DNA from: Aliarcobacter cryaerophilus ATCC 43158
Lineage (GTDB): Bacteria; Campylobacterota; Campylobacteria; Campylobacterales; Arcobacteraceae
Direction of reading: 5' to 3'
NCBI RefSeq assembly: GCF_003660105.1
Contig: NZ_CP032823.1
Coordinates: 1,364,001-1,428,000 of the forward strand
Length of the DNA stretch: 64,000 bases
Both the position numbers and the translations under genes were made by a program. Position 1 is the first letter of the stretch; every line of letters starts with the position of its first letter. A model generated the notes under the pieces. The model did not search any database. It was not told where the DNA came from and was given only the letters and a program-made list of their open reading frames with translations. Shown in pieces: positions 1 to 64,000 of the stretch.

Positions 1-1
1 T

Positions 2-613
2 ATGATAGTTCTAATAGCAGCAGCACCTCATAGAATAAATAGAATTCACTCTTGGTGGTCTATGGTTCAAGATGGTATTTTATCAGTTCTACCTGGAACG
101 TTTGAGCAATACTTAAGAATAAAAAACTTACCAGAACCATATCAAGTATCACACTCTTTAAATGCAATTCACAATGGAGGATTTTTTGGGCAAGGTATCT
201 CTTTTGGAGATTTAAAAGTTGGTTTTTTAAGTGAAGTTCACACTGACTTCGTTATTGCTGGTATAACAGAAGAGATAGGTTGGATTGGAACATTTCTTAT
301 AACTACTATTTTAATGTTGATTATATTAAGAATTTTAGCAATTAGTAGAAAAGTTGATAGCAAAATATTTCATCTTTTTACAACAGGAATTGCTCTTATG
401 ATTATTGTTGCATTTTTAATAAATGGTGCTGGAATTTCAGGAATTATTCCTATAAAAGGAATTGCTGTTCCATTTTTATCATATGGTGGTTCATCTTTGA
501 TTACAAGCTCATTTGCAATAGGATTAGTACTTTCAATTAGTAGAACTGTGAAAAAGTATGAACCACAAAAAAGTATTATAAAAGAAAAACCTCAAAGGAT
601 AATTATTAGATGA
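2..613 (+). CDS. ftsW: Cell-division lipid II polymerase FtsW, C-terminal part
   Basis: This is the 3' end of a SEDS-family gene that runs off the left edge of the window; the Met at base 2 is probably internal. The 203 visible residues hold several membrane helices and typical SEDS signatures, including a conserved GGFFGQG segment, an AGITEEIGWIG segment and a C-terminal PFLSYGGSS motif. FtsW polymerises lipid II into septal peptidoglycan at the division site. The stop codon overlaps the start of murG (ATGA), which fits the division and cell-wall context and makes FtsW more likely than its paralogue RodA. The family is certain; the FtsW assignment rests mainly on the murG neighbour. Confidence 0.9.
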   Translation: MIVLIAAAPHRINRIHSWWSMVQDGILSVLPGTFEQYLRIKNLPEPYQVSHSLNAIHNGGFFGQGISFGDLKVGFLSEVHTDFVIAGITEEIGWIGTFLITTILMLIILRILAISRKVDSKIFHLFTTGIALMIIVAFLINGAGISGIIPIKGIAVPFLSYGGSSLITSSFAIGLVLSISRTVKKYEPQKSIIKEKPQRIIIR

Positions 614-1635
614 GTAAAGTTATTGTAATAACTGGTGGCGGAACTGGTGGTCATCTAAAAATTGCTGATGTTTTTATTAATGAGTTTAAAAAAAGAGGTT
701 TTGAAGTTATTTTTATAGGTTCAAGCTATGGGCAGGATAAGTTTTGGTTTGAAAATGATGATAGATTAAAAGAGAAATTTTTTTTAAATACAAGTGGAGT
801 TGTAAATAAAAGTGGAATTGCTAAGCTTTTTTCTCTTTTAAATATATTTTATAAAGCTATTTTTTGTTTGAAGATTTTAAAAAAGCATGGAGTTAAAACA
901 GTTATTTCTGTTGGTGGATTTAGTGCAGCAAGCACTAGCATTGCAACTATTTTAAAAAAAGATTGTAATCTTTTTTTACATGAGCAAAACTCAAAAATCG
1001 GAGCATTAAATGCTAAAACTTTAAAATATACAAAAAAAGCATACTCATCTTTTCATGACTTTTCATCTATAAAAGATTATCCAGTAGATATTAAATTTTT
1101 CCAAAATGCAAGAGTTAGAAAAAAGATTAAAACTATTGCATTTTTTGGTGGCTCACAAGGAGCTGTTGCCATAAATAATTTTGCACTAAAAGTTGCACCA
1201 AAACTAAATGAAATGGGAATAAGAATAATTCATCAAGCTGGAAAGAATGATTTTTTAAGAGTAAAAAATGAATATAAAAAATTAAATATAGATGCAGATG
1301 TTTTTGATTTTACAAAAGATATTTTACAAAAAATGAATGAAGCTGATTTTTGTGTAAGCCGTGCTGGTGCTTCAACACTTTTTGAGCTTTGTGCAAACAA
1401 TCTTCCAACTTTTTTTATACCATTTAAGTATGCAGCTCAAAATCATCAATACTATAATGCAAAAGCTTTGTGTGAGCAAAACCTATGCTTTTTACAAAAT
1501 GAAGATGAATTAGATGAGAACTACTTTTTTGATTCTTTAAAAAATAGTGATATAGAAAAGATTAGCATAGGTTTAAAAGAGTTTATTAAACCAAATGCTA
1601 TAGAAAAAATTGTAGATGATATTTTAAAAAATTAA
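610..1635 (+). CDS. murG: UDP-GlcNAc:lipid I N-acetylglucosaminyltransferase MurG
   Basis: MurG adds GlcNAc to lipid I to make lipid II on the inner face of the cytoplasmic membrane. The 341 residues have the usual length for a GT-B glycosyltransferase. The N-terminus carries the glycine-rich GGGTGGHL motif, the middle has a GGSQGA motif that starts the second Rossmann domain, and SRAGASTLFEL followed by a PFKYAAQNHQ segment forms the UDP-GlcNAc pocket. It is translationally coupled to ftsW by a 4-base overlap. Its stop overlaps that of the convergent uppP, so the two transcripts end on top of each other with no separate terminator between them. Confidence 0.96.
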   Translation: MSKVIVITGGGTGGHLKIADVFINEFKKRGFEVIFIGSSYGQDKFWFENDDRLKEKFFLNTSGVVNKSGIAKLFSLLNIFYKAIFCLKILKKHGVKTVISVGGFSAASTSIATILKKDCNLFLHEQNSKIGALNAKTLKYTKKAYSSFHDFSSIKDYPVDIKFFQNARVRKKIKTIAFFGGSQGAVAINNFALKVAPKLNEMGIRIIHQAGKNDFLRVKNEYKKLNIDADVFDFTKDILQKMNEADFCVSRAGASTLFELCANNLPTFFIPFKYAAQNHQYYNAKALCEQNLCFLQNEDELDENYFFDSLKNSDIEKISIGLKEFIKPNAIEKIVDDILKN

Positions 1636-2399
1636 AACAACAAAAGTATCAAAACCCCAAAAACAATTCTATAAATTCCAAAAGCTACAAAGGTAAATTT
1701 CTCTAAAAACTTCAAAAACAGTTTGATTACCAAATAAGCAACAACAAAAGATGTCACAAAACCAACAGCTAAGTTTATAAAATTTCCATCTTGTAAAATC
1801 TCTGCGTGGTGTTTATAAACATCATAAAAAGTGGTAGCACACATAACAGGAACAGCAAGTAAAAACGAGAACTCAGCACTTGCTTTTCTATTAAATCCTA
1901 CAAGCATAGCTCCAATTATACTTGCACCCGCACGGCTTGTTCCTGGAATTAGTGCAGCTATTTGAGCAAGACCAATAAATAAAGCTTGTTTGTAACTCAC
2001 ATCTTCAACATCGCAGATATGTTTTTTATTTTCATCATAAAACTTCTCAACAATTAAAAATATTACTCCACCAATAATAAACATCCAAGCTACAATCTCA
2101 ATACTAAACATAGCTTTTATTTGACTTGAAAAAATAAATCCAACAATTCCTATAGGTAAAAACGAAATAGCAATTTTTATCCATAAATTTATATGTTTAA
2201 ATGTAAATTTAGATGGATAAATAAAAACCAAAGCCATGATTGCTGCAAATTGAATTATTATTTCAAAAGCCTTATTTACACTGTTTTGTTCAATTCCCAA
2301 AAAATCACTTAAAACTATTAAATGTCCTGTAGAAGATACTGGTATAAACTCAGTAATTCCTTCTATAATTCCTAACCAAATTGCATCAAATATACTCAA
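1632..2399 (-). CDS. uppP: Undecaprenyl-diphosphatase UppP (BacA)
   Basis: A 255-residue polytopic membrane protein that recycles undecaprenyl diphosphate to undecaprenyl phosphate, the lipid carrier for peptidoglycan and other envelope polymers. Near the N-terminus it has the family signature GIIEGITEFIPVSSTGHL with the catalytic Glu residues, and in the middle the second signature PGTSRAGASI with the conserved Arg. Length and hydrophobic pattern match the BacA/UppP family. Its start overlaps the stop of mqnA by four bases, so the two are probably co-transcribed leftward. The link to the ftsW-murG pair across the convergent junction is functional rather than transcriptional. Confidence 0.95.
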   Translation of the reverse strand: MSIFDAIWLGIIEGITEFIPVSSTGHLIVLSDFLGIEQNSVNKAFEIIIQFAAIMALVFIYPSKFTFKHINLWIKIAISFLPIGIVGFIFSSQIKAMFSIEIVAWMFIIGGVIFLIVEKFYDENKKHICDVEDVSYKQALFIGLAQIAALIPGTSRAGASIIGAMLVGFNRKASAEFSFLLAVPVMCATTFYDVYKHHAEILQDGNFINLAVGFVTSFVVAYLVIKLFLKFLEKFTFVAFGIYRIVFGVLILLLF

Positions 2400-3061
2400 A
2401 TTATCCCCTTGTTTTTTGTAAGTTTTAAAAATAGTTTTAAAGCACGTTTCTCTTTATATCCAATATCGTAATCAATTTTTGTAAGATAATTCAAGATATT
2501 TTGTTTTGAAATACCACTTCTTTTTGAGTATTGTTCTAAGATATATTGAGGAATTTTTATTTTTCTTTTATCAAAATCTTTTGTAAGTTTTTTTAACCTT
2601 TTTTCATATTTGTTGTAACATAAAACTGCAAATACAAAAGGAAGGTTATATTTATTTTGCCACTGTTTTGCTAAATCTATAAAATCTTCATCTTTATTAT
2701 CATGATAAAATTTTAAGGCTTTATCTCCAATAATTACTTCCCCCTCTAGTTCTAAAACTTTTGCAAGAGCATTTGAAGTTTTTGATTGAAAATCATCTTT
2801 TTTCTCTCTATTTGGAAGTACTAATACAGATAAAACTTCATCTCTTGCAATTATTCCAAAATCCAAAAACTTCTCATTTTTTGAACCAATTGAAGAGATA
2901 AAAGCACTGTGAGTTTTTCTTTTTTTAAAACTATTTGTAATTTTCGATGGATATGATTTTTTGTACTCAATACTTGATTTAAGTTGGTTTGATTTTATAT
3001 TTTTTTTGATATAAATGTGAAAAGGTAATAAGTTTATAAAATCAATTTTTGAGAATATCAT
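2396..3061 (-). CDS. mqnA: Chorismate dehydratase MqnA (futalosine pathway)
   Basis: The 221 residues resemble the periplasmic-binding-like fold of MqnA, which converts chorismate to 3-(1-carboxyvinyl)oxybenzoate in the futalosine route to menaquinone. Visible family features are the N-terminal KIDFINLLPFH segment, a SAFISSIGS loop, the ARDEVLSVLV strand and a C-terminal helical region. It is somewhat short and lysine-rich, as Campylobacterota versions usually are. Use of the futalosine pathway fits the proposed taxon. It lies upstream of uppP with an ATGA overlap. A weaker alternative would be another solute-binding-like protein of the same fold. Confidence 0.8.
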   Translation of the reverse strand: MIFSKIDFINLLPFHIYIKKNIKSNQLKSSIEYKKSYPSKITNSFKKRKTHSAFISSIGSKNEKFLDFGIIARDEVLSVLVLPNREKKDDFQSKTSNALAKVLELEGEVIIGDKALKFYHDNKDEDFIDLAKQWQNKYNLPFVFAVLCYNKYEKRLKKLTKDFDKRKIKIPQYILEQYSKRSGISKQNILNYLTKIDYDIGYKEKRALKLFLKLTKNKGII

Positions 3062-3097
3062 AGCTTTGTTGCCTTTAGTCTTTAAAATTAAAGCTGA

Positions 3098-3103
3098 TAT
3101 AAT
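3098..3103 (+). promoter_or_regulatory. Probable -10 box for the moaD operon
   Basis: A TATAAT hexamer lies 28 bases before the moaD start in the gap between divergent mqnA and moaD. Campylobacterota sigma-70 promoters often lack a clear -35 box, and none is obvious here. Confidence 0.5.
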
Positions 3104-3131
3104 AGTATAAAAAGAATTAGAAGGTATTAAA

Positions 3132-3353
3132 ATGGTTAAAGTAGAGTTTTTAGGACCTATAAATAAAGAGAGTATAGATTTAGATATAAAAAATTTAAGT
3201 GAGCTATCAAATATTTTGAAAAATGATGAAAAAATATCTTCTTGGCTTGAAACTTGTGCAGTTGCCGTAAATGATACTTTAGTTTTTTCAAAAAACTTTG
3301 AGTTAAAATCTGGTGATAAAATTTCACTTCTTCCTCCTGTTTGTGGTGGTTAA
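3132..3353 (+). CDS. moaD: Molybdopterin synthase sulfur-carrier subunit MoaD
   Basis: This 73-residue ubiquitin-like protein ends in CGG, so it has the C-terminal Gly-Gly tail that is adenylated and thiocarboxylated to carry sulfur into molybdopterin. The KSGDKISLLPPVCGG end is typical of MoaD/ThiS proteins. The moaE start follows the stop by a single base, so the two subunits of molybdopterin synthase are made together. The start is preceded by an AGAAGG ribosome-binding sequence. The neighbour makes MoaD, rather than ThiS, the firm choice. Confidence 0.93.
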   Translation: MVKVEFLGPINKESIDLDIKNLSELSNILKNDEKISSWLETCAVAVNDTLVFSKNFELKSGDKISLLPPVCGG

Positions 3354-3354
3354 A

Positions 3355-3804
3355 ATGTTTAAGGAAGATTTACAAATACACAAAGGTGATTTACCAATAG
3401 AAAATATTCACAACTCTTGGTATGAAAAGTATAAAAATTTAAATTATGGTGCATTTATAACTTTTGTTGGAATTATTAGAGATGAAGATGATATTGATGG
3501 GCTATCTTTTGATATTTATGAACCAATTTTGAAAAAATGGTTTGCATCTTGGCAAGAAAAAGCAAAAATTAAAAATGCAATAGTTTTTATGGCTCACAGC
3601 ATTGGTGATGTAAAAAATCATGAAAGCTCATACATAGCTGGAGTTTGTAGTCCAAAAAGAAGAGTTGCTTTAGAGTTAATAGATGAGTTTGTTGAAGATT
3701 TTAAGAAAAATGCACCAATTTGGAAATATGATTTAAGAGATAATCAAAGAATTTATGCAAAAGATAGAAGTCAAAAAATAGATGGTGCTGGGATTTTATC
3801 ATGA
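3355..3804 (+). CDS. moaE: Molybdopterin synthase catalytic subunit MoaE
   Basis: MoaE (149 residues from this start) binds precursor Z and receives sulfur from two MoaD thiocarboxylates to form molybdopterin in the cytoplasm. It has the YGAFITFVGIIRDE segment near residue 35, the family pattern for strand one and the loop that follows, and the AHSIGDV segment. The C-terminal PIWKYD motif contains the conserved Lys of the active site. The ATG at 3355 directly follows the moaD stop; a longer reading from 3313 would overlap moaD and has no support. The stop overlaps the next start (ATGA), so a three-gene operon is likely. Confidence 0.93.
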   Translation: MFKEDLQIHKGDLPIENIHNSWYEKYKNLNYGAFITFVGIIRDEDDIDGLSFDIYEPILKKWFASWQEKAKIKNAIVFMAHSIGDVKNHESSYIAGVCSPKRRVALELIDEFVEDFKKNAPIWKYDLRDNQRIYAKDRSQKIDGAGILS

Positions 3805-4604
3805 ACAAAAAAGTAAGAGTAGATTTACACAATCACACAACACTTTGTAACCATGCAATTGGAAGTGTTGAAGAGTACGTAAAAAGAGCAATAGAATTAG
3901 GAGTTGATGAGTATGGATTTGCTTGTCATGCACCTATGAATTTTGATCCAAAATATAGAATGAAGCTTGAAGAGAGATCTTTATACGAATCTTGGGTAAA
4001 CGAAGTAAAAGAAAAATACAAAGATAAAATAAAAGTTCTTTTAGCTTATGAAGTTGATTTTCTAAATGGCTTTATGCTTGATGAGATTTTAGATGCAAAT
4101 GTTGATTATTTAATAGGTTCTGTACACTTTTTACAAAATAAAAATGAAATGTGGGGGTTTGATAACCCTGAATTTATAGGTGTTTATGAAAGTGTTGATA
4201 TAGATAAGATTTGGGAAGATTACTTTGATGCAATTGAAGCTATGGCAAAAACAAACTATTTTCAAATAGTTGGACATTTGGATTTGATAAAAGTTTTCAA
4301 ATTTTTACCAAAAAAAGATGTTAGATTAATTGCAAAAAATGCCTTAAAACAGATAAAAAAATCAAATATGATTTTAGAATTGAATCCAGCTGGACTAAGA
4401 AAACCAATAGGAGAACCTTATCCTTCAAAGCAACTCTTAGAAGAGGCTTTTTCTTTAGGAATAAATATCACATTTGGTTCAGATGCTCATAGTATTGAGC
4501 ACGTTGGTTTTGGATACAATGAAATTACTTCTTTAGCAAAAGAGGTTGGATACACAAAATGTGCTACTTTTTATAAAAAAGAGATGAGTTTAATTGAGTT
4601 TTAG
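3801..4604 (+). CDS. PHP-family histidinol-phosphatase-like protein
   Basis: The 267 residues form a polymerase-and-histidinol-phosphatase (PHP) domain. Metal-ligand motifs are visible in order: VDLHNHTTLCNH near the N-terminus, a CHAP segment, a GSVHF segment, GHLDLI in the middle and GSDAHSIEHVG near the C-terminus. This domain uses two or three metal ions to hydrolyse phosphomonoesters, and proteins of this length are usually histidinol-phosphatases (HisJ/HisK type) in histidine synthesis. No other histidine gene is nearby, so the substrate is inferred. It overlaps moaE by four bases and ends just before glnA. Confidence 0.8.
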   Translation: MNKKVRVDLHNHTTLCNHAIGSVEEYVKRAIELGVDEYGFACHAPMNFDPKYRMKLEERSLYESWVNEVKEKYKDKIKVLLAYEVDFLNGFMLDEILDANVDYLIGSVHFLQNKNEMWGFDNPEFIGVYESVDIDKIWEDYFDAIEAMAKTNYFQIVGHLDLIKVFKFLPKKDVRLIAKNALKQIKKSNMILELNPAGLRKPIGEPYPSKQLLEEAFSLGINITFGSDAHSIEHVGFGYNEITSLAKEVGYTKCATFYKKEMSLIEF

Positions 4605-4641
4605 ATAAAATAGTAACTTAAAAATTTTTGGAGTTAAAAAA

Positions 4642-6069
4642 ATGGGAAAATTTGTAAATAATATAGAAGAGTTTTTTAAGTTTTGTAGTGAAAATGAAGT
4701 AAAATTTGTAGATTTTAGATTTACTGATTTAAAAGGAACATGGCACCATGTAACTTATAATATTAAAGCAGTAAATAAAGATTTACTAGCAAATGGAATG
4801 CCTTTTGATGGTTCATCTATTGATGCTTGGCAACCAATTCATAAGTCAGATATGATTTTGAAACCAGATGTTCCAACTGCATTTTTAGACCCATTTACAG
4901 CTGATAGCACAATAATTGTAATTTGTGATGTTTATGATATTTATGAAAACCACATGTATGAAAAATGTCCAAGATCGATTGCAAAAAAAGCAGTTGAATA
5001 CCTAGCAGAAGCTAATATTGGTGATGTTGCATATTTTGGTCCTGAAAATGAATTCTTTATTTTTGACGATGTTAAAATTATAGATAGCGTAAATGAATCT
5101 TATTTTAGAGTTGATTGTGAAGATGGAGAGTGGAATGATGCGAAAAACTATGAGGGTGGAAACATCGGGCATAGAGCTAGACTTAAAGGTGGATATTTCC
5201 CAGTAGCTCCTATTGATAATGGAGTTGATATAAGAGCTGAAATGATGCAAGTATTGGAGCAAGTTGGTCTTGAAGTAACATTAGGTCACCACGAAGTTGC
5301 CCAAGGACAACATGAAATTGGTATTGTTTTTGGAGATTTAATTGAAGCTAGTGATAATGTTCAAAAACTAAAATACGTAATAAAAATGGTTGCACATCTA
5401 AATGGAAAATCTGCAACATTTATGCCAAAACCACTTTATGGTGATAATGGAAGCGGAATGCATGTTCACCAAAGTATATGGAAAGATGGTAAAAACCTAT
5501 TTTATAAACAAGGTGAATATGGAAATTTAAGTGATATAGCAAGATGGTATATAGGTGGAATTTTTAAACATGCACGAGCACTTGCTGCATTTACAAATCC
5601 ATCTACAAACTCTTATAAAAGATTAATTCCTGGATTTGAAGCACCTTCAATTTTAACTTATTCATCACAAAATAGAAGTGCATCTTGTAGAATTCCTTAT
5701 GGAGCTGGAGAAAAAGCAACAAGAGTTGAAATGAGATTTCCAGACTCAACAGCTTGTCCATATTTAGCATTTTCAGCTATGTTAATGGCTGGACTTGATG
5801 GAATAAAAAATAAATATGAACCAATTGGTCCTATGGATGATGATTTATTTGAGTTATCTTTAGATGAGATAAGAGATAGAGATATTCCTCAAATGCCTCA
5901 TACTTTAAGAGGTTCATTAGAGGCATTAATTAGATACAATGACTTTTTAAGACCTGTATTTACTAAAAAAATGATAGATACTTATCAACACTACAAGTTT
6001 TCAACTCAAGTTTGGCCTTATGAAGCAAGACCTACGCCATTTGAATTCAAAACTATGTACTCTTGCTAA
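4642..6069 (+). CDS. glnA: Type I glutamine synthetase GlnA
   Basis: Glutamine synthetase (475 residues) makes glutamine from glutamate, ammonia and ATP and is the main route of ammonia assimilation. The N-terminal beta-grasp part holds [10 protein letters not shown] and [11 protein letters not shown]. The catalytic part shows the GPENEFF metal motif, the [12 protein letters not shown] segment, [10 protein letters not shown] and the NRSASCRIP loop. The tyrosine that GlnE adenylylates in enteric GSI, in a conserved NLYDLP context, is replaced here: the aligned segment reads DDLFEL with Phe403. Regulation by adenylylation therefore looks impossible. An exact 11-bp terminator hairpin follows. 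It stands alone, with no glnB/glnK or amt beside it. Confidence 0.97.
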
Positions 6070-6075
6070 TTTCGT

Positions 6076-6106
6076 AAGATAAGAGTAAAACTCTTATCTT
6101 ATTTTT
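6076..6106 (+). terminator. Rho-independent terminator after glnA
   Basis: A perfect 11-bp stem (AAGATAAGAGT with ACTCTTATCTT) around an AAA loop is followed by ATTTTT. It starts 7 bases after the glnA stop. Confidence 0.9.
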
Positions 6107-6211
6107 AATACTTTTACTAAACCTATATCTTTTTTAAACAAACTAAATAATAAAAAATCTCTTATAAATAGTTAATAAAATATTGCTTTTAAAAATTAAG
6201 CACTCTTTTTG

Positions 6212-6217
6212 TATAAT
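6212..6217 (+). promoter_or_regulatory. Probable -10 box for ribH-nusB-pyrF
   Basis: A TATAAT box preceded by a T-rich stretch lies 33 bases upstream of the ribH start, the usual Campylobacterota promoter style. Confidence 0.55.
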
Positions 6218-6249
6218 AAAAGCTATTTTTAAAGATTTTGGAGTTTATA

Positions 6250-6720
6250 ATGAGAGTAATAGAAGGTTCTTTAAGGCTAAAAGGAAATGAAAAAGTAGCC
6301 ATAATAAATGGAAGATTTAACCACATAATAACTGATAGATTAGTAGAAGGTGCAAAAGATTCATTCAAAAGACATGGTGGGAATGAAGCAAATTTAGATT
6401 TAATTTTAGTTCCAGGAGCTTTTGAAATACCTTTTGCTCTTGAAAAAGCACTATCAAGTGGAAAATATGATGCTGTTTGTTGTGTTGGAGCAGTTATAAG
6501 AGGAGCTACTCCTCATTTTGACTATATTAGTGCAGAAGCAACAAAAGGAATAGCAACAGTTGCTTTAAAATATGGAAAACCTGTATCAAATGGTGTTTTA
6601 ACAACAGATACAATAGAGCAAGCAATTGAGCGAGCTGGTTCAAAAGTTGGTAATAAAGGTGCTGAAGCTATGGTTACAATAATAGAGATGCTAGATTTAT
6701 ATAGCGAAATGGAAAAATAA
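6250..6720 (+). CDS. ribH: 6,7-dimethyl-8-ribityllumazine synthase RibH
   Basis: Lumazine synthase (156 residues) condenses the ribityl-aminouracil with 3,4-dihydroxy-2-butanone 4-phosphate in riboflavin synthesis and assembles as an icosahedral or pentameric shell. Family motifs are the FN loop near the N-terminus, the VPGAFEIP segment, [16 protein letters not shown] with the catalytic His, and [11 protein letters not shown]. The ATG at 6250 is chosen over an upstream TTG at 6238 because TTGGAG at 6238 is the ribosome-binding site and family members begin MxxIEG. nusB follows after one base, and ribH-nusB-pyrF is a conserved order in Campylobacterota. Confidence 0.95.
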
Positions 6721-6721
6721 T

Positions 6722-7120
6722 TTGGCAACAAGAACACAAGCAAGAGAGTCTGTAATTGGACTTTTATATGCATATGATTTAGGCAATGAAGAGATTGTAA
6801 AATTTGTTGATGATATTTTAGAAGAAAAAAAAATAAGAAATAGCCAAAAAGAGTTTGCTTTAAATCTATTTAATGGAACTATCAAAAATATTTCAAAAAT
6901 AGATGAAGAGATAGTAAAACATCTTACTCAAGGTACAATTCAAGATGTTGGAAGTGTTGAAAAATCAATATTAAGGCTTGCCGTTTATGAGATAACATTT
7001 GAGAATTTATCAAAAGCAATAGTTATAAATGAAGCAATTGAACTATCAAAAAAATTAGCAAGTGATGGTGCTCCAAAGTTTATAAATGCTATTTTAGACC
7101 AAATAAAAATAGATAATTAA
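6722..7120 (+). CDS. nusB: Transcription antitermination factor NusB
   Basis: NusB (132 residues) binds boxA RNA with NusE and supports antitermination of rRNA transcription. The N-terminal MATRTQARESVIGLLYAYD segment is the RNA-binding start of the family, and the C-terminal half has the typical EKSILRLAVYEI and VINEAIELSKK helices. The start codon is TTG one base after the ribH stop; there is no ATG that would preserve the conserved N-terminus, and the ribosome-binding site would lie inside ribH. The gene is translationally linked to ribH and probably co-transcribed with pyrF, 12 bases downstream. Confidence 0.94.
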   Translation: MATRTQARESVIGLLYAYDLGNEEIVKFVDDILEEKKIRNSQKEFALNLFNGTIKNISKIDEEIVKHLTQGTIQDVGSVEKSILRLAVYEITFENLSKAIVINEAIELSKKLASDGAPKFINAILDQIKIDN

Positions 7121-7132
7121 AAGGTCAAATTT

Positions 7133-7831
7133 ATGAAAACAAATATGAAACTTTGTGTATCTTTAGATTTAGAAAGTAGTGAAGAAAATCTTGCTTTAGT
7201 TGAAAAAATCAAAGATTTTGATATTTGGTTGAAAGTTGGATTTAGAACATATCTAAGAGATGGAAAGAAATTTTTAGAAGATTTAAAAGCCATAAATCCA
7301 AACTTTAAAATCTTTTTGGATCTTAAATTATATGATATTCCAAATACAATGGCAGATGCGGCAGAAGATATTTCAAACTTTGGGCTTGTTGATATGTTTA
7401 ATGTTCATGCAAGTGCAGGAAAATTTGCAATGCAAACAGTGATGGAAAGAATAAAAAATATTCCAAATAGACCTTTAGTTTTAGCTGTTACTGCTCTTAC
7501 TTCATTTGATAATAGTAGTTTTAAAGAAATTTATGGAAAAGATATAGATATAAAAGCAACAGAGTTTGCAAAAAATACATTTGAAGCTGGACTAGATGGT
7601 GTTGTTTGTTCAGCTTTTGAAAGTATTGATATAAAAAATCACACAAATAATGAATTTATAACACTATGTCCTGGTATTCGTCCTTTTGGGGAAAATAGTG
7701 GTGATCAAAAAAGAGTTGCTGATATAAACTTTTCAAAAGAAAACTTAGTAGATTTTATAGTTGTAGGTCGTCCTATATATAAAAATAAAAATCCAGAAGA
7801 TATAGTAGAGAAAATATTAAAAAATATATAA
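7133..7831 (+). CDS. pyrF: Orotidine 5'-phosphate decarboxylase PyrF
   Basis: PyrF (232 residues) decarboxylates OMP to UMP, the last step of de novo UMP synthesis. It is a TIM barrel with the active-site motif [13 protein letters not shown] (the Asp-Lys-Asp chain), the N-terminal CVSLDLES segment, GVVCSAFE in the middle, and the phosphate-binding CPGIRPFG and VVGRPIY loops near the end. Length matches group I bacterial enzymes. It is last in the ribH-nusB-pyrF operon. A segment rich in T (AAGGGGTTTTTAAGAG) follows but forms no strong hairpin. Confidence 0.96.
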
Positions 7832-7871
7832 AAATAGCAAACAGTTAAGGGGTTTTTAAGAGATTTTCTCT

Positions 7872-7877
7872 TATAAT
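7872..7877 (+). promoter_or_regulatory. Probable -10 box of the tRNA operon
   Basis: A TATAAT box lies 35 bases before the mature 5' end of tRNA-Ser. The two tRNA genes are separated by two bases and probably share this promoter. Confidence 0.5.
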
Positions 7878-7912
7878 TCCCGTCCTGATTTTATGAACTT
7901 AAAATTAGAAAC

Positions 7913-8003
7913 GGACAGTTGGGTGAGTTGGCTGAAACCACCTCCCTGCTAAGGAGACGTACTGGTAACGGTACCGAGGGTTCAAATCCCTCACTGTCCG
8001 CCA
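7913..8003 (+). tRNA. tRNA-Ser (anticodon GCU)
   Basis: The acceptor arms GGACAGT and ACTGTCC pair completely, with G as discriminator and CCA encoded. The anticodon stem CTCC/GGAG carries GCT at 7948-7950. A long variable arm lies between the anticodon stem and the GGTTCAAATCC T-loop, as expected for a class II tRNA. It reads AGC/AGU serine codons. Confidence 0.97.
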
Positions 8004-8005
8004 CT

Positions 8006-8082
8006 GGGTCGTTAGCTCAGCTGGTTAGAGCACTCGGCTCATAACCGAGTGGTCGAAGGTTCGAGTCCTTCACGACCCACCA
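8006..8082 (+). tRNA. tRNA-Met (anticodon CAU), integration site of the island
   Basis: The acceptor arms GGGTCGT and ACGACCC pair fully, including G1-C72, with discriminator A and encoded CCA. Full pairing at the first position argues against initiator tRNA. The anticodon loop CTCATAA gives CAT; elongator Met is most likely, although a lysidine-modified tRNA-Ile2 has the same gene anticodon. The last 49 bases of the gene plus three following bases recur exactly at 27094-27145, so this gene is the attachment site of the 19-kb element and is regenerated by the insertion. Confidence 0.95.
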
Positions 8083-8085
8083 GCT
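8034..8085 (+). repeat. attL: 52-bp direct repeat inside tRNA-Met
   Basis: Identical over 52 bases to 27094-27145. It covers the anticodon arm to the CCA end plus three bases, the part of a tRNA gene usually used as crossover core by tyrosine integrases. Confidence 0.93.
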
Positions 8086-8150
8086 TAAAAGCCTATATCT
8101 AGGCACTTTAAAACAAAAAAATCAAAAATTTAATTTATCATCAAAATTTA

Positions 8151-8173
8151 TTTTTAATACATTTTTAATACAA
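8151..8173 (+). repeat. Candidate integrase arm-type site, left end
   Basis: A 23-bp sequence built from two tandem TTTTTAATACA-like units occurs here, 66 bases inside attL. The same 23 bases recur at 26946-26968, 126 bases inside attR. Presence only near both ends of the element suggests arm-binding sites for its integrase. Confidence 0.5.
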
Positions 8174-8325
8174 AAACTATTTATCTATAAATTTTTATTC
8201 AAGAAAAAGGTTTTCAATTATTTTTATGTTAAAATACAGATGCTAGCTTAATTTAATACTATGTTATATAAATTAAATTTATATAATGTATAAATCTTTA
8301 AAAATAAGGAATTATATTAATATCT

Positions 8326-9735
8326 ATGTATGATAAAATAAATGATATCATCAACAAAACAAATCTATTTAAAACTTTAGAATTAAAAATTGATTTACAA
8401 AATCTAATTCCAGTTAATACAAATATGTTTCCAAATCAAGATCTTAGTCACAAAATATTAAACATATATTGCCTAAATACAAATTTTAATAATGATATTA
8501 AATTTAACGATATATGTGATGAAATTGATAAAATATATCCATTATTATCAGAATTAGAAAATAATATTTTCGTAGAATTTATTTTTAAAAATTGCACTGT
8601 AACTTTTTCAAATAATTTTTATTTACCTAAAATAGCTTTTTCCTATTTTTTAGAATCACTTATAAATATTTATATTAATATAGCAAATTCAGTAAAACAA
8701 TTAGAAATAACATATTCTAATTTTAGAAATTGTATATTTAAAAATATTAGTATTTTTACAAATATTGATCAAATTAAAATTGATTTATATAATTCAAAAA
8801 TTGAATACTTTCAATTAATAGATATTCAATTACTAAACAAAGATTTAAATAAAATTAAAATAATTAATTCTGAAGTTTCAAGTTTAAATATTCAAAATAT
8901 AACTTCAGAAATAGATATATTTTTATCCAATATTAGTACTCCAGAAAATGATCAAAATGTACTAATATACTTAAATAATTCAACATTTAATGGTAGATTT
9001 ATTTTAAAAGATAGTAATTTTAATGCTAGTTTAAATACAGAAAATACAACTTTTAATAAAGAAGTTTCTTTTAAAAATTTACAAATATTATCATTAGATT
9101 TAGATTCTACATTTTTTAATAGTAATTGTGATTTTTCAGAATTAAATATAAGAAATAAAGAAAGTATAACTAGAGGTACCGCTAGGAAAATAAAGTATAT
9201 CCTTGAAAAAGATAGTAATAAAATTGAATCAAACTTATTTCATAGTTATGAGCTTAAAGCTAAAAAAAAAGAGTTAGATAAGGCACCAAATAATTTAGAA
9301 AATATTTTAGATAAAACAATTTTCTTATTTAATGAAAAAACTTCAAATCATGGTTTAAATTGGATACTACCAATTTTTTGGATGTTCTTTATAGGATTAT
9401 ATTATAGCACTTATTTCTATAGTGGAAATTTTAACTTTTTACTAAGTATATTATTCTGGATTTCTATCGTATCATCTACATATTTTTTAATTAAATCTGA
9501 AAATAAGCTATTAACTAACTATATTTTATCATTGATTCCAGCATCATTATTTTATATAATTGTAGTGTATACGTTAAATGATTTTGAAATTGATTCAATA
9601 TTTAAATTTTTAAATATTATTAATTTTAAAGAAGATGAAAATATAAGTTTAAGTGAAAATACAATTTCTAAAGTTATTATGGGTTATTTAATTTATCAAT
9701 TTATTGTTTCAATTAGAAAAGATACTAGAAAATAA
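8326..9735 (+). CDS. Membrane protein with pentapeptide-like repeats, unknown function
   Basis: I do not recognise this 469-residue protein. Residues about 75-290 contain irregular repeats of the form [NS][ST]xF (for example NCTVTFSNN, NCIFKNISI, NSTFNGRFI, NTTFNKEVSF, STFFNSNCDFSEL), suggestive of a right-handed beta helix like pentapeptide-repeat proteins. The last third has four hydrophobic segments (from about residue 345 to 425 and again near 450), so the repeat domain is probably held at the cytoplasmic membrane. Base composition is extremely AT-rich and Asn/Ile-heavy. It is the only gene between the intact and the decayed tRNA-Met copies and may be cargo of an older insertion. Confidence 0.6.
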   Translation: MYDKINDIINKTNLFKTLELKIDLQNLIPVNTNMFPNQDLSHKILNIYCLNTNFNNDIKFNDICDEIDKIYPLLSELENNIFVEFIFKNCTVTFSNNFYLPKIAFSYFLESLINIYINIANSVKQLEITYSNFRNCIFKNISIFTNIDQIKIDLYNSKIEYFQLIDIQLLNKDLNKIKIINSEVSSLNIQNITSEIDIFLSNISTPENDQNVLIYLNNSTFNGRFILKDSNFNASLNTENTTFNKEVSFKNLQILSLDLDSTFFNSNCDFSELNIRNKESITRGTARKIKYILEKDSNKIESNLFHSYELKAKKKELDKAPNNLENILDKTIFLFNEKTSNHGLNWILPIFWMFFIGLYYSTYFYSGNFNFLLSILFWISIVSSTYFLIKSENKLLTNYILSLIPASLFYIIVVYTLNDFEIDSIFKFLNIINFKEDENISLSENTISKVIMGYLIYQFIVSIRKDTRK

Positions 9736-9949
9736 AACTTATGTATATTCAGACAAGACAAAATGTTATTAGTTTAGTATTTAGAATGGTAAATTTAAGA
9801 GTTATTAAATCTAAAATAATAATTCTAAAGCATTTTTTAAATAATTAAAAACTATAGATCAAAACTACTAAATATTAAGGTTATTGAAAGTTTTCATCAC
9901 AAAAATGATACTGTTATTTATTCACTCCTATAGTTTTGCAAAAAATAGT

Positions 9950-10035
9950 TACTTGCATTGGACTTATAACTAGTGTTCGAAGGTTTGAGTACTCCACGAC
10001 CACCAGCTTAAAAACTTATATATTTGTACTTTCGA
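9950..10035 (+). pseudogene. Decayed tRNA-Met 3' end (former attachment site)
   Basis: The stretch can be aligned with the intact tRNA-Met from the D-arm side onward. ACTTATAACTAGTGTTCGA matches the anticodon region with substitutions, GAAGGTTTGAGTACTCCACGACCACCAGCTTAAAA matches the T-arm, acceptor and CCA in pieces, and similarity continues past the tRNA end into CTTATAT-type sequence as at 8086-8115. Several substitutions and small deletions destroy the cloverleaf. Because similarity includes the first bases of the element itself, this looks like the left border of an earlier, related insertion. Confidence 0.7.
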
Positions 10036-10091
10036 ACAAGAGAATCGCACATATAATTTTTATTAAAAATTTATTTTAATTATTATTTAAC

Positions 10092-10119
10092 TTGACTTAT
10101 TTGATATATATAGTACAAT
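10092..10119 (+). promoter_or_regulatory. Sigma-70-like promoter for the 10147-12353 gene pair
   Basis: TTGACT (10092-10097) and TACAAT (10114-10119) are 16 bases apart and lie 28 bases upstream of the ATG. A strong AGGGGA ribosome-binding sequence follows. Confidence 0.65.
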
Positions 10120-10146
10120 AAAAAAATAATTAGGGGAAATATTTAA

Positions 10147-11097
10147 ATGTTAAAAAACAATAAAACAATTATATATATAGTTTTTTTTCTTACTTGTCTT
10201 TTTCTTATACTATACTATTTATTTAGTCCTTCTGATTATTCTGATCAAGAAGAAAAAATTGATAATATAGAATTGAAAATTAACAGTGCAACAAATGTTC
10301 TAGAAAAAAATACCGAACAAAATTATAATTATTATTTAAATAAAACTAATTTATTAGACATAAATATAAATGAAAGTATTGAAAACTTAAAATTTGTAGA
10401 ATTTGATTCAAATATTTTAGAAATTATAAAAATTGATAGTGTTACTACTAATTTAAAATCAAAATATGAACTTATTCCAGGTAAATATAAACTAAAAATT
10501 AACAATAAAGAAGATACAAAATCCAAAAGTTTAGATTTTAATGTAATCTATTTGTTTGATTCAAAAAATGAAAATTTTAATAATTTTAATAATAATTGGA
10601 TTCTTGATCCCAAGTGTAATAATATTGATATTTTAAATATTGGTATAAAATTAGGCGGTAATTGTTCTGCTAAGAAATTAATTTCTGTTGAATATATAAA
10701 AAATTTTGATAAAGATATTACTTTGGAATTTGATTTTACTTTTTTACCTAGAACAAAGACAATTGATATGCAGTTAACTTTTGGTGAAAGATTATATATC
10801 AATTTTGATAATAAAAAAATTACATTTAATAGAAATGAAATAGATAAAAATAAAATAGTAAAAGAAATTAACTATCATAAATTTAAAAATAATCATAAAT
10901 ATAAGATCATATATTCAAGAGAAAAAGATCTATATAAACTTCAAGTTATTGACTACATCTCAAATGAAAAATACTATGAAATTGAATATCTAGATGATAA
11001 CTTAAATAAAAAAAATAAATACCGTTATGATAATATAAGAATTTCTGTTGGTAGTAATAATTCAATACTTTTAATCGAAAGAGTTAAAATTAATTAA
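10147..11097 (+). CDS. Membrane-anchored protein of unknown function
   Basis: I do not recognise this 316-residue protein. It begins with a charged N-terminus and one strong hydrophobic helix (about residues 8-28, TIIYIVFFLTCLFLILYYLF), so the rest is probably exposed in the periplasm. The exposed part is rich in Asn, Ile and Lys. Residues about 145-310 show a beta-rich pattern (DKDITLEFDFTFLPRTKTI... RLYINFDNKKITFNRNEI... KIIYSREKDLYKLQVIDYI... NIRISVGSNNSILLIERVKI) reminiscent of concanavalin/LamG-type jelly rolls, which bind sugars or surface ligands; this is inference. The stop overlaps the next start (TAATG), so the two form an operon. Confidence 0.6.
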   Translation: MLKNNKTIIYIVFFLTCLFLILYYLFSPSDYSDQEEKIDNIELKINSATNVLEKNTEQNYNYYLNKTNLLDININESIENLKFVEFDSNILEIIKIDSVTTNLKSKYELIPGKYKLKINNKEDTKSKSLDFNVIYLFDSKNENFNNFNNNWILDPKCNNIDILNIGIKLGGNCSAKKLISVEYIKNFDKDITLEFDFTFLPRTKTIDMQLTFGERLYINFDNKKITFNRNEIDKNKIVKEINYHKFKNNHKYKIIYSREKDLYKLQVIDYISNEKYYEIEYLDDNLNKKNKYRYDNIRISVGSNNSILLIERVKIN

Positions 11098-12353
11098 TGG
11101 ATTTGTTTAAATTATTGCTTGATTTTTTTAAAGAGTTACCTTCAAAAGTTCAGATCTTTATATTATTACCAATAATTATATTATTATTTTATATTATAAA
11201 AGAATATAATATCAATTCTAGTGGTTTAACCAAAAAACAACATTTTAATTTTGAAACGGTACTAAGTAATCCAAATGATAACACAGAATATGAACTAAAA
11301 ATAAATGATGAACCTTGTGAAAAAGTTGATTCAAATAAATATTCATGCGAAGAATTAAAAAAAGGAAAACATTCTTATACTTTTGGAAAGTATAGAGGAA
11401 AGATAGTAATTGAAGAAAATCAATATGCATATAAAATTAAAATAGATAACATTGATTATATGATAGAAGCACACGATTTGTCACTAAAGAAAGGTATTCT
11501 ACATGGTAAATTTGCAATTAAAGAAAAATATGGTACTCACAAATATAGTAGTAATAATAAAATTACACCTTTCAACTTATATAGAACAGAAATAGATAGT
11601 TATAAAACAAAGGATGGAATTATTACATTTAAAAAAAAATGGGATGAAATCGCTAATGAGTATTACAGCAATAAAAAATTATATACTGAGTATACCGTTG
11701 AAGAATCTAAATATAGAACTTCTAAATATTACCTATTATCAAAAGATTTAGATATAAATAATATTTTCTCAGTTAGTAATGACCATACTGAACAAAAACT
11801 AGATATAAATGAATATTTAGGAATTGATAATAATTTAATTGTTTACAATAAAGATAATATTCCTAATATTAACTTAATTATGCTGAGAGCGAAAGAAGAA
11901 AATGATCTAAATGGTTTTATTAAATTTAATTTAATTGATATTCACAAGGATACAAAAATAAATTTATATTTTGGTAAAAATAAATTATTATCATTATTCT
12001 ATCCAAATTATTATATTCACAAAGTTTCAGATGATAAAGTTTCAGATGATTTTGATGTTATACCAATGTATCAGTATGACAAAAATGTAAACTTGAAAGA
12101 AAAGTACTTAATTAAAAAAATTGAGATTATTTTTATAAAAGACGTAGATAATTGTACAATAAAAGCTACTACAGATAATCATAAAACAGTAATATCAACT
12201 TTTAAATGTAAAACTAAAAAAATTGAAAATAATAATTTAGATATAAATTTTCAATTAAATGTTGAATCTCAAACAAAATGTTCTGGAAGTAAAGATTGTA
12301 TTTTATTTAAAGTTTCAGATATTCAAACAGGAATAGAAACAAATGGAATTTAA
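11097..12353 (+). CDS. Membrane-anchored protein of unknown function
   Basis: This 418-residue protein is not recognised. It has one N-terminal membrane helix (about residues 18-36, KVQIFILLPIIILLFYII) and a long hydrophilic remainder probably outside the cytoplasmic membrane. Four Cys residues occur in spaced pairs in that part (near residues 74 and 84, and two pairs close to the C-terminus), which could form disulfides in the periplasm. It overlaps the preceding gene by one base in a TAATG arrangement, so the pair is translated together and the products probably act together. No catalytic motif is visible. Confidence 0.6.
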   Translation: MDLFKLLLDFFKELPSKVQIFILLPIIILLFYIIKEYNINSSGLTKKQHFNFETVLSNPNDNTEYELKINDEPCEKVDSNKYSCEELKKGKHSYTFGKYRGKIVIEENQYAYKIKIDNIDYMIEAHDLSLKKGILHGKFAIKEKYGTHKYSSNNKITPFNLYRTEIDSYKTKDGIITFKKKWDEIANEYYSNKKLYTEYTVEESKYRTSKYYLLSKDLDINNIFSVSNDHTEQKLDINEYLGIDNNLIVYNKDNIPNINLIMLRAKEENDLNGFIKFNLIDIHKDTKINLYFGKNKLLSLFYPNYYIHKVSDDKVSDDFDVIPMYQYDKNVNLKEKYLIKKIEIIFIKDVDNCTIKATTDNHKTVISTFKCKTKKIENNNLDINFQLNVESQTKCSGSKDCILFKVSDIQTGIETNGI

Positions 12354-12410
12354 GTTCTTATTATCCTATTATAATAAATATAACAAATTTAGATATTTTT
12401 AGTTTAAGTA

Positions 12411-13043
12411 CTACATTATATCAATCTTTTTTCTATTCAAATATAGTTTTTTACTTTCAGAATACTTATTGAAGAATTTATTATCTATTTTTTGAAATTT
12501 TTTATTATTTTTCATTAATAATAATTTCCATAATTCATAAAAAAATATCATCAATAACAAAATTATAAATAAAGAAATATATTCATTAATATTTTTTAAA
12601 ATTTTATAAAAATAAATATAAATTGTTATGTAAAAAAATATCATAGGACTAAAATATATTGCAAAATTTTTTGATATAAGGCTATCAAAAATAAATATAA
12701 AAGGATAAAAGATAAAAAACATATATTTTTTAAAAGTTACATTATGAGTTGATTTTATTATTTTATATAAAAGCTTAAAAGAAAATGAATCATTAAGTTC
12801 TCTGATAATATTATTATCATTTATAAGAAATGAATAATATACAATAAAAAAATAACAACTTAGAAATAATAAAATTTTATCTAGTGAATCTAATATTTGT
12901 ATTTTTGATAAATCTAAAGTAAGAAAATACAAATTTACCATATTTATATTGTTTTGCTCAGCAACAGTAGTTATAAATAATAAAATAAGACTTATCATCA
13001 AATTTCTTTTAGTAGTAATAATATTATGATAATCAACTAACAT
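12411..13043 (-). CDS. Polytopic membrane protein, partner of the HEPN gene
   Basis: This 210-residue protein has about four to five hydrophobic segments (near residues 15-30, 55-75, 105-120, 125-145 and 155-175) and a basic C-terminal tail (KLYLNRKKID). No known family is evident. It lies 56 bases downstream of the HEPN-domain gene on the same strand, so they are probably co-transcribed. A membrane protein next to a HEPN RNase-like protein is compatible with a stress or phage-defence pair, but that is inference from arrangement only. Confidence 0.55.
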   Translation of the reverse strand: MLVDYHNIITTKRNLMISLILLFITTVAEQNNINMVNLYFLTLDLSKIQILDSLDKILLFLSCYFFIVYYSFLINDNNIIRELNDSFSFKLLYKIIKSTHNVTFKKYMFFIFYPFIFIFDSLISKNFAIYFSPMIFFYITIYIYFYKILKNINEYISLFIILLLMIFFYELWKLLLMKNNKKFQKIDNKFFNKYSESKKLYLNRKKIDIM

Positions 13044-13099
13044 GTTATTTTTCCCTTTTAAATAAAGTTTTTATATAATCACTATATCTTTAATTATAT

Positions 13100-13903
13100 T
13101 CAATTAGAATTTTTAATATTAACATATTCATCAAATTCTTTAATTATTTGTTGAAGATAATTTTGCATACTTTCATTAAATTGAATAAGTGGATTAAAAT
13201 CTTTTTCTATCTTGCACAAATATTGATCTTGTTTATATTCTATCATAGAAATAAATTTTTTACCAAAAGTAGTTATCAAATCATTATAAATATCTTTTTT
13301 AATTGTAAATTGATTAACACCATGAGCAAATCTATTTCTAAGTTCATTCATTAGTCTAAGCTGTCTCCAATTATAATTGTCTATCAATTTAATATTAATT
13401 CCTATTTCTTTATTTATAGCATCTACAATAGTTTTTATATCAGAAAAATCCTTCTTCTCATTTGAACAGAACTTTTTACACAAAATTTTTTTAATACTCT
13501 TTTTGAGTATCTTTTCAAATAATCTTTCAGATGAATAAATAGTGTTATGTTCATTTTTTATATGAGTATATAAATCTTTAAATAGTTTTTCTATTAAAGC
13601 CACATGTCTAACTAAAATTGATTGTATTATATGGCTTAATATACTATCATGTTCATTTTCCAAATCTTCATAATGATACTTTAATTCTTCTACAAGGATA
13701 TTATTTGGCAATTTTTTATTTTTAAATTCATAAAAATTATTTTCAAATCCATCTAAAAAAATTGAATTATAAGCATTATAAAAATCATTTTCTATACTTT
13801 CAATTCTATTACTAAATGATTCATTTAAAAATTTCAATGCATTATTTAAATATTTTAGCTCTTCTAATAAATAGTAAATTTTTAAAAAAATTTCATCTGG
13901 CAT
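13100..13903 (-). CDS. HEPN-domain protein with an RX4H motif
   Basis: The 267 residues are almost entirely alpha-helical by pattern. Near residue 205 the segment ELRNRFAHG contains R-N-R-F-A-H, the Rx4-6H signature of HEPN domains, preceded by a helix typical of this fold (NYNWRQLRLMNEL). HEPN proteins with this motif are commonly metal-independent RNases in toxin-antitoxin, abortive-infection and CRISPR systems. No nucleotidyltransferase (MNT) antitoxin partner is adjacent; the only close partner is the membrane protein downstream. The long N-terminal helical part (residues 1-150) has no recognised domain. RNase function is inferred from the motif. Confidence 0.65.
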   Translation of the reverse strand: MPDEIFLKIYYLLEELKYLNNALKFLNESFSNRIESIENDFYNAYNSIFLDGFENNFYEFKNKKLPNNILVEELKYHYEDLENEHDSILSHIIQSILVRHVALIEKLFKDLYTHIKNEHNTIYSSERLFEKILKKSIKKILCKKFCSNEKKDFSDIKTIVDAINKEIGINIKLIDNYNWRQLRLMNELRNRFAHGVNQFTIKKDIYNDLITTFGKKFISMIEYKQDQYLCKIEKDFNPLIQFNESMQNYLQQIIKEFDEYVNIKNSN

Positions 13904-14043
13904 ATAATTAATCCTTTCTTTTTTATAAAATTACATTATTTTAACGTATCGGCTTATAACAAAAGTAATATTATTATTAATTTTAAATAGACATTGTCTT
14001 TAATTTAATTATCTCTATTAATTATGAATCATACCAACTTAAT

Positions 14044-15948
14044 TTATAAATCTAATTTCACTATCTCTTTTGGCTCACCCTCTTCTATAACTTTTAAAAG
14101 ACTATCCCTCGCTTCGTCAAGACTTTCTTTACTAAAATCAAGCACATCTTCATCTTTTGATTCTTCTGGTATATAATCTATTGATTTTGATTTATTTAAT
14201 TTTTCATAATATAAATTAATTGCTTGTATTTCTTGCTCTGAATAATTTAATTTAGTTAAAAATTCATATCTATCTTGTAGGGACATATTTTCTATTTTTA
14301 CTAGTATTTGTTTTATAGTTTCATCTTCAAACTCTTTTGATGCTGTTACAGATATATTTCCTAATTTTAAACCTCTTGCTTCGTATAGTTCTAGCATTAG
14401 TTTTACTTGTTCTGTAACATCTTCTTTTAAAAATATTGTATCTCTTGATTTTGTTGCTACTATTGATTTTTCTTTATCTTTGATTGTTAAATCTTTATAT
14501 TTATGCTTAAACTCTACTTCATTATCTAATTTATTTATATAGTAGTTCTCTAAGCTAATATTTGGCTCTATTTTATAGATTGTATAAAATATCTTATTGT
14601 TGTAAGTTTTTTGTTTTAAAGGTATGTAATCATTGATTTTGGCTTTATAATTTGATAGTTCTGTTTGTATAGTAGAAGCTTTTATATCAACATTGTTTTT
14701 ATATGCTGTTGTAAGGTTTTTATAGTTTAAATCTAGTGAGTTTAAATAAACTGTATAGTTTTCATTATTGTTTGTAAATGTGAACCCTACTCGCTCTCTT
14801 TTACCCTCTACATTTTTAGCTTTAAATTTGATATTTTCATAACCAAGATTTTGCATCAACTCTAAGAAGTGTTTATCATTCTTAACAACTTTTAAAATCT
14901 TTGTTACATCTTCTTTTACATTAAAAGATAGAGATTTTTTATATTTCTCATTACTAGAATCTTTTGAGGTCATTTTTTTATTTATATCTATATTTACATC
15001 TGTAAAATCTAAATCTATTTTTTTAAATACGTTTCCTCTTTGCTCTAACTCTTTAGTAACTACATTATTAAAACCAAAGTTATATTCAATAAAAGCTCTA
15101 GCTATTTTATTCTCTCTAATTTTAATTAATTCCTTTATATCTTTAACATTTCCACTATTTATAATATCAAGGCTTTTAATTTGATCTTCATTAAAAAATA
15201 GTGGGAAATCTTCACTTTTAAGATTTTTACCATCATATATAAAATCAATATTCTGTCTGATTAGTCTTTGTTTAAAATCTGTCATACCTTTTATATAGTA
15301 TTGGATATTTTCAGTTCTTTTATAATGTTTTATAAACTCTTGTATATATTTATTTACTTGTCCACTTTGAACTGCATTTAAGAAGTGTTGATCATCAACT
15401 CTTTTATTAAACCAAGTAAATTTTGTAGCTTGTTTTTTAGTAATTAAATCTGTATCATTTGATACATTCTCATTAAAATTAAATGTAAGGTTATGTTTTA
15501 AAGCTACTTCATTTATCATTCTTCTTAAATTTAAATATCCTAGCCCTACTTTTGTACTTTTTTCATATCTGTTTTTTAGCTTTTGAGGAATTAATAAATG
15601 AAAGTGTGGTTCTACTTCATAGTTTTTTGAATTGATAGAATCACTATCAGTGTTATGATAAGCAAATAGCATATTAGAAAAATCTAAAGACATTTTTCTT
15701 TTTGGTTTTTTAGATCCTTGTGATTCATAAAATACATACTCATACTCTTTTAAATCTTCAAAGAATTTACTCATAACAATATCTATATCTTTTTGAGATT
15801 TACAATTATGATTAATAATGAGTTGGCTCTTATCTACTGAAAAAGTAAAGTGAATATTTTTATCATCTGCTAGATTAAAATAAGAAGGTAAATTGTTACT
15901 AACAAGTGCAGCATGATCTAAAATATGATCCTCTAAATTCCAACTCAT
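14044..15948 (-). CDS. Putative HUH relaxase (mobilization protein)
   Basis: The N-terminal 130 residues of this 634-residue protein fit an HUH endonuclease. A strand with HFTFSVDK near residue 33 and a His98-containing AYHNTD segment are followed by VEPHFHLLIP with His115-x-His117, the metal-binding HUH motif of relaxases and rolling-circle initiators. Tyr candidates for the nicking nucleophile occur nearby, but I cannot pick one. The remaining 500 residues are lysine-rich and end in an acidic tail. It is transcribed away from a 287-bp hairpin-rich gap and a divergent small basic protein, an arrangement common for relaxase-oriT-accessory modules. The family (MOBP, MOBV or other) is not assignable by eye. 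Confidence 0.6.
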   Translation of the reverse strand: MSWNLEDHILDHAALVSNNLPSYFNLADDKNIHFTFSVDKSQLIINHNCKSQKDIDIVMSKFFEDLKEYEYVFYESQGSKKPKRKMSLDFSNMLFAYHNTDSDSINSKNYEVEPHFHLLIPQKLKNRYEKSTKVGLGYLNLRRMINEVALKHNLTFNFNENVSNDTDLITKKQATKFTWFNKRVDDQHFLNAVQSGQVNKYIQEFIKHYKRTENIQYYIKGMTDFKQRLIRQNIDFIYDGKNLKSEDFPLFFNEDQIKSLDIINSGNVKDIKELIKIRENKIARAFIEYNFGFNNVVTKELEQRGNVFKKIDLDFTDVNIDINKKMTSKDSSNEKYKKSLSFNVKEDVTKILKVVKNDKHFLELMQNLGYENIKFKAKNVEGKRERVGFTFTNNNENYTVYLNSLDLNYKNLTTAYKNNVDIKASTIQTELSNYKAKINDYIPLKQKTYNNKIFYTIYKIEPNISLENYYINKLDNEVEFKHKYKDLTIKDKEKSIVATKSRDTIFLKEDVTEQVKLMLELYEARGLKLGNISVTASKEFEDETIKQILVKIENMSLQDRYEFLTKLNYSEQEIQAINLYYEKLNKSKSIDYIPEESKDEDVLDFSKESLDEARDSLLKVIEEGEPKEIVKLDL

Positions 15949-16235
15949 TTTATTAATCCTTAGTTGTTTGAAAGTGTGCGAAGCACACTAAAATAAGAAG
16001 TATTTTACATAAAAACAAGCCCTACTGTCAAGTAGGGCAATGGCTCATTTATATTAATTATTAGCAATACGATTTAATAAGATAAGAAACAATACAAATA
16101 AACGATAATTTAATATATAATACGATTTAAATATATAATATATAGATATTTATATGGTAATAATGTAAATAATAAGATTTATATAAGATAAATACAGATA
16201 ACATTATACGATATAACTAAAAAGTGAGATAATAG
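15949..16235. other. Hairpin-rich intergenic region, candidate oriT
   Basis: The 287-bp gap between the divergent relaxase and accessory genes holds two perfect hairpins: AGTGTGC-GAA-GCACACT at 15973-15989 and GCCCTAC-TGTCAA-GTAGGGC at 16019-16038. Four direct copies of ACGAT[TA] follow at 16069, 16102, 16122 and 16208 in very AT-rich DNA. Inverted repeats beside short direct repeats next to a relaxase are the usual look of an origin of transfer. The second hairpin could instead act as a terminator. Confidence 0.45.
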
Positions 16236-16568
16236 ATGAATTCTTTAGAGTTAGCAAAAAAAAGAGCAAGAATTGAGAAAACAAAATCTAAAAGATCTAA
16301 ATTAGATGAGCATATTAAAGCAATAGAGTATCTGCTTTTTGAGGAAAAATTTACTTTAAAACAGATTCAAGTTTTTTTAGAAGAGGATTGTAATTGTAAA
16401 GTTGCTTATTCAAATCTTCATGCATTTTGTAAAAGAAGATTTAAAAGTAGTAGTAAAGATAGTACAAGTATAGAACCTATAAAAGTAAAAGATGTAAAAT
16501 CTAATGCTGAAGATGGAAAAGTACAAGATATAAAACCTATTGATATTTTTAAACATTTAAAAAGTTAA
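16236..16568 (+). CDS. Small basic protein, possible relaxase accessory factor
   Basis: This 110-residue protein starts with a very basic helix (AKKRARIEKTKSKRSKLDEH) and then has a helix-turn-helix-like part near residues 30-72 (IKAIEYLLFEEKFTLKQIQVF, then CKVAYSNLHAFCKRRF). The C-terminal 40 residues are charged and probably disordered. Size, basic charge and divergent placement opposite the relaxase gene across the hairpin-rich gap suggest a DNA-binding mobilization protein acting at oriT, like MobC or TraK of other systems. There is no clear sequence match, so this remains an inference. Confidence 0.5.
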   Translation: MNSLELAKKRARIEKTKSKRSKLDEHIKAIEYLLFEEKFTLKQIQVFLEEDCNCKVAYSNLHAFCKRRFKSSSKDSTSIEPIKVKDVKSNAEDGKVQDIKPIDIFKHLKS

Positions 16569-16594
16569 AATTATATTTTTAATTTTTTATAATA

Positions 16595-16623
16595 TTGACT
16601 TTGTAGCACAAATAGGCTACAAT
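16595..16623 (+). promoter_or_regulatory. Promoter with overlapping operator of the relB-yafQ pair
   Basis: TTGACT (16595-16600) and TACAAT (16618-16623) are separated by 17 bases. A perfect inverted repeat TTGTAGC-N8-GCTACAA (16601-16622) fills the spacer and runs into the -10 box. This is the expected site for autorepression by the antitoxin. Confidence 0.75.
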
Positions 16624-16642
16624 AAATAAAAAAGGATTTAAA

Positions 16643-16876
16643 ATGATGGATGCAACTGTAAGAGCTAGAGTTGATAGTGATTTAAAACAAGAAGCTGAAG
16701 CTATTTTTAAAAAATTAGGACTTAATACTTCTCAAGCAATAGTAATGTTTCTAAATATGGTAAAACTAAATAATGGTATTCCTTTTGAGATAAAAATACC
16801 AAATAAAGATACTTTAAAAGCTATGCAAGAAGCTAAAGATTTTAAAGGTGAAGAGATATCTCTAAAAGATTTATAA
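16643..16876 (+). CDS. RelB/DinJ-family antitoxin
   Basis: This 77-residue protein begins with a ribbon-helix-helix segment (DATVRARVDSDLKQEAEAIFKKLGLNTSQAIVMFLN), the DNA-binding and dimerisation part of RelB/DinJ antitoxins, and ends with an acidic tail (EAKDFKGEEISLKDL) that would wrap the toxin. It lies three bases before a YafQ-like toxin gene, the standard dinJ-yafQ order. A second Met two codons in is an equally good start. A palindrome overlapping the promoter suggests autoregulation by the complex. The pair probably stabilises the integrated element. Confidence 0.88.
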   Translation: MMDATVRARVDSDLKQEAEAIFKKLGLNTSQAIVMFLNMVKLNNGIPFEIKIPNKDTLKAMQEAKDFKGEEISLKDL

Positions 16877-16879
16877 AAT

Positions 16880-17152
16880 ATGTATAAATTATTTAGAACA
16901 AAACAATTTGTAAAAGATTATAGTAAAACAAAATTATCAGATAAACATTATGAAAAATTTATAAAATTTGTTAGCTTATTACTTGAAGATAAAAAACTTC
17001 CAAGTGAAGCTTTAGATCATGAACTTGTTGGAAATTATATTGGTTTTAGAGAGTGCCATATTAGTGGAGATATGCTTTTAATATATATCATAGAAGATGG
17101 TTATTTAAAACTAACAAGAATAGGCACTCATAACCAGTTATTTAATAACTGA
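16880..17152 (+). CDS. YafQ-family mRNA interferase toxin (RelE superfamily)
   Basis: The 90 residues fit YafQ. The N-terminus has RTKQFVKDYSK, the middle a basic/acidic helix with LPSEALDHELVGNY and FRECHISGDMLLIY, and the C-terminus GTHNQLF, where the His and the terminal Phe match catalytic positions of YafQ (GSHSELF in the enteric protein, from memory). YafQ cleaves mRNA on translating ribosomes. It follows its antitoxin by three bases and is therefore co-expressed. A hairpin between this gene and the convergent 17188 gene may terminate both. Confidence 0.88.
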   Translation: MYKLFRTKQFVKDYSKTKLSDKHYEKFIKFVSLLLEDKKLPSEALDHELVGNYIGFRECHISGDMLLIYIIEDGYLKLTRIGTHNQLFNN

Positions 17153-17166
17153 TTATGAGTTAATCT

Positions 17167-17184
17167 AAGCTAATAATCTAGCTT
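17167..17184. terminator. Small hairpin between convergent genes
   Basis: AAGCTA and TAGCTT pair around ATAATC between the yafQ-like gene and the gene on the opposite strand. The stem is short and AT-rich and not followed by a T-run on the + strand, so termination is only possible. Confidence 0.35.
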
Positions 17185-17187
17185 GAT

Positions 17188-17409
17188 TTATGAAATTTTA
17201 ATACCAGCACTTTTAAATCTTTCATCATGCATTTCAAGTATTTGTTCATCAGTATATTTTGCTTCCAGTTCTTCTATAGTGTTATAGCCTAGTATCCACC
17301 AAGCAACATATACAGTTGTGCCATAAGTTATTTTTTCACCTTTATGATAAGCTTCCTCACCATAGATAGTTTTTACAGCTTTTAATCTTTTTTCATTTTT
17401 TTCTGACAT
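17188..17409 (-). CDS. Small conserved-looking protein of unknown function
   Basis: This 73-residue protein is not recognised. A clear AAAGGA ribosome-binding sequence precedes the ATG by eight bases, which supports that the gene is real. It has a basic N-terminus (SEKNEKRLKAVK), a central segment with two adjacent Trp residues (TVYVAWWILGYNTIEELEAKYTDEQILEMHDE) and no membrane helix. It follows the HTH-like gene at 17425 by 15 bases on the same strand and may be expressed with it. Confidence 0.5.
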   Translation of the reverse strand: MSEKNEKRLKAVKTIYGEEAYHKGEKITYGTTVYVAWWILGYNTIEELEAKYTDEQILEMHDERFKSAGIKIS

Positions 17410-17424
17410 TTTTGTTTCCTTTTT

Positions 17425-17919
17425 TTAAAATATTCCAGTATTTTTATATTGGGTAAATCTGCTATTATCCAAACCATTTTTTAACCCAAACATTCTTGCA
17501 TATCCATCGCCATCTTCACTTTTAGACTTATGAAAAAATGAAAATAAACCTTTATATTTATCTATCTTAAAACTTAGTTTTAATTGATTTTTTGACAAAT
17601 AAACATATAAGTATGCACTTCTTATTCTTGCCTGTTTTGATAAGCTTGTATCTTTAGATAATTTTTTCCATATATTTACATCTCTATTAAGTAGTAATGG
17701 ATATAACTCTTTTTCAAAATCAAGTTGAGAATCAAAATATTTTTCATTTTCTAAAACTCTTACATAAGATTCTTTATCTCCTAATGTTAAAAGTTTTTTA
17801 GCACTTTCATAATCCAAGGAAGATAATAAGTTATACAATTCGGTTCTAGCACCATTTTTCCAATTATTCAAAGTTCGATATTCAACTTTTAATAATTTAT
17901 TCATTTGCGTAGGTGTAAT
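17425..17919 (-). CDS. Helix-turn-helix-like protein, probable ATT start codon
   Basis: The first 20 residues (TPTQMNKLLKVEYRTLNNWK) look like a DNA-binding helix-turn-helix. The first ATG (17904) lies 21 bases from the strong ribosome-binding site AAAGGAG, which is too far and would cut the first helix. The ATT at 17919-17917 is in frame, six bases from GGAG, and gives a complete N-terminus, so I place the start there (164 residues). The next upstream stop is TGA at 17943-17941. The rest is helical and charged with no known domain. A role as a regulator of the element is possible but unproven. Confidence 0.5.
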   Translation of the reverse strand: MTPTQMNKLLKVEYRTLNNWKNGARTELYNLLSSLDYESAKKLLTLGDKESYVRVLENEKYFDSQLDFEKELYPLLLNRDVNIWKKLSKDTSLSKQARIRSAYLYVYLSKNQLKLSFKIDKYKGLFSFFHKSKSEDGDGYARMFGLKNGLDNSRFTQYKNTGIF

Positions 17920-18032
17920 GATTAGCTCCTTTTTATATTTTCATTATAATTATAGGAAATTATTTCCTATATGTAAAGATAAGTGATTAAAAAATATATT
18001 TCTAAAACCTTTTCATTATATTCCTTAAATCG

Positions 18033-18065
18033 AAAGGAAGCCACTTTAAAAGTAGCTTCCTTTTT
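18033..18065 (-). terminator. Terminator of the leftward element operon
   Basis: A long stem (GGAAGC-ACTTT paired with AAAGT-GCTTCC, one bulge each side) lies directly after the stop at 18068. On the minus strand it is followed by TTTC; on the plus strand by five T. It marks the end of the operon that starts at 24455. Confidence 0.7.
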
Positions 18066-18067
18066 AA

Positions 18068-18331
18068 CTATATTTTTGAAAAAGAGATAGTTTTTATAAC
18101 AAGATAAAGCAATGGTAGTCCTGAAAGAATTTTTATAATTTTTTCATGTTCAGAGTTTCTTTTAAAAACTTCTATATTTTTTGATAATATATCAAGAGCT
18201 TTAATTATTGAAACTTTATCTTTAGAATCATATAAATTTTTAGCAAGATTTGAAATAATCTCTTTTCTAATATTTTTCATATTTGAAATTTCATTTTTTA
18301 TAAGTTTATTTATGTAGATAGTATTGCTCAT
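18068..18331 (-). CDS. Small protein of unknown function, last gene of the element operon
   Basis: The start is set at the ATG at 18331 because AAGGAG lies six bases before it; a longer reading from 18364 would overlap the preceding gene. The 87 residues are not recognised. The N-terminal two thirds are helical and charged (NKLIKNEISNMKNIRKEI, then ASKDKVSIIKALDILSKNI-type pattern), and the C-terminus is hydrophobic (IKILSGLPLLYLVIKTISF), enough for one membrane segment or a membrane-associated helix. Confidence 0.5.
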   Translation of the reverse strand: MSNTIYINKLIKNEISNMKNIRKEIISNLAKNLYDSKDKVSIIKALDILSKNIEVFKRNSEHEKIIKILSGLPLLYLVIKTISFSKI

Positions 18332-18332
18332 T

Positions 18333-18863
18333 TTATTCTCCTTTTTGTAAACAGTAAAGTTCATTAACTAAGATTGCTAAATCTCTTTTATAATTACGGG
18401 TTTTAAATATATTAAATTCAATATAAAGCTCAGTACTTCTTGATAAATCTTTAAAATGTTCAATTAGATATAGTTTATTTTTATAATATCTTATAAATAA
18501 ATATCCAGTTGGATACTCTTTATCTTTCATTGTATTGCAAATGAATAGTAAACCATCAAATAATCCACAAGTAGTAGGATTAATAGCATTTATTAATCTT
18601 CTATCTGGTAAATATACAAATGGTTCAGAGAATTTAAAACTAGCTGAATTCATTTTTACAAACATAAAATCTATGTCATTATAAACTTCATCAGGAATAT
18701 CATGTTTATTTGTTACAAACTCAAATCTATTTGGAATATCTTTTAATTTCATACCAGAATAAGTATCTATAATAAATTCTCCATTTTTAGCAATTATCTC
18801 TTCTCTTTGCTCATTGTTTTTTAATATAACTATTTCATCTGTTATTTTAAAATCTGTTGTCAT
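18333..18863 (-). CDS. Cytoplasmic protein of unknown function
   Basis: This 176-residue protein has no signal peptide, no membrane helix and no motif I recognise. It is a mixed alpha/beta sequence with a central Pro/Gly-rich part (FVYLPDRRLINAINPTTCGLFDGLLF) and an aromatic C-terminal part (YLFIRYYKNKLYLIEHFKDLS). It sits between the large membrane protein and the last small gene of the leftward operon, with 59 bases before and one base after, so it probably belongs to the same functional unit. Confidence 0.5.
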   Translation of the reverse strand: MTTDFKITDEIVILKNNEQREEIIAKNGEFIIDTYSGMKLKDIPNRFEFVTNKHDIPDEVYNDIDFMFVKMNSASFKFSEPFVYLPDRRLINAINPTTCGLFDGLLFICNTMKDKEYPTGYLFIRYYKNKLYLIEHFKDLSRSTELYIEFNIFKTRNYKRDLAILVNELYCLQKGE

Positions 18864-18922
18864 AATTTAATCCTTTTTTTAAATTTTTGTATATGTTAAA
18901 TACAAGAGTAAAATTATTACTC

Positions 18923-21367
18923 TTATATTTTTTGACCCCAACCAGTGGCATCACTTTTCATACTCTCTATTGCACTATCAAATCTATTTGTTCCTTGAAC
19001 TTCTAAAATATCAGATACTGTTTCATGTAGTGTTATAATTATTTTATAAATAATAATAGTTGAAAAAACAGCTATTATAATCTCTAAGAAACCATCAAAT
19101 AGATATATCTTAAGAGCTCCAAAATCATATAAATCATCTTTTGTGAGATTGTTGTTGTTTTCTAACATAAAAATAATCATCTTCTTACCAAATATATCAC
19201 CTATTGTATGAAGTAATGAGTTAGCAGATAAGGCTAACCAAACGGATAAAACAAATATTGGTATTTCTACCATTGTTATAAATATCTTCATAGTAAATTT
19301 AAAAAATGCTTCTAAGTTTTGTTGAACAAACATCAAAGGCATTAAAAACAGACTTATAAAATGAAATACAAATATTTTTATTAAGATAATTACATATCTT
19401 AATAATCCAATAACTATAAGTCCTAAAATTGGAGTAAGTTGTAAAAGATTATAAGCAACTTCATAAGCTAATTTCATACCTAAAGCACCACCACTAATAG
19501 TTCCAATTGTTGCTCCTATAATAGTTCCTATTGGACCACCTTTACTACCAAATACAGCTCCAATTTTTCCAGAGTTTTCAGTTATTACTTGAAAAACAGT
19601 TCCAGCACCTGGAACAAACAGATATGGAATTGAACTAAAAAAACTATGTAAAAACTCATCATCTCCACCATCACCATCTCCAGTTTGAGCAATTTGTTTA
19701 TTTAGTTTATCTAGTACTTCACTTCTTTGTGTTTTATATAAACCACCTATATACTCAGTTTGAAGTTTTAAAACTGGTAATCCTAATACTGATAAAAATC
19801 CAAAATCTCTATATAGTTCATATTGATTTGTTAATAAGCTCTCTATTGCAACTAATTTACCACTATTATCTTGATTAATTAAAATATCTTTTTGTTTACT
19901 ATAATCTTCATATAATCTTTTATTACTAACGTAGTCATAATAGTTTTTACCGCAAGAACTTAAAGAGAAATCAGGGTAAACATCTTTATAATCATTATTT
20001 GTAGAAGTTGAGTAAGAAGATGTACTTTTTACTTCACCTTTTGGAGCTGGAGAGTAATATATAACAGAAGCATTATTTTTAATCTTACTCATGATATATG
20101 CCCATTTCTCATTTAATGGAAATGGTTGATTTGGATCTTGTGAATAGTGATGTTTATTATTTGAATCAAGTAATCCTGAATAGTTATACATATCATTAAT
20201 ACAAATACTCCAAAGGTCTTGATTAAATGTTTTTAATTTTTTATATTGTTCATATCCAGCAATAGTAGAAATTCCTTGATCTCTAGTCCCTACTCCACTT
20301 TTTTTAAGTAATGCAGATACTTCTGAATCAATAATTACTTTTGCTGCATCATCTGCCCAATCGTTAAATAAAGCATAACCATCTTTTTCAAACTCTTGGT
20401 ATTTTGTTTTATATACTTCATATTGAGTATTTCCTTGAGTTTGAGTGTATGTTGTTGGAATAAAAAGTAAAACTCCAATAATAGCCATTAGTGTATATGG
20501 AATTAATCCATCAGGCTTTTGTCGTTTTTCCATTTTAGCAAATACATTTCCTAAAGCCTTTCTACTAACTCCTGAAACTCCAAAAAGTAAAATTATTAAC
20601 ACATAATAACTCATACTAATATCACTAAGACCTGTATATACTTTTGAGAAAGTTTCAGCATCAGCTAAAATATATTTTTGATTATCAATATATTCACCAC
20701 TATTTACATCTTGATAAATTGACGTAAAATTATCTTTTAATTGAAACGTTCCAGTTGCTTCTGTTTTTTCAAAATCAACTACATCAGTATCTGTTAAAAC
20801 AGCAGCAGTTAAAAGCTCAGGAACAGTTAAAAAGTCTTTATTGTTGTTTACATTAATAGAATTAGATATAGATTTAACTCTATCTGATAAAGGTTTGAAT
20901 TGTGCATCTAAACCATTTAAAACAGCTATATTTTCTTTTTCTGCTTTCTCTAAATCTAAAGCATAAGCTTTTTTCATAGTTGGATAATATACATTAAATA
21001 GCCCTATTGGATTATAAATATCCCCTTTAATAGCTACCATACAAGTTACAATACCCTCTTTTGGATTAATATTATAAACTGTAGCAGTATATTTATCTGT
21101 AACAAATGAGCATTTTAAACTTTGTCTAATAGAACCTATACTAATACCACTATCAGGAGTGGTTGCTACATCTCTAATTAGATCATTACCATTTGAGATA
21201 ATTCCATTTTTTAATAAAGCTTCACTACTCATTAAAATAAGTTCATCATCTCTATATTTAGCCATATTATTATTTTCAAAATCTCTTAAAGCTATATCAA
21301 AATTTGTTTGAGTAAAAGCAAATAAACTAGAAGTTAAAAATAATAGAAGTAGAGTAAGCTTTTTCAT
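18923..21367 (-). CDS. Large polytopic membrane protein, DotA/TraY- or VirB6-like
   Basis: The 814 residues start with a signal peptide (KKLTLLLLFLTSSLFA) and a long exported region. Two helices lie near residues 250-270 and 292-312, then a second exported region (about 315-560), a Gly-rich hydrophobic stretch (about 575-640) and four or five strong helices (about 645-785). A short hydrophilic tail with SDILEVQG and SAIESMKSD ends the protein. This layout, an exported domain followed by clustered helices and a short C-terminal tail, matches DotA/TraY of type IVB and VirB6/TrbL of type IVA secretion. No secretion ATPase or pilin is in the element. Its ends overlap or abut its operon neighbours. 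Confidence 0.5.
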   Translation of the reverse strand: MKKLTLLLLFLTSSLFAFTQTNFDIALRDFENNNMAKYRDDELILMSSEALLKNGIISNGNDLIRDVATTPDSGISIGSIRQSLKCSFVTDKYTATVYNINPKEGIVTCMVAIKGDIYNPIGLFNVYYPTMKKAYALDLEKAEKENIAVLNGLDAQFKPLSDRVKSISNSINVNNNKDFLTVPELLTAAVLTDTDVVDFEKTEATGTFQLKDNFTSIYQDVNSGEYIDNQKYILADAETFSKVYTGLSDISMSYYVLIILLFGVSGVSRKALGNVFAKMEKRQKPDGLIPYTLMAIIGVLLFIPTTYTQTQGNTQYEVYKTKYQEFEKDGYALFNDWADDAAKVIIDSEVSALLKKSGVGTRDQGISTIAGYEQYKKLKTFNQDLWSICINDMYNYSGLLDSNNKHHYSQDPNQPFPLNEKWAYIMSKIKNNASVIYYSPAPKGEVKSTSSYSTSTNNDYKDVYPDFSLSSCGKNYYDYVSNKRLYEDYSKQKDILINQDNSGKLVAIESLLTNQYELYRDFGFLSVLGLPVLKLQTEYIGGLYKTQRSEVLDKLNKQIAQTGDGDGGDDEFLHSFFSSIPYLFVPGAGTVFQVITENSGKIGAVFGSKGGPIGTIIGATIGTISGGALGMKLAYEVAYNLLQLTPILGLIVIGLLRYVIILIKIFVFHFISLFLMPLMFVQQNLEAFFKFTMKIFITMVEIPIFVLSVWLALSANSLLHTIGDIFGKKMIIFMLENNNNLTKDDLYDFGALKIYLFDGFLEIIIAVFSTIIIYKIIITLHETVSDILEVQGTNRFDSAIESMKSDATGWGQKI

Positions 21368-21990
21368 ACTTTCTCCCCTACTTCAAAATTTGATATTTGT
21401 AATACTTTTTTTCTAGCTCTTTGAACAAATCTATAATCAAAAAACATAAAAACAACTACATAAACAGCTAAGAACTGTTTTAAAAATGTTCCAAATGCTA
21501 CGAAATCTAAAGGTCTATCATTTCCAGATAACAAGAACGAATTTAATAACATTAAAAAACAAAATATAAATATAACTGTGTAAATTAATATTCTCAAAAA
21601 CCAGTTACAGTTCCTAAGTCGCCACCATTGAAGTTTATTAGCTCTTATATAATTTTCTTTATCTTCTTTTTCTTTTTGGTATTTTTCAACATCAAAGTCT
21701 ATAATAAACTCCAAAAATAAAAAACCAAACATTAAAATCATTGAAAGTATTTTAAAAAATCCAAACATTGAAATAATAATACTTTCAACAGTTGAATCAA
21801 AGCTATATGAGATAATAAAGCTTATAGAAATTTTTTCCATAAAATTTATGAAAAAATAAAAAGCAATATTTGTAGATACATACAAAAACCATCTAAAATA
21901 ATTATTTAATGGTTGTAACGTTTTAAATAATAATCTATGTTTATCAAAGATTGATAGCCACATAAGGGCTATCTTTATTGCTATTTTCAT
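21364..21990 (-). CDS. Polytopic membrane protein of unknown function
   Basis: This 208-residue protein has about four membrane segments (near residues 30-50, 68-92, 130-150 and 172-195) with a charged cytoplasmic loop between (DVEKYQKEKEDKENYIRANKLQWWRLRNCNW). No family is recognised. It overlaps both neighbours by four bases (ATGA), so it is translationally coupled to the coiled-coil gene before it and to the 814-residue membrane protein after it. The tight coupling suggests the three proteins form one membrane complex. Confidence 0.55.
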   Translation of the reverse strand: MKIAIKIALMWLSIFDKHRLLFKTLQPLNNYFRWFLYVSTNIAFYFFINFMEKISISFIISYSFDSTVESIIISMFGFFKILSMILMFGFLFLEFIIDFDVEKYQKEKEDKENYIRANKLQWWRLRNCNWFLRILIYTVIFIFCFLMLLNSFLLSGNDRPLDFVAFGTFLKQFLAVYVVVFMFFDYRFVQRARKKVLQISNFEVGEKV

Positions 21991-22673
21991 TTGTTTTCCT
22001 TGTTGTAAATTTTTATTATCAAGTCTTTATTTGAGTTATATCCTGCTAAAAAAGATGGTGCTTTATCTATTTGTGCTTTCACAAACTCTTTATCATTTCC
22101 CATCAAAAAGAAAGATATATATTCATTGTTTTTTTGCATATAAAAAATATGATAAAGAAATAGTAATAATGCTCCTACAAAAAAACCTCCTATGAAAGTA
22201 GCCAAAAGAGTTTGAAACCGTAGAAACTTTGATGTGATGTTTATTTCTTCTTGCAATTTTTGTTTTGCTTTTACAAGAAGATTTCTGATATGTTCCTCTG
22301 CTTGTGGGATAACTTCTTTCAAATTTTGGACATTATTATTTAAATGTTTTGTTTGTATTTGTAGTTCAGTATTCTCTCGTTCTAATTTAAGAGCAGAATT
22401 ATTAACTATACTTTTAAGCTTTGATTGAAACTCTGAAACATCTATATTTTTTGAAAACTGAGATATTTTTATTATCTCAGTTTCAATTTCTTTTAAAGAT
22501 TTCAAATTAGAATTAAAATCAGTAAATTTTGACGTTAATACTTTTAAATCTTCAATATTTTTTATATTGCCTTCATTTAATTTTCTTAATTCCGAAATAA
22601 ATAGTGACTTTTTATAGTCATAATTATCAAGTATCTCTTCAAGCTCTTTTTGATTCATAATTATTTTACTCAT
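21987..22673 (-). CDS. Coiled-coil protein with one membrane helix
   Basis: The first 150 residues of this 228-residue protein are highly charged and heptad-like (ELEEILDNYDYKKSLFISEL..., ELQIQTKHLNNNVQNLKEVI, EEHIRNLLVKAKQKLQEEI), a long coiled coil. One membrane helix follows at about residues 160-180 (FQTLLATFIGGFFVGALLLFLYHI) and a short tail of about 45 residues. Plasmid mobilization accessory proteins such as MbeB/MobB-like and TraM-like coiled coils share this layout, but I see no specific match. It starts nine bases after the ParA gene and overlaps the next gene. Confidence 0.5.
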   Translation of the reverse strand: MSKIIMNQKELEEILDNYDYKKSLFISELRKLNEGNIKNIEDLKVLTSKFTDFNSNLKSLKEIETEIIKISQFSKNIDVSEFQSKLKSIVNNSALKLERENTELQIQTKHLNNNVQNLKEVIPQAEEHIRNLLVKAKQKLQEEINITSKFLRFQTLLATFIGGFFVGALLLFLYHIFYMQKNNEYISFFLMGNDKEFVKAQIDKAPSFLAGYNSNKDLIIKIYNKENK

Positions 22674-22681
22674 AGAAAAAC

Positions 22682-23476
22682 CTATAGCAGTGCTTTTCTA
22701 ATTGGTTTAAGTTGCTCAATTAACTCAACTACCATTTTTGCAAATCTGTATCTTTTATTATTTGCTTTAAATACATCTTGCCCCTCTTTAATCCACTCTT
22801 GGCGATAAGTATCAATATTTTGTATTAAATCTACCGAAGAAAGATAACTATCTAATAAACTTACTTTGTAAAAAATTTTTAAAATTGAAAATATATTTGA
22901 GTTTGAGAAAAAAAAGATATTATCAACCTTTAAATTATCGAGTTGATTAGGTATATCAAGATCATCACTACCAAATATATTGATAAATTGTTTTTGAATT
23001 TCATCTTTTTCCAAAGAAAAACATCTATTTAAAATTAGATTTATATTTGCAGATTTATCAAAATCTCGAATTAAAGTAATAGTGTCTTGTACATTTTTAA
23101 CCTCGTCTAAATTATCTGTGACTGGTACATAATAGTTTAAACCTGATAGGTCTATCTCTTTTAATTTTTTCAATACTATTTTTGTATCATTTCCTCCGCC
23201 TACATCTGCTATATTGGTAACATTACTATCAGATAAACTACTAAATTGTATATCATCTATTACAATTTCACTATCTTTCAATTTTAAACTTTGATAATTT
23301 ATGTAATTTGAATTTATCTTACTGTTATTGTTGTCGTCAATTTCAAAAAGATTTATTTTTTTATTTTGATTTTGTAGATATAACAATGTAGCAACTATAC
23401 CTGATACTGTAGTTTTTCCTACACCACCTTTTGTCTGCACAATTACGTGTACATTTGATTTATTTTCTTTTTTCAT
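22682..23476 (-). CDS. ParA/MinD-type P-loop ATPase
   Basis: The protein (264 residues from this start) carries a deviant Walker A KGGVGKTT at residues about 16-23, a following helix typical of ParA proteins and the FEIDDNNNSK segment in place of the usual DxDPQ. It is either a partition ATPase or a TraL-like conjugation accessory of the same family. A longer reading from 23584 begins in a structured GC-rich region; the ATG at 23476 has an AAAAGGAAAAA ribosome-binding site and gives the normal family N-terminus. It lies in the leftward operon between the replisome-organizer-like gene and the coiled-coil gene. No ParB gene is recognisable. Confidence 0.78.
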   Translation of the reverse strand: MKKENKSNVHVIVQTKGGVGKTTVSGIVATLLYLQNQNKKINLFEIDDNNNSKINSNYINYQSLKLKDSEIVIDDIQFSSLSDSNVTNIADVGGGNDTKIVLKKLKEIDLSGLNYYVPVTDNLDEVKNVQDTITLIRDFDKSANINLILNRCFSLEKDEIQKQFINIFGSDDLDIPNQLDNLKVDNIFFFSNSNIFSILKIFYKVSLLDSYLSSVDLIQNIDTYRQEWIKEGQDVFKANNKRYRFAKMVVELIEQLKPIRKALL

Positions 23477-23526
23477 TATGATTTTTCCTTTTATATTTTG
23501 TTTATTTTCAAAAGTTTGATTTTTAT

Positions 23527-23603
23527 GGGCTTTAGCCCCGTTAAAAATCGAACCAACTACGGGTAAGAAACATCTCTTGCCCACTCTATACTATCCCCGT
23601 AGT
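23527..23603 (-). promoter_or_regulatory. GC-rich leader with competing hairpins before the ParA gene
   Basis: In the 140-base gap upstream of the ParA start, three inverted repeats occur: GGGCT/AGCCC (23527-23538), GGGTAAGA/TCTTGCCC (23561-23582, one G-U pair) and ACTACGGG/CCCGTAGT (23556-23563 with 23596-23603). The last two share GGG at 23561-23563, so they cannot form together. The region is far more GC-rich than its surroundings. It could be an attenuator-like leader, a site for the ParA/Rep system, or part of an origin. Confidence 0.45.
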
Positions 23604-23616
23604 TTTTGGGTATTTG

Positions 23617-24186
23617 CTATTCTAATACCTGATTATTGCGATTAGCAATATTTAAATCTTCAAGTTTTGATATTTTCATTGATTTTTTTACTTGAGATTT
23701 ATTCCAATTTTCCCAGAACTCATTTTTTTCTTCTCTATCTCTATTATCTAGCTCTATCTCTTGTCGGACATGTCCTTGTTTTTTATTTAAATTGTCAGGA
23801 CAATTAGAGGACATTGTCTTTTTATCTCTATACTCTCTCTTCTTTTCTGCCCACGAAGTTTCAGAACCTACCATATTTTGGACTTCTAGCATAAAAAAAG
23901 TACCATCTTCCCATTTTTCCATTAATCCTAGAGATATAAATGTATTAATAGCAGTATTAACAGTATCTACATTGCAATTTGTTATTGTGCTTAACATTTC
24001 AAGATTGTATGGGATGGCATCTTTAAATCTTAATGTTCCATTTGACTTTAAGCTTTTTAATAAAAGTTTAAAGTAGAAATTAATGTAATCTTTACCATTT
24101 TTTTGTGATTCAATAATTTTTATCTCATCACGCTCAAAAAAGTCTTCTTTCAATTTTAACCAATAGTATTTTTTATTTTTAGACAT
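23617..24186 (-). CDS. Phage replisome organizer N-terminal domain protein
   Basis: Residues 5-125 of this 189-residue protein match the pattern of the phage replisome organizer N-terminal domain: YYWLKLKEDFFERDEIKII at the start, GKDYINFYFKLLLKSLKSNGTLRF, then a winged-helix part with VDTVNTAINTFISLGLMEKW and the EVQNMVGSE segment. Such proteins bind an origin and recruit the host helicase. The C-terminal 65 residues are charged and short, so the helicase-loading domain seen in longer members is missing or replaced. Its place upstream of a ParA gene suggests that the element can replicate as a circle. Confidence 0.68.
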   Translation of the reverse strand: MSKNKKYYWLKLKEDFFERDEIKIIESQKNGKDYINFYFKLLLKSLKSNGTLRFKDAIPYNLEMLSTITNCNVDTVNTAINTFISLGLMEKWEDGTFFMLEVQNMVGSETSWAEKKREYRDKKTMSSNCPDNLNKKQGHVRQEIELDNRDREEKNEFWENWNKSQVKKSMKISKLEDLNIANRNNQVLE

Positions 24187-24194
24187 ATTTGTGC

Positions 24195-24455
24195 CTATTT
24201 CGCTAGAAATTGTGCAGCATCAAAAATATCAAAACTATAGCTACGATAAGGGATACCATTTTTTCTTATGATTTCTTTAGATTTAAATTTAGGTAATTTA
24301 TCTAATTCTTTATTCTTGATAATTTCATGAAAAGTAGTACTACTCATACCTTCAATTTGACAATATTGCCGTTGATTTAACTTTGATTTTTTTGGAAATG
24401 TTGTTTCGATTTTTCTTAAATAAAATTCAAGTTTTTCATTATTTTCATTATCCAT
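24195..24455 (-). CDS. Small helix-turn-helix protein, first gene of the element operon
   Basis: The 86-residue protein has a helix-turn-helix-like segment in the middle (KSKLNQRQYCQIEGMSSTTFHEIIK) followed by a short basic wing (KSKEIIRKNGIPYRSYSF). Size and pattern recall AlpA/excisionase-like regulators that often precede replication genes in mobile elements. It is the first gene of the leftward operon, nine bases before the replisome-organizer-like gene, and lies opposite a divergent gene across a 205-bp AT-rich gap. A role as excisionase or operon regulator is inferred. Confidence 0.5.
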   Translation of the reverse strand: MDNENNEKLEFYLRKIETTFPKKSKLNQRQYCQIEGMSSTTFHEIIKNKELDKLPKFKSKEIIRKNGIPYRSYSFDIFDAAQFLAK

Positions 24456-24660
24456 ATTTTTATCCTTTCATTTTTTTAAATTTAAAGATTTAAAAACATA
24501 AATGTTTAAATATCTTTTGTAATGTAAGTTTATATTTATATCTTTAAGTAATTATTATGTAAAATAGTTCAATTAATTATAATATTAGTTTTTAATGTAC
24601 TATATTTCATAAAATATATAATTTTATTCACAAGTTAGCATACCAAAAGGGGTTAAAAAA

Positions 24661-25656
24661 ATGAAAAAAGAAATTTCAAATTTTCTAAATATTTCTGAAA
24701 GAAATTACTATATTTGGAAAAAACAACAACATCCTATGCTTATTTCTCTACTTCATATCCTATTTTCTAATGAATCAGAATTAAATAATTATATTCAATT
24801 TAACTATTTAGCAATTGATTCAAATTCAATTACACAAATTGTAGATAAAAAAAAATATAAACAACTCATACTGCAAATATTAAATTTAAGTGAAAGAAAT
24901 TTCTATATTTGGAAAAATGATGAAAATAAATCAAAAGCAATAACTATAGTTCAACAAGCAATTAGAAACGAGTTTGAAGCCCAATATTTTATAGATAATA
25001 ATCAATTATATACACAAAATGATTTTAAAGATTTTGAAATAATTTTAGATTATTTAGTTACACCAATTAATGTAGTGTATGAATTTTCAGAAAAAACCAA
25101 TTATATAATTTTTAATAAACTAGATGCAAAAAGAATCCAAATTGATGATAATTTAACTAAAGAAGAATATATAATGCTTATGAATAGGTATTTTATATTA
25201 CAATCTTTTTATGATGTAACAGAAATTCAAAAATGTGTCAAAATAGAAAATGATAATGTTAGATTTTTATTAGCACAAACAATCATAAATAAGTTTGGTA
25301 AAGATGATAGATTAATGGATTTACTTACAACCAGAGAATTAAATCAAATTCAAAATAATATATTTCAAAATAATTTTAAACTTCAAAATAATAATATTTT
25401 CACATTAATTGATTTAATTAAAAACCAGCAACTATATAGCTTACTTCACTATATAATAGGAATTGAAGATAACACAAAACAAATAAAGTATTTTGATGCT
25501 TTTTTATTCTTTTTAGTATCTATGAATAATCTTGATCCTATTGATTTTTACAAAAATCACAAAAAACACCTTTATTCAAGGTCGAAAAAATATAATCTGA
25601 ATTTAAAAGAAAATCGAATAAAGTTTTTTATTGATGTTTATAATTCACTACTTTAA
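24661..25656 (+). CDS. Protein with two tandem helix-turn-helix-like units, unknown function
   Basis: This 331-residue protein starts with ISNFLNISERNYYIWKKQQHP and repeats the same pattern about 65 residues later as ILQILNLSERNFYIWKND. Each unit resembles a helix-turn-helix with a conserved SERN-YIWK recognition segment, like the N-terminus of the 17425 gene product. The remaining 220 residues are helical and AT-codon-rich with no known domain. It is preceded by an AAAAGGGG ribosome-binding site and lies between the divergent operon and the integrase. It could be a regulator of the element. Confidence 0.5.
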   Translation: MKKEISNFLNISERNYYIWKKQQHPMLISLLHILFSNESELNNYIQFNYLAIDSNSITQIVDKKKYKQLILQILNLSERNFYIWKNDENKSKAITIVQQAIRNEFEAQYFIDNNQLYTQNDFKDFEIILDYLVTPINVVYEFSEKTNYIIFNKLDAKRIQIDDNLTKEEYIMLMNRYFILQSFYDVTEIQKCVKIENDNVRFLLAQTIINKFGKDDRLMDLLTTRELNQIQNNIFQNNFKLQNNNIFTLIDLIKNQQLYSLLHYIIGIEDNTKQIKYFDAFLFFLVSMNNLDPIDFYKNHKKHLYSRSKKYNLNLKENRIKFFIDVYNSLL

Positions 25657-25762
25657 TCCAATGAAATCTTTATATATATGCTCATAATACTTAAATATTA
25701 TGTATTATATTACAATATTTTACATATTTCTAAAAAAGATAAAAGCCACTAAAAACTTTTAC

Positions 25763-26893
25763 TTAAAAATTTAATTTTTCTGTAGCTTGATGCCGTCGGT
25801 CATCTATTAAGTGACTATATCGCATTGTCGTTTCTATTTTCTTATGCCCTAATTGCTCTTTTATATGTAATATATCTACTCCACTTTGAGCCAACCAAGA
25901 CGCATGGGTATGCCTCAAACTATGAGTTGTAAGCCTATCTTTATTCGCATTCTCATTTCCTGGTATTAACTTATCAACTTTAATTTGCCAATCTTTAGGC
26001 ATTTTTTCATATTTATTTCCATGTATTGTTGGTATTACAAGAGTATTTATTTTATTTTTATAAAGGGAATTAACTACTTCTAAAACTCTATTACTCATTT
26101 TAATATATCTTGCATTTCCATCTTTTGATGATGCAAAAAAAATTAAATTTGTATTAAAGTTAACATCTGCCCATGTAAGCCTAGAAACTTCACTAAATCT
26201 AGCCCCAGTGAATAAAAGTAATACCGTTAGTTCATATAATCTTTTATTTTCTCTTTGTTGTAAAAGTTCAAGCAATTCTTTTGCTTTCTCTTTTGTAAAA
26301 AATCCTATTTTCTGATTTTCAACTTTGGGCATCCTTACCCTTCCAGAACCAATTGGATTCGTAAGATTTTTTATTAATTCGTTTTTAATAGCATGGTTAA
26401 ATATATGCCTTGCAGTTGCTAATATATGCTGTACAGTTTTTGGAGCAAGTATTCTTCCAGTTTTTTTATCAACTTCTGTAAGCTTTCTTTGTTTTAATTC
26501 TTCAAAATCTTTAGGTTTAAGTGTTCGAGGATCACTCTTTGCTAAATATGATAAATGTTTATTATAAACTAGTAAATCATTGTGTTTCCAAGTTTTTTTA
26601 TTTGCTTTTGCCCAATTTAAATAATCTTCAAATATATCTTCAAAAAGAACTTTAGCTTTTCTTTGTACTACTTTTGGAAGTTCTTCACCCGTAGCTATTT
26701 TATGCTTTACTTCTATCAATCTATCATATGCATCCATAATTGTATAATTTGACTGTTTTGTTTTCATCCCCACTTTTTTTAAACGGGGAGTTCCTTCTTC
26801 ATTCCTGTAATTTATATAATAAGCAACATTTCCATTTTTATATTCATTTATAAAAATACCTGGATATTTACTACTTGCTTTTTTTAATGCCAT
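25763..26893 (-). CDS. Tyrosine integrase of the tRNA-Met element
   Basis: This 376-residue phage-type integrase (from the ATG at 26893) catalyses site-specific recombination between the tRNA-Met site and the element. The N-terminal arm-binding part includes YPGIFINEYKNG and KVGMKTKQ, and a core-binding SAM-like domain covers about 60-165. The catalytic domain shows TGARFSEVSRL (first Arg), HSLRHTHASW (His-x-x-Arg), LGHKKIETTMRYSH (His and nucleophile Tyr). A longer reading from 26932 adds a hydrophobic N-terminus not seen in the family. It lies 200 bases from attR, transcribed into the element, the usual position. Confidence 0.93.
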   Translation of the reverse strand: MALKKASSKYPGIFINEYKNGNVAYYINYRNEEGTPRLKKVGMKTKQSNYTIMDAYDRLIEVKHKIATGEELPKVVQRKAKVLFEDIFEDYLNWAKANKKTWKHNDLLVYNKHLSYLAKSDPRTLKPKDFEELKQRKLTEVDKKTGRILAPKTVQHILATARHIFNHAIKNELIKNLTNPIGSGRVRMPKVENQKIGFFTKEKAKELLELLQQRENKRLYELTVLLLFTGARFSEVSRLTWADVNFNTNLIFFASSKDGNARYIKMSNRVLEVVNSLYKNKINTLVIPTIHGNKYEKMPKDWQIKVDKLIPGNENANKDRLTTHSLRHTHASWLAQSGVDILHIKEQLGHKKIETTMRYSHLIDDRRHQATEKLNF

Positions 26894-26945
26894 AAATTTA
26901 TACCTTATATTTAATAATATGAATTGTATCAAATCAATTCTAAAA

Positions 26946-26968
26946 TTTTTAATACATTTTTAATACAA
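26946..26968 (+). repeat. Candidate integrase arm-type site, right end
   Basis: Identical in 23 bases and orientation to 8151-8173. It lies just upstream of the integrase start, between integrase and attR, where arm sites are expected and where binding could also control the integrase promoter. Confidence 0.5.
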
Positions 26969-27093
26969 GATATGTAAAAGTTTATTAAAGTTAATAAATC
27001 TTTTTTAATCTAAAATCATTTATTAAGCTCTATTTTATCGATACTTTGAAGAAGTTTGTTAATCTTTGAAAAAGTTAGAAAATCTTTAAAAAT

Positions 27094-27145
27094 TCGGCTC
27101 ATAACCGAGTGGTCGAAGGTTCGAGTCCTTCACGACCCACCAGCT
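27094..27145 (+). repeat. attR: 52-bp copy of the tRNA-Met 3' end
   Basis: An exact copy of 8034-8085 without the 5' part of the tRNA. It marks the right border of the integrated element. The sequence to its right is chromosomal. Confidence 0.93.
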
Positions 27146-27567
27146 ATTAATTTCACTACTTTTCAAAACATTCCAAAACGTTTCAAAACTCCCTTTTTAT
27201 AGTATTTTGTTTGTTCCATTGTATTCCAATTAGTTCCATTAAATTCAGTTATAGTAAAAATTTTTTGCGGTACAATTCACGGTATAAAATTAAAAAATGG
27301 AATTAATCCTATTGAAACTAAAAATTCTAATTTTAAATTATAAAATACATTTAAATATATTTATGATAAATTGCTTGAACTACAAAAAAATGGTTGGAGT
27401 TCTTTCAAAGCAATTAAAGTTAATTTTAGCAACTTATTCAAAACTTCTAAAAAATGTATATTTTTATGTAATAAACATAATTAAGTATGTATTATGATTT
27501 TTTATGATATACATATTTTTTTCCATTTGTAGATTTAAATAAATATTTATATTTTAAAAGGAATAAG
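27146..27567 (+). pseudogene. 422-bp gap with a possible gene remnant
   Basis: No intact gene is present. One reading frame gives GTIHGIKLKNGINPIETKN and, after a stop, a stretch with YDKLLELQKNGWSSFKAIKV, which looks like broken coding sequence; GxNPxExK resembles the N-terminal domain of some tyrosine integrases. An open frame at 27297-27497 in another phase is Ile/Leu/Lys-rich and not protein-like. A remnant of an earlier element next to the tRNA site is plausible but weakly supported. Confidence 0.3.
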
Positions 27568-29316
27568 TTGAGTAATAAAGATAGTAATATAAGTTCAATA
27601 GATAAACTAACAAAGAGCTTTAGATTCCAAAACAGAGAGCTTTTAGATAATTATGTTATTTTAGCAATAACTGATAAAAATGGTATTATAAATCATGTAA
27701 GCACAAATTTATGTAAAATTTTTTCATATAAAAATTCTGAACTTACAGACAAACCTTACTCATTTTTAATTTCTAAAGATTCTATAAAAACTTTTGAAAT
27801 ACAATTTAATGACGCAAAAGATAATAAATCAATCTGGAAAGGTGAAATAAAACACTCTTCTAGTAAAGATAATATTATTTGGACAGATACAATAATTACT
27901 CCGCTTTTTGATGATGACAATGAACTAATAGGTTTTATATTGGCTAGTAATGATATTACTCAGGAAAAAAGACTTAAAAAAATAAATGAAGAAAATTTAT
28001 TAAAAAAGAAATATGATAAAAGTATCTTAGAATTTATGCCAAGTATTAGTGCAGCTGTTTTACTAAAAAATGCAAGTAGTTTACATAAGATTTTATGGAT
28101 TATTTGTTTTACTGTAATAATATCTTTATTATGGGCCTATTTTTCAAAAGTTGATGATATTGTTAAAACAACAGGTAAAATTATCACTACAACAAATATA
28201 CAAACTATTTCAACAATATACTCGGGAAGACTGGAAGAAATTTTTGTAAAAGAAGGAACTTATGTAAAAGAAGGCGATACTCTTTTACAAATATCAACAG
28301 AAGATGTAAAATCTGATTTTGAAAAAAAACAACTTGAAAAGCTTACCACTCTTGCTAAAATTGTAAGAGTAACTGCAGAAGCAAATATGCAAAAGATAGT
28401 TCCAGATGAATATATTTTAGAAAAATATAGTGAGTTGATGAATAATGAAATTGTATTATTTGAAAGTAATTTAAGTAAATTAAATACAACTATAAATATA
28501 CTTAATGAACAGATTATACAAAAAGAAAATGAGCTTAAAGAAAATGAAGGAAAGCTAATTGTATTAAGAAATAGTCACTTACTTCTAACTAAAGAAATAG
28601 ATATTAAAAAAGTTCTTGTTAATGATAAAATAATATCTGAAGTAGATTTCCTACAATTAAAAAGAAGATACAATGATACGGAGTTAGAATTAAAAAATAC
28701 TCAGTCGATGATACCAATACTAAAATCTTCAATTGCTGAATTATATGAAAACATTGAAGATGCAAAAGAAAAATACAAAAATGATGCAAAGAATCAAATT
28801 GTTGAATCTTACTCAAAACTTAAAACAATAGAAGAAGAGATAAATTTACTAAATGATAAAATAAATAATTCTATAATAAAATCTCCAAGAAATGGTACAG
28901 TAAATATAATTACGGTGAAAACAAGAGGAGAAGCTATCTCTCCTGGAAAAATATTACTTGAAATTATTCCTGAAACAGATTATGTTATTGCAGAAGCAAA
29001 AGTTTCTCCATCTAAAATTGGGTTTTTATATGTTGGAATTCCTGCGAGACTAAAATTACATGCTTATGATTTTAGTTTATATGGTGGCCTAGATGGAGAA
29101 GTAAGCTATATTTCAGCTGATACTATTTTTGATGAAAATACAAAAGAAGAAAATTACACTATTCATATAAAATCAAATCAAAAATATGTTGGTGACAATC
29201 AAAATCTTGCCATAAGACCAGGTATGACACTTGATGCTGATATAATTACTGGCAAAAAAACAATTTTAGATTATATTTTAAGACCTGTTTTAAAAACACT
29301 TCAAATAGAGGGGTAG
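27568..29316 (+). CDS. Type I secretion adaptor (HlyD family) with N-terminal PAS domain
   Basis: This 582-residue protein combines two parts. Residues about 20-135 are a PAS sensor domain (YVILAITDKNGIINHVSTN, then a PAC-like IIWTDTIITPLFDDDNELIGFILASNDITQEKR). A membrane helix at about 172-191 (ILWIICFTVIISLLWAYF) is followed by a HlyD-type adaptor: lipoyl-like half motif (TISTIYSGRLEEIFVKEGTYVKEGD), a long coiled coil (about 250-435), the second lipoyl half and a C-terminal beta domain. The adaptor links the ABC exporter to TolC. The start is TTG with AAAAGGAATAAG before it. The fusion is unusual; the PAS domain would be cytoplasmic. Confidence 0.88.
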   Translation: MSNKDSNISSIDKLTKSFRFQNRELLDNYVILAITDKNGIINHVSTNLCKIFSYKNSELTDKPYSFLISKDSIKTFEIQFNDAKDNKSIWKGEIKHSSSKDNIIWTDTIITPLFDDDNELIGFILASNDITQEKRLKKINEENLLKKKYDKSILEFMPSISAAVLLKNASSLHKILWIICFTVIISLLWAYFSKVDDIVKTTGKIITTTNIQTISTIYSGRLEEIFVKEGTYVKEGDTLLQISTEDVKSDFEKKQLEKLTTLAKIVRVTAEANMQKIVPDEYILEKYSELMNNEIVLFESNLSKLNTTINILNEQIIQKENELKENEGKLIVLRNSHLLLTKEIDIKKVLVNDKIISEVDFLQLKRRYNDTELELKNTQSMIPILKSSIAELYENIEDAKEKYKNDAKNQIVESYSKLKTIEEEINLLNDKINNSIIKSPRNGTVNIITVKTRGEAISPGKILLEIIPETDYVIAEAKVSPSKIGFLYVGIPARLKLHAYDFSLYGGLDGEVSYISADTIFDENTKEENYTIHIKSNQKYVGDNQNLAIRPGMTLDADIITGKKTILDYILRPVLKTLQIEG

Positions 29317-29319
29317 GAA

Positions 29320-29928
29320 ATGAAAATATTATTGTATTCAAAATCAAATTTTATAAAAGATGAGTTAAAGAAAGAGAACTCTTTTTTTAGAGAATTAACT
29401 GTTATAAAAAGTTTAGAAAATATAGAAAAAGATATCAAGTCTAATTCTTATTTGATAGTTTTACATCATTTAAATGATTTTGAAAATGATATAGATTTAT
29501 TTTCAAATTTATTAAAAGAGTATAAAAATATATATTTAATAGCTTTATCAAATACACCTACAAATTTAGAAGGATGTAAACTTTTAAGAGTTGGTTACAA
29601 AAGTTATTTACATGCACTATCAAACTATCAAATCTTAAAAAGTGCAGTAGAGTCTGTAGTAACTGGAAATATATATTTATACCCTGAATTAATGCAATTT
29701 TTAGTTTCTCAAGTTGAAACAATTAAAGAACATAAATATAATAAAAATTTGGATATTTTAACACCAAAAGAGATGGAAGTTTTAAAACTTGTTTCAAAAG
29801 GTTATTCTAACTCTAAAATTTCAAAAGAGCTTGATATTGCTGAAGTCACAGTTAAAAAACATATTGGTTCAATGTTTCAAAAATTAGATGTTAAAGATAG
29901 ATTATCTCTAGCTTTAATTTTAAAATAG
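29320..29928 (+). CDS. LuxR-type regulator with degenerate receiver domain
   Basis: The 202 residues hold a C-terminal LuxR/NarL helix-turn-helix (LTPKEMEVLKLVSKGYSNSKISKEL, AEVTVKKHIGSMFQKL) and an N-terminal CheY-like fold. At the position of the phosphoacceptor strand the sequence is YLIVLHHLN, with His instead of the usual Asp, and the acidic pair near the N-terminus is missing. Phosphorylation is therefore unlikely, and the receiver may respond to a partner protein instead. It follows the PAS-HlyD gene by three bases, so it probably regulates the secretion locus. Confidence 0.82.
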   Translation: MKILLYSKSNFIKDELKKENSFFRELTVIKSLENIEKDIKSNSYLIVLHHLNDFENDIDLFSNLLKEYKNIYLIALSNTPTNLEGCKLLRVGYKSYLHALSNYQILKSAVESVVTGNIYLYPELMQFLVSQVETIKEHKYNKNLDILTPKEMEVLKLVSKGYSNSKISKELDIAEVTVKKHIGSMFQKLDVKDRLSLALILK

Positions 29929-29957
29929 ATTTATGATTAAAAAACAAGGAAATTTAA

Positions 29958-31058
29958 ATGTATAAAGATATTATAATATCTCTTGATATTATGCAAAAAG
30001 AGGTTTATGACAAATTTATGTCATTTAGTCATTTACAATTTAAACCCGCAGATGAGATTTGGAATTATTATCCAAAAACAGGTGCTGGAAACTATAACCC
30101 TAAAACTATGTTTAATGAAGCACCTATTGCAGAAACTTTTTTATTACTAGATTATTTAAAAAATAAAAATATTAAACCTGTTTTTTGGTATAACTCCTCT
30201 TTGTTTATTTACAATAATGATTTATATAGCATTAAAGGAGCAAAAGAGATTGTCAAAATTGACTTAAAAGATACATTATTTGTATCTTTAAGAGAAGCCT
30301 GGTCTCATCCTTTTTTCAGTATTTTAGAACAAATTTTAGAACAAAATAGTGGAAAATTAGCAAAACCAAATAAAAGTACTATGATAAACAATGGTTGTAT
30401 GAATAAATTTTTTGCTTTGAATGAATTATTTAAAAAAAGAGAAGAATTTATAGGAGATTTTATCCTTCCTTATAATATAAAACAAAATGAGATAGAAGTT
30501 TTTCTTGAATTTATAAAAGAAAAAATGGGTTCAAAAATTGTATTAAAATATGATTGTATTCAAGAAGGTAAAGGTGTAATATTTAAAGATATAAACAAAA
30601 CTAATAGTTTTGAGCAAATTAAAGAGATATTAAAATTTAATAAAATAAAAGGGAAAGAAGTATTAATAACACCTGCATATGAAATAAAAAGAGAATATAG
30701 ATGTTATTTTACAAATAATATTAATGGTAAAAATGTATATTCAATAAAACAAAGAGTAAATTCAGATCAAATAGATGTTTTTGAAAAAGAGAATATTCAA
30801 ATATATAAAAATATTTCAGTAAAGTGGCATGAAGTAAAATACAATAGCGATATTTTTAAATTTGGTGAAGAAATTACAAAAGAAATGTTAGAGTTTATGA
30901 GTTATGATACTGGTTGCTTGGAGTTTGCTCAAACAAATGATAACAAAATTGTATTTTTTGAAGTAAATCAAATGGCTGGACCACTACCATTTGAAGGGGA
31001 AGATACTTTAAATATGACAAAATACTATTTTAGTATTTTTGATGAAATGTTTAAATAA
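29958..31058 (+). CDS. ATP-grasp-domain protein, substrate unknown
   Basis: The 366 residues resemble an ATP-grasp ligase of the glutathione-synthetase/RimK type. The N-terminal half is a variable domain; the ATP-binding half shows KIVLKYDCIQEGKGVIF (nucleotide-binding Lys and Gly-rich loop), EVLITPAYEIKREYRCYF, and near the end CLEFAQTNDNKIVFFEVNQMAG, with Glu-x-Asn for magnesium. Such enzymes join a carboxylate to an amine. It is third in the rightward gene set of the secretion locus, so it may modify the secreted repeat protein or make a small peptide. That role is inferred from location only. Confidence 0.7.
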   Translation: MYKDIIISLDIMQKEVYDKFMSFSHLQFKPADEIWNYYPKTGAGNYNPKTMFNEAPIAETFLLLDYLKNKNIKPVFWYNSSLFIYNNDLYSIKGAKEIVKIDLKDTLFVSLREAWSHPFFSILEQILEQNSGKLAKPNKSTMINNGCMNKFFALNELFKKREEFIGDFILPYNIKQNEIEVFLEFIKEKMGSKIVLKYDCIQEGKGVIFKDINKTNSFEQIKEILKFNKIKGKEVLITPAYEIKREYRCYFTNNINGKNVYSIKQRVNSDQIDVFEKENIQIYKNISVKWHEVKYNSDIFKFGEEITKEMLEFMSYDTGCLEFAQTNDNKIVFFEVNQMAGPLPFEGEDTLNMTKYYFSIFDEMFK

Positions 31059-31079
31059 TCTTATTTTTAACTTAATAAA

Positions 31080-31112
31080 ATATAAGCTAAGCAAAAGATG
31101 CCTAGCTTATAT
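31080..31112. terminator. Bidirectional terminator between ATP-grasp and repeat-protein genes
   Basis: ATATAAGCTAAGC and GCCTAGCTTATAT pair around AAAAGAT (one internal mismatch), with A- and T-rich flanks on both sides. It lies between the convergent stops at 31058 and 31116. Confidence 0.8.
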
Positions 31113-31115
31113 ATT

Positions 31116-34100
31116 TTACATTGTATCATGGTCAATAGGTATAATTACAGAAGAAGCTAATTCTTGATGTTGTTGATTATTATTTATTATATCAAATGGT
31201 GATTCACCTTGTGGCTCATTTTTACCTGTCTCACTACTACTAGATTCTTCTTTTGGTTGAGAACTTACTATATTTGAAAGATCTATATTATCACTTTCAT
31301 CAGCAACCATATCGCTTAAATTTAATTCACTATTACTAGACAATAAATCACTTGATAAACTTTCTGACTCTTTACTTGAAGCTAATTCTAAATCTAAAAC
31401 AATATCTTCAAATGAAGCAAAAGTATCTTCTGAGCTATTCATAACAGCTGGAATAATATCAGCATCCAATCCACTAATAGAAACTCCTTCTTGTTCTAAA
31501 TTAGGAGCTTCAGTTACAGTTAAAGAAGTTGGCATATCAATTACTTGATTAAATTCCATAGATGCTACATCAGAGCCATTAACAACAATCGACATTCCAA
31601 ACTCTGAAATATTTATTCCTATTTCATTTGTAGGAGAATTTTGTAATTCATTACTCATATCATATGACAATTCTTCGCTTGATAAATTATTTTTAACAAT
31701 TAAAGTTGTTCCTTTTTCATCAAAATTAAATGAGAAAATATTATTTCCTTCAGGAGATTTTACTTCAAATACAGTTATTGCCTCGCCAGCTGTTGAAGCT
31801 GTTGTAACTAAAGTAGTAGTTAATAAAATAGATGGTGGAACAGATACTGAAGTTGTTTCTTCAGGCTTAAACTCAGTTATTACATTTTCTGGAACAGTAC
31901 TCTCTTCTACTGAATCAACTGTTTGCTCATCCGTTGTACTCTCTGATACTGCATCAGTTGTTTGCTCAGCTTTTGCTTCTACATTTACTACTTCATCTGT
32001 TGTATCTTCTGCTACTGCATCTATTGTACTTTCTGGTATTGAATCTGTTGTATCCTCATCTACTGTACTCTCTGGTACTTCTGCTACTGTTTGTTCATCA
32101 TTTGTACTTTCTGGTACTTCTGCTACTGTAGATTCTGGTACTAAATCTATTGTTTGTTCATCTGTTGTACTCTCTTCTACTGAATCAACTGTTTGCTCAT
32201 CCGTTGTACTCTCTGATACTGCATCAGTTGTTTGCTCAGCTTTTGCTTCTACATTTACTACTTCATCTGTTGTATCTTCTGCTACTGCATCTACTGTACT
32301 TTCTGGTATTGCATCTGTTGTATTCTCATCTACTGTACTCTCTGGTACTTCTGCTACTGTTTGTTCATCATTTGTACTTTCTGGTATTGAATCAACTGTT
32401 TGCTCATCCGTTGTACTCTCTGATACTGCATCAGTTGTTTGCTCAGCTTTTGCTTCTACATTTACTACTTCATCTGTTGTATCTTCTGCTACTGCATCTA
32501 CTGTACTTTCTGGTATTGAATCTGTTGTATCCTCATCTACTGTACTCTCTGGTACTTCTGCTACTGTTTGTTCATCATTTGTACTTTCTGGTACTTCTGC
32601 TACTGTAGATTCTGGTACTAAATCTATTGTTTGTTCATCTGTTGTACTCTCTTCTACTGAATCAACTGTTTGCTCATCCGTTGTACTCTCTGATACTGCA
32701 TCAGTTGTTTGCTCAGCTTTTGCTTCTACATTTACTACTTCATCTGTTGTATCTTCTGCTACTGCATCTACTGTACTTTCTGGTATTGCATCTGTTGTAT
32801 CCTCATCTACTGTACTCTCTGGTACTTCTGCTACTGTTTGTTCATCATTTGTACTTTCTGGTACTTCTGCTACTGTAGATTCTGGTATTGAATCAATTGT
32901 TTGCTCTGCAATTGCATCAGTAGTTTGTTCATCTGTTGTACTCTCTTCTACTGAATCAACTGTTTGCTCATCCGTTGTACTCTCTGATACTGCATCAGTT
33001 GTTTGCTCAGCTTTTGCTTCTACATTTACTACTTCATCTGTTGTATCTTCTGCTACTGCATCTACTGTACTTTCTGGTATTGAATCTGTTGTATCCTCAT
33101 CTACTGTACTCTCTGGTACTTCTGCTACTGTTTGTTCATCATTTGTACTTTCTGGTACTTCTGCTACTGTAGATTCTGGTACTAAATCTATTGTTTGTTC
33201 ATCTGTTGTACTCTCTTCTACTGAATCAACTGTTTGCTCATCCGTTGTACTCTCTGATACTGCATCAGTTGTTTGCTCAGCTTTTGCTTCTACATTTACT
33301 ACTTCATCTGTTGTATCTTCTGCTACTGCATCTACTGTACTTTCTGGTATTGCATCTGTTGTATTCTCATCTACTGTACTCTCTGGTACTTCTGCTACTG
33401 TAGTTTCTGGGACTTCTGCTATCGTTTGTTCTGCAATTGAGTCAACTGTTTGTTCATCTGTTGTACTCTCTTCTACTGAATCTGTTGTTTGTTCATCTGT
33501 AGTGTCTTCAACTAAATTAGTATCTCCTAAAATGCCATCTGAAAATTTAATAGCATCAAAATTGTTGATAGTTAATGACATATTAGCAGGACCTTTTATT
33601 TGACCACTAAATACTCCATTGTTTTCATTTAAAGAATTGAAATTATAATCTGACATTTTTCCTGGTAACACAAGGATATCATTTCCTCCTTGTACATTTA
33701 CATTCACATTTTTTCCAGGATTTGTTTCAAAAATAACTGTATTATTACCACCACCCAAATTAATATTAGCATCATTTGAATTTTGTTTTACTACGAATAA
33801 ATCATCGCTATTACCATTTATATTGAATGATGAAGAATTGATATTTTTAAAAACTAAATGACCATAACCTCCTCCATCATTTTGATGATTTTTTCCATTA
33901 GCTATTTCTAAAGCTTCTGTCAAGTTATTTGCGTTAACATTATTTGCATTTCTACCATCACCATTATATTCAAATGAAGTTGATTTTGTATCCTCACTTA
34001 CTGTATCCTCTGGAACTTCTCCTACTGTTTGTTCATCTATCGTATTCTCAGGTACTTCTGCTACTGTACTTTCTGGTACTTCTGCTACTGTTTGCTCTGC

Positions 34101-36233
34101 AATTGAATCAACTGTTTGCTCATCCGTTGTACTCTCTGATACTGCATCAGTTGTTTGCTCAGCTTTTGCTTCTACATTTACTACTTCATCTGTTGTATCT
34201 TCTGCTACTGCATCTACTGTACTTTCTGGTATTGAATCTGTTGTATCCTCATCTACTGTACTCTCTGGTACTTCTGCTACTGTTTGTTCATCATTTGTAC
34301 TTTCTGGTACTTCTGCTACTGTAGATTCTGGTACTAAATCTATTGTTTGTTCATCTGTTGTACTCTCTTCTACTGAATCAACTGTTTGCTCATCCGTTGT
34401 ACTCTCTGATACTGCATCAGTTGTTTGCTCAGCTTTTGCTTCTACATTTACTACTTCATCTGTTGTATCTTCTGCTACTGCATCTACTGTACTTTCTGGT
34501 ATTGCATCTGTTGTATTCTCATCTACTGTACTCTCTGGTACTTCTGCTACTGTTTGTTCATCATTTGTACTTTCTGGTACTTCTGCTACTGTAGATTCTG
34601 GTATTGAATCAATTGTTTGCTCTGCAATTGCATCAGTAGTTTGTTCATCTGTTGTACTCTCTTCTACTGAATCAACTGTTTGCTCATCCGTTGTACTCTC
34701 TGATACTGCATCAGTTGTTTGCTCAGCTTTTGCTTCTACATTTACTACTTCATCTGTTGTATCTTCTGCTACTGCATCTACTGTACTTTCTGGTATTGCA
34801 TCTGTTGTATCCTCATCTACTGTACTCTCTGGTACTTCTGCTACTGTTTGTTCATCATTTGTACTTTCTGGTACTTCTGCTACTGTAGATTCTGGTACTA
34901 AATCTATTGTTTGTTCATCTGTTGTACTCTCTTCTACTGAATCAACTGTTTGCTCATCCGTTGTACTCTCTGATACTGCATCAGTTGTTTGCTCAGCTTT
35001 TGCTTCTACATTTACTACTTCATCTGTTGTATCTTCTGCTACTGCATCTACTGTACTTTCTGGTATTGAATCTGTTGTATCCTCATCTACTGTACTCTCT
35101 GGTACTTCTGCTACTGTTTGTTCATCATTTGTACTTTCTGGTATTGAATCAACTGTTTGCTCATCCGTTGTACTCTCTGATACTGCATCAGTTGTTTGCT
35201 CAGCTTTTGCTTCTACATTTACTACTTCATCTGTTGTATCTTCTGCTACTGCATCTACTGTACTTTCTGGTATTGAATCTGTCGTATCCTCATCTACTGT
35301 ACTCTCTGGTACTTCTGCTACTGTTTGTTCATCATTTGTACTTTCTGGTACTTCTGCTACTGTAGATTCTGGTACTAAATCTATTGTTTGTTCATCTGTT
35401 GTACTCTCTTCTACTGAATCAACTGTTTGCTCATCCGTTGTACTCTCTGATACTGCATCAGTTGTTTGCTCAGCTTTTGCTTCTACATTTACTACTTCAT
35501 CTGTTGTATCTTCTGCTACTGCATCTACTGTACTTTCTGGTATTGCATCTGTTGTATTCTCATCTACTGTACTCTCTGGTACTTCTGCTACTGTAGTTTC
35601 TGGGACTGTATCTTCAGCAACTTCTTGGATAGTTTGTTCATCAACTTCAGGGAATGGAACGTCTATTGTACTCTCTGGTGTAACTTCAGGATTTTCTGTT
35701 GTTTCTTCAGGATTTTCTGTTGTTTCTTCAGGATTTTCTGTTGTTTCTTCAGGATTTTCTGTTCCAGCATCTGCAACTAAAGGATTTTCTTCTGCAACTG
35801 GTGCATCATCAAATAGATTTAAAATTTGCTCTTCATCTTCAAGAACAAAATCAATAGCATTATTTGAAAAATTTATATTATCTGGGTCTAGTTGTTCAGT
35901 TCTTACAAAACCTTCAGCTTGATTATCTAGTAATCCCGCTCCTTCAAGATTTGTAGCTAAATTTTGAATAACATTTTGAGCTAAATCATCGTCTCCAATT
36001 TGTACATCTTGAATATCAAATTCACCTGTTTGAAAGAAGTTTTCATTTAAAGTTATTTGAACAGGTCCTTGAACTTCTATCTCTCGCCCATCATCAAAAA
36101 TAATTCTAGCAAAATCACTTATTGTTAAGATTCCACCATTTTCAGATATAGGATCTTTTTCTTTTAAAATCTCTTCACCATCATTTAAAGAAACCAAGCC
36201 TCTAATATCAGCTATTCTCGCTATACTTGCCAT
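31116..36233 (-). CDS. Giant acidic repeat protein, probable type I secreted surface protein
   Basis: This 1705-residue protein has no Sec signal. Residues 1-130 (MASIARIADIRGLVSLN, then DFARIIFDDGREIEVQGP) match the N-terminal retention module of LapA-like adhesins. Three NPEETTE units follow near residue 155. Residues about 195-745 and 910-1480 are Thr/Glu/Asp/Val/Ser repeats built from ESTVDE, DEQTVDS and AEVPEST pieces; between them (about 746-909) is a glycine-rich part with GGGNNTVIF and GGNDILVL, like RTX calcium-binding rolls. The C-terminus (about 1550-1705, with LNLSDMV and NIDLSNIV) looks like a type I secretion signal region. A LapG-type di-alanine cleavage site is not seen. ABC and TolC genes lie upstream. 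Confidence 0.78.
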   Translation of the reverse strand: MASIARIADIRGLVSLNDGEEILKEKDPISENGGILTISDFARIIFDDGREIEVQGPVQITLNENFFQTGEFDIQDVQIGDDDLAQNVIQNLATNLEGAGLLDNQAEGFVRTEQLDPDNINFSNNAIDFVLEDEEQILNLFDDAPVAEENPLVADAGTENPEETTENPEETTENPEETTENPEVTPESTIDVPFPEVDEQTIQEVAEDTVPETTVAEVPESTVDENTTDAIPESTVDAVAEDTTDEVVNVEAKAEQTTDAVSESTTDEQTVDSVEESTTDEQTIDLVPESTVAEVPESTNDEQTVAEVPESTVDEDTTDSIPESTVDAVAEDTTDEVVNVEAKAEQTTDAVSESTTDEQTVDSIPESTNDEQTVAEVPESTVDEDTTDSIPESTVDAVAEDTTDEVVNVEAKAEQTTDAVSESTTDEQTVDSVEESTTDEQTIDLVPESTVAEVPESTNDEQTVAEVPESTVDEDTTDAIPESTVDAVAEDTTDEVVNVEAKAEQTTDAVSESTTDEQTVDSVEESTTDEQTTDAIAEQTIDSIPESTVAEVPESTNDEQTVAEVPESTVDENTTDAIPESTVDAVAEDTTDEVVNVEAKAEQTTDAVSESTTDEQTVDSVEESTTDEQTIDLVPESTVAEVPESTNDEQTVAEVPESTVDEDTTDSIPESTVDAVAEDTTDEVVNVEAKAEQTTDAVSESTTDEQTVDSIAEQTVAEVPESTVAEVPENTIDEQTVGEVPEDTVSEDTKSTSFEYNGDGRNANNVNANNLTEALEIANGKNHQNDGGGYGHLVFKNINSSSFNINGNSDDLFVVKQNSNDANINLGGGNNTVIFETNPGKNVNVNVQGGNDILVLPGKMSDYNFNSLNENNGVFSGQIKGPANMSLTINNFDAIKFSDGILGDTNLVEDTTDEQTTDSVEESTTDEQTVDSIAEQTIAEVPETTVAEVPESTVDENTTDAIPESTVDAVAEDTTDEVVNVEAKAEQTTDAVSESTTDEQTVDSVEESTTDEQTIDLVPESTVAEVPESTNDEQTVAEVPESTVDEDTTDSIPESTVDAVAEDTTDEVVNVEAKAEQTTDAVSESTTDEQTVDSVEESTTDEQTTDAIAEQTIDSIPESTVAEVPESTNDEQTVAEVPESTVDEDTTDAIPESTVDAVAEDTTDEVVNVEAKAEQTTDAVSESTTDEQTVDSVEESTTDEQTIDLVPESTVAEVPESTNDEQTVAEVPESTVDEDTTDSIPESTVDAVAEDTTDEVVNVEAKAEQTTDAVSESTTDEQTVDSIPESTNDEQTVAEVPESTVDENTTDAIPESTVDAVAEDTTDEVVNVEAKAEQTTDAVSESTTDEQTVDSVEESTTDEQTIDLVPESTVAEVPESTNDEQTVAEVPESTVDEDTTDSIPESTIDAVAEDTTDEVVNVEAKAEQTTDAVSESTTDEQTVDSVEESTVPENVITEFKPEETTSVSVPPSILLTTTLVTTASTAGEAITVFEVKSPEGNNIFSFNFDEKGTTLIVKNNLSSEELSYDMSNELQNSPTNEIGINISEFGMSIVVNGSDVASMEFNQVIDMPTSLTVTEAPNLEQEGVSISGLDADIIPAVMNSSEDTFASFEDIVLDLELASSKESESLSSDLLSSNSELNLSDMVADESDNIDLSNIVSSQPKEESSSSETGKNEPQGESPFDIINNNQQHQELASSVIIPIDHDTM
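31900..33530 (-). repeat. Coding tandem-repeat block, C-terminal half of the giant protein
   Basis: Near-identical units recur with the CAGTTGTTTGCTCAGC marker at 31955, 32225, 32432, 32702, 32996 and 33266. The steps are 270, 207, 270, 294 and 270 bases, all multiples of three. Few substitutions separate the copies, so the array is young or kept uniform by recombination. Confidence 0.9.
34040..35610 (-). repeat. Coding tandem-repeat block, N-terminal half of the giant protein
   Basis: The same marker recurs at 34148, 34418, 34712, 34982, 35189 and 35459. The steps are 270, 294, 270, 207 and 270 bases, the exact reverse order of the other block. All units have the same orientation. Confidence 0.9.
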
Positions 36234-36291
36234 AATGTACTCCTATTTCGAATTTATCTAATTATATTAATTAAAAATAGAAGTTTTGTAA

Positions 36292-36297
36292 ATTATA
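36292..36297 (-). promoter_or_regulatory. Possible -10 box for the giant repeat-protein gene
   Basis: A TATAAT on the minus strand lies 59 bases upstream of the start, in the 100-base gap after the ABC exporter gene. The start itself has AGGAG at the proper distance. Confidence 0.4.
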
Positions 36298-36333
36298 CTT
36301 TGGTATAAATTGTATAAAATAGATTAAATTAAA

Positions 36334-38517
36334 CTATTTTGTACGAAGTTTATCAACAACATAATCTTTTTTACCATCAAGGACAACTTGACCATCTTCC
36401 ATAACAATAATTCTATCTGCTAGAGATAAAAGAGATGTTTTATGAGTTACTAAAATCATAGTTTTACCTTTTAGGTACTCTTTTATATTTTTCATAAATT
36501 TAGATTCAGTTGAACTATCCATAGCACTTGTTGGCTCATCTAGTAAAACTATTGGGTAGTCTTGTAAAATCGCTCTTGCAATTGCAATACTTTGTCGCTG
36601 ACCACCTGAGAGGAAAGCACCTCTCTCACCTACTGGCATATCAAAACCTTTTGGATGTTTATTAATAAAATCCATAACTCCACTTACAGTTGCTGCTTCA
36701 ATAATTTTTTCATCATCAATATGAGGTAGCCTATAAACAATATTTTCTTTAACAGTTCCATTAAAAAGTAGTACATCTTGAGAAACATAAGCTATATTTT
36801 TTCTTAGTTCCGTAGGGTCAAGTTGTTTTGTATCTATATTATCAATCAAAATAGCACCTTCATTTGGAACATACAAAGATAAAAGTAGTTTATGGATAGT
36901 TGATTTTCCAGAGCCTATCTTTCCTATAATTGCAATATGTTCCCCTTCATTAATAGTAAAATTAATATTATTTAAAGTTGATTTATCTGAATTTGGATAT
37001 GTAAACCCTACATTTTTAAACTCTATATTTCCTCTATATTCTGGTCTTGCTACAAATTTCTTACCTTGAGGATGTTCAACTGGCATGTTCATAATATCAT
37101 CTAAAGCTTTATATGAAACCTTTGTATGATGAAAAGTTGATAAAAGACTTGCTACTTGACCCATAGGTGAAATAGCTCTTGAAGATATAATAACAACAGC
37201 AATCAAAGCACCCATAGAAATCATCTTTTCACCAATTAAATATGTTCCTACAATAATTATAGCAACAGTATTTAACTGTAATAAAAATGAAGTTACTGTT
37301 GTAATAGATGCAGAAATAGTTTTTGAAGAGATACTCTTATCAGCTATTTGAGAGGTTGCTTCTTCCCACTTCCACTGTGAATATCCAGTTGCTCCCAAAG
37401 ATTTTAAAGTTTCAATAGAAGATAATGACTCTATTAAAACTCCATTTTTCATTGAAGCTGCTTCATAAGATTGTTTAATGCTATTTTGTAATTTTTCCTT
37501 TGCATAAAGTGTATAAAATACAATAAAAATTATTATTATAATAGGAACAACAACTAAAACTCCACCTATATAATAAATAGTAATTAAAAAAATAATTATA
37601 AAAGGTAAATCTATTAATAAAGATATTGTTGAAGATGTAATAAAAGACCTAATACTTTCAAACTCTTTTAGAATGTTTGCCATAGAACCAACAGATGATG
37701 GCATAGATGACATTTTCAAGTCTAAAACTCTTTCAAATATTAAAGAAGATGCAATAATATCTGTTTTTTTACCAGCTGTTTCTAAAAAATAAGTTCTTAA
37801 AAATTTCAATACAACATCAATTCCATAAACTATCAAAACTCCAATTGATAATATCCACAATGTATCTTTTGCATCATTTGGAATAACCCTATCATATACA
37901 TTCATCGTAAAAAGAGGTGTTGCTAAAACAAAAATATTAATCAGTAGTGAAGCTATAATAACATCTCTATAAGTATCTCTTACAATTTTCATTGTACCCC
38001 AAAGCCAGTGACTTTCCTTTACATCTCCTACAGTTAATTGTTTATCATCAAATCTAAGCTCTTTTTTTAATAAAATAGAAAAACCAAAATAGTATTTTTT
38101 TAACTCTTCTATAGTAACACTATTTTCAACATCTTCAGCTTCAGGTAAAACTATTCTTGCATTTGCCATTTCATCATCAAAACCTAATAAAATACAAGCC
38201 CTAAGTTCATCTTTGGGATTTTTACCATTTAATAAAACAATACAAGGAAGTACTAGGGGATTTATATCTTCTAGTTTTGTTTTTAACACTCTTGTTTTAA
38301 ATCCAGCCTTTGCCGCAGCTCTTGAAAAAAGTGATTTTGAACTAAATTTCGAAAATAAAACAGGTGAGCTATGTCCATCTTCTATTGGTAAACCTGCAAT
38401 TAAAGACTCTTTAGAGTAAGGTCTTCCACTCATTTTACAAAAAATTGCTAAACAATCCAATATAGGATTTTCTATATACTCTTTAACTTTAATATCTTTA
38501 AAAATATCATAATGCAT
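36334..38517 (-). CDS. Type I secretion ABC exporter, LapB-like
   Basis: The 727 residues have three parts. Residues 1-150 form a peptidase-C39-like domain (PILDCLAIFCKMSGRPYS, DELRACILLGFD) without a clear catalytic set, as in LapB/HlyB exporters that bind but do not cleave their substrate. About 170-460 is a six-helix ABC transmembrane domain. About 490-720 is the ATPase with Walker A GKIGSGKST, Q-loop YVSQDV, signature LSGGQRQ, Walker B IVLLDEP and H-loop LVTHK. It exports the large repeat protein encoded next to it, together with the HlyD-type adaptor (27568) and the TolC-like channel, 13 bases upstream. Confidence 0.93.
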   Translation of the reverse strand: MHYDIFKDIKVKEYIENPILDCLAIFCKMSGRPYSKESLIAGLPIEDGHSSPVLFSKFSSKSLFSRAAAKAGFKTRVLKTKLEDINPLVLPCIVLLNGKNPKDELRACILLGFDDEMANARIVLPEAEDVENSVTIEELKKYYFGFSILLKKELRFDDKQLTVGDVKESHWLWGTMKIVRDTYRDVIIASLLINIFVLATPLFTMNVYDRVIPNDAKDTLWILSIGVLIVYGIDVVLKFLRTYFLETAGKKTDIIASSLIFERVLDLKMSSMPSSVGSMANILKEFESIRSFITSSTISLLIDLPFIIIFLITIYYIGGVLVVVPIIIIIFIVFYTLYAKEKLQNSIKQSYEAASMKNGVLIESLSSIETLKSLGATGYSQWKWEEATSQIADKSISSKTISASITTVTSFLLQLNTVAIIIVGTYLIGEKMISMGALIAVVIISSRAISPMGQVASLLSTFHHTKVSYKALDDIMNMPVEHPQGKKFVARPEYRGNIEFKNVGFTYPNSDKSTLNNINFTINEGEHIAIIGKIGSGKSTIHKLLLSLYVPNEGAILIDNIDTKQLDPTELRKNIAYVSQDVLLFNGTVKENIVYRLPHIDDEKIIEAATVSGVMDFINKHPKGFDMPVGERGAFLSGGQRQSIAIARAILQDYPIVLLDEPTSAMDSSTESKFMKNIKEYLKGKTMILVTHKTSLLSLADRIIVMEDGQVVLDGKKDYVVDKLRTK

Positions 38518-38530
38518 TAAATTAAATCCC

Positions 38531-39877
38531 TTATTTTATATTATTTTTTAATATTTCATTTATTTTAGAATCGTTTTTTTCAAATATTTCTTTATCTTTT
38601 TGATCTAGTATCTCATCTGATAAAATCCCAATTGAATCTAAAATTCTATAATGAGCTAAAAGTAAATCATAAGTTGTAGTGATTACATTTCTTTTAGTAG
38701 ATATATAATCTAAATGAGCATCAACAACACTACCTAAATCTCTAGTTCCTAGAGTAAATTCTTGATAAGTAGCATCCAAAACCGCTTTTCTAGTTTTTAC
38801 AAATTTTTCTAATTTTTCTAATTTTTCAGAATTTAAAAGATAACTATTCCATGATAAAGCTAATTTATTTGATATTTGTTGATTTGTTTTTTGTAATAAA
38901 ATTTTCTTTTCTTGGATTGTTTGAAGTAGTTTTTTATTATTTGCAAAATCCTTACCACCATTATATAAATTATAAACCAACTCAAGACCAACTTTATATT
39001 CATTTGAAGTATCCATATAGTTCTCTTTATAACTTGCATCATTTAATCTATAAGTTGCAACTAAATTTACATTTGGATGAAATGATTTTAACTCTCTTTT
39101 TTGTTCAAAAATTGCTACATCTATATTTTTTAAAGATACCATAACCGATGGATGATTCAAAAATGCATAACCTAAAGCTTCTTTTTGTGTATTTGGAAGA
39201 TTATATGAAAATATTGGATGTGTTAAAGAAGAAGAAATAAATTCTTCTTGAATATTGTCATACAAATTTTGTGTAGCATCTGCTAAACTTAATCTATCAA
39301 TTGATAAATTTACACTACTCTCTTCTAAATTTCCTTTTGCTCTTTCATACTCTAATTTTGTTCCATACCCCATCTCAACTTTTCTAGATGTTTTATTGTA
39401 CATATCTTCACTCATGTTATATGATTCATTTGATAAATCTAACATTTCATTTGTTTTTAAAACATTGATATAGTTTTGGACATATCTTAATGCCAACTCA
39501 TTTTGAAGCTCTTTTAAATAAAATTTTGCACTTTCATATCTATTTTGTTGAATCTTTTTTTCATATGAAGATTCAAATCCATCATATAAAGGTTGGTTTA
39601 ATCTAAGTAAATATTCATCTTTTGATTCTAATCTTCCATTTTTAGGAGTATATGAGTCCCTTGAAGTTCTTGAATTATCAGCACTTGCTTCAAAATTTAT
39701 TGTTGGGTAAAATAATCCATTTGCTATGTCAATATCATATGCTATTTTTTTTAATTCGTTTTCTCTAACAAGAACATCTGGATTATTTGATAAAGTTTTA
39801 ATAAATCCATCTTTCAAAGAAAATGCATTTAAAAAACCAGATAAAAAGATTAACAATATAAATAAAATTTTAAACAT
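38531..39877 (-). CDS. TolC-family outer-membrane channel
   Basis: This protein (448 residues from the ATG at 39877) starts with a signal peptide (FKILFILLIFLSGFLNAFS) and has the two TolC half repeats: ISTSRDSYTP-like N-terminal strand region, YDGFESSYE, a long helix near NELALRYVQNYINVL, then YNLYNGGKDF and SWNSYLLNSEKLEKLEKF in the second half. It forms the outer-membrane duct of the type I secretion system. The TTAGGAT ribosome-binding sequence fixes the start; a longer reading from 39931 has none. The exporter follows 13 bases downstream, then the substrate, forming one leftward operon. Confidence 0.92.
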   Translation of the reverse strand: MFKILFILLIFLSGFLNAFSLKDGFIKTLSNNPDVLVRENELKKIAYDIDIANGLFYPTINFEASADNSRTSRDSYTPKNGRLESKDEYLLRLNQPLYDGFESSYEKKIQQNRYESAKFYLKELQNELALRYVQNYINVLKTNEMLDLSNESYNMSEDMYNKTSRKVEMGYGTKLEYERAKGNLEESSVNLSIDRLSLADATQNLYDNIQEEFISSSLTHPIFSYNLPNTQKEALGYAFLNHPSVMVSLKNIDVAIFEQKRELKSFHPNVNLVATYRLNDASYKENYMDTSNEYKVGLELVYNLYNGGKDFANNKKLLQTIQEKKILLQKTNQQISNKLALSWNSYLLNSEKLEKLEKFVKTRKAVLDATYQEFTLGTRDLGSVVDAHLDYISTKRNVITTTYDLLLAHYRILDSIGILSDEILDQKDKEIFEKNDSKINEILKNNIK

Positions 39878-39983
39878 ATAAATCCTAAGCAATATTTTTA
39901 ACAAAATTGTAAATATTGTACCTAAAATCACATATATTTTTTGCTTTTTTATGAATAAGCTTTTAATCCTAATTAACTTTCAC

Positions 39984-40100
39984 TTAATTTCTAGCACTTT
40001 TTTTTGCATGATAAAGTAAATCATCAGCGTGTTTACATATTAATACCATTGATAATGTTATGTGGGTGTCAAACAAAGTACTACACTGGAAAGTTAAATT
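39984..40100 (-). pseudogene. C-terminal fragment of a GGDEF (diguanylate cyclase) gene
   Basis: The minus strand encodes 38 codons ending FDTHITLSMVLICKHADD then LLYHAKKSARN and a stop. ITLS, a spaced ADDLLY and AKKSxRN are the conserved last strand and helix of GGDEF domains. The frame is open for only 39 codons and has no start or GGDEF motif, so it is a remnant. It lies just upstream of the secretion operon. Confidence 0.65.
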
Positions 40101-40144
40101 TTAAAAATATTAAAATTATATATCATTTTTATAATAGAAAAATT

Positions 40145-40894
40145 CTAAATTAACTTTATTATAATATCTACAATAAGTTTTATAGCTAAAATTGTAAGTA
40201 GTGTTTTTAGAATAATTGTAAATTTTTTACCATCTATTAAATTCCTTACTTTTGTTCCAACAAAACTTCCAAATACAGCTCCGAAAATCATAGTGATAAT
40301 AATCCAAATAAAATCAAAAAATACAAAACCAAAATAGATAAAAACAACAACTTTAAGTAAATGAGTTATGCTCATCAAAGCAGCTCCAGTTGCTACAACT
40401 TTATCTTTATCTTCATAATCTTTAAACAAAAGAGTCATAGTAAGTGGTCCAGTAGCACCAACAACCATAGAAAGCCCTGTTTGAAAGAATCCAGCTAAAT
40501 AGTAATTTTCATATCTTTTAATCTTTTCATTAAATTTTGTACTCCAAAGTGAAAGCAAAATATAAACTCCAATAAAAAGTGGAACATATTCAAGCGAAAT
40601 AAAACTCAAAACTCCAGCAAATAAGCCTATTCCTAAAACTGAACCTATTAAAAACTTTGGTATTACTTCATATTGAATATCTTTATACCCAAAAAAAGCA
40701 CGGCTTATATTGCTACTTACTTGAGTAAGTCCATGAACTGGAATAAGTGCATTTAGAGGTAAGAATGATGGTAAAATTGCTATTAGCATCATTCCTCCTC
40801 CTATTCCAACAACAGCTGCAATAACTGAAGTTAAGAAAGTAATAACTCCTAAAATAATTTCTGTTGAAGTTAAAATAGAAATAAATTCTGTCAT
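40145..40894 (-). CDS. TauE/SafE-family membrane transporter
   Basis: This 249-residue protein has about eight membrane helices and the TSUP (TauE/SafE) features: the N-terminal AAVVGIGGGMMLIAILP loop, the HGLTQVSSNISRAFFGYKDI segment and the second-half GATGPLTMTLLF loop. The family exports or takes up small sulfur-containing or organic anions; the substrate cannot be told from sequence. It is alone on its strand, divergent from a small exported protein gene, with a 95-base shared promoter region. Confidence 0.85.
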   Translation of the reverse strand: MTEFISILTSTEIILGVITFLTSVIAAVVGIGGGMMLIAILPSFLPLNALIPVHGLTQVSSNISRAFFGYKDIQYEVIPKFLIGSVLGIGLFAGVLSFISLEYVPLFIGVYILLSLWSTKFNEKIKRYENYYLAGFFQTGLSMVVGATGPLTMTLLFKDYEDKDKVVATGAALMSITHLLKVVVFIYFGFVFFDFIWIIITMIFGAVFGSFVGTKVRNLIDGKKFTIILKTLLTILAIKLIVDIIIKLI

Positions 40895-40989
40895 ATATTT
40901 TTCCCAATAAAAAGATTTCTTAAAATACCAAATAAAGGCTTTATTATTGAAATATAGTTATACTTTGAATTAAAAAAAAAGGAAAAAAT

Positions 40990-41232
40990 ATGAAATTATT
41001 GCTTATTATTACTATATTTTTATCAAATTTATTATTTGCAGATTCAAACTATAATAAAAATTATAGTGGTAAAATAGATATGCACGGTGGAAAAAGTGAA
41101 AACCTTTTAAATGATAAAAACAGTTTATCAAATAAAGATTTTAAAAATATTGGTATAAATAAACCAACAACACCAACACAGCCAAAAGAGCCATCAAACT
41201 TAATAAAAGATATAAAGGAAATTAGAAAATAA
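40990..41232 (+). CDS. Small exported protein of unknown function
   Basis: The 80 residues start with a clear signal peptide (KLLLIITIFLSNLLFA, cleaved before DSN). The mature 62 residues are hydrophilic and rich in Asn, Lys, Ser and Gly, with a Pro-rich NKPTTPTQPKEP part and no Cys, so it is probably a small disordered periplasmic protein. A strong AAAGGAAAAA ribosome-binding site precedes it. Its stop overlaps the start of xthA (TAATG), so the two are co-transcribed. Confidence 0.6.
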   Translation: MKLLLIITIFLSNLLFADSNYNKNYSGKIDMHGGKSENLLNDKNSLSNKDFKNIGINKPTTPTQPKEPSNLIKDIKEIRK

Positions 41233-42020
41233 TGACAAAAAGATATAAATTCATCTCTTGGAATGTAAATGGTATCCGAGCAGTTGATAAAAAAGAGGCT
41301 CTTAAATGGGTAGATGATTACAATATTGATATTTTAGGAGTTCAAGAGACGAAATCAATGAAAAATCAAATTCCAAAAACAATTTTTAATAAAGAGTTTA
41401 ATTTTAAAACTGCTAGTGAGTCAGCAATAAAAGGAAGAAGTGGAACAGCCCTATTTTCAGATATTAATACTACTTTTGATTGTACTTGCCCTAGTGTTGA
41501 TATTTTAAATGAGGGACGAATAAATGAAGTTCATTTTAATTTAGGAAACAAAGATATAGCATTTTTTAATGTATATTTTCCAAATGGTCAAAGTAAGGAA
41601 GAAAGACTTAAATACAAAATGGAGTTTTATGATAGATTCTTAAAACATTGTGAAAATTTGAAAAAAGATGGAAAATCAATAATTGTTTGTGGAGATGTAA
41701 ACACAGCTCATACTGAAATTGATATTGCACGTCCAAAAGCAAATGAAAATACAAGTGGTTTTTTAAAAATGGAGAGAGATTGGATAACAAAGTTTTTAAA
41801 TCAAGGATATATTGATACTTTTAGACTAATACATGGTGACTTAAAAGACAAATACTCGTGGTGGAGCTATAGAGCAAATGCTAGAGAAAATAATGTTGGC
41901 TGGAGAATTGACTACTTTTATGTGAGTGAAGATTTAAAAGATTTTGTAAAAGATGCCTATATTTTAGATGATATTTTTGGAAGTGACCACTGTCCTATTG
42001 GACTTGAAATTGAGATTTAG
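41232..42020 (+). CDS. xthA: Exodeoxyribonuclease III / AP endonuclease XthA
   Basis: The 262 residues form an exonuclease-III-type fold of the endonuclease/exonuclease/phosphatase family. It cuts DNA at abasic sites and degrades 3' ends in base-excision repair. Motifs in order are SWNVNGIRA, GVQETK with the catalytic Glu, FFNVYFPNG, CGDVNTAHTEIDI, WWSYRANARENNVGWRIDYF and the C-terminal GSDHCPIGLEI with the Asp-His pair. Length is typical. The start overlaps the preceding small exported protein gene by one base. Confidence 0.96.
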   Translation: MTKRYKFISWNVNGIRAVDKKEALKWVDDYNIDILGVQETKSMKNQIPKTIFNKEFNFKTASESAIKGRSGTALFSDINTTFDCTCPSVDILNEGRINEVHFNLGNKDIAFFNVYFPNGQSKEERLKYKMEFYDRFLKHCENLKKDGKSIIVCGDVNTAHTEIDIARPKANENTSGFLKMERDWITKFLNQGYIDTFRLIHGDLKDKYSWWSYRANARENNVGWRIDYFYVSEDLKDFVKDAYILDDIFGSDHCPIGLEIEI

Positions 42021-42037
42021 AAATTTTTTTACAAATA

Positions 42038-43495
42038 TTAAGGTCTAAAAACCTTTATATTTGTATATTTTCCTTCATCTTTTAAATATTGTCCGTGTAG
42101 TTGACTTAAAACACCTTTATCACAATATAATAGGTAAGTCTTTGAGTTATCTAATTTTTTAAACTCTTTTTTTAAATCATAAAATGGTATTTTTAAAACT
42201 TCACAAGAAGCTTCTAATATATCGTTACTTTGTCTTATATCAACTACTATTTCATTTTCACCAACAACATTTACAACTTCCAAAGTCCCAACTTCACAAA
42301 CATCATCTAATACCTCATCAATATTTTTGATTTTTGCATTTTTAATAGCTTCATCTAAAATAGTGTAATCAAACTTTTTTGACTCTTTTTCAACTCTATC
42401 ATAACTACCAGCAGTTACAGGATTTTGAGATATAACTCCACAATATTCAGGCATTGCTTCTGCAAATTTCTTCGTACCAATTTTTGTTGCAATATCAATA
42501 ATATCAGGCTTACTCATCATAGCTAGCGGTCTTAAAATCAAAATATCACTTACACTATCTATTAAACTTAAGTTTCTTAATGTTTGACTTGAAACTTGAG
42601 CAACGCTTTCACCTGTTATTAAAGCATCAATTTTCATATCTTTCGCAACTTGTTGAGCAGCCATTATCATAAGTCTTTTTAACATAACTCCCATATATGA
42701 GGGGCTAATATCTTTAAAAATTTGTCCTACAACATCTTCAAAAGGAATAGTAATAAAAGAGACTCTGTGAGTTGAAGCAAATTTATTCCACAAATACCAA
42801 GATACTTGTTTAACTCCAATTTCATGAGCAATTCCACCTAAATTAAAAAATATAAAGTGTGTCTTAAGCCCTCTTTTAATAGATAAATATGAAGCAACAG
42901 TTGAATCAAATCCACCTGACATCAAAGATAAAATCTCACCTTGACTACCAAGTGGAAAACCACCTAATCCAGTATATCTTTGTGTAATAATATTTAATTT
43001 ATTATGTTCTAACTCAAGTTTTATAGTAACTTCAGCATTTCTAAGATCAACACCTTTTGTTTTATTGTGTGCTAGCATATAGCCACCAACAGTTTGCTCA
43101 ATATCCATAGATTTAAAATCTTGAGTTCCAACTCTTTTTGCTCGTATTACAAATGTTTTATCAACTATTTCATTTGACATATATCTGTTTACTTCAACTT
43201 TTATCTTATCTAAGCTATCCATTTCGTTTATTTGTATAGCTTCTAAAACTTTATCTATTCCAGGAGTTTGTAAAAGTTTATCTTTTAAAACTGAAGAAAA
43301 TTCTAAAGGAGTAACTAGTTCAATTTTATCAAAAAACTTTTTTAAAACTATCTCATTTGAAATATCTTTTGAAAGTTTGTGTAGATTCATTAGAAGTTGA
43401 TTTAGCATCTGTTTTTTTGCTCTATCACCTTTTATCATAATTTCTGTAAAATATTTAACTATAAATTTTTGTGTTTTTATCTCTTTTTCTATCAT
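42038..43495 (-). CDS. thiI: tRNA 4-thiouridine synthase ThiI with rhodanese domain
   Basis: ThiI (485 residues) makes 4-thiouridine at position 8 of tRNA and can supply sulfur for thiamine. A ferredoxin-like/THUMP region covers about 1-170. The PP-loop adenylation domain starts with the LMSGGFDSTVASY motif near residue 190. A C-terminal rhodanese domain has the persulfide Cys in LLYCDKGVLSQ near residue 463. The long form with rhodanese is the one active in tRNA thiolation. It is convergent with xthA and leaves only a 17-base gap. Confidence 0.94.
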   Translation of the reverse strand: MIEKEIKTQKFIVKYFTEIMIKGDRAKKQMLNQLLMNLHKLSKDISNEIVLKKFFDKIELVTPLEFSSVLKDKLLQTPGIDKVLEAIQINEMDSLDKIKVEVNRYMSNEIVDKTFVIRAKRVGTQDFKSMDIEQTVGGYMLAHNKTKGVDLRNAEVTIKLELEHNKLNIITQRYTGLGGFPLGSQGEILSLMSGGFDSTVASYLSIKRGLKTHFIFFNLGGIAHEIGVKQVSWYLWNKFASTHRVSFITIPFEDVVGQIFKDISPSYMGVMLKRLMIMAAQQVAKDMKIDALITGESVAQVSSQTLRNLSLIDSVSDILILRPLAMMSKPDIIDIATKIGTKKFAEAMPEYCGVISQNPVTAGSYDRVEKESKKFDYTILDEAIKNAKIKNIDEVLDDVCEVGTLEVVNVVGENEIVVDIRQSNDILEASCEVLKIPFYDLKKEFKKLDNSKTYLLYCDKGVLSQLHGQYLKDEGKYTNIKVFRP

Positions 43496-43579
43496 TATTT
43501 GCTTACCTATATTTTTTTAAGTTGCGATTATACCATTTTTTGAGATAATACAGCTTTTACAATATTTAAAAGGCGAAAT

Positions 43580-43837
43580 ATGGCTTTAGAAACTTTAGAA
43601 GATTTAGCAAAAGAACTAAAAAATGAAGACAATAAAAATGTATATAAAATCTTTGATGATTTTGTAGAAAACTCAAATTTTAGTGCGGAAGAGCTAGAAC
43701 AAAAATTGGCAAAAGAATACGACTGTTTTAAATGTGATAGTTGTGAAAAATTTTATTGCTATGATGAGTATTCATTTTTTGATGAAGAGTGTGTTTACTG
43801 CTTTGATGGTGAGTGCGACGAGGAAGATGAGTTTTAA
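43580..43837 (+). CDS. Small Cys-rich acidic protein, possible zinc-binding
   Basis: This 85-residue protein has an acidic helical N-terminal half and, from residue 50, a Cys cluster CFKCDSCEKFYCYDEY followed by CVYCFDGEC, ending in an Asp/Glu-rich tail. Two spaced C-x2-C pairs suggest a zinc ribbon. No named family is recognised. The stop overlaps that of the convergent gene by four bases. The gene lies divergent from thiI across 84 bases and has an AAAGGCG ribosome-binding sequence. Confidence 0.65.
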   Translation: MALETLEDLAKELKNEDNKNVYKIFDDFVENSNFSAEELEQKLAKEYDCFKCDSCEKFYCYDEYSFFDEECVYCFDGECDEEDEF

Positions 43838-44322
43838 TCGTTAAACTCAGCTTCAAGCTCATCTTTTATAATCATAGCGTCTATTTGTCTTGATTTTACA
43901 TTTAATACTTTTGACTCTCCAAAACACTTAACCAAAATTTCATTATCTACTTTTTCTAGTGTAATTTCACCAGCCCCTTGAATCACAAAATCTGTAAAAA
44001 TTCTATTTGCAACTCTTTTAAAACTAAATTTCTTTGGGAAAATAATAAACTTTGAAGATGTAATAATATATCTAGATTCTGTCACAAAAGAACCTAAAAG
44101 TTTATCTCTTAAATCTTCTGTTGTTTTTCCTTGTATTAAATCGCATTTCAAATCTTCATGTAAAAGACAAATCCTATCACTATTTATTTTTACAAAACCA
44201 AACTCATTTGGTTTTACTTTCTCTTTATAAAATTTTTTAAAAACCTCAATATGGTCAAATGCGTTTGAAAAAACTATCAAACTCTTATTTGTCCTTGCAA
44301 ATTTAGCAAAATTACAAACCAT
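43834..44322 (-). CDS. Cytoplasmic protein of unknown function
   Basis: This 162-residue protein has no signal, membrane helix or recognised domain. It is a mixed alpha/beta sequence that begins NFAKFARTNKSLIVFSNAFDHIEVFKKF and has strands in the second half (YIITSSKFIIFPKKFSFKRV, IQGAGEITLEKVDNEILVKCFGES). It lies 12 bases after the antiporter gene on the same strand and is probably co-transcribed with it. Base use resembles the housekeeping neighbours, so it is likely an ordinary core gene. Confidence 0.6.
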   Translation of the reverse strand: MVCNFAKFARTNKSLIVFSNAFDHIEVFKKFYKEKVKPNEFGFVKINSDRICLLHEDLKCDLIQGKTTEDLRDKLLGSFVTESRYIITSSKFIIFPKKFSFKRVANRIFTDFVIQGAGEITLEKVDNEILVKCFGESKVLNVKSRQIDAMIIKDELEAEFND

Positions 44323-44334
44323 TTTTTATTATCC

Positions 44335-45594
44335 TTATAAAAATATAAAACATAAACTAGAAATTATTGTAGGAATTAATGCTCCTAAAAATAAAAATCT
44401 AGGGTCAATAGAGTTATCTTGAAAATGACTTTTTAGTATTGCAGCACCTGCTGGATTTGGTGCATTTGCTATAATAGTCAATCCCCCACCAGTAACAGCT
44501 CCGGCAACTAAATAATACTTAAACTCATCACTTAATCCTTCAACTAAAGAACCTAAATAAGTAATAGCAGCATTATCAGTAAATGCTCCTAATGTTATTG
44601 CTCCTAAAAATGCTTCTGGGTTACTCAAATTTGATATAATATCTTTTAGCCACCACTCTTGCTGACCACCTAATATTACCAAACCACCCAAAAAGAATGC
44701 AACCAAAAGACCCTCCCTCAGCATCAATCTATCTTGATATTGTTGATAAGCATATGTAACTCCCAAGAATAACAAGAATATACTCATAAAAAATGCTGGA
44801 TAATGTCCAAAATATACCACTAAAAAAAGAAATATAAAGTGAACTAGAATTATAGCAAAAGGTATCTTTTCTCTATCACTAACTGTTGTTCTTATATTAA
44901 TATTTGAAAGTTCTTTATAAAACAGAACTATAATCAAAATTGTATTAATAAAAGTAATAATAATTGCCTTCCAACCAAAAGTTGTAAACATAAAAATTGT
45001 GTCCCACTCCCAAGTTTTTGCAACCATTAAAATAGGAGGTGCTGCAAAATTTGTCAAAGTTCCTCCAACAGATATATTTACAAATAAAGCTCCCAAAGTT
45101 ATATATTTTAATTTATTTGAAATACCTTGTGAAAATAGTTTATCACTTAAAATTAATGCTGCTAAAGTCATAGCAGCTGGTTCTGTAATCAATGAACCCA
45201 AAAGTGGAACTAAACACATTACAACAAAATAAAATGAAGTAGCTCCTTTGAGTGGCAAAATATTTGATACTCTTTTTACTAAAAATAAGACTGTATTTAA
45301 AATAGGTCTAGTTGCTGCAATAACCATAATTACGAATACAAACATCGTCTCTTCATAATTTCTGTTATTTACATAGTCCATTGTCTCTTCTTTTCCCAAA
45401 AATATAAACATAAATAAAACTAAAATCATAGCCCAAATACCAAATACAACCTCAATCTCTCCAAGAAGATGGAAAAGTCCAGAATGTTTTTCGCTTCTGT
45501 GTGCTAAATGTTCAAAATATTTAACTGAAAAAATATGAATAATTGCTAATGCAAAGATAGTAACAGCGATAATTTGCAGTGTTGATGGTGACAT
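44335..45594 (-). CDS. Putative Na+/H+ antiporter-type membrane protein
   Basis: The 419 residues carry about eleven to twelve membrane helices. The arrangement fits the ion-transporter superfamily members annotated as putative Na+/H+ antiporters (the former DUF1504 group): an N-terminal HLLGEIEVVFGIWAMI segment, LGSLITEPAAMTLAALIL in the middle, GTLTNFAAPPILM, and a C-terminal GAFTDNAAITYLG and NAPNPAGAAIL. The TEPA, NFAAP and DNAA stretches are the likely ion path. Transported ions are inferred from the family name only. It is the first gene of a two-gene unit. Confidence 0.75.
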   Translation of the reverse strand: MSPSTLQIIAVTIFALAIIHIFSVKYFEHLAHRSEKHSGLFHLLGEIEVVFGIWAMILVLFMFIFLGKEETMDYVNNRNYEETMFVFVIMVIAATRPILNTVLFLVKRVSNILPLKGATSFYFVVMCLVPLLGSLITEPAAMTLAALILSDKLFSQGISNKLKYITLGALFVNISVGGTLTNFAAPPILMVAKTWEWDTIFMFTTFGWKAIIITFINTILIIVLFYKELSNINIRTTVSDREKIPFAIILVHFIFLFLVVYFGHYPAFFMSIFLLFLGVTYAYQQYQDRLMLREGLLVAFFLGGLVILGGQQEWWLKDIISNLSNPEAFLGAITLGAFTDNAAITYLGSLVEGLSDEFKYYLVAGAVTGGGLTIIANAPNPAGAAILKSHFQDNSIDPRFLFLGALIPTIISSLCFIFL

Positions 45595-45670
45595 ATTTTT
45601 ATCCTTAAAGCAAATTTTGTCCGATTTTACAAAAAAATTATTAATAGTAATTAAACAAAATATATATTTT

Positions 45671-46311
45671 TTATCTTTTTCTAAAATTTAAACTTTTTAG
45701 TAAATCACTTTTAGATATAAATTCATTATCATTTATATCAGCAATTGTTCTTGCTACTTTTAAAACTTTATTTATACTTCTAAATGATAAAGAGTAATTT
45801 ACTCTAGCTTTTTCAAGTATATCAGAACTCTCGTTATCTAAAATACAATACTTTTTTATATCTTTATCACTTAGTTTTCCATTTAACTCTTTTTGTCCTC
45901 TATTTTTTTGTCTTATAAAAGCTTTTATTACACTTTCATGAAGTTCTTTTGAGCTTACGATATTTTTATTATCGCTAAAACTATCATTCATCACTACATA
46001 TAAATCAATCCTATCTAAAAATGGTTCACTAAGACGATTTTTATATCTTTGTACTTCAAAATCACTACATCTACACTCTTTCATACTTGAAAGTTTATTT
46101 CCACAAGGACAAGGATTCATGGCACTTACAAATATGAATTTTGTCTCATATAATATCTTACTATTTACTCTTGATATTAATATCTTATTATCCTCAAGTG
46201 GTTCTCGTAAAGCTTCTAAAATATTGCTAGGGAAATGCGGTAACTCATCAAAAAATAGAACTCCGTGATTACTCAAAGCAACTTCTCCCATTTTTGCATT
46301 TGAACTTCCTT
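45671..46311 (-). pseudogene. comM: 3' part of comM (yifB), cut off by the Tn7-like element
   Basis: This is the C-terminal half of the magnesium-chelatase-like AAA+ protein ComM/YifB, a DNA branch-migration helicase in natural transformation. It starts within the GGG-SSNAKMGE segment and includes Walker-B-like GVLFFDELPHF, the AMNPCPCG Cys motif, CRCSDFEVQRYKNRLSEPFLDRID and the C-terminal RSINKVLKVARTIADI helix. The codons before the internal ATG at 46291 (GSSNAK) are still in frame up to the transposon edge. The 5' part is at 61440-62316; joining the two at the duplicated AGGAA restores one continuous frame. Confidence 0.95.
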
Positions 46312-46447
46312 GTAATTCTCAACAATAATTGCGAATATAACTATTGATATGTATTCTTTTAATCTTAACTTATTTATTAAAAGTTGCGAATAAATTACTA
46401 AATATTGCTACTAAATTTATTTACTCAAAAATAAATGCGAGTAGATT
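46312..46447 (+). repeat. tnsA-proximal transposon end with TnsB-type sites
   Basis: The terminal TGTAATTCTCAACAATAA is followed by repeats around TTGCGAATA at 46330-46338 and 46385-46393 and a weaker AATGCGAGTA at 46435-46444. The first copy begins 18 bases from the end, the same spacing as at the other end. These are candidate TnsB-binding sites. Confidence 0.8.
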
Positions 46448-46480
46448 TTAAAATAAAAAGATTATCAAGAAATTAATATT

Positions 46481-46558
46481 ATGACTGGTAAATTTCAAGA
46501 TTATCCTCTTGAAGGTTGGTCTCAAGATAAAATCAATGAACATTTGAGCAAAAAATAA
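46481..46558 (+). CDS. Possible 25-residue microprotein
   Basis: An ATG-started frame of 25 codons (MTGKFQDYPLEGWSQDKINE then HLSKK) uses a balanced mix of residues unlike the surrounding AT-driven frames. No good ribosome-binding site is seen, and it could be the tail of a lost gene. Confidence 0.2.
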   Translation: MTGKFQDYPLEGWSQDKINEHLSKK

Positions 46559-46587
46559 CTTTAATATAAAGATAAATTAAAAAATAT

Positions 46588-46646
46588 TGACAAAATAAAT
46601 ATAAGAGTGTAGAATCCTATTAGCAATTAACACTATTAAGTGCTAA
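46588..46646 (+). promoter_or_regulatory. Promoter with a CIRCE-like (HrcA) operator
   Basis: TTGACA (46588-46593) and TAGAAT (46610-46615) are 16 bases apart. Directly after follows TTAGCAATT-N9-AAGTGCTAA (46620-46646). The CIRCE consensus is TTAGCACTC-N9-GAGTGCTAA; the left arm matches 7 of 9 and the right arm 8 of 9, with exact spacing. The heat-shock repressor HrcA binds such sites, usually in front of groESL or hrcA-grpE-dnaK. Here the next gene is the 80-residue protein at 46866. Confidence 0.72.
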
Positions 46647-46865
46647 TTGTAATGTTTTATTTTAAAGACTTGGCGGTTAAAAAATAAAACTTTTAAAAAA
46701 AGGTTTTACTTTAATAAAGTAATTATTGGTTTTGCTATGCAATTAACAGACTACAATAACGTATTAAAATATTTTTTAATTATAGTTGATTAAATCTTTT
46801 TTTATTCTTTAAATGAAAATAATTTATTACAAATTGTAGCAATTCATATATAAAGGATAAGAAAT

Positions 46866-47108
46866 ATGAACAAAAAACAATCTTCTCAACAAATGGCTTC
46901 TACTGCATCTCAAGTTTTAAGAGACAAAAATTCTTCTGCAATTCAAAAAGAATTAGCAGGATCTGTGCTTTCTCAATATAGTTCTAATAAACAAACGGGC
47001 GCTCAAATGGAAACAACAGCATCAAAAGTTTTAACAAGCGATAAGTATAATGACCTAACAAAAGGGTTAGCAGGATCTGTGCTTTCTCAAGCAAATAAAG
47101 AACGATAA
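46866..47108 (+). CDS. 80-residue internally duplicated protein of unknown function
   Basis: The protein consists of two similar halves: QMASTASQVLRDKNSSAIQK-ELAGSVLSQ and QMETTASKVLTSDKYNDLTK-GLAGSVLSQ. Short Ala/Ser/Lys proteins with this A-S-K-VL...LAGSxLSQ duplication are familiar to me from mobile elements and defence islands in many bacteria, without known function. It is soluble and has a good ribosome-binding site (AAAGGATAAG). It precedes tnsA by 52 bases and lies over 200 bases downstream of the CIRCE-like promoter, which may drive it. Confidence 0.7.
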   Translation: MNKKQSSQQMASTASQVLRDKNSSAIQKELAGSVLSQYSSNKQTGAQMETTASKVLTSDKYNDLTKGLAGSVLSQANKER

Positions 47109-47160
47109 TAAATATAATATACACACTTTTAAAGTGTGTATATTTATAAAAAGGTCTAAA

Positions 47161-47799
47161 ATGCCTATACGTAAAATACCTAAAAATTATAGAAGCGTTA
47201 CTGGTACTTTCCCAAGTTATAAGAATAAACGTAATATCTTTTATGAATCTCTTCTTGAAAGAGATTTTTATTTATTGTTAGAATTTAATTATGATGTAAT
47301 TTCTTATGAAGAACAACCTTTTAGAATTTATTATCAAAGATCCAAATCTACTTATAGATATACTCCAGATGTTTTAGTTCACTACAATTCAGAATTAAAT
47401 CTATTACCATGTGTATTTGAGATCAAAATGAGTGATGAAATTAAAGAAAAAAAAGTATTTTTTGAAGAAAAGTTTAATCAAATTGAAAAATATATAAATA
47501 TAAATGACTTAGATTTTAGAATCTTTACAGAACTTGATATAGATAAAATTTATTTAGAAAATGCAATGTTTCTTTATAGATATAAAGATTTAAATAATAA
47601 AACTATTTCAAAAAATATTTTAGAAAAAATGAAACTTTTTCAAGAAATATCAGTAAATGATTTATTACAACATTTTTCATCAAATAAATTTGAACAAATG
47701 GAAATACTACCATATATTTGGCAACTAATTTTTTTAAATAAAATTGTTATAGATATGTATATTAAGATAACAAATAGTTCTGTTATAAAGGCTAAATAG
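47161..47799 (+). CDS. tnsA: Transposase endonuclease subunit TnsA
   Basis: TnsA (212 residues) cuts the 5' ends of the transposon and, with TnsB, makes Tn7 transposition cut-and-paste. The N-terminal nuclease domain has a restriction-enzyme-like site: Glu33 in SLLERDF, Asp70 in RYTPDV and Lys89 in VFEIK. The C-terminal 90 residues form the winged-helix part that contacts TnsC. The ATG at 47161, preceded by AAAAAGGTC, gives the normal family start; a reading from 47134 adds nine residues without support. The tnsB start follows the stop directly. All catalytic residues are present. Confidence 0.9.
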   Translation: MPIRKIPKNYRSVTGTFPSYKNKRNIFYESLLERDFYLLLEFNYDVISYEEQPFRIYYQRSKSTYRYTPDVLVHYNSELNLLPCVFEIKMSDEIKEKKVFFEEKFNQIEKYININDLDFRIFTELDIDKIYLENAMFLYRYKDLNNKTISKNILEKMKLFQEISVNDLLQHFSSNKFEQMEILPYIWQLIFLNKIVIDMYIKITNSSVIKAK

Positions 47800-49674
47800 A
47801 TGGAAAAAATAAGTTTAAATATTGGTTCAAAAATTTTTGTGAATAATCAAGAATATGAAATAAAAAAACAAATAGATTTAAAAACTATTTTAGGTTTAAA
47901 TTTATTGACAAGTAAATTAGAAAATATCTCAATAAATCATATTAAAAATGAAAAACCATCATCTAAATTGATAATAAATGAAGATATACCAGAAGAACAT
48001 TGGATTGAAGCAAAAAATAGACTAGAAATCATTACACCTCTTCTTTCAAGAAAAACCACAAAAAATGAAATAGAAGATATTGCAAATAAAAATAATTTAC
48101 ATATTAGTACAATTTACAGATGGATTGTTCAATATAAAGAAAATCCTCTTTTAAGTTCACTTTTACCAAAACATTTATCAAAAGGGGGAAAAGGAATTCT
48201 AAGAACAAATGAAGAAACAGAATTAATTATTCAAAAATCAATTAATGACTTATATTTATCTCAACAAAAGTTTTCAGCTAGAAAAGTCTATTTTGATATA
48301 GTAAGAAAATGTAAAAATGCAAGAATTACTCCTCCTAGTGAAAATACTGTTAGAAGTAGAATAGCTAAAATTGAAGAAAAGAAAAAAATAAAATATAGAG
48401 AAAGTGCAATGCTTGCTGATAGAAAATATAGAAACACAGATGGTATGTTTCCAGAAGGTAAATATCCACTTGATTTTATTCAAATTGACCATACTCCTAT
48501 GGATATTGATATAGTTGATGAAATATATAGAAGGTCTATTGGAAGACCTTATTTAACTTTAGCAATTGATGTCTATAGTAGAATGATTACAGGCTTCTAC
48601 ATAAGTTTAGATGAGCCCAGCTATTTCTCTGTTAGCCAATGTATAAGCCAATCAATACTTACAAAGGAGAAATACTTAAGAGAAATAGGAATTGAGGGAA
48701 AATGGTATATTTATGGAATTCCAAGAGCTTTAGGAATAGATAATGCTCAAGAATTTCGTTCGAAAGATTTACAAAGAGTTTGTGAAGAATATGGAATAAC
48801 TATCTCATGGAGACCTGTTGCAAGACCCCAATTTGGCGGGCATATAGAGAGAATGATCGGTACAGCAATGAATGAAATACATACTCTTCCAGGTTCTTTA
48901 TTTTCATCTATACAAAAAAGAGGAGAATATGATTCTGAAAAAAAATCAATTTTTACACTAAAGGAATTAGAAAAGTGGTTTGCAAATTATATAATCAATC
49001 AATATCACAAACATATTCATTCAGCAATAAGAATGACTCCTGAAAAAAAATATGAATTAGGAATATTTGGAGATGATGATAATCCAGGCAGAGGTTTACC
49101 TGAGAAAATTTCTAATGAAGATTATTTTAAAATATCTCTACTTCCTACAATAGAAAGAACAATACAACAGTTTGGTGTAAAAATTGATAATATTGTTTAC
49201 TATTCTGATATTTTAAGACGTTGGATTAAAGCAAAAGATAAAGACAATAAAGCTAAAAAATTTTTGTTTAAAAGAGACCCTAGAGATATAAGTGTTATTT
49301 GGTTTTATGACCCTACAATTAAGAATTATTTTGAAGTTCATTACAGAAATATTTCTTATCCACCTATTTCCATTTGGGATTTAAGAAATATCAGAAAATA
49401 TTTAGATGATAAACATCAAAAAGACTATGATGAAACTGTATTATTTAAAACTTACTATAAATTACAAGAAATTCAAAAAGAAGCTGCTAAAAAGACAAAA
49501 ACTGTAAGAAGAGAACAAGAAGCAAAAGAAATTAGAAAAAATAGAAAAGAATTTGATGATATAAAAATAAAATCAACAAAAAATATTTCAATAGAAAGCA
49601 ATACAAACAATGAGACTTCTACTTTTAATGATTTATTTAAAGATATTAAACCTTTTGATGAGATTGAAATATGA
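47800..49674 (+). CDS. tnsB: DDE transposase TnsB
   Basis: TnsB (624 residues) recognises the end repeats and joins the 3' ends to the target. After two helix-turn-helix regions (about 70-190) the RNase-H-like core carries Asp230 in DFIQIDHTPMDI, Asp314 in GIDNAQEF and Glu350 in FGGHIERM, the DDE triad with family spacing. A beta-barrel domain and a Lys/Glu-rich C-terminal tail, the part that contacts TnsC, follow. It starts directly after tnsA and overlaps tnsC by four bases, so tnsABC and tniQ form one operon. Confidence 0.95.
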   Translation: MEKISLNIGSKIFVNNQEYEIKKQIDLKTILGLNLLTSKLENISINHIKNEKPSSKLIINEDIPEEHWIEAKNRLEIITPLLSRKTTKNEIEDIANKNNLHISTIYRWIVQYKENPLLSSLLPKHLSKGGKGILRTNEETELIIQKSINDLYLSQQKFSARKVYFDIVRKCKNARITPPSENTVRSRIAKIEEKKKIKYRESAMLADRKYRNTDGMFPEGKYPLDFIQIDHTPMDIDIVDEIYRRSIGRPYLTLAIDVYSRMITGFYISLDEPSYFSVSQCISQSILTKEKYLREIGIEGKWYIYGIPRALGIDNAQEFRSKDLQRVCEEYGITISWRPVARPQFGGHIERMIGTAMNEIHTLPGSLFSSIQKRGEYDSEKKSIFTLKELEKWFANYIINQYHKHIHSAIRMTPEKKYELGIFGDDDNPGRGLPEKISNEDYFKISLLPTIERTIQQFGVKIDNIVYYSDILRRWIKAKDKDNKAKKFLFKRDPRDISVIWFYDPTIKNYFEVHYRNISYPPISIWDLRNIRKYLDDKHQKDYDETVLFKTYYKLQEIQKEAAKKTKTVRREQEAKEIRKNRKEFDDIKIKSTKNISIESNTNNETSTFNDLFKDIKPFDEIEI

Positions 49675-50576
49675 AAAATAATGAACATTTAGATAATTTA
49701 CTTCCAATTGTTAGAGAAAAATTAAATTTATCAAATGAAGATAGAAAAGAATTCATTCTAGAAGAAAAATGGATAACTTATCCTAATGCAAAAGAAATCT
49801 TAGAAAAATTAGAATTTTTGTATAGTCATCCAAAAAAAAGTAGAATGCCATGCATGTTAATAGTGGGAGCAACAAACAATGGGAAAACATCTATTATTAA
49901 TAAATTTATAAAAAACCATCCTCCTTATGAAAATGAAGAAGAAACAATAACTCCTGTTTTATGTATTGTTGCACCTGAAACTGGTTCTATAAGTGATTTT
50001 TTTAGCAAAATATTGCAAAACCTTTGTGTTCCTTATAGAAATGGTGATAAAATAAATAAGAAAAGAGAATTAATTGATCACTATTTTAAAATATGTGATA
50101 TAAAAATTCTAATAGTCGATGAAATTCATAATATACTTGTTGGTGCTGTTTCAAAACAAAAAGCCTTTATGAATTCTTTAAAAAATTTGAGTACTGAACT
50201 TCAAATACCGATAGTAATAGTTGGTATTCCAGATGCTTTACACGCTACAAATACAGATGAACAAATAAATAATAGGTTTAAACCAATTGCTCTTAAAAAA
50301 TGGCAATTTGATAGAAATTATTTATCTTTGTTAGCAAGTTTAGAAAAAACATTACCATTAAAAAATGCTTCTAATATTTATTCAAATAAAGAATTAGCTG
50401 AATATGTTTTTGATACAAGCGAAGGTTATATAGGTGAAATTATTGAATTAATTACTCAAGCTTCCTTATATTCAATTGACAATCACATTGAAAAAATTGA
50501 TATAAAATCTCTAAAAAACTCCGGTTTTACGAAACCATCTCTTAGAAAACATATAAATAATATTTTAGATCTATGA
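49671..50576 (+). CDS. tnsC: AAA+ target-selection ATPase TnsC (TniB-like)
   Basis: TnsC (301 residues) couples target recognition to the transposase and forms ATP-dependent filaments on DNA. Walker A is GATNNGKT (residues 66-73), Walker B is ILIVDE (Asp150-Glu151), with sensor motif VIVGIPDA and an arginine in NNRFKP. The protein is shorter than Tn7 TnsC (about 555 residues) and lacks its N- and C-terminal extensions, resembling TniB and the TnsC of other compact Tn7 relatives. It overlaps tnsB and tniQ by four bases each. Confidence 0.9.
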   Translation: MKNNEHLDNLLPIVREKLNLSNEDRKEFILEEKWITYPNAKEILEKLEFLYSHPKKSRMPCMLIVGATNNGKTSIINKFIKNHPPYENEEETITPVLCIVAPETGSISDFFSKILQNLCVPYRNGDKINKKRELIDHYFKICDIKILIVDEIHNILVGAVSKQKAFMNSLKNLSTELQIPIVIVGIPDALHATNTDEQINNRFKPIALKKWQFDRNYLSLLASLEKTLPLKNASNIYSNKELAEYVFDTSEGYIGEIIELITQASLYSIDNHIEKIDIKSLKNSGFTKPSLRKHINNILDL

Positions 50577-51154
50577 TTAATAATGTTACAAGATATATTG
50601 ATTTAAATAATAAAAAATTTCGTATAAAACCAAAACCTCAAGAAGATGAACTATTAAGTTCTTGGTTAGTTCGAGTTGCACGAGCTCATTTAACACTTAC
50701 AACATCGTTTACAAATATGCATTTTAAAGAATATAAAAATAATATTATATGGCAAAGAGATTTAGATATTTGGTGTCCAGATAAATTGATTGATAGAATT
50801 TCATTTAAAAGTGGATATTCTGAAGAAATAATTTTCAATATGACACTTAGAAGTTTAGAAGGAATAATTGCTGATAAAATTACGGGGAAATCAAATACTC
50901 CAAACATAAGAGCTTTAGGGAATTATTGTCATATAAAAACAAAGGGTGGATTAATGTTTTGTTCACAATGTTTAAAAAAAGATAAAATTCCTTACTTTAG
51001 AAAAATATGGAGATTAAAAGAATATACGATATGCAAGGAACATAATATTGAACTATTAGATAGATGTACTAACTGTTTAACACCTCTAACTATTTACAAA
51101 TCTTTTCAAGAAAAAGATTTTACATTTTGTTATAAATGTGGAAATAAACTATAA
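50573..51154 (+). CDS. tniQ: Short TniQ protein (TnsD N-terminal domain only)
   Basis: The 193 residues match the TniQ domain: KPQEDELLSSWLVRVARAH near residue 22, the W-C-P-D segment near 67, and two zinc fingers (Cys130-Cys133-Cys154-His157 and Cys165-Cys168-Cys186-Cys189). It ends right after the second finger. Target-specific TnsD proteins have a further 200-300 residues that read the attachment site; these are absent. A compact TniQ of this length is otherwise known from CRISPR-associated Tn7 relatives, but no CRISPR or cas gene is present. What directs insertion to comM is therefore unclear. Confidence 0.88.
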   Translation: MINNVTRYIDLNNKKFRIKPKPQEDELLSSWLVRVARAHLTLTTSFTNMHFKEYKNNIIWQRDLDIWCPDKLIDRISFKSGYSEEIIFNMTLRSLEGIIADKITGKSNTPNIRALGNYCHIKTKGGLMFCSQCLKKDKIPYFRKIWRLKEYTICKEHNIELLDRCTNCLTPLTIYKSFQEKDFTFCYKCGNKL

Positions 51155-51220
51155 TTATTTAATAAATTATTCCCTTACCACTATTATAAGATAATACCTA
51201 AACCAATTTTAGGAGAAAAT

Positions 51221-52159
51221 ATGAAAATAGACAAGTTACTACAAGATTTTTTATTTCATTGTAAATTTGAGAAAAATCTAAATCCAAAAACAATTGCTGC
51301 TTATACAATGGATATAGAGCAATTTAAAACATTTAAAAATATTAAATCTATGTGTATTAATGAAGTTAATAAAGATATATTGAAAGAATATATTCAGCAT
51401 TTATATACTTTAGAATTAAAACCAAAATCAATTAAAAGAAAACTAGCAACATTAAAAGCTTTTTTTACACACCTAGAATTTGATGAAATTATCACTATAA
51501 GTCCATTTAGAAAAATGAGAGTTTCAATAAAAGAACAAAAATTACTACCAAAAACAATTGAAATTCAAAATATTAGAAAACTATTTAAATATATTTATAA
51601 AATTAAATTTGATTCTAATAACATAGAACAATATTCATATAAAGCACTTACAAGAGATATTGCTATTTTAGAATTATTGTTTGCAACGGGACTTAGAGTG
51701 TCAGAAGTAAGTAATATTAAATATAATGATTTTAATTTAAGTACTGGAAATATCAAAGTTTTAGGTAAAGGTGGGAAAGAAAGAAATATACAAATTTGTG
51801 ATCAGGAAGTGAAAACAGTTTTAAAAGAATATTTATCAATATTTAAAGATGAGATACTTAAAAAAGAGTGGTTTTTTATTAATAGATTAGGTAATAAATT
51901 TACAGAACATTCTATTGCAAATATGATAAAAAAATATCAAACAAAAGCAAATATACAACAACATTTAACTCCACATATGTTTCGTCACAGTTTTGCAACT
52001 ATGCTTCTTGAAGAAGGTGTTGATATTAGATATATACAAGGGATGCTGGGACATGCATCTATCTCAACAACTCAAATTTATACTCAAATAAATATGAAAC
52101 AACAAAGAAAACTTTTATCAACAAAACATCCGAGAAGAAACTTTCAGTTCCTCTCTTAA
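51221..52159 (+). CDS. XerC/D-type tyrosine recombinase, cargo of the transposon
   Basis: The 312 residues hold an N-terminal SAM-like core-binding domain (FLFHCKFEKNLNPKTIAAYTMDI) and a catalytic domain with ATGLRVSEV (first Arg), GKGGKERNIQI (Lys on the beta hairpin), HMFRHSFATML (His-x-x-Arg) and LGHASISTTQIYTQ (His and Tyr). It has no arm-binding domain, so it is Xer-like rather than phage-integrase-like. It lies 60 bases upstream of the restriction-modification genes. Recombinases in this position elsewhere invert or shuffle specificity genes, but only one complete specificity gene is seen here. Confidence 0.88.
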   Translation: MKIDKLLQDFLFHCKFEKNLNPKTIAAYTMDIEQFKTFKNIKSMCINEVNKDILKEYIQHLYTLELKPKSIKRKLATLKAFFTHLEFDEIITISPFRKMRVSIKEQKLLPKTIEIQNIRKLFKYIYKIKFDSNNIEQYSYKALTRDIAILELLFATGLRVSEVSNIKYNDFNLSTGNIKVLGKGGKERNIQICDQEVKTVLKEYLSIFKDEILKKEWFFINRLGNKFTEHSIANMIKKYQTKANIQQHLTPHMFRHSFATMLLEEGVDIRYIQGMLGHASISTTQIYTQINMKQQRKLLSTKHPRRNFQFLS

Positions 52160-52219
52160 CAGAAAATATCCTATTAAAATGAATACATAATAATAAAGAA
52201 TTATGGGATATACAATTAA

Positions 52220-55087
52220 ATGAAAACAATAAATAAATTAGCAGTTATAACAGAACAGGAATCAATCAACTATTTAACTAATTATTTTGTAAGTTATATA
52301 GAAGATATTAATGTAAATGAGAAAAATGTTGATTCTCATGTTCATTCAATTCTAAAAAATAAATTATCTTATACTTCGAAAGAAGCAGAGCTTGCGGTAA
52401 CTAAACTTAGAAATAGTGAAATTAAAATTCAAAGTAAGACTAAACTAGCAAGCGGAACAGGTGAAATTGATTGTGGAATATTTATAAATGATAAGTTAAA
52501 AATAATTATAGAAGATAAAGAACCCAAAGAATCAGTAGAGCTTGCGTTAAGTGAAGCAATTATTTATGCAAATGGGTTAAATGCAAAAGGAGAAGACATA
52601 AGGATAGTTATTGGATTTACAGGAATAGATATACTTTTGAGAGTATTAGATCATACATCCAATAGATGGGTTCCATTTTATATTAATGGTCAAGAGTTAA
52701 AAGCATTTCCTGGAAAATATATTTTAAATATAATATATTCTCAAAAAGATATTCATGGATTTGTAGTTGAGAATATTAAAGAAGATATAAATATTAGAGA
52801 TATAATATACAGTTTAAAAAATATTTATCGAACTACTGATCTCCAAAATGATAATCAAAAAACTATTGACTTTACAATTGCTTTTATTGGTTTAAAATCA
52901 ATACTAGAAAAATATAAAAACCAGGGTATTAGAGGTCTTAAAAATTGGAATAGCCTAAATAACAAAAATAATCCAAAAGATAATAATTCAGAAGATGATG
53001 AAGATTTAAGAGATAATTTAACATCTACCATTGATAAAATATTTGAAAAAATGTTAACAAAAGATATTTCCGAAGACTATACAGATCTATTTATAATAAA
53101 AGATAGTGAAAATACAGAAACTTTCAATTTTAAAAGAACACTTGAAACATTTCAAACGGACTATCATTTATTAAGTCTAAGAAAAATTTATACTGAAATA
53201 ACTAAATTGCATGATTTGCACGACTCAAAAATTGATCTATTTGGTGAAGTATATGAATCATTAGGAGAAAAAGATTTTAGGAAATCTTTTGGACAATTTT
53301 TTACAAGAAGACATATTATTAAAACTTTAATAGAACTAATGGAAATAAATGCTTATGATTTTATTGGAGAATTATATGAAGAAGTAGAAAATAAACAAGT
53401 AGTATCTAAGGCAAAATCTCCTAAAAATATTTGCGATCCTGCTTGTGGTACAGGTGGTTTTCTAACAGAATTTTTTAAATATATTAAAGATGAAGCTCAA
53501 AAGCATAAAAACTATAAAACTATAGATTTATCAAAATTAGCTTCAAGCTCTTTCTATGGATACGATATATATACAGCAAATGTTACGAGAACAAAGATCA
53601 ATATGTATTTATCGGGAGATGGATTTTCAGAAATTAGAAAAGCCGATACTTTACAAGATCAAAATATAAATAATAATAAATTCAATTATATAATTACAAA
53701 TCCACCTTATGGGAAAGGAACATATACTGTAAATTATTCTTTTCAAGAAGGAACTGAAACTGTCATAAAGCCTGTAATAAATAATCAAAGGTTAGAAGTT
53801 AATTTTCTTGTTAAAATAGTTGATATGTTATTACCAAAAGGAAGGGCTATGGCTATTATCCCTGATGGGATATTAGAAGCTACAACTTTATCACCATTAA
53901 GAGTTTGGTTATTAAAATACTGTAAAATTGAAAAGATAGTGAGTCTTCCTAAACATGCTTTTGCACCATACACACATGAGAAAACATATGCAATATTCTT
54001 TGAAAAAAGATTGATTCCATTGAAAGATATTAATCAAATAGAAAATGATCCTGATATTTGGAGTTATATTGTAGATAATGATGGTTTCGCAAATTCCGAT
54101 AAAAGATTTAGAACTGATAGAATGGATGAAAATGGTAAATATTTACATGACGAGTTTAGTCAGTGGAGAGGAATCGATGGAAGTACAAACGATTCTTTAA
54201 TAATTGAAAGATATAAAAGAAAAACTCAATTGAAAGGTGAAGAATTTTACAACGAATGGGAGGAAAAAATTGAAGGATTAAAGTATGGTTATATTTCATT
54301 AAAAGAAATCTTAAAAGACGAATTTATTACTTATCAAACTGTATCTGTAGAAGAAGTTTTAAGAAGACTGAATAGAGAAGTTGAAGAGAAAATTAATATA
54401 GAAAAGATTATTGAAAATATTGATACTTTAAATGATGAAGAAATTAGAGTAAAAGAAAAAATATTTGAAATTCTACAAAAAGATCATGAACTAACATTTG
54501 ATAGCAAAAAAGGAATTTTTAGAGATAATACGAAAACTGTTGAACCAAAAGCTTTAACTGTTAAAGATATAGTTGAAATTGTAAATAGCAATATACCTAA
54601 TAAAAATCTAAAAATCAAGCACTCAAAAGATCTAACAATAGATAAAGATGGAAGGTATACTTTAAAGAAATGTTATGAACAGATTTTAGAAATTGCTGGA
54701 ATAAATTATAACTTTAACAATAAGAATCCTAAATACTGGCTAAAAAGTGAAGAGGATTTTAAACCATTAACTTCAGTTCAACAATCTACTAAAATTAAAA
54801 AAATTTTCCAAAAAATTTATTTATTAAACTCGATAGAAGATATTATTGATTTAGAAGAAAATGAAATAAAAGAAGCCTACATTGAACAAATTGAAAATTA
54901 TGGTTTAGAATATGATTCTTTTAGGAGTAGTTTTATCGATAAATTAAATCCTATAATTAGAAAAACATTGGTATGTACCCCAGAAAAATATTTTAGAGAA
55001 GCTAAAACACAATCTTTAATTCTTGAAGATTTTGAGAAAGAAAATAAAGAATTAATTTTAGAGATTAAAAAGTTATTTGGAGAATAG
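52220..55087 (+). CDS. Fused nuclease and N6-adenine methyltransferase (type IIG/IIB-like)
   Basis: The 955 residues combine restriction and modification. Residues about 1-200 resemble the type I HsdR N-terminal nuclease: Asp84 in GTGEIDCGIF and Glu98-x-Lys100 in IIIEDK form a PD-(D/E)xK site. A helical linker follows. The methyltransferase core (about 340-620) has GQFFTRRHI, motif I DPACGTGGF near 405 and motif IV NPPYG near 493. The C-terminal 300 residues are helical. No helicase is present, so it would work without ATP-driven translocation, like BcgI-type enzymes, with a separate specificity subunit encoded next. Confidence 0.82.
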   Translation: MKTINKLAVITEQESINYLTNYFVSYIEDINVNEKNVDSHVHSILKNKLSYTSKEAELAVTKLRNSEIKIQSKTKLASGTGEIDCGIFINDKLKIIIEDKEPKESVELALSEAIIYANGLNAKGEDIRIVIGFTGIDILLRVLDHTSNRWVPFYINGQELKAFPGKYILNIIYSQKDIHGFVVENIKEDINIRDIIYSLKNIYRTTDLQNDNQKTIDFTIAFIGLKSILEKYKNQGIRGLKNWNSLNNKNNPKDNNSEDDEDLRDNLTSTIDKIFEKMLTKDISEDYTDLFIIKDSENTETFNFKRTLETFQTDYHLLSLRKIYTEITKLHDLHDSKIDLFGEVYESLGEKDFRKSFGQFFTRRHIIKTLIELMEINAYDFIGELYEEVENKQVVSKAKSPKNICDPACGTGGFLTEFFKYIKDEAQKHKNYKTIDLSKLASSSFYGYDIYTANVTRTKINMYLSGDGFSEIRKADTLQDQNINNNKFNYIITNPPYGKGTYTVNYSFQEGTETVIKPVINNQRLEVNFLVKIVDMLLPKGRAMAIIPDGILEATTLSPLRVWLLKYCKIEKIVSLPKHAFAPYTHEKTYAIFFEKRLIPLKDINQIENDPDIWSYIVDNDGFANSDKRFRTDRMDENGKYLHDEFSQWRGIDGSTNDSLIIERYKRKTQLKGEEFYNEWEEKIEGLKYGYISLKEILKDEFITYQTVSVEEVLRRLNREVEEKINIEKIIENIDTLNDEEIRVKEKIFEILQKDHELTFDSKKGIFRDNTKTVEPKALTVKDIVEIVNSNIPNKNLKIKHSKDLTIDKDGRYTLKKCYEQILEIAGINYNFNNKNPKYWLKSEEDFKPLTSVQQSTKIKKIFQKIYLLNSIEDIIDLEENEIKEAYIEQIENYGLEYDSFRSSFIDKLNPIIRKTLVCTPEKYFREAKTQSLILEDFEKENKELILEIKKLFGE

Positions 55088-55088
55088 T

Positions 55089-56168
55089 ATGAAAACTTTA
55101 CTAAGTGAAATAGCTTATACAGTTAGAGGAGAGGTTATTTCAGAAGAAAATATTTATTATAATTATAATAAAAATGGAATTCCTGTGTATTCATCAAATA
55201 CAAAAAATCAAGGATTGATTGGAACTGTAAATATGTCATTTTACAATGACTCTAATGCAAAGGGAGAAGCAGGTGAAATAACATGGACTACGGATGGTAA
55301 TGCTGGTAATTTTATTTTAAGACATGAACCTTTTCTTTTTACTAATGTATGTGGGAAAATTATAATAAAGAAGAAATATCAAAAAATTATTTCTCCGCAA
55401 TGGTTGGCTTTATATCTTAATTTAGAATCTAAAAAATATGTTACTTCTAAAGGTGGAAATTCTAAATTAATGAAAGAACAAGTTGATAATATTGAAGTTA
55501 ATATTATTAATATAAATTTACAAGACAAACTAGTTAAAGAATTTGATATAAGAATAAATAAACTTAATTTATTAATTAGTATTCTAAAAAAACTTAATAA
55601 TCAAATTAGTAAAAAAATTATTTCAAAAAGTAAAATCTTTTTAATGAAAGAACTATTTGATATTACATCTGGTCGTAGAATTACACAAAATGATATATAC
55701 AATAATTCTGGTGATTTTCCAGCTGTAACATCTCAAACAAAGAATGAAGGCATAGCTTGGTATGGAGATAGAAAATGGCTTACAAGCATAGAAAAAAATT
55801 CAAAAAAAGTTTATGTTAGTGAGGAATGTTTAACCTGGACTAAAGATGGGGCTAAATGTGGAACTATATTTCATAGAGATTATGAGTTTTACCCGAATGA
55901 CCATTGCGGAGTTTTAATTCCAAAGGTTGAGTTGAATTTGAAATGGGTAAGACAACAAATACAACCAATACTTTATAATCAGGTAATAGCAAAAGATGCT
56001 CAAGGTATGTTGTATGAAGAACAAATTGCTAATATAGAAGTTGATATTCCAGTTGATGATAATGGTGAGATTAATTTAGCAATTCAAAATAAAATATATT
56101 CAGAGTATCATAAATTGATACAAATAAAAAAGAATTTAGAAAATATTTTAGAAAAGTACTCTATATAA
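55089..56168 (+). CDS. hsdS: Restriction-modification specificity subunit (HsdS-like)
   Basis: The 359 residues contain two target-recognition halves. The first (about 1-180) has IPVYSSNTKNQGLIG, GEITWTTDGNAGN and a coiled-coil spacer; the second (about 195-355) has FDITSGRRITQNDI, FPAVTSQTKNEGIAW, CLTWTKDGAKCGT and a C-terminal coiled coil. The halves align with each other, as expected for a bipartite target. The ATG at 55089 with TTGGAGAA before it is preferred over a TTG at 55077 inside the preceding gene. It lies one base after the nuclease-methyltransferase stop. Confidence 0.87.
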   Translation: MKTLLSEIAYTVRGEVISEENIYYNYNKNGIPVYSSNTKNQGLIGTVNMSFYNDSNAKGEAGEITWTTDGNAGNFILRHEPFLFTNVCGKIIIKKKYQKIISPQWLALYLNLESKKYVTSKGGNSKLMKEQVDNIEVNIININLQDKLVKEFDIRINKLNLLISILKKLNNQISKKIISKSKIFLMKELFDITSGRRITQNDIYNNSGDFPAVTSQTKNEGIAWYGDRKWLTSIEKNSKKVYVSEECLTWTKDGAKCGTIFHRDYEFYPNDHCGVLIPKVELNLKWVRQQIQPILYNQVIAKDAQGMLYEEQIANIEVDIPVDDNGEINLAIQNKIYSEYHKLIQIKKNLENILEKYSI

Positions 56169-56770
56169 TTCTTTATTATTAATGATTCATTCTATCGAAA
56201 TAGTTTTAAAATAATCTGTAATTTTTATTGCTTCATAGAAGCTTTTTATCAACAAAATATTTCTATTTATATTGTAAATTTTGCAAATAAAGAAATGCAA
56301 CAAGAAGCAGTTAATCAATTGTTTAATTTGAAAAATTAACGAGTAAATACAAGACAAAAAAAAGTGTTCAGATTTACAAGTACATATAATTCTGTGCCAA
56401 CCGACTCAATTTTTAAATAATTTAGATAAATCTTTTATAAAAAATCAAACCCTATAATATAATAACTATAAAGGTATAAAAACCTTTGTACTTATACAAA
56501 TGAGTCCTTTTATAGAGTACCATAAATATTACATAGAGTTACACATATCATAAAAAGCTACCAACAAAGATAAAAAGGGAAATAATATAATTTATCTTTT
56601 AAAAATTTTATAAAAATTTAACAACTAACAACATATTTAACTAAAAATCATTTTTTGTAAGTACTACATAATAGCGTCAAATTTAGATTTATTATAGAAA
56701 TAACTTATTTTATATTAATTTGAAAAGAAAATTAACTATAATTCAAAACTTCAAACAAAAAGGAAAATAT
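56169..56770. other. 602-bp non-coding gap inside the transposon
   Basis: No gene is supported. The hsdS frame stays open for 56 further codons after its stop, but the peptide has no recognisable features. A hairpin AAAGGTATAAAAACCTTT lies near 56470. The rest is AT-rich DNA. Confidence 0.5.
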
Positions 56771-57427
56771 TTGGAAAAAATATTTTTATTGTTACTATTA
56801 ATAGTATCATCAATATATGCTGAATCATTTAGTAAATCAAAAAAGATATTAAATGTTATATATAAAGATAATCAAACAACTTTTTATTGTGGTTGTAAAT
56901 ATGACCCATCAAATAAAAATAATATGATTGATAGAGATAGTTGTGGTTATGTTCCAAGAAATGAATTAACTAAAAAAGGTAAAATAAACGAAAGAACCAA
57001 TAGAATAGAATGGGAACATATAATGCCAGCTGAAAACTTTGGAAGACATTTACCTTGTTGGCGTGAAGGTGGAAGAAAAGCTTGTAAAAAAGACCCTTTA
57101 TTTAATAAAATGGAGGCTGATATGCATAATTTAGTTCCAGCAATTGGTGAATTAAATGCTGATAGAAGTAATTTAAGATATGGAGCTGATAAACCAAAAG
57201 TTGGAATGTATGGAGAATGTAAATTTGAAGTAGATTTTGATGCAAAAAGAGCTTATGTAAAAGATGAAATAAAAGGTGATATAGCAAGAACATATTTATA
57301 TATGAGTAAAACATATAATATCAATTTATCAGACCAAGAAAAAAAATTAATGGAAGCTTGGGATAGACAAGACCCAATAAGTGAATGGGAAATTGAAAAA
57401 AATAAAAGAATTGAAAAGTATAAATGA
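56771..57427 (+). CDS. Exported EndA-type endonuclease I
   Basis: The 218 residues begin with a signal peptide (EKIFLLLLLIVSSIYA) from a TTG start with an AAAAAGGAAAA ribosome-binding site; an upstream TTG at 56720 would add 17 basic residues and mask the signal. The mature protein matches endonuclease I: CGCKYDP, NRIEWEHIMPAENFGR with the catalytic His-Asn region, a MEADMHNLVPAIGELNADRSN metal site, and paired Cys residues. Such enzymes degrade DNA in the periplasm or outside. A bidirectional terminator separates it from two small exported protein genes on the other strand. Confidence 0.9.
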   Translation: MEKIFLLLLLIVSSIYAESFSKSKKILNVIYKDNQTTFYCGCKYDPSNKNNMIDRDSCGYVPRNELTKKGKINERTNRIEWEHIMPAENFGRHLPCWREGGRKACKKDPLFNKMEADMHNLVPAIGELNADRSNLRYGADKPKVGMYGECKFEVDFDAKRAYVKDEIKGDIARTYLYMSKTYNINLSDQEKKLMEAWDRQDPISEWEIEKNKRIEKYK

Positions 57428-57435
57428 TACTATTC

Positions 57436-57468
57436 AATAAGGTAAAATTATAATATTTTTACCTTATT
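57436..57468. terminator. Bidirectional terminator after the endonuclease gene
   Basis: A perfect 12-bp stem (AATAAGGTAAAA with TTTTACCTTATT) around TTATAATA lies between the stop at 57427 and the convergent small gene ending at 57480. Confidence 0.8.
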
Positions 57469-57479
57469 AAAATATTTTC

Positions 57480-57605
57480 TTAATGGCAATGATAAACACC
57501 AGTTTTATGGTCAGTATGACATCCAGAAGAATCTGTTCTACCAGAATGAGCAAATAAAGATGCTAAAATACCTAATCCTAAAATTACTAAAAATGTTTTT
57601 TTCAT
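57480..57605 (-). CDS. 41-residue exported YHYH-type peptide
   Basis: An ATG preceded by CAAGGAG opens a frame of 41 residues: a signal peptide (KKTFLVILGLGILASLFA) followed by a 23-residue mature part starting HSGRTDSSGCHTD and ending GVYHCH. The His/Cys spacing (H-S-G-R-T-D-x-x-G-C-H) is the small YHYH-domain motif, often found next to excalibur and nuclease genes. The His and Cys pairs suggest a metal or disulfide site. It is 70 bases downstream of the excalibur gene on the same strand. Confidence 0.75.
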   Translation of the reverse strand: MKKTFLVILGLGILASLFAHSGRTDSSGCHTDHKTGVYHCH

Positions 57606-57675
57606 TTTAACTCCTTGTGTAAATTTTTTAATTGTATCATATAAATTAAAGAATGCATTAAATTATTATTGCATT

Positions 57676-57900
57676 TTATTTACAAATTGTTTCACAAGGA
57701 ATTCCATCTTTATCCCTATCTAATCTTGTTAATCCACATTGTGTTAAATAAAACTTTGCTTCAGCACAACTTTTCATTTCTTTACAATATTTTTTTCCTT
57801 CGCATTTAAACCCTTGTTTCTTATCTTCTTGTTTAGTTTTTTTACTTTCAGCAGAGAATAAAGAAACTGAAACTATCATTATTATAAAAATCTTTTTCAT
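57676..57900 (-). CDS. Small exported Excalibur-domain protein
   Basis: This 74-residue protein has a signal peptide (KKIFIIMIVSVSLFSA) and a C-terminal Excalibur domain: CKEMKSCAEAKFYLTQCG then LDRDKDGIPCETIC. The D-x-D-x-D-G-x-x-C calcium-binding-like loop and the Cys pattern are diagnostic. The domain occurs in secreted nucleases and small exported proteins and is thought to bind calcium. Lying between an endonuclease I gene and a YHYH peptide gene, it may assist or compete with the nuclease. Confidence 0.9.
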   Translation of the reverse strand: MKKIFIIMIVSVSLFSAESKKTKQEDKKQGFKCEGKKYCKEMKSCAEAKFYLTQCGLTRLDRDKDGIPCETICK

Positions 57901-57946
57901 AAATTAATTCCTTCACATTTTCTAAATTTTAACTAAATTTTAAAAT

Positions 57947-58336
57947 TTATTTTTCACAAACTGGATTTTTAATATAAAAACCACATTCTTTGTTATCATT
58001 TATATAGTCATTATCAATTTTTAAATCACAAGATAAATCTTCATAAATCGCTTTATTATCTTTACATACAAGAACCACAGTAACTTCATTTTCATACTTT
58101 ACTTTTAAATCATAATCTTTAAAATTTTCCATTAGTATAGAATCTTTTTTGATAAGAAATTCTATTACATCATCTACTGCGATATCTCTTCTTTCTATAG
58201 CATTATTCGCTCTTTTAGTAAGATTGTTTAGATTAGGTTTTAACTCAATTAAATCATCATTACTTTTTAAACTACAACCGCTTAAACTAATTAATAAAAT
58301 GATCAATAAACTTTTTTTAAATGTTATTATTTTCAT
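57947..58336 (-). CDS. Small lipoprotein of unknown function
   Basis: The 129 residues start with a lipoprotein signal: KSLLIILLISLSGC with the lipobox Cys. The mature part is charged, with a conserved-looking TKRANNAIERRDIAVDDVIEFL helix and several Cys near the end (DLSCDLKI, ECGFYIKNPVC). The ATG at 58336 is chosen because AAGGATTAGAAG precedes it; a reading from 58357 would overlap the phospholipase-like gene. No family is recognised. Confidence 0.65.
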   Translation of the reverse strand: MKIITFKKSLLIILLISLSGCSLKSNDDLIELKPNLNNLTKRANNAIERRDIAVDDVIEFLIKKDSILMENFKDYDLKVKYENEVTVVLVCKDNKAIYEDLSCDLKIDNDYINDNKECGFYIKNPVCEK

Positions 58337-58347
58337 ACTTCTAATCC

Positions 58348-59286
58348 TTATGCCCAATATTCTAATTTACCAGAAGATGTTCTGCCATTATCCAGATTCC
58401 AATCTGCAAAATAGTCTAAATTAGTAACATCATTACCAAATACTGCTTCATCTAAAACTTTCCAAGTTTGTTGAACTTGAGATACCACTTTATCAAATAT
58501 ATCATCATAGTGCATAGTCTGATTTCCAGGTACTTTTAAATTTTCAATAAATTCTTTTCTATTTACTTCTTCAAACTTAGGATATATTGCTCCAGAATTT
58601 AAACCTATTACATGTCTTGAGATAGTAGGAAAATTCTGAGTTTCTTCTATTGCTGATACCAATGAATGAAATCTCATATGCCATGTATCAAATTCAGGTT
58701 TGTTAATAGTATATTCATTAGCACTTAGAACTTCTAACATTTTACCCCAAACTAAAGAAATTGTTTTATTTAATTTATCAGTATCTCCATTATCACTACA
58801 CTCTTTACCAAATAAAGATAATTGTTCAGTTTCAAAAATTTCTCCATAACCTGTAATTTTTTTATAAATATAAACATCTTGATGCATTTCACAATTTCTA
58901 TGAGCTGATTCATTTCCTTCATAAGTACCTACTTTTAGCTCAACTACAGGATGAATAACAACATCTGTAACAATATGCCCAGCAAGACCACAGAGCCAAG
59001 CAAAAGCTTTTCTTTTATCCTCTTTATCTTTAATTGCTTTAACTTCTTCAATACCTTTTAAAATAAAAGATCTCGTTTTCATTTCTAAATGCATTAAATC
59101 TGCCCATTTTTTATGTTTTTTAGTCATTGCAAGATATGGATAATCTGGACTAACAGAACCCAACTCTGTAAAAGTTAAGTAATCTCCCAATGAAATAAGT
59201 GACTCTTTACTAAAACCTAATTTTTCTAATTCACTTTCATTAGATGCTTTATTTACAACAGTTAAATGTGCATACGCTCCTGCCAT
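58348..59286 (-). CDS. Zinc-dependent phospholipase C-like protein
   Basis: The 312 residues match the zinc-dependent phospholipase C fold: an N-terminal GAYAHLTVVNKA segment with the first His ligand, SVSPDYPYLA, a central FAWLCGLAGHIVTDVVIHPVVE with the H-x3-D metal motif, and CEMHQDVYIYKK. There is no signal peptide, so the protein is probably intracellular. The family includes phospholipases and many uncharacterised proteins; substrate is unknown. It has a strong AAGGGGAAAA ribosome-binding site and precedes the lipoprotein gene by 11 bases, probably in one transcript. Confidence 0.75.
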   Translation of the reverse strand: MAGAYAHLTVVNKASNESELEKLGFSKESLISLGDYLTFTELGSVSPDYPYLAMTKKHKKWADLMHLEMKTRSFILKGIEEVKAIKDKEDKRKAFAWLCGLAGHIVTDVVIHPVVELKVGTYEGNESAHRNCEMHQDVYIYKKITGYGEIFETEQLSLFGKECSDNGDTDKLNKTISLVWGKMLEVLSANEYTINKPEFDTWHMRFHSLVSAIEETQNFPTISRHVIGLNSGAIYPKFEEVNRKEFIENLKVPGNQTMHYDDIFDKVVSQVQQTWKVLDEAVFGNDVTNLDYFADWNLDNGRTSSGKLEYWA

Positions 59287-59339
59287 TATTTTCCCCTTTA
59301 TTTTATATAGATTATTAAAATTATTCTTTAAATATTAAG

Positions 59340-61045
59340 CTATTTAGTTATTTTTGTTATCAATCTAGAATACCATTCCTTTATTTTACTTTTATTTTCA
59401 TCTTTAGGATGCTCTAAAAAATCTTTGTTAAAAGTAAACTCTTCATAATTTTTTAGCCATCTTCCATTTTCATAAACAAAATTTCTTACTACTGATAAAT
59501 AATTGAAGTATCAATTTTGGAATAATCATTATCCCAAATAATTAAAGTACTCAATCCATCTACAAATACATCTCGTTCTATTTCAATTAATATAAAGTTT
59601 TTATTATTATATTCAATGGAAACAGCTAAATATTTTCTTTGTGTTTTATCATCAGCTAATTTAGCTTTTCTCCATTTCCTTTTTTTATTAATTTCATTTT
59701 CTGGCTTTTGAGGAAGATAATTTTCAAGTTGGATGTTAAAACTAAATTCTTCATTTTCTTTTGAATATTCAAATAACATATTTTTAAAATCTGTTAAATT
59801 TAAATATTCTCTATCATCATTCTTAGGATTTTCATTTTCAATCAAGCCACCAGCAGTATTCTCATCACCATTTGATTCAGAATCTTTTGTACTTAAATCA
59901 ATTTTTCTATCACTATTAAAATTTTCTTCTAACTGTGAAATATCTTCCTCATCAATATATTCTACAATTTTTATAATATCTTTAGATTTCAAATCTAATC
60001 TTTCCTCAAAGTCTTCAGATTCATTATTGATAGAAATAGGAGTAAAATCTTCTTTTGGTGTATTATTTGTAATCTTTTTAGATAATTTCTTTTTAGAAGC
60101 TTTTCTTTTTCTAACTATTCCTACTGGCTCATTTGTCTTATTTTTTCTTTCAATTTTAATGAATAAAGTTTCAAAATCATAAGTACTATCTTCATTTATA
60201 AATTTTAATACTAAAAATGAACCATCAGATAATATTTTAACTCTTGCATTTAAAGATATCTCCTCTATTATGGGAAAATCAACTTTGAGTTTCATCTCAT
60301 TTGAATTATTTAAATAACCTTTTTCTTGTTTTATTAATTTTATTTCTTGTGCACTTGCTGTTAAATTTCTTCTAACTTGATGCCAAGAATTATTTGAATA
60401 TTCATCTGTAGCATATCTATAGATATTTGAAGCATCATTTGTATTGGCATTTTGAGTTAATATAATTTCTTTAGAGTTTAAATTTATATGTGTTATATCT
60501 TTATATAAACCTTTTAATATAGAAGATTCTTCTCTTAATGATGCCGATAAAATTTGTTTTGTCATTGATGGTGTTGTAAAATAAAACCATCTAGCAACTT
60601 CATAATGAGGAATATATACATTCTTATTTGTATTTTCATCTTTTAAAATAAAATAATATTGCCCTTGAATATGATATTTAGCATTAAAGTTATCAATTTT
60701 TTTTGGAAAGTTTGGTAATACTAACTCTTGTCTCAATTCTGATATTTCAAATAACATTTTTGAGTCAACCTTTTCTAAATTTAATAGTAAATTAACTTTT
60801 GTACCAGCGAATGTATTAAGCTTCTTTTGATTATCAATAATTGAACCTATTGGAAAATTTGCCATATCTTTTAAATTTATATATACTAAGAAATATTCAG
60901 GATTCTCTTCTAACATTTCTTTTAGAATTAAAGCTAATTTAAAATTTGTTTCTTGTTGATAAATATTACCATATGAAAAAACCACAACTCTTTTATCTTT
61001 TGGAAAATAAGTTAATGAAAATTCTTCTAATTCTAAATCAGACAT
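59340..61045 (-). pseudogene. tnsE: TnsE-like target selector with a C-terminal frameshift
   Basis: The main frame (61045-59489) gives 518 residues. Near residue 150 it has VYIPHYEVARWFYF, near 470 KYLAVSIEYNNKNFILIEIE and GLSTLIIW. These match, by my recollection, IPxxExAR, the VLLEVD strand and the LST segment of Tn7 TnsE (538 residues). The frame stops at 59489, but a different frame continues as VRNFVYENGRWLKNYEEF, with LEHPKDEN and IKEWYSRL, to a stop at 59340, matching the HPK and helical end of TnsE. A single-base change between about 59492 and 59506 explains this. TnsE directs Tn7 to replicating DNA through the sliding clamp. Confidence 0.72.
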
Positions 61046-61439
61046 AACTATTCCTTAATATCAAAATAATTTTATACAAAAATTTTAAATCTCTTAAATT
61101 AAAAGATATTAAATATTTAAATTATATTTAAAATATTCTTCACATTAATAATATTTTAAAATTATAATAAATGATATTTACTTTAAGTTTAAATCTATAA
61201 TTTTATTAAAAAGGTAGCCATAACCACCTAAAAATCATATTTATTTAATTTAAGTGTATTGCGAATACTATTAAGATTATCTTAAGTTAAAAGACATTTT
61301 ACAAACAACATATTATCAATATATTTAAAATAAATAGATAAAAATTCATTTAGTTAAATTTTAAGAACTTATTTTTTAACAGTGTACTTTTAAATTCTCA
61401 TTATATTCTGAATATTCGCAACTTTTATTGAAAATTACA
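61046..61439. repeat. Distal transposon end with TnsB-type sites
   Basis: The terminal sequence on the minus strand is TGTAATTTTCAATAAAAG followed by TTGCGAATA (61421-61413), 18 bases from the end, mirroring the other end. A further TATTGCGAATA-type element lies at about 61257-61268. No gene is seen in these 394 bases. Confidence 0.8.
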
Positions 61440-62316
61440 TTCCTCCTCCAAATATAGAAGATTTTGTACTTGAATGGTGTGGGTTTCTAAAAGCTCTTGT
61501 GGGACTAAAATCAACATCTTTTAAATCAAGTGCTTGAAGTTTTGCTTTTTCAAGTATCTCTTCAAGATTCATAGGAGCTAAGATATATTGCAATCTTTTT
61601 GCTATCATTGATTTTCCACAACCTGGACTTCCTTCCATCAAAAAATTATGATTTCCAGCAGCACAAATAAGTGCTGCATATTTCGCCATATCTTGACCTA
61701 TTACATCCTTAAAATCTTCATCATACTTTTTATTATAAAAATATTGTTCATTTTTTAGATTTAAAACTTCATACTTAATTTGCTCTTTTTCATGCAAATA
61801 ATTATCTTTATCTTTACTTTTTATAAACTCTATCGCATTATTTAATGTATTTACAACATAAATATCAATATTTGGGATATTTCCTAATTTCTTAGCACTT
61901 TCCAAAGAGGTTACAACTCTTTTTAACTCTCCTTTTTTTGCCAAAGATAAAACTATTGCAAAAATATGACTTGTATCTTTTATTGTTCCATCAAGAGCCA
62001 ATTCACCAAAAAAGAAAAAATCATCAAATCCTATTTTACTCTCATCAAATAAAGCAACTTGTAGCGCAATTGGTAAATCAAAGTGTGAACCTTTTTTATT
62101 TAATTCACTAGGTGATAGATTTATTGTTATTTTTAGTGGTGGAAATTTAAAATTATTTAAAAGTAGTGCTGACTTTACTCTATCTTTTGATTCATTGATA
62201 CTAGTACTAACCATCCCAACTATTGTAAAACTTGGCATTCCTTTTGTGAATGTTGCTTCAACATCAATAATTGTGGCTTCAATACTATCAAGTGTGGCAG
62301 ATTTTATTACTTTCAT
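61435..62316 (-). pseudogene. comM: 5' part of comM (yifB), cut off by the Tn7-like element
   Basis: This holds the N-terminal Lon-like domain of ComM (TFTKGMPSFTIVGM, NLSPSELNKKGSHFDLPIALQV, FGELALDGTI) and the first half of the AAA+ domain with Walker A in EGSPGCGKSMIAKRL. It runs to FRNPHHSSTKSSIFGGG; the next codons come from the transposon and stop after one residue. Host sequence ends with the duplicated AGGAA (61444-61440). Both halves being intact up to the junction suggests a recent insertion. Without comM, natural transformation with divergent DNA would be expected to suffer. Confidence 0.95.
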
Positions 62317-62427
62317 ACTCGCTCTTTATCTTTTTTTAAAATAGTACAATAATTTATAATATTATTGCAAAAAACTAAAATAATTATGATAAAATTTAAA
62401 CCATGTCTTAATTCGGGGGAGAAATAG

Positions 62428-64000
62428 ATGTCTACAAGCAAAAAATTATTTTTAACTATGTTTTTTAATGTTATCAGTTTAATCTTTATAATTTTAGTAT
62501 CATTTTTTATTGCTAAAAAAAATATTGAAATTTTAATCAATAAAGATTTAGAAAGCTTAGGTTTATCAGTATTTAACTTAAGCTCTTTTTATGCAAAAAG
62601 CAATCCTAAGGGATACGAAGAAAAAGAGTTTAAAGATGCAATAAAAGATATTAAAATTGGAAAAAGTGGTTATATATATTTTGTTGATGAATCTGGAAAC
62701 ATAATAATTCATCCAACAATAGAGGGTAAGAATCTTGCTTCTTTAGATTTTATACAAAAGATTATCTCAAGCAATGATAAAAGTGGAATAATTGAATACT
62801 ACACCGATGTAACAGATCAAGATAAAATAATATACTATAAATATATTCCTGAATGGAAAATGTGGGTTGTTCCAGGAATAAATAAAGAAGATTATGTAAA
62901 AGATATATATGTTGAATTCTTCTACAAAATTGTTCTTCTAGGAGTATTAATAATTATTTTACAACTAATCATTTTTTACCTAATTACAAAAGGAATAACA
63001 AAGAGAATAAAAGAGTTTTCTTCTCATTTTAGTGAATTTTTAAGTTTCATTACATATAAACAAAATAGAATTGAAAAGAAAAAACTTGAAGGTAATTGTG
63101 AATTTTCAGTAATGACAAAAGATATAAATAATGCAATTGATGAGTTTGATGATAAATTCAAACATGATATGAGAGTAATAGGAGAGAGTGTTTTAACTTT
63201 TGATAAACTTAAAAAAGGTATTTTCAAATGTAGAGTAAACTCAAATAGCTCAAATCCTATGATAAATACTTTAAAAAACACAATAAATGATGCATTAGAT
63301 GATTTAGAAAATTATATGAGAGAGATAGAAAAAACTCTTACATCTTACACTAGCAATGACTATAAAGGTAGAATTGATATTAATAATAAAATTGCAAATC
63401 CATCAAGACTTTTAAAAGTTATTCAAAGTGTAAACTCTTTGGGTGATACTTTGGCAAGTCAAGCAAAAAATAGTTTGGAAAATGGTAGTTCTTTGGAGAC
63501 TAATTCTAAAACTTTGAAAAGCTCTATTGAAAATCTTACTTCAAAAATTACAAAACAGATTGAAAGTCTTGAAGAGACAACTTTGGCTGTAGAAAAAATA
63601 TCTGAAATAACAAATAACAACTCAAAAAACACTACTTCTATGTCAAATTTAGCAGAAATAGTAAAACAAGCTGTTGAAGATGGTTATAAACTATCAAACA
63701 AAACAACTCAATCTATGGATGATATAAATGAAAAAGTTATAGCTATAAATGAAGCTATAACTATAATAGACCAAATAGCATTTCAGACAAATATTCTTAG
63801 CCTAAATGCAGCTGTAGAAGCTGCAACCGCTGGTGAGGCAGGAAAAGGATTTGCTGTTGTTGCAGGAGAGGTTAGAAACCTTGCAAACAAAAGTGCAGAA
63901 GCAGCAAATGATATAAAAAAGCTTGTAGAAATAGCAAATCAAAAAGCCCATGAAGGGAAAAATATATCAAATGAGATGCAAAATGGATACAAAGATCTTC
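62428..64000 (+). CDS. Methyl-accepting chemotaxis protein, 3' end outside the window
   Basis: The frame is open from the ATG at 62428 (GGGGGAG ribosome-binding site) to the window edge, 524 residues so far. A first membrane helix (about 10-28) is followed by a single-Cache sensor domain ([20 protein letters not shown], then [15 protein letters not shown]), a second helix (about 167-190), a long HAMP-like region and the signalling domain. The signalling hairpin tip ([30 protein letters not shown], then [15 protein letters not shown]) is the CheA/CheW contact. The ligand is unknown; Cache domains of this kind often bind small carboxylates. It is divergent from comM. Confidence 0.93.

What the first reader, a model, noticed from the sequence alone, without database searches (positions are those of the whole stretch)
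59340..61045. A TnsE homologue at the far end of the transposon, with a C-terminal frameshift
The 518-residue product resembles TnsE in length and in several spaced motifs, and the missing about 50 C-terminal residues are encoded in another frame directly downstream. TnsE is rarely kept in Tn7 relatives, is normally next to tnsABCD in the same direction, and here lies 8 kb from tniQ on the other strand. The frameshift could be recent inactivation, a sequencing error or regulated recoding.
Basis: partly seen in the sequence, partly recalled or inferred. Interest (0 to 1): 0.8.

Follow-up and report, generated by a model that had tools for sequence, protein, structure and literature searches.

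The report
Broken TnsE in comM Tn7-like transposon
The gene is a real relative of TnsE, the protein that sends Tn7-type transposons into plasmids; it sits where such transposons inserted in the comM gene usually keep it, and this copy has lost the last third of its DNA-binding domain through a one-base frameshift that none of its relatives shares.

Summary
Window 59489-61045 (-) is a TnsE homologue. Its last 51 residues lie in another frame at 59340-59495 and are 60% identical to residues 525-574 of an intact 576-aa relative. The gene is the last one inside a complete 15,129-bp Tn7-like element (46311-61439) that splits comM and has a perfect 5-bp duplication. The fold of the intact relative's C-terminal domain matches solved TnsE (Z 14-15); the window's truncated protein matches only TnsE residues 387-479 (Z 7-8). 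About 36 homologous copies were found in the phylum. Four others are split, each at a different place, and the window's break has no slippery site, so this is decay or a sequencing error, not recoding. Indirect support for TnsE-type targeting: a related element lies both in comM and on a conjugative plasmid of one genome, and a 98%-identical right end lies beside a phage-like gene in another. More interesting in passing: five lineages of these comM elements share only TnsABC, TniQ and TnsE, and lack TnsF, which is essential for comM targeting by Tn6022.

The parts
59489..61045 (-). tnsE body, 518 aa: predicted OB-like N-terminal part, acidic disordered linker (about residues 316-413), first two thirds of the C-terminal DNA-binding domain
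   Evidence: Pfam TnsE_C; 56% identical to intact G059 protein; truncated AF2 model matches TnsE CTD residues 387-479, Z 7.2-8.2
59340..59495 (-). tnsE tail (51 codons and stop) in another frame; no early in-frame start codon
   Evidence: 60% identity to G059 residues 525-574, E 1.6e-15; present in frame in the intact relatives aligned
46311..46341 (+). left terminal inverted repeat TGTAATTCTCAACAATAATTGCGAATA...
   Evidence: sequence
61409..61439 (-). right terminal inverted repeat TGTAATTTTCAATAAAAGTTGCGAATA...
   Evidence: sequence; the near-identical copy in G028 ends at the same base
46306..46310 (.). target-site duplication TTCCT, left
61440..61444 (.). target-site duplication TTCCT, right
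47134..47799 (+). tnsA, 221 aa
   Evidence: Pfam TnsA N and C
47800..49674 (+). tnsB, 624 aa
   Evidence: rve and Mu-transpos_C; 68% identical to G059
49671..50576 (+). tnsC (TniB-type ATPase), 301 aa
   Evidence: Pfam TniB E 1.5e-66
50573..51154 (+). tniQ, only 193 aa; no trace downstream of the C-terminal domain seen in G195/G255
   Evidence: Pfam TniQ E 4.9e-20
61435..62316 (-). comM (yifB) 5' part, cut by the element
   Evidence: TIGR00368 positions 6-283
45671..46291 (-). comM 3' part
   Evidence: TIGR00368 positions 289-499
51221..52159 (+). cargo: XerC/D-like tyrosine recombinase, not TnsF
   Evidence: Pfam Phage_integrase E 1.2e-41; 97% aa / 96% DNA identical to a copy on the genome's second contig
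52220..56168 (+). cargo: Type I-like restriction-modification genes (methylase 955 aa, specificity 363 aa)
   Evidence: PADLOC
58348..59286 (-). cargo: zinc-dependent phospholipase C-like protein
   Evidence: Pfam E 2.8e-20

Best explanation
The gene is the TnsE-type target selector of a comM-inserted Tn7-like transposon. Shown: homology to TnsE, the same C-terminal fold in an intact relative, its place in a complete element, and loss of the tail from the reading frame. Inferred: as in Tn7, the intact protein recognises structures of replicating DNA, above all incoming conjugal plasmids, and calls TnsABC there, while a separate TniQ pathway inserts the element into comM. Most likely one base was lost recently in this strain, removing the last helix, strand and helix of the DNA-binding domain. 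The plasmid pathway of this copy is then probably off, while the transposase genes still look intact.
For: TnsE_C domain match. The only solved-structure sequence hit of the family profile is TnsE 9d5l, aligned through the tail (E 0.3). AF2 model of the intact relative: TnsE CTD Z 13.8-14.8 over 139-144 residues, next unrelated 6.5; truncated window model only Z 7.2-8.2 over 92-96 residues, ending at TnsE residue 479. The tail evolves like the body (59% against 56% aa identity), so the break is recent. Five of about 36 copies are split, all at different places: about profile position 345 (G302), 400 (G424), 430 (G057), 500 (G199) and 524 (window): recurrent decay. Two-site lifestyle: in G177 a family member lies in comM with duplication GCGGT, and a 98.7-100% identical copy lies on a 102.7-kb contig with Rep3, ParA, TraC, TraK, TraE, TrbI and a TrwB/TraD coupling protein. 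In G028 a right end with tnsE, 98% identical to the window's, ends at the same base beside non-comM genes, one with phage relatives.
Against: No reads were available, so a single-base assembly error cannot be excluded. No function was measured. The plasmid copy in G177 has unequal flanks (ACAAA / CAGAG), so it is not a clean single insertion, and it could also have arrived with the plasmid. The TnsE-bearing G413 element has two clean copies in the chromosome, not in a plasmid.
Confidence: 0.62

Rival explanations
1. The frameshift is an assembly or sequencing error; the strain carries an intact TnsE.
For: The tail is as conserved as the body and holds no further lesion; all near relatives of this subfamily are intact.
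Against: Seven orthologous flanking genes compared with G012 (about 2,300 aa) and the other core genes of the element show no frame break, so indel errors are not common here; the break is not in a long homopolymer. Split tnsE copies occur in other genomes too.
Confidence: 0.3
2. Programmed -1 frameshifting or phase variation makes both a short and a full TnsE.
For: The tail is open and conserved directly behind the stop.
Against: No relative has a break at this place; the overlap of the frames (about 20 nt) has no X XXY YYZ heptamer and no repeat tract; breaks in other copies lie elsewhere.
Confidence: 0.03
3. In this TnsF-less clade TnsE has taken over recognition of comM.
For: tnsABC, tniQ and tnsE are the only core genes shared by five TnsF-less comM elements.
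Against: The same TnsE family occurs in elements of the genus that show no comM next to tnsA (G001, G008, G017) and in G413, whose two insertions lie outside comM; TnsF-bearing comM elements also carry a (divergent) TnsE.
Confidence: 0.05

Closest known systems
TnsE of Tn7 (PDB 5d16/5d17, 9d5l)
   Same: C-terminal domain fold, similar length, carried with TnsABC, OB-like N-terminal part suggested
   Different: 17-20% identity in the CTD; encoded at the far end on the opposite strand; this copy lacks the equivalent of residues from about 480 to the end
Tn6022-type comM elements (AjTn6022, AbaR backbones; PMC10293859)
   Same: comM insertion, TnsABC, TniQ, tnsE on the opposite strand
   Different: No TnsF found in the element or the genome; TniQ of 193 aa instead of about 369 aa; TnsE of a sequence branch other than that of the TnsF-bearing relatives G012 and G055
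Intact homologue in Arcobacter sp. BM504 (G059, PKUK01000003.1)
   Same: 68% TnsB, 80% TniQ, 56% TnsE identity, also in comM, same gene order
   Different: tnsE intact (576 aa), but its tnsB carries an in-frame stop

Membership tests
TnsE | TnsE_C sequence domain (PF18623) | tested here: met
   Window 26.5 bits against cut-off 26.7 as an ORF, 28.8 in the genome search; intact relative 28.3, over the cut-off
TnsE | C-terminal domain fold of 5d16/5d17/9d5l | tested here: met
   Intact relative Z 13.8-14.8; window copy only its first two thirds, Z 7.2-8.2
TnsE | N-terminal PriB/SSB-like OB domains | tested here: inconclusive
   SSB and PriB chains at Z 4.7-5.6 over residues 18-127, within the background range
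TnsE | Complete reading frame | tested here: not met
   Frame breaks before the last 51 residues
TnsE | Directs insertion into conjugal plasmids / replicating DNA | not testable with these tools
   Only indirect: G177 and G028 copies
Tn7-like transposon | TnsA, TnsB, TnsC, TniQ, TGT...ACA ends, 5-bp duplication | tested here: met
Tn6022 group | Insertion in comM | tested here: met
Tn6022 group | TnsF next to TniQ | tested here: not met
   No TnsF match in the whole genome G000; TnsF profile gives no hit at E<=1 in the element, control G012 5e-196
Tn6022 group | tnsE on the strand opposite to tnsABC | tested here: met
   PMC10293859
Programmed -1 frameshift gene | Slippery heptamer in the overlap and conserved position in relatives | tested here: not met

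The most novel reading that the evidence does not exclude
A clade of comM-inserted Tn7-like elements in Campylobacterota reaches the comM site without TnsF, with a TniQ as short as 193 residues, so comM is recognised either by TniQ itself, by TniQ with a host protein, or with TnsE; TnsE serves as the second, mobile-DNA pathway and is repeatedly lost once the element is resident.
Probability: 0.35. Interest if true: 0.6.

Novelty: new member of a known kind. Interest (0 to 1): 0.38.

Why it matters
Nothing mechanistic is known of TnsE outside the Tn7 prototype (PMC11406308). This clade gives a diverse family of intact TnsE proteins, a natural truncation that removes part of the DNA-binding domain, and a genome in which a related element lies both in comM and on a conjugative plasmid. 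The same elements lack TnsF, which makes it directly testable how comM can be chosen without it.

Tried and rejected
Programmed recoding (no slippery site, no conserved position). The Xer-like gene at 51221 as a TnsF: it is 97% identical to a copy on the second contig, matches XerC/XerD models along its length and is missing from the sister elements. Remnants of a longer TniQ downstream of 51154: none. TnsE relatives in PLSDB plasmids, INPHARED phages and IMG/VR: none found. Relatives of the G028 flank in IMG/VR, plasmids and phages: only the ASCH-type gene matched, in phages. DNA search of the G028 flank across 150 relatives gave mostly short chance matches. The paper on TnsE conformational toggling (PMC4678854) is not held. 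VIA-align rows outside TnsE were at background level.

Full report
What is there. The window lies in a 2.1-Mb, two-contig genome. Its near relatives are Aliarcobacter and Arcobacter records, so the host is most likely an Aliarcobacter; the host name itself was not given. comM (yifB) is cut in two: its 3' part is at 45671-46291 and its 5' part at 61435-62316. Between them lies an element of 15,129 bp, 46311-61439. Both ends start TGTAATT, share a TTGCGAATA repeat, and are flanked by the same five bases, TTCCT. It holds tnsA, tnsB, tnsC and tniQ at the left, a restriction-modification system and other cargo in the middle, and tnsE as the last gene before the right end, pointing inwards.

The gene is TnsE. 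The 518-aa product matches Pfam TnsE_C over residues 462-511 (E 6.3e-6; over the cut-off in the genome-wide search). The match stops close to where the frame breaks. A homologue in Arcobacter sp. BM504 (G059) is intact, 576 aa, and matches the Pfam model to its end. A profile of nine relatives found a single solved-structure sequence at E below 10, TnsE 9d5l, weakly (E 0.3) but aligned over the C-terminal domain with the tail included. The AlphaFold2 model of the intact relative matches the three TnsE C-terminal domain entries at Z 13.8-14.8, with the next unrelated chain at 6.5. The window's own, truncated protein matches only residues 387-479 of those domains, at Z 7.2-8.2. In the model of the relative, the missing part is most of a helix (519-531), a strand (546-550) and a helix (561-574).

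The frameshift. The remaining 51 codons follow directly in another frame (59340-59495). They are 60% identical to the tail of G059 (E 1.6e-15) and differ from it about as much as the body does, so the break is recent. Every intact relative aligned has the tail in frame. In 397 genomes of the phylum the TnsE profile found about 36 copies in 33 genomes. Besides the window's, four are split, and all five breaks lie in different places. The overlap of the two frames in the window has no slippery heptamer and no long tract. Recoding is therefore very unlikely. Mutation and assembly error remain. Seven orthologous flanking genes and the core genes of the element are unbroken, which argues against frequent indel errors but cannot settle one base.

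Is its place odd? No. Published surveys report tnsE on the opposite strand in Tn6022-type elements (PMC10293859) and call TnsE almost universal in comM-targeting elements (PMC11406308). Here G059, G195 and G194 show the same far-end, opposite-strand layout; in G255 tnsE is also the gene nearest the comM 5' part, but tnsABC is turned round. More distant TnsE proteins on the opposite strand occur in Tn7-like elements of the same genus without comM beside tnsA (G001, G008, G017).

How it probably works. By analogy with Tn7, intact TnsE would direct the element into conjugating or otherwise replicating DNA, and another selector would bring it home to comM. Two findings fit. In G177 a family member lies in comM with a clean duplication (GCGGT), and 98.7-100% identical sequence lies on a 102.7-kb contig with replication, partition and F-type transfer genes; the plasmid copy is rearranged and has no matching flanks. 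In the Aliarcobacter MAG G028, a right end and tnsE start 98% identical to the window's stop at the same base, next to genes unrelated to comM, one of which has relatives in many phages. Neither proves that TnsE did it.

What is more unusual. Tn6022 needs TnsF for comM (PMC10293859). The window's element and four related comM lineages (G059, G195/G194, G255, G177) have no TnsF detectable by profile, whereas G012 scores 5e-196 with the same profile; nor has the window's genome. The only core genes common to all five are tnsA, tnsB, tnsC, tniQ and tnsE, and TniQ is just 193-195 aa in the window and G059. How comM is recognised in this clade is open. Absence by sequence does not exclude a strongly diverged selector.

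Verdict. A genuine TnsE in its usual place, broken in this copy.

Noticed in passing
46311-61439 and loci L007/L008, L080/L081/L088, L082/L083, L084/L085, L158/L159: comM-inserted Tn7-like elements without TnsF; only tnsA, tnsB, tnsC, tniQ and tnsE are shared by five lineages.
   Followed up: partly
50573-51154; L007 10548-11135: TniQ of only 193-195 aa in the window and G059, against 313-413 aa in other comM elements of the clade; no remnant of the missing part.
   Followed up: yes
51221-52159; L069 about 6905-7917: Complete Xer-like recombinase directly behind tniQ, 96% identical in DNA to a copy on the genome's 101-kb second contig, with a further 73% copy there: recently moved between element and that replicon.
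   Followed up: partly
L067 9228-13523 (G000 C1 about 201,200-205,500): A second Tn7-like element in the same genome (TnsB 44% identical), without a detected TnsE; its target site was not worked out.
   Followed up: no
L158-L162, L171 (G177): Related element in comM on the chromosome and, rearranged with a second tnsAB and an extra right-end piece, on a conjugative plasmid.
   Followed up: partly
L163-L166 (G413): Two 17.6-kb copies of a TnsE-bearing element, 99.99% identical, at two chromosomal sites with different clean duplications (GTATG, TTTAT); one lies beside flagellar-type genes, the other next to what looks like the right end of another copy.
   Followed up: partly
L007 7774-9639 (G059): tnsB of the closest relative carries an in-frame TAA at codon 109, so that element may be immobile.
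   Followed up: no
46866-47108: 80-aa ORF at the left end made of two near-repeats (ELAGSVLSQ / GLAGSVLSQ), function unknown.
   Followed up: no
58348-59286; L071 7648-8583 (G028 C197): Zinc-dependent phospholipase C-like cargo gene with its small neighbour recurs at 84% identity on another contig of the MAG G028.
   Followed up: no
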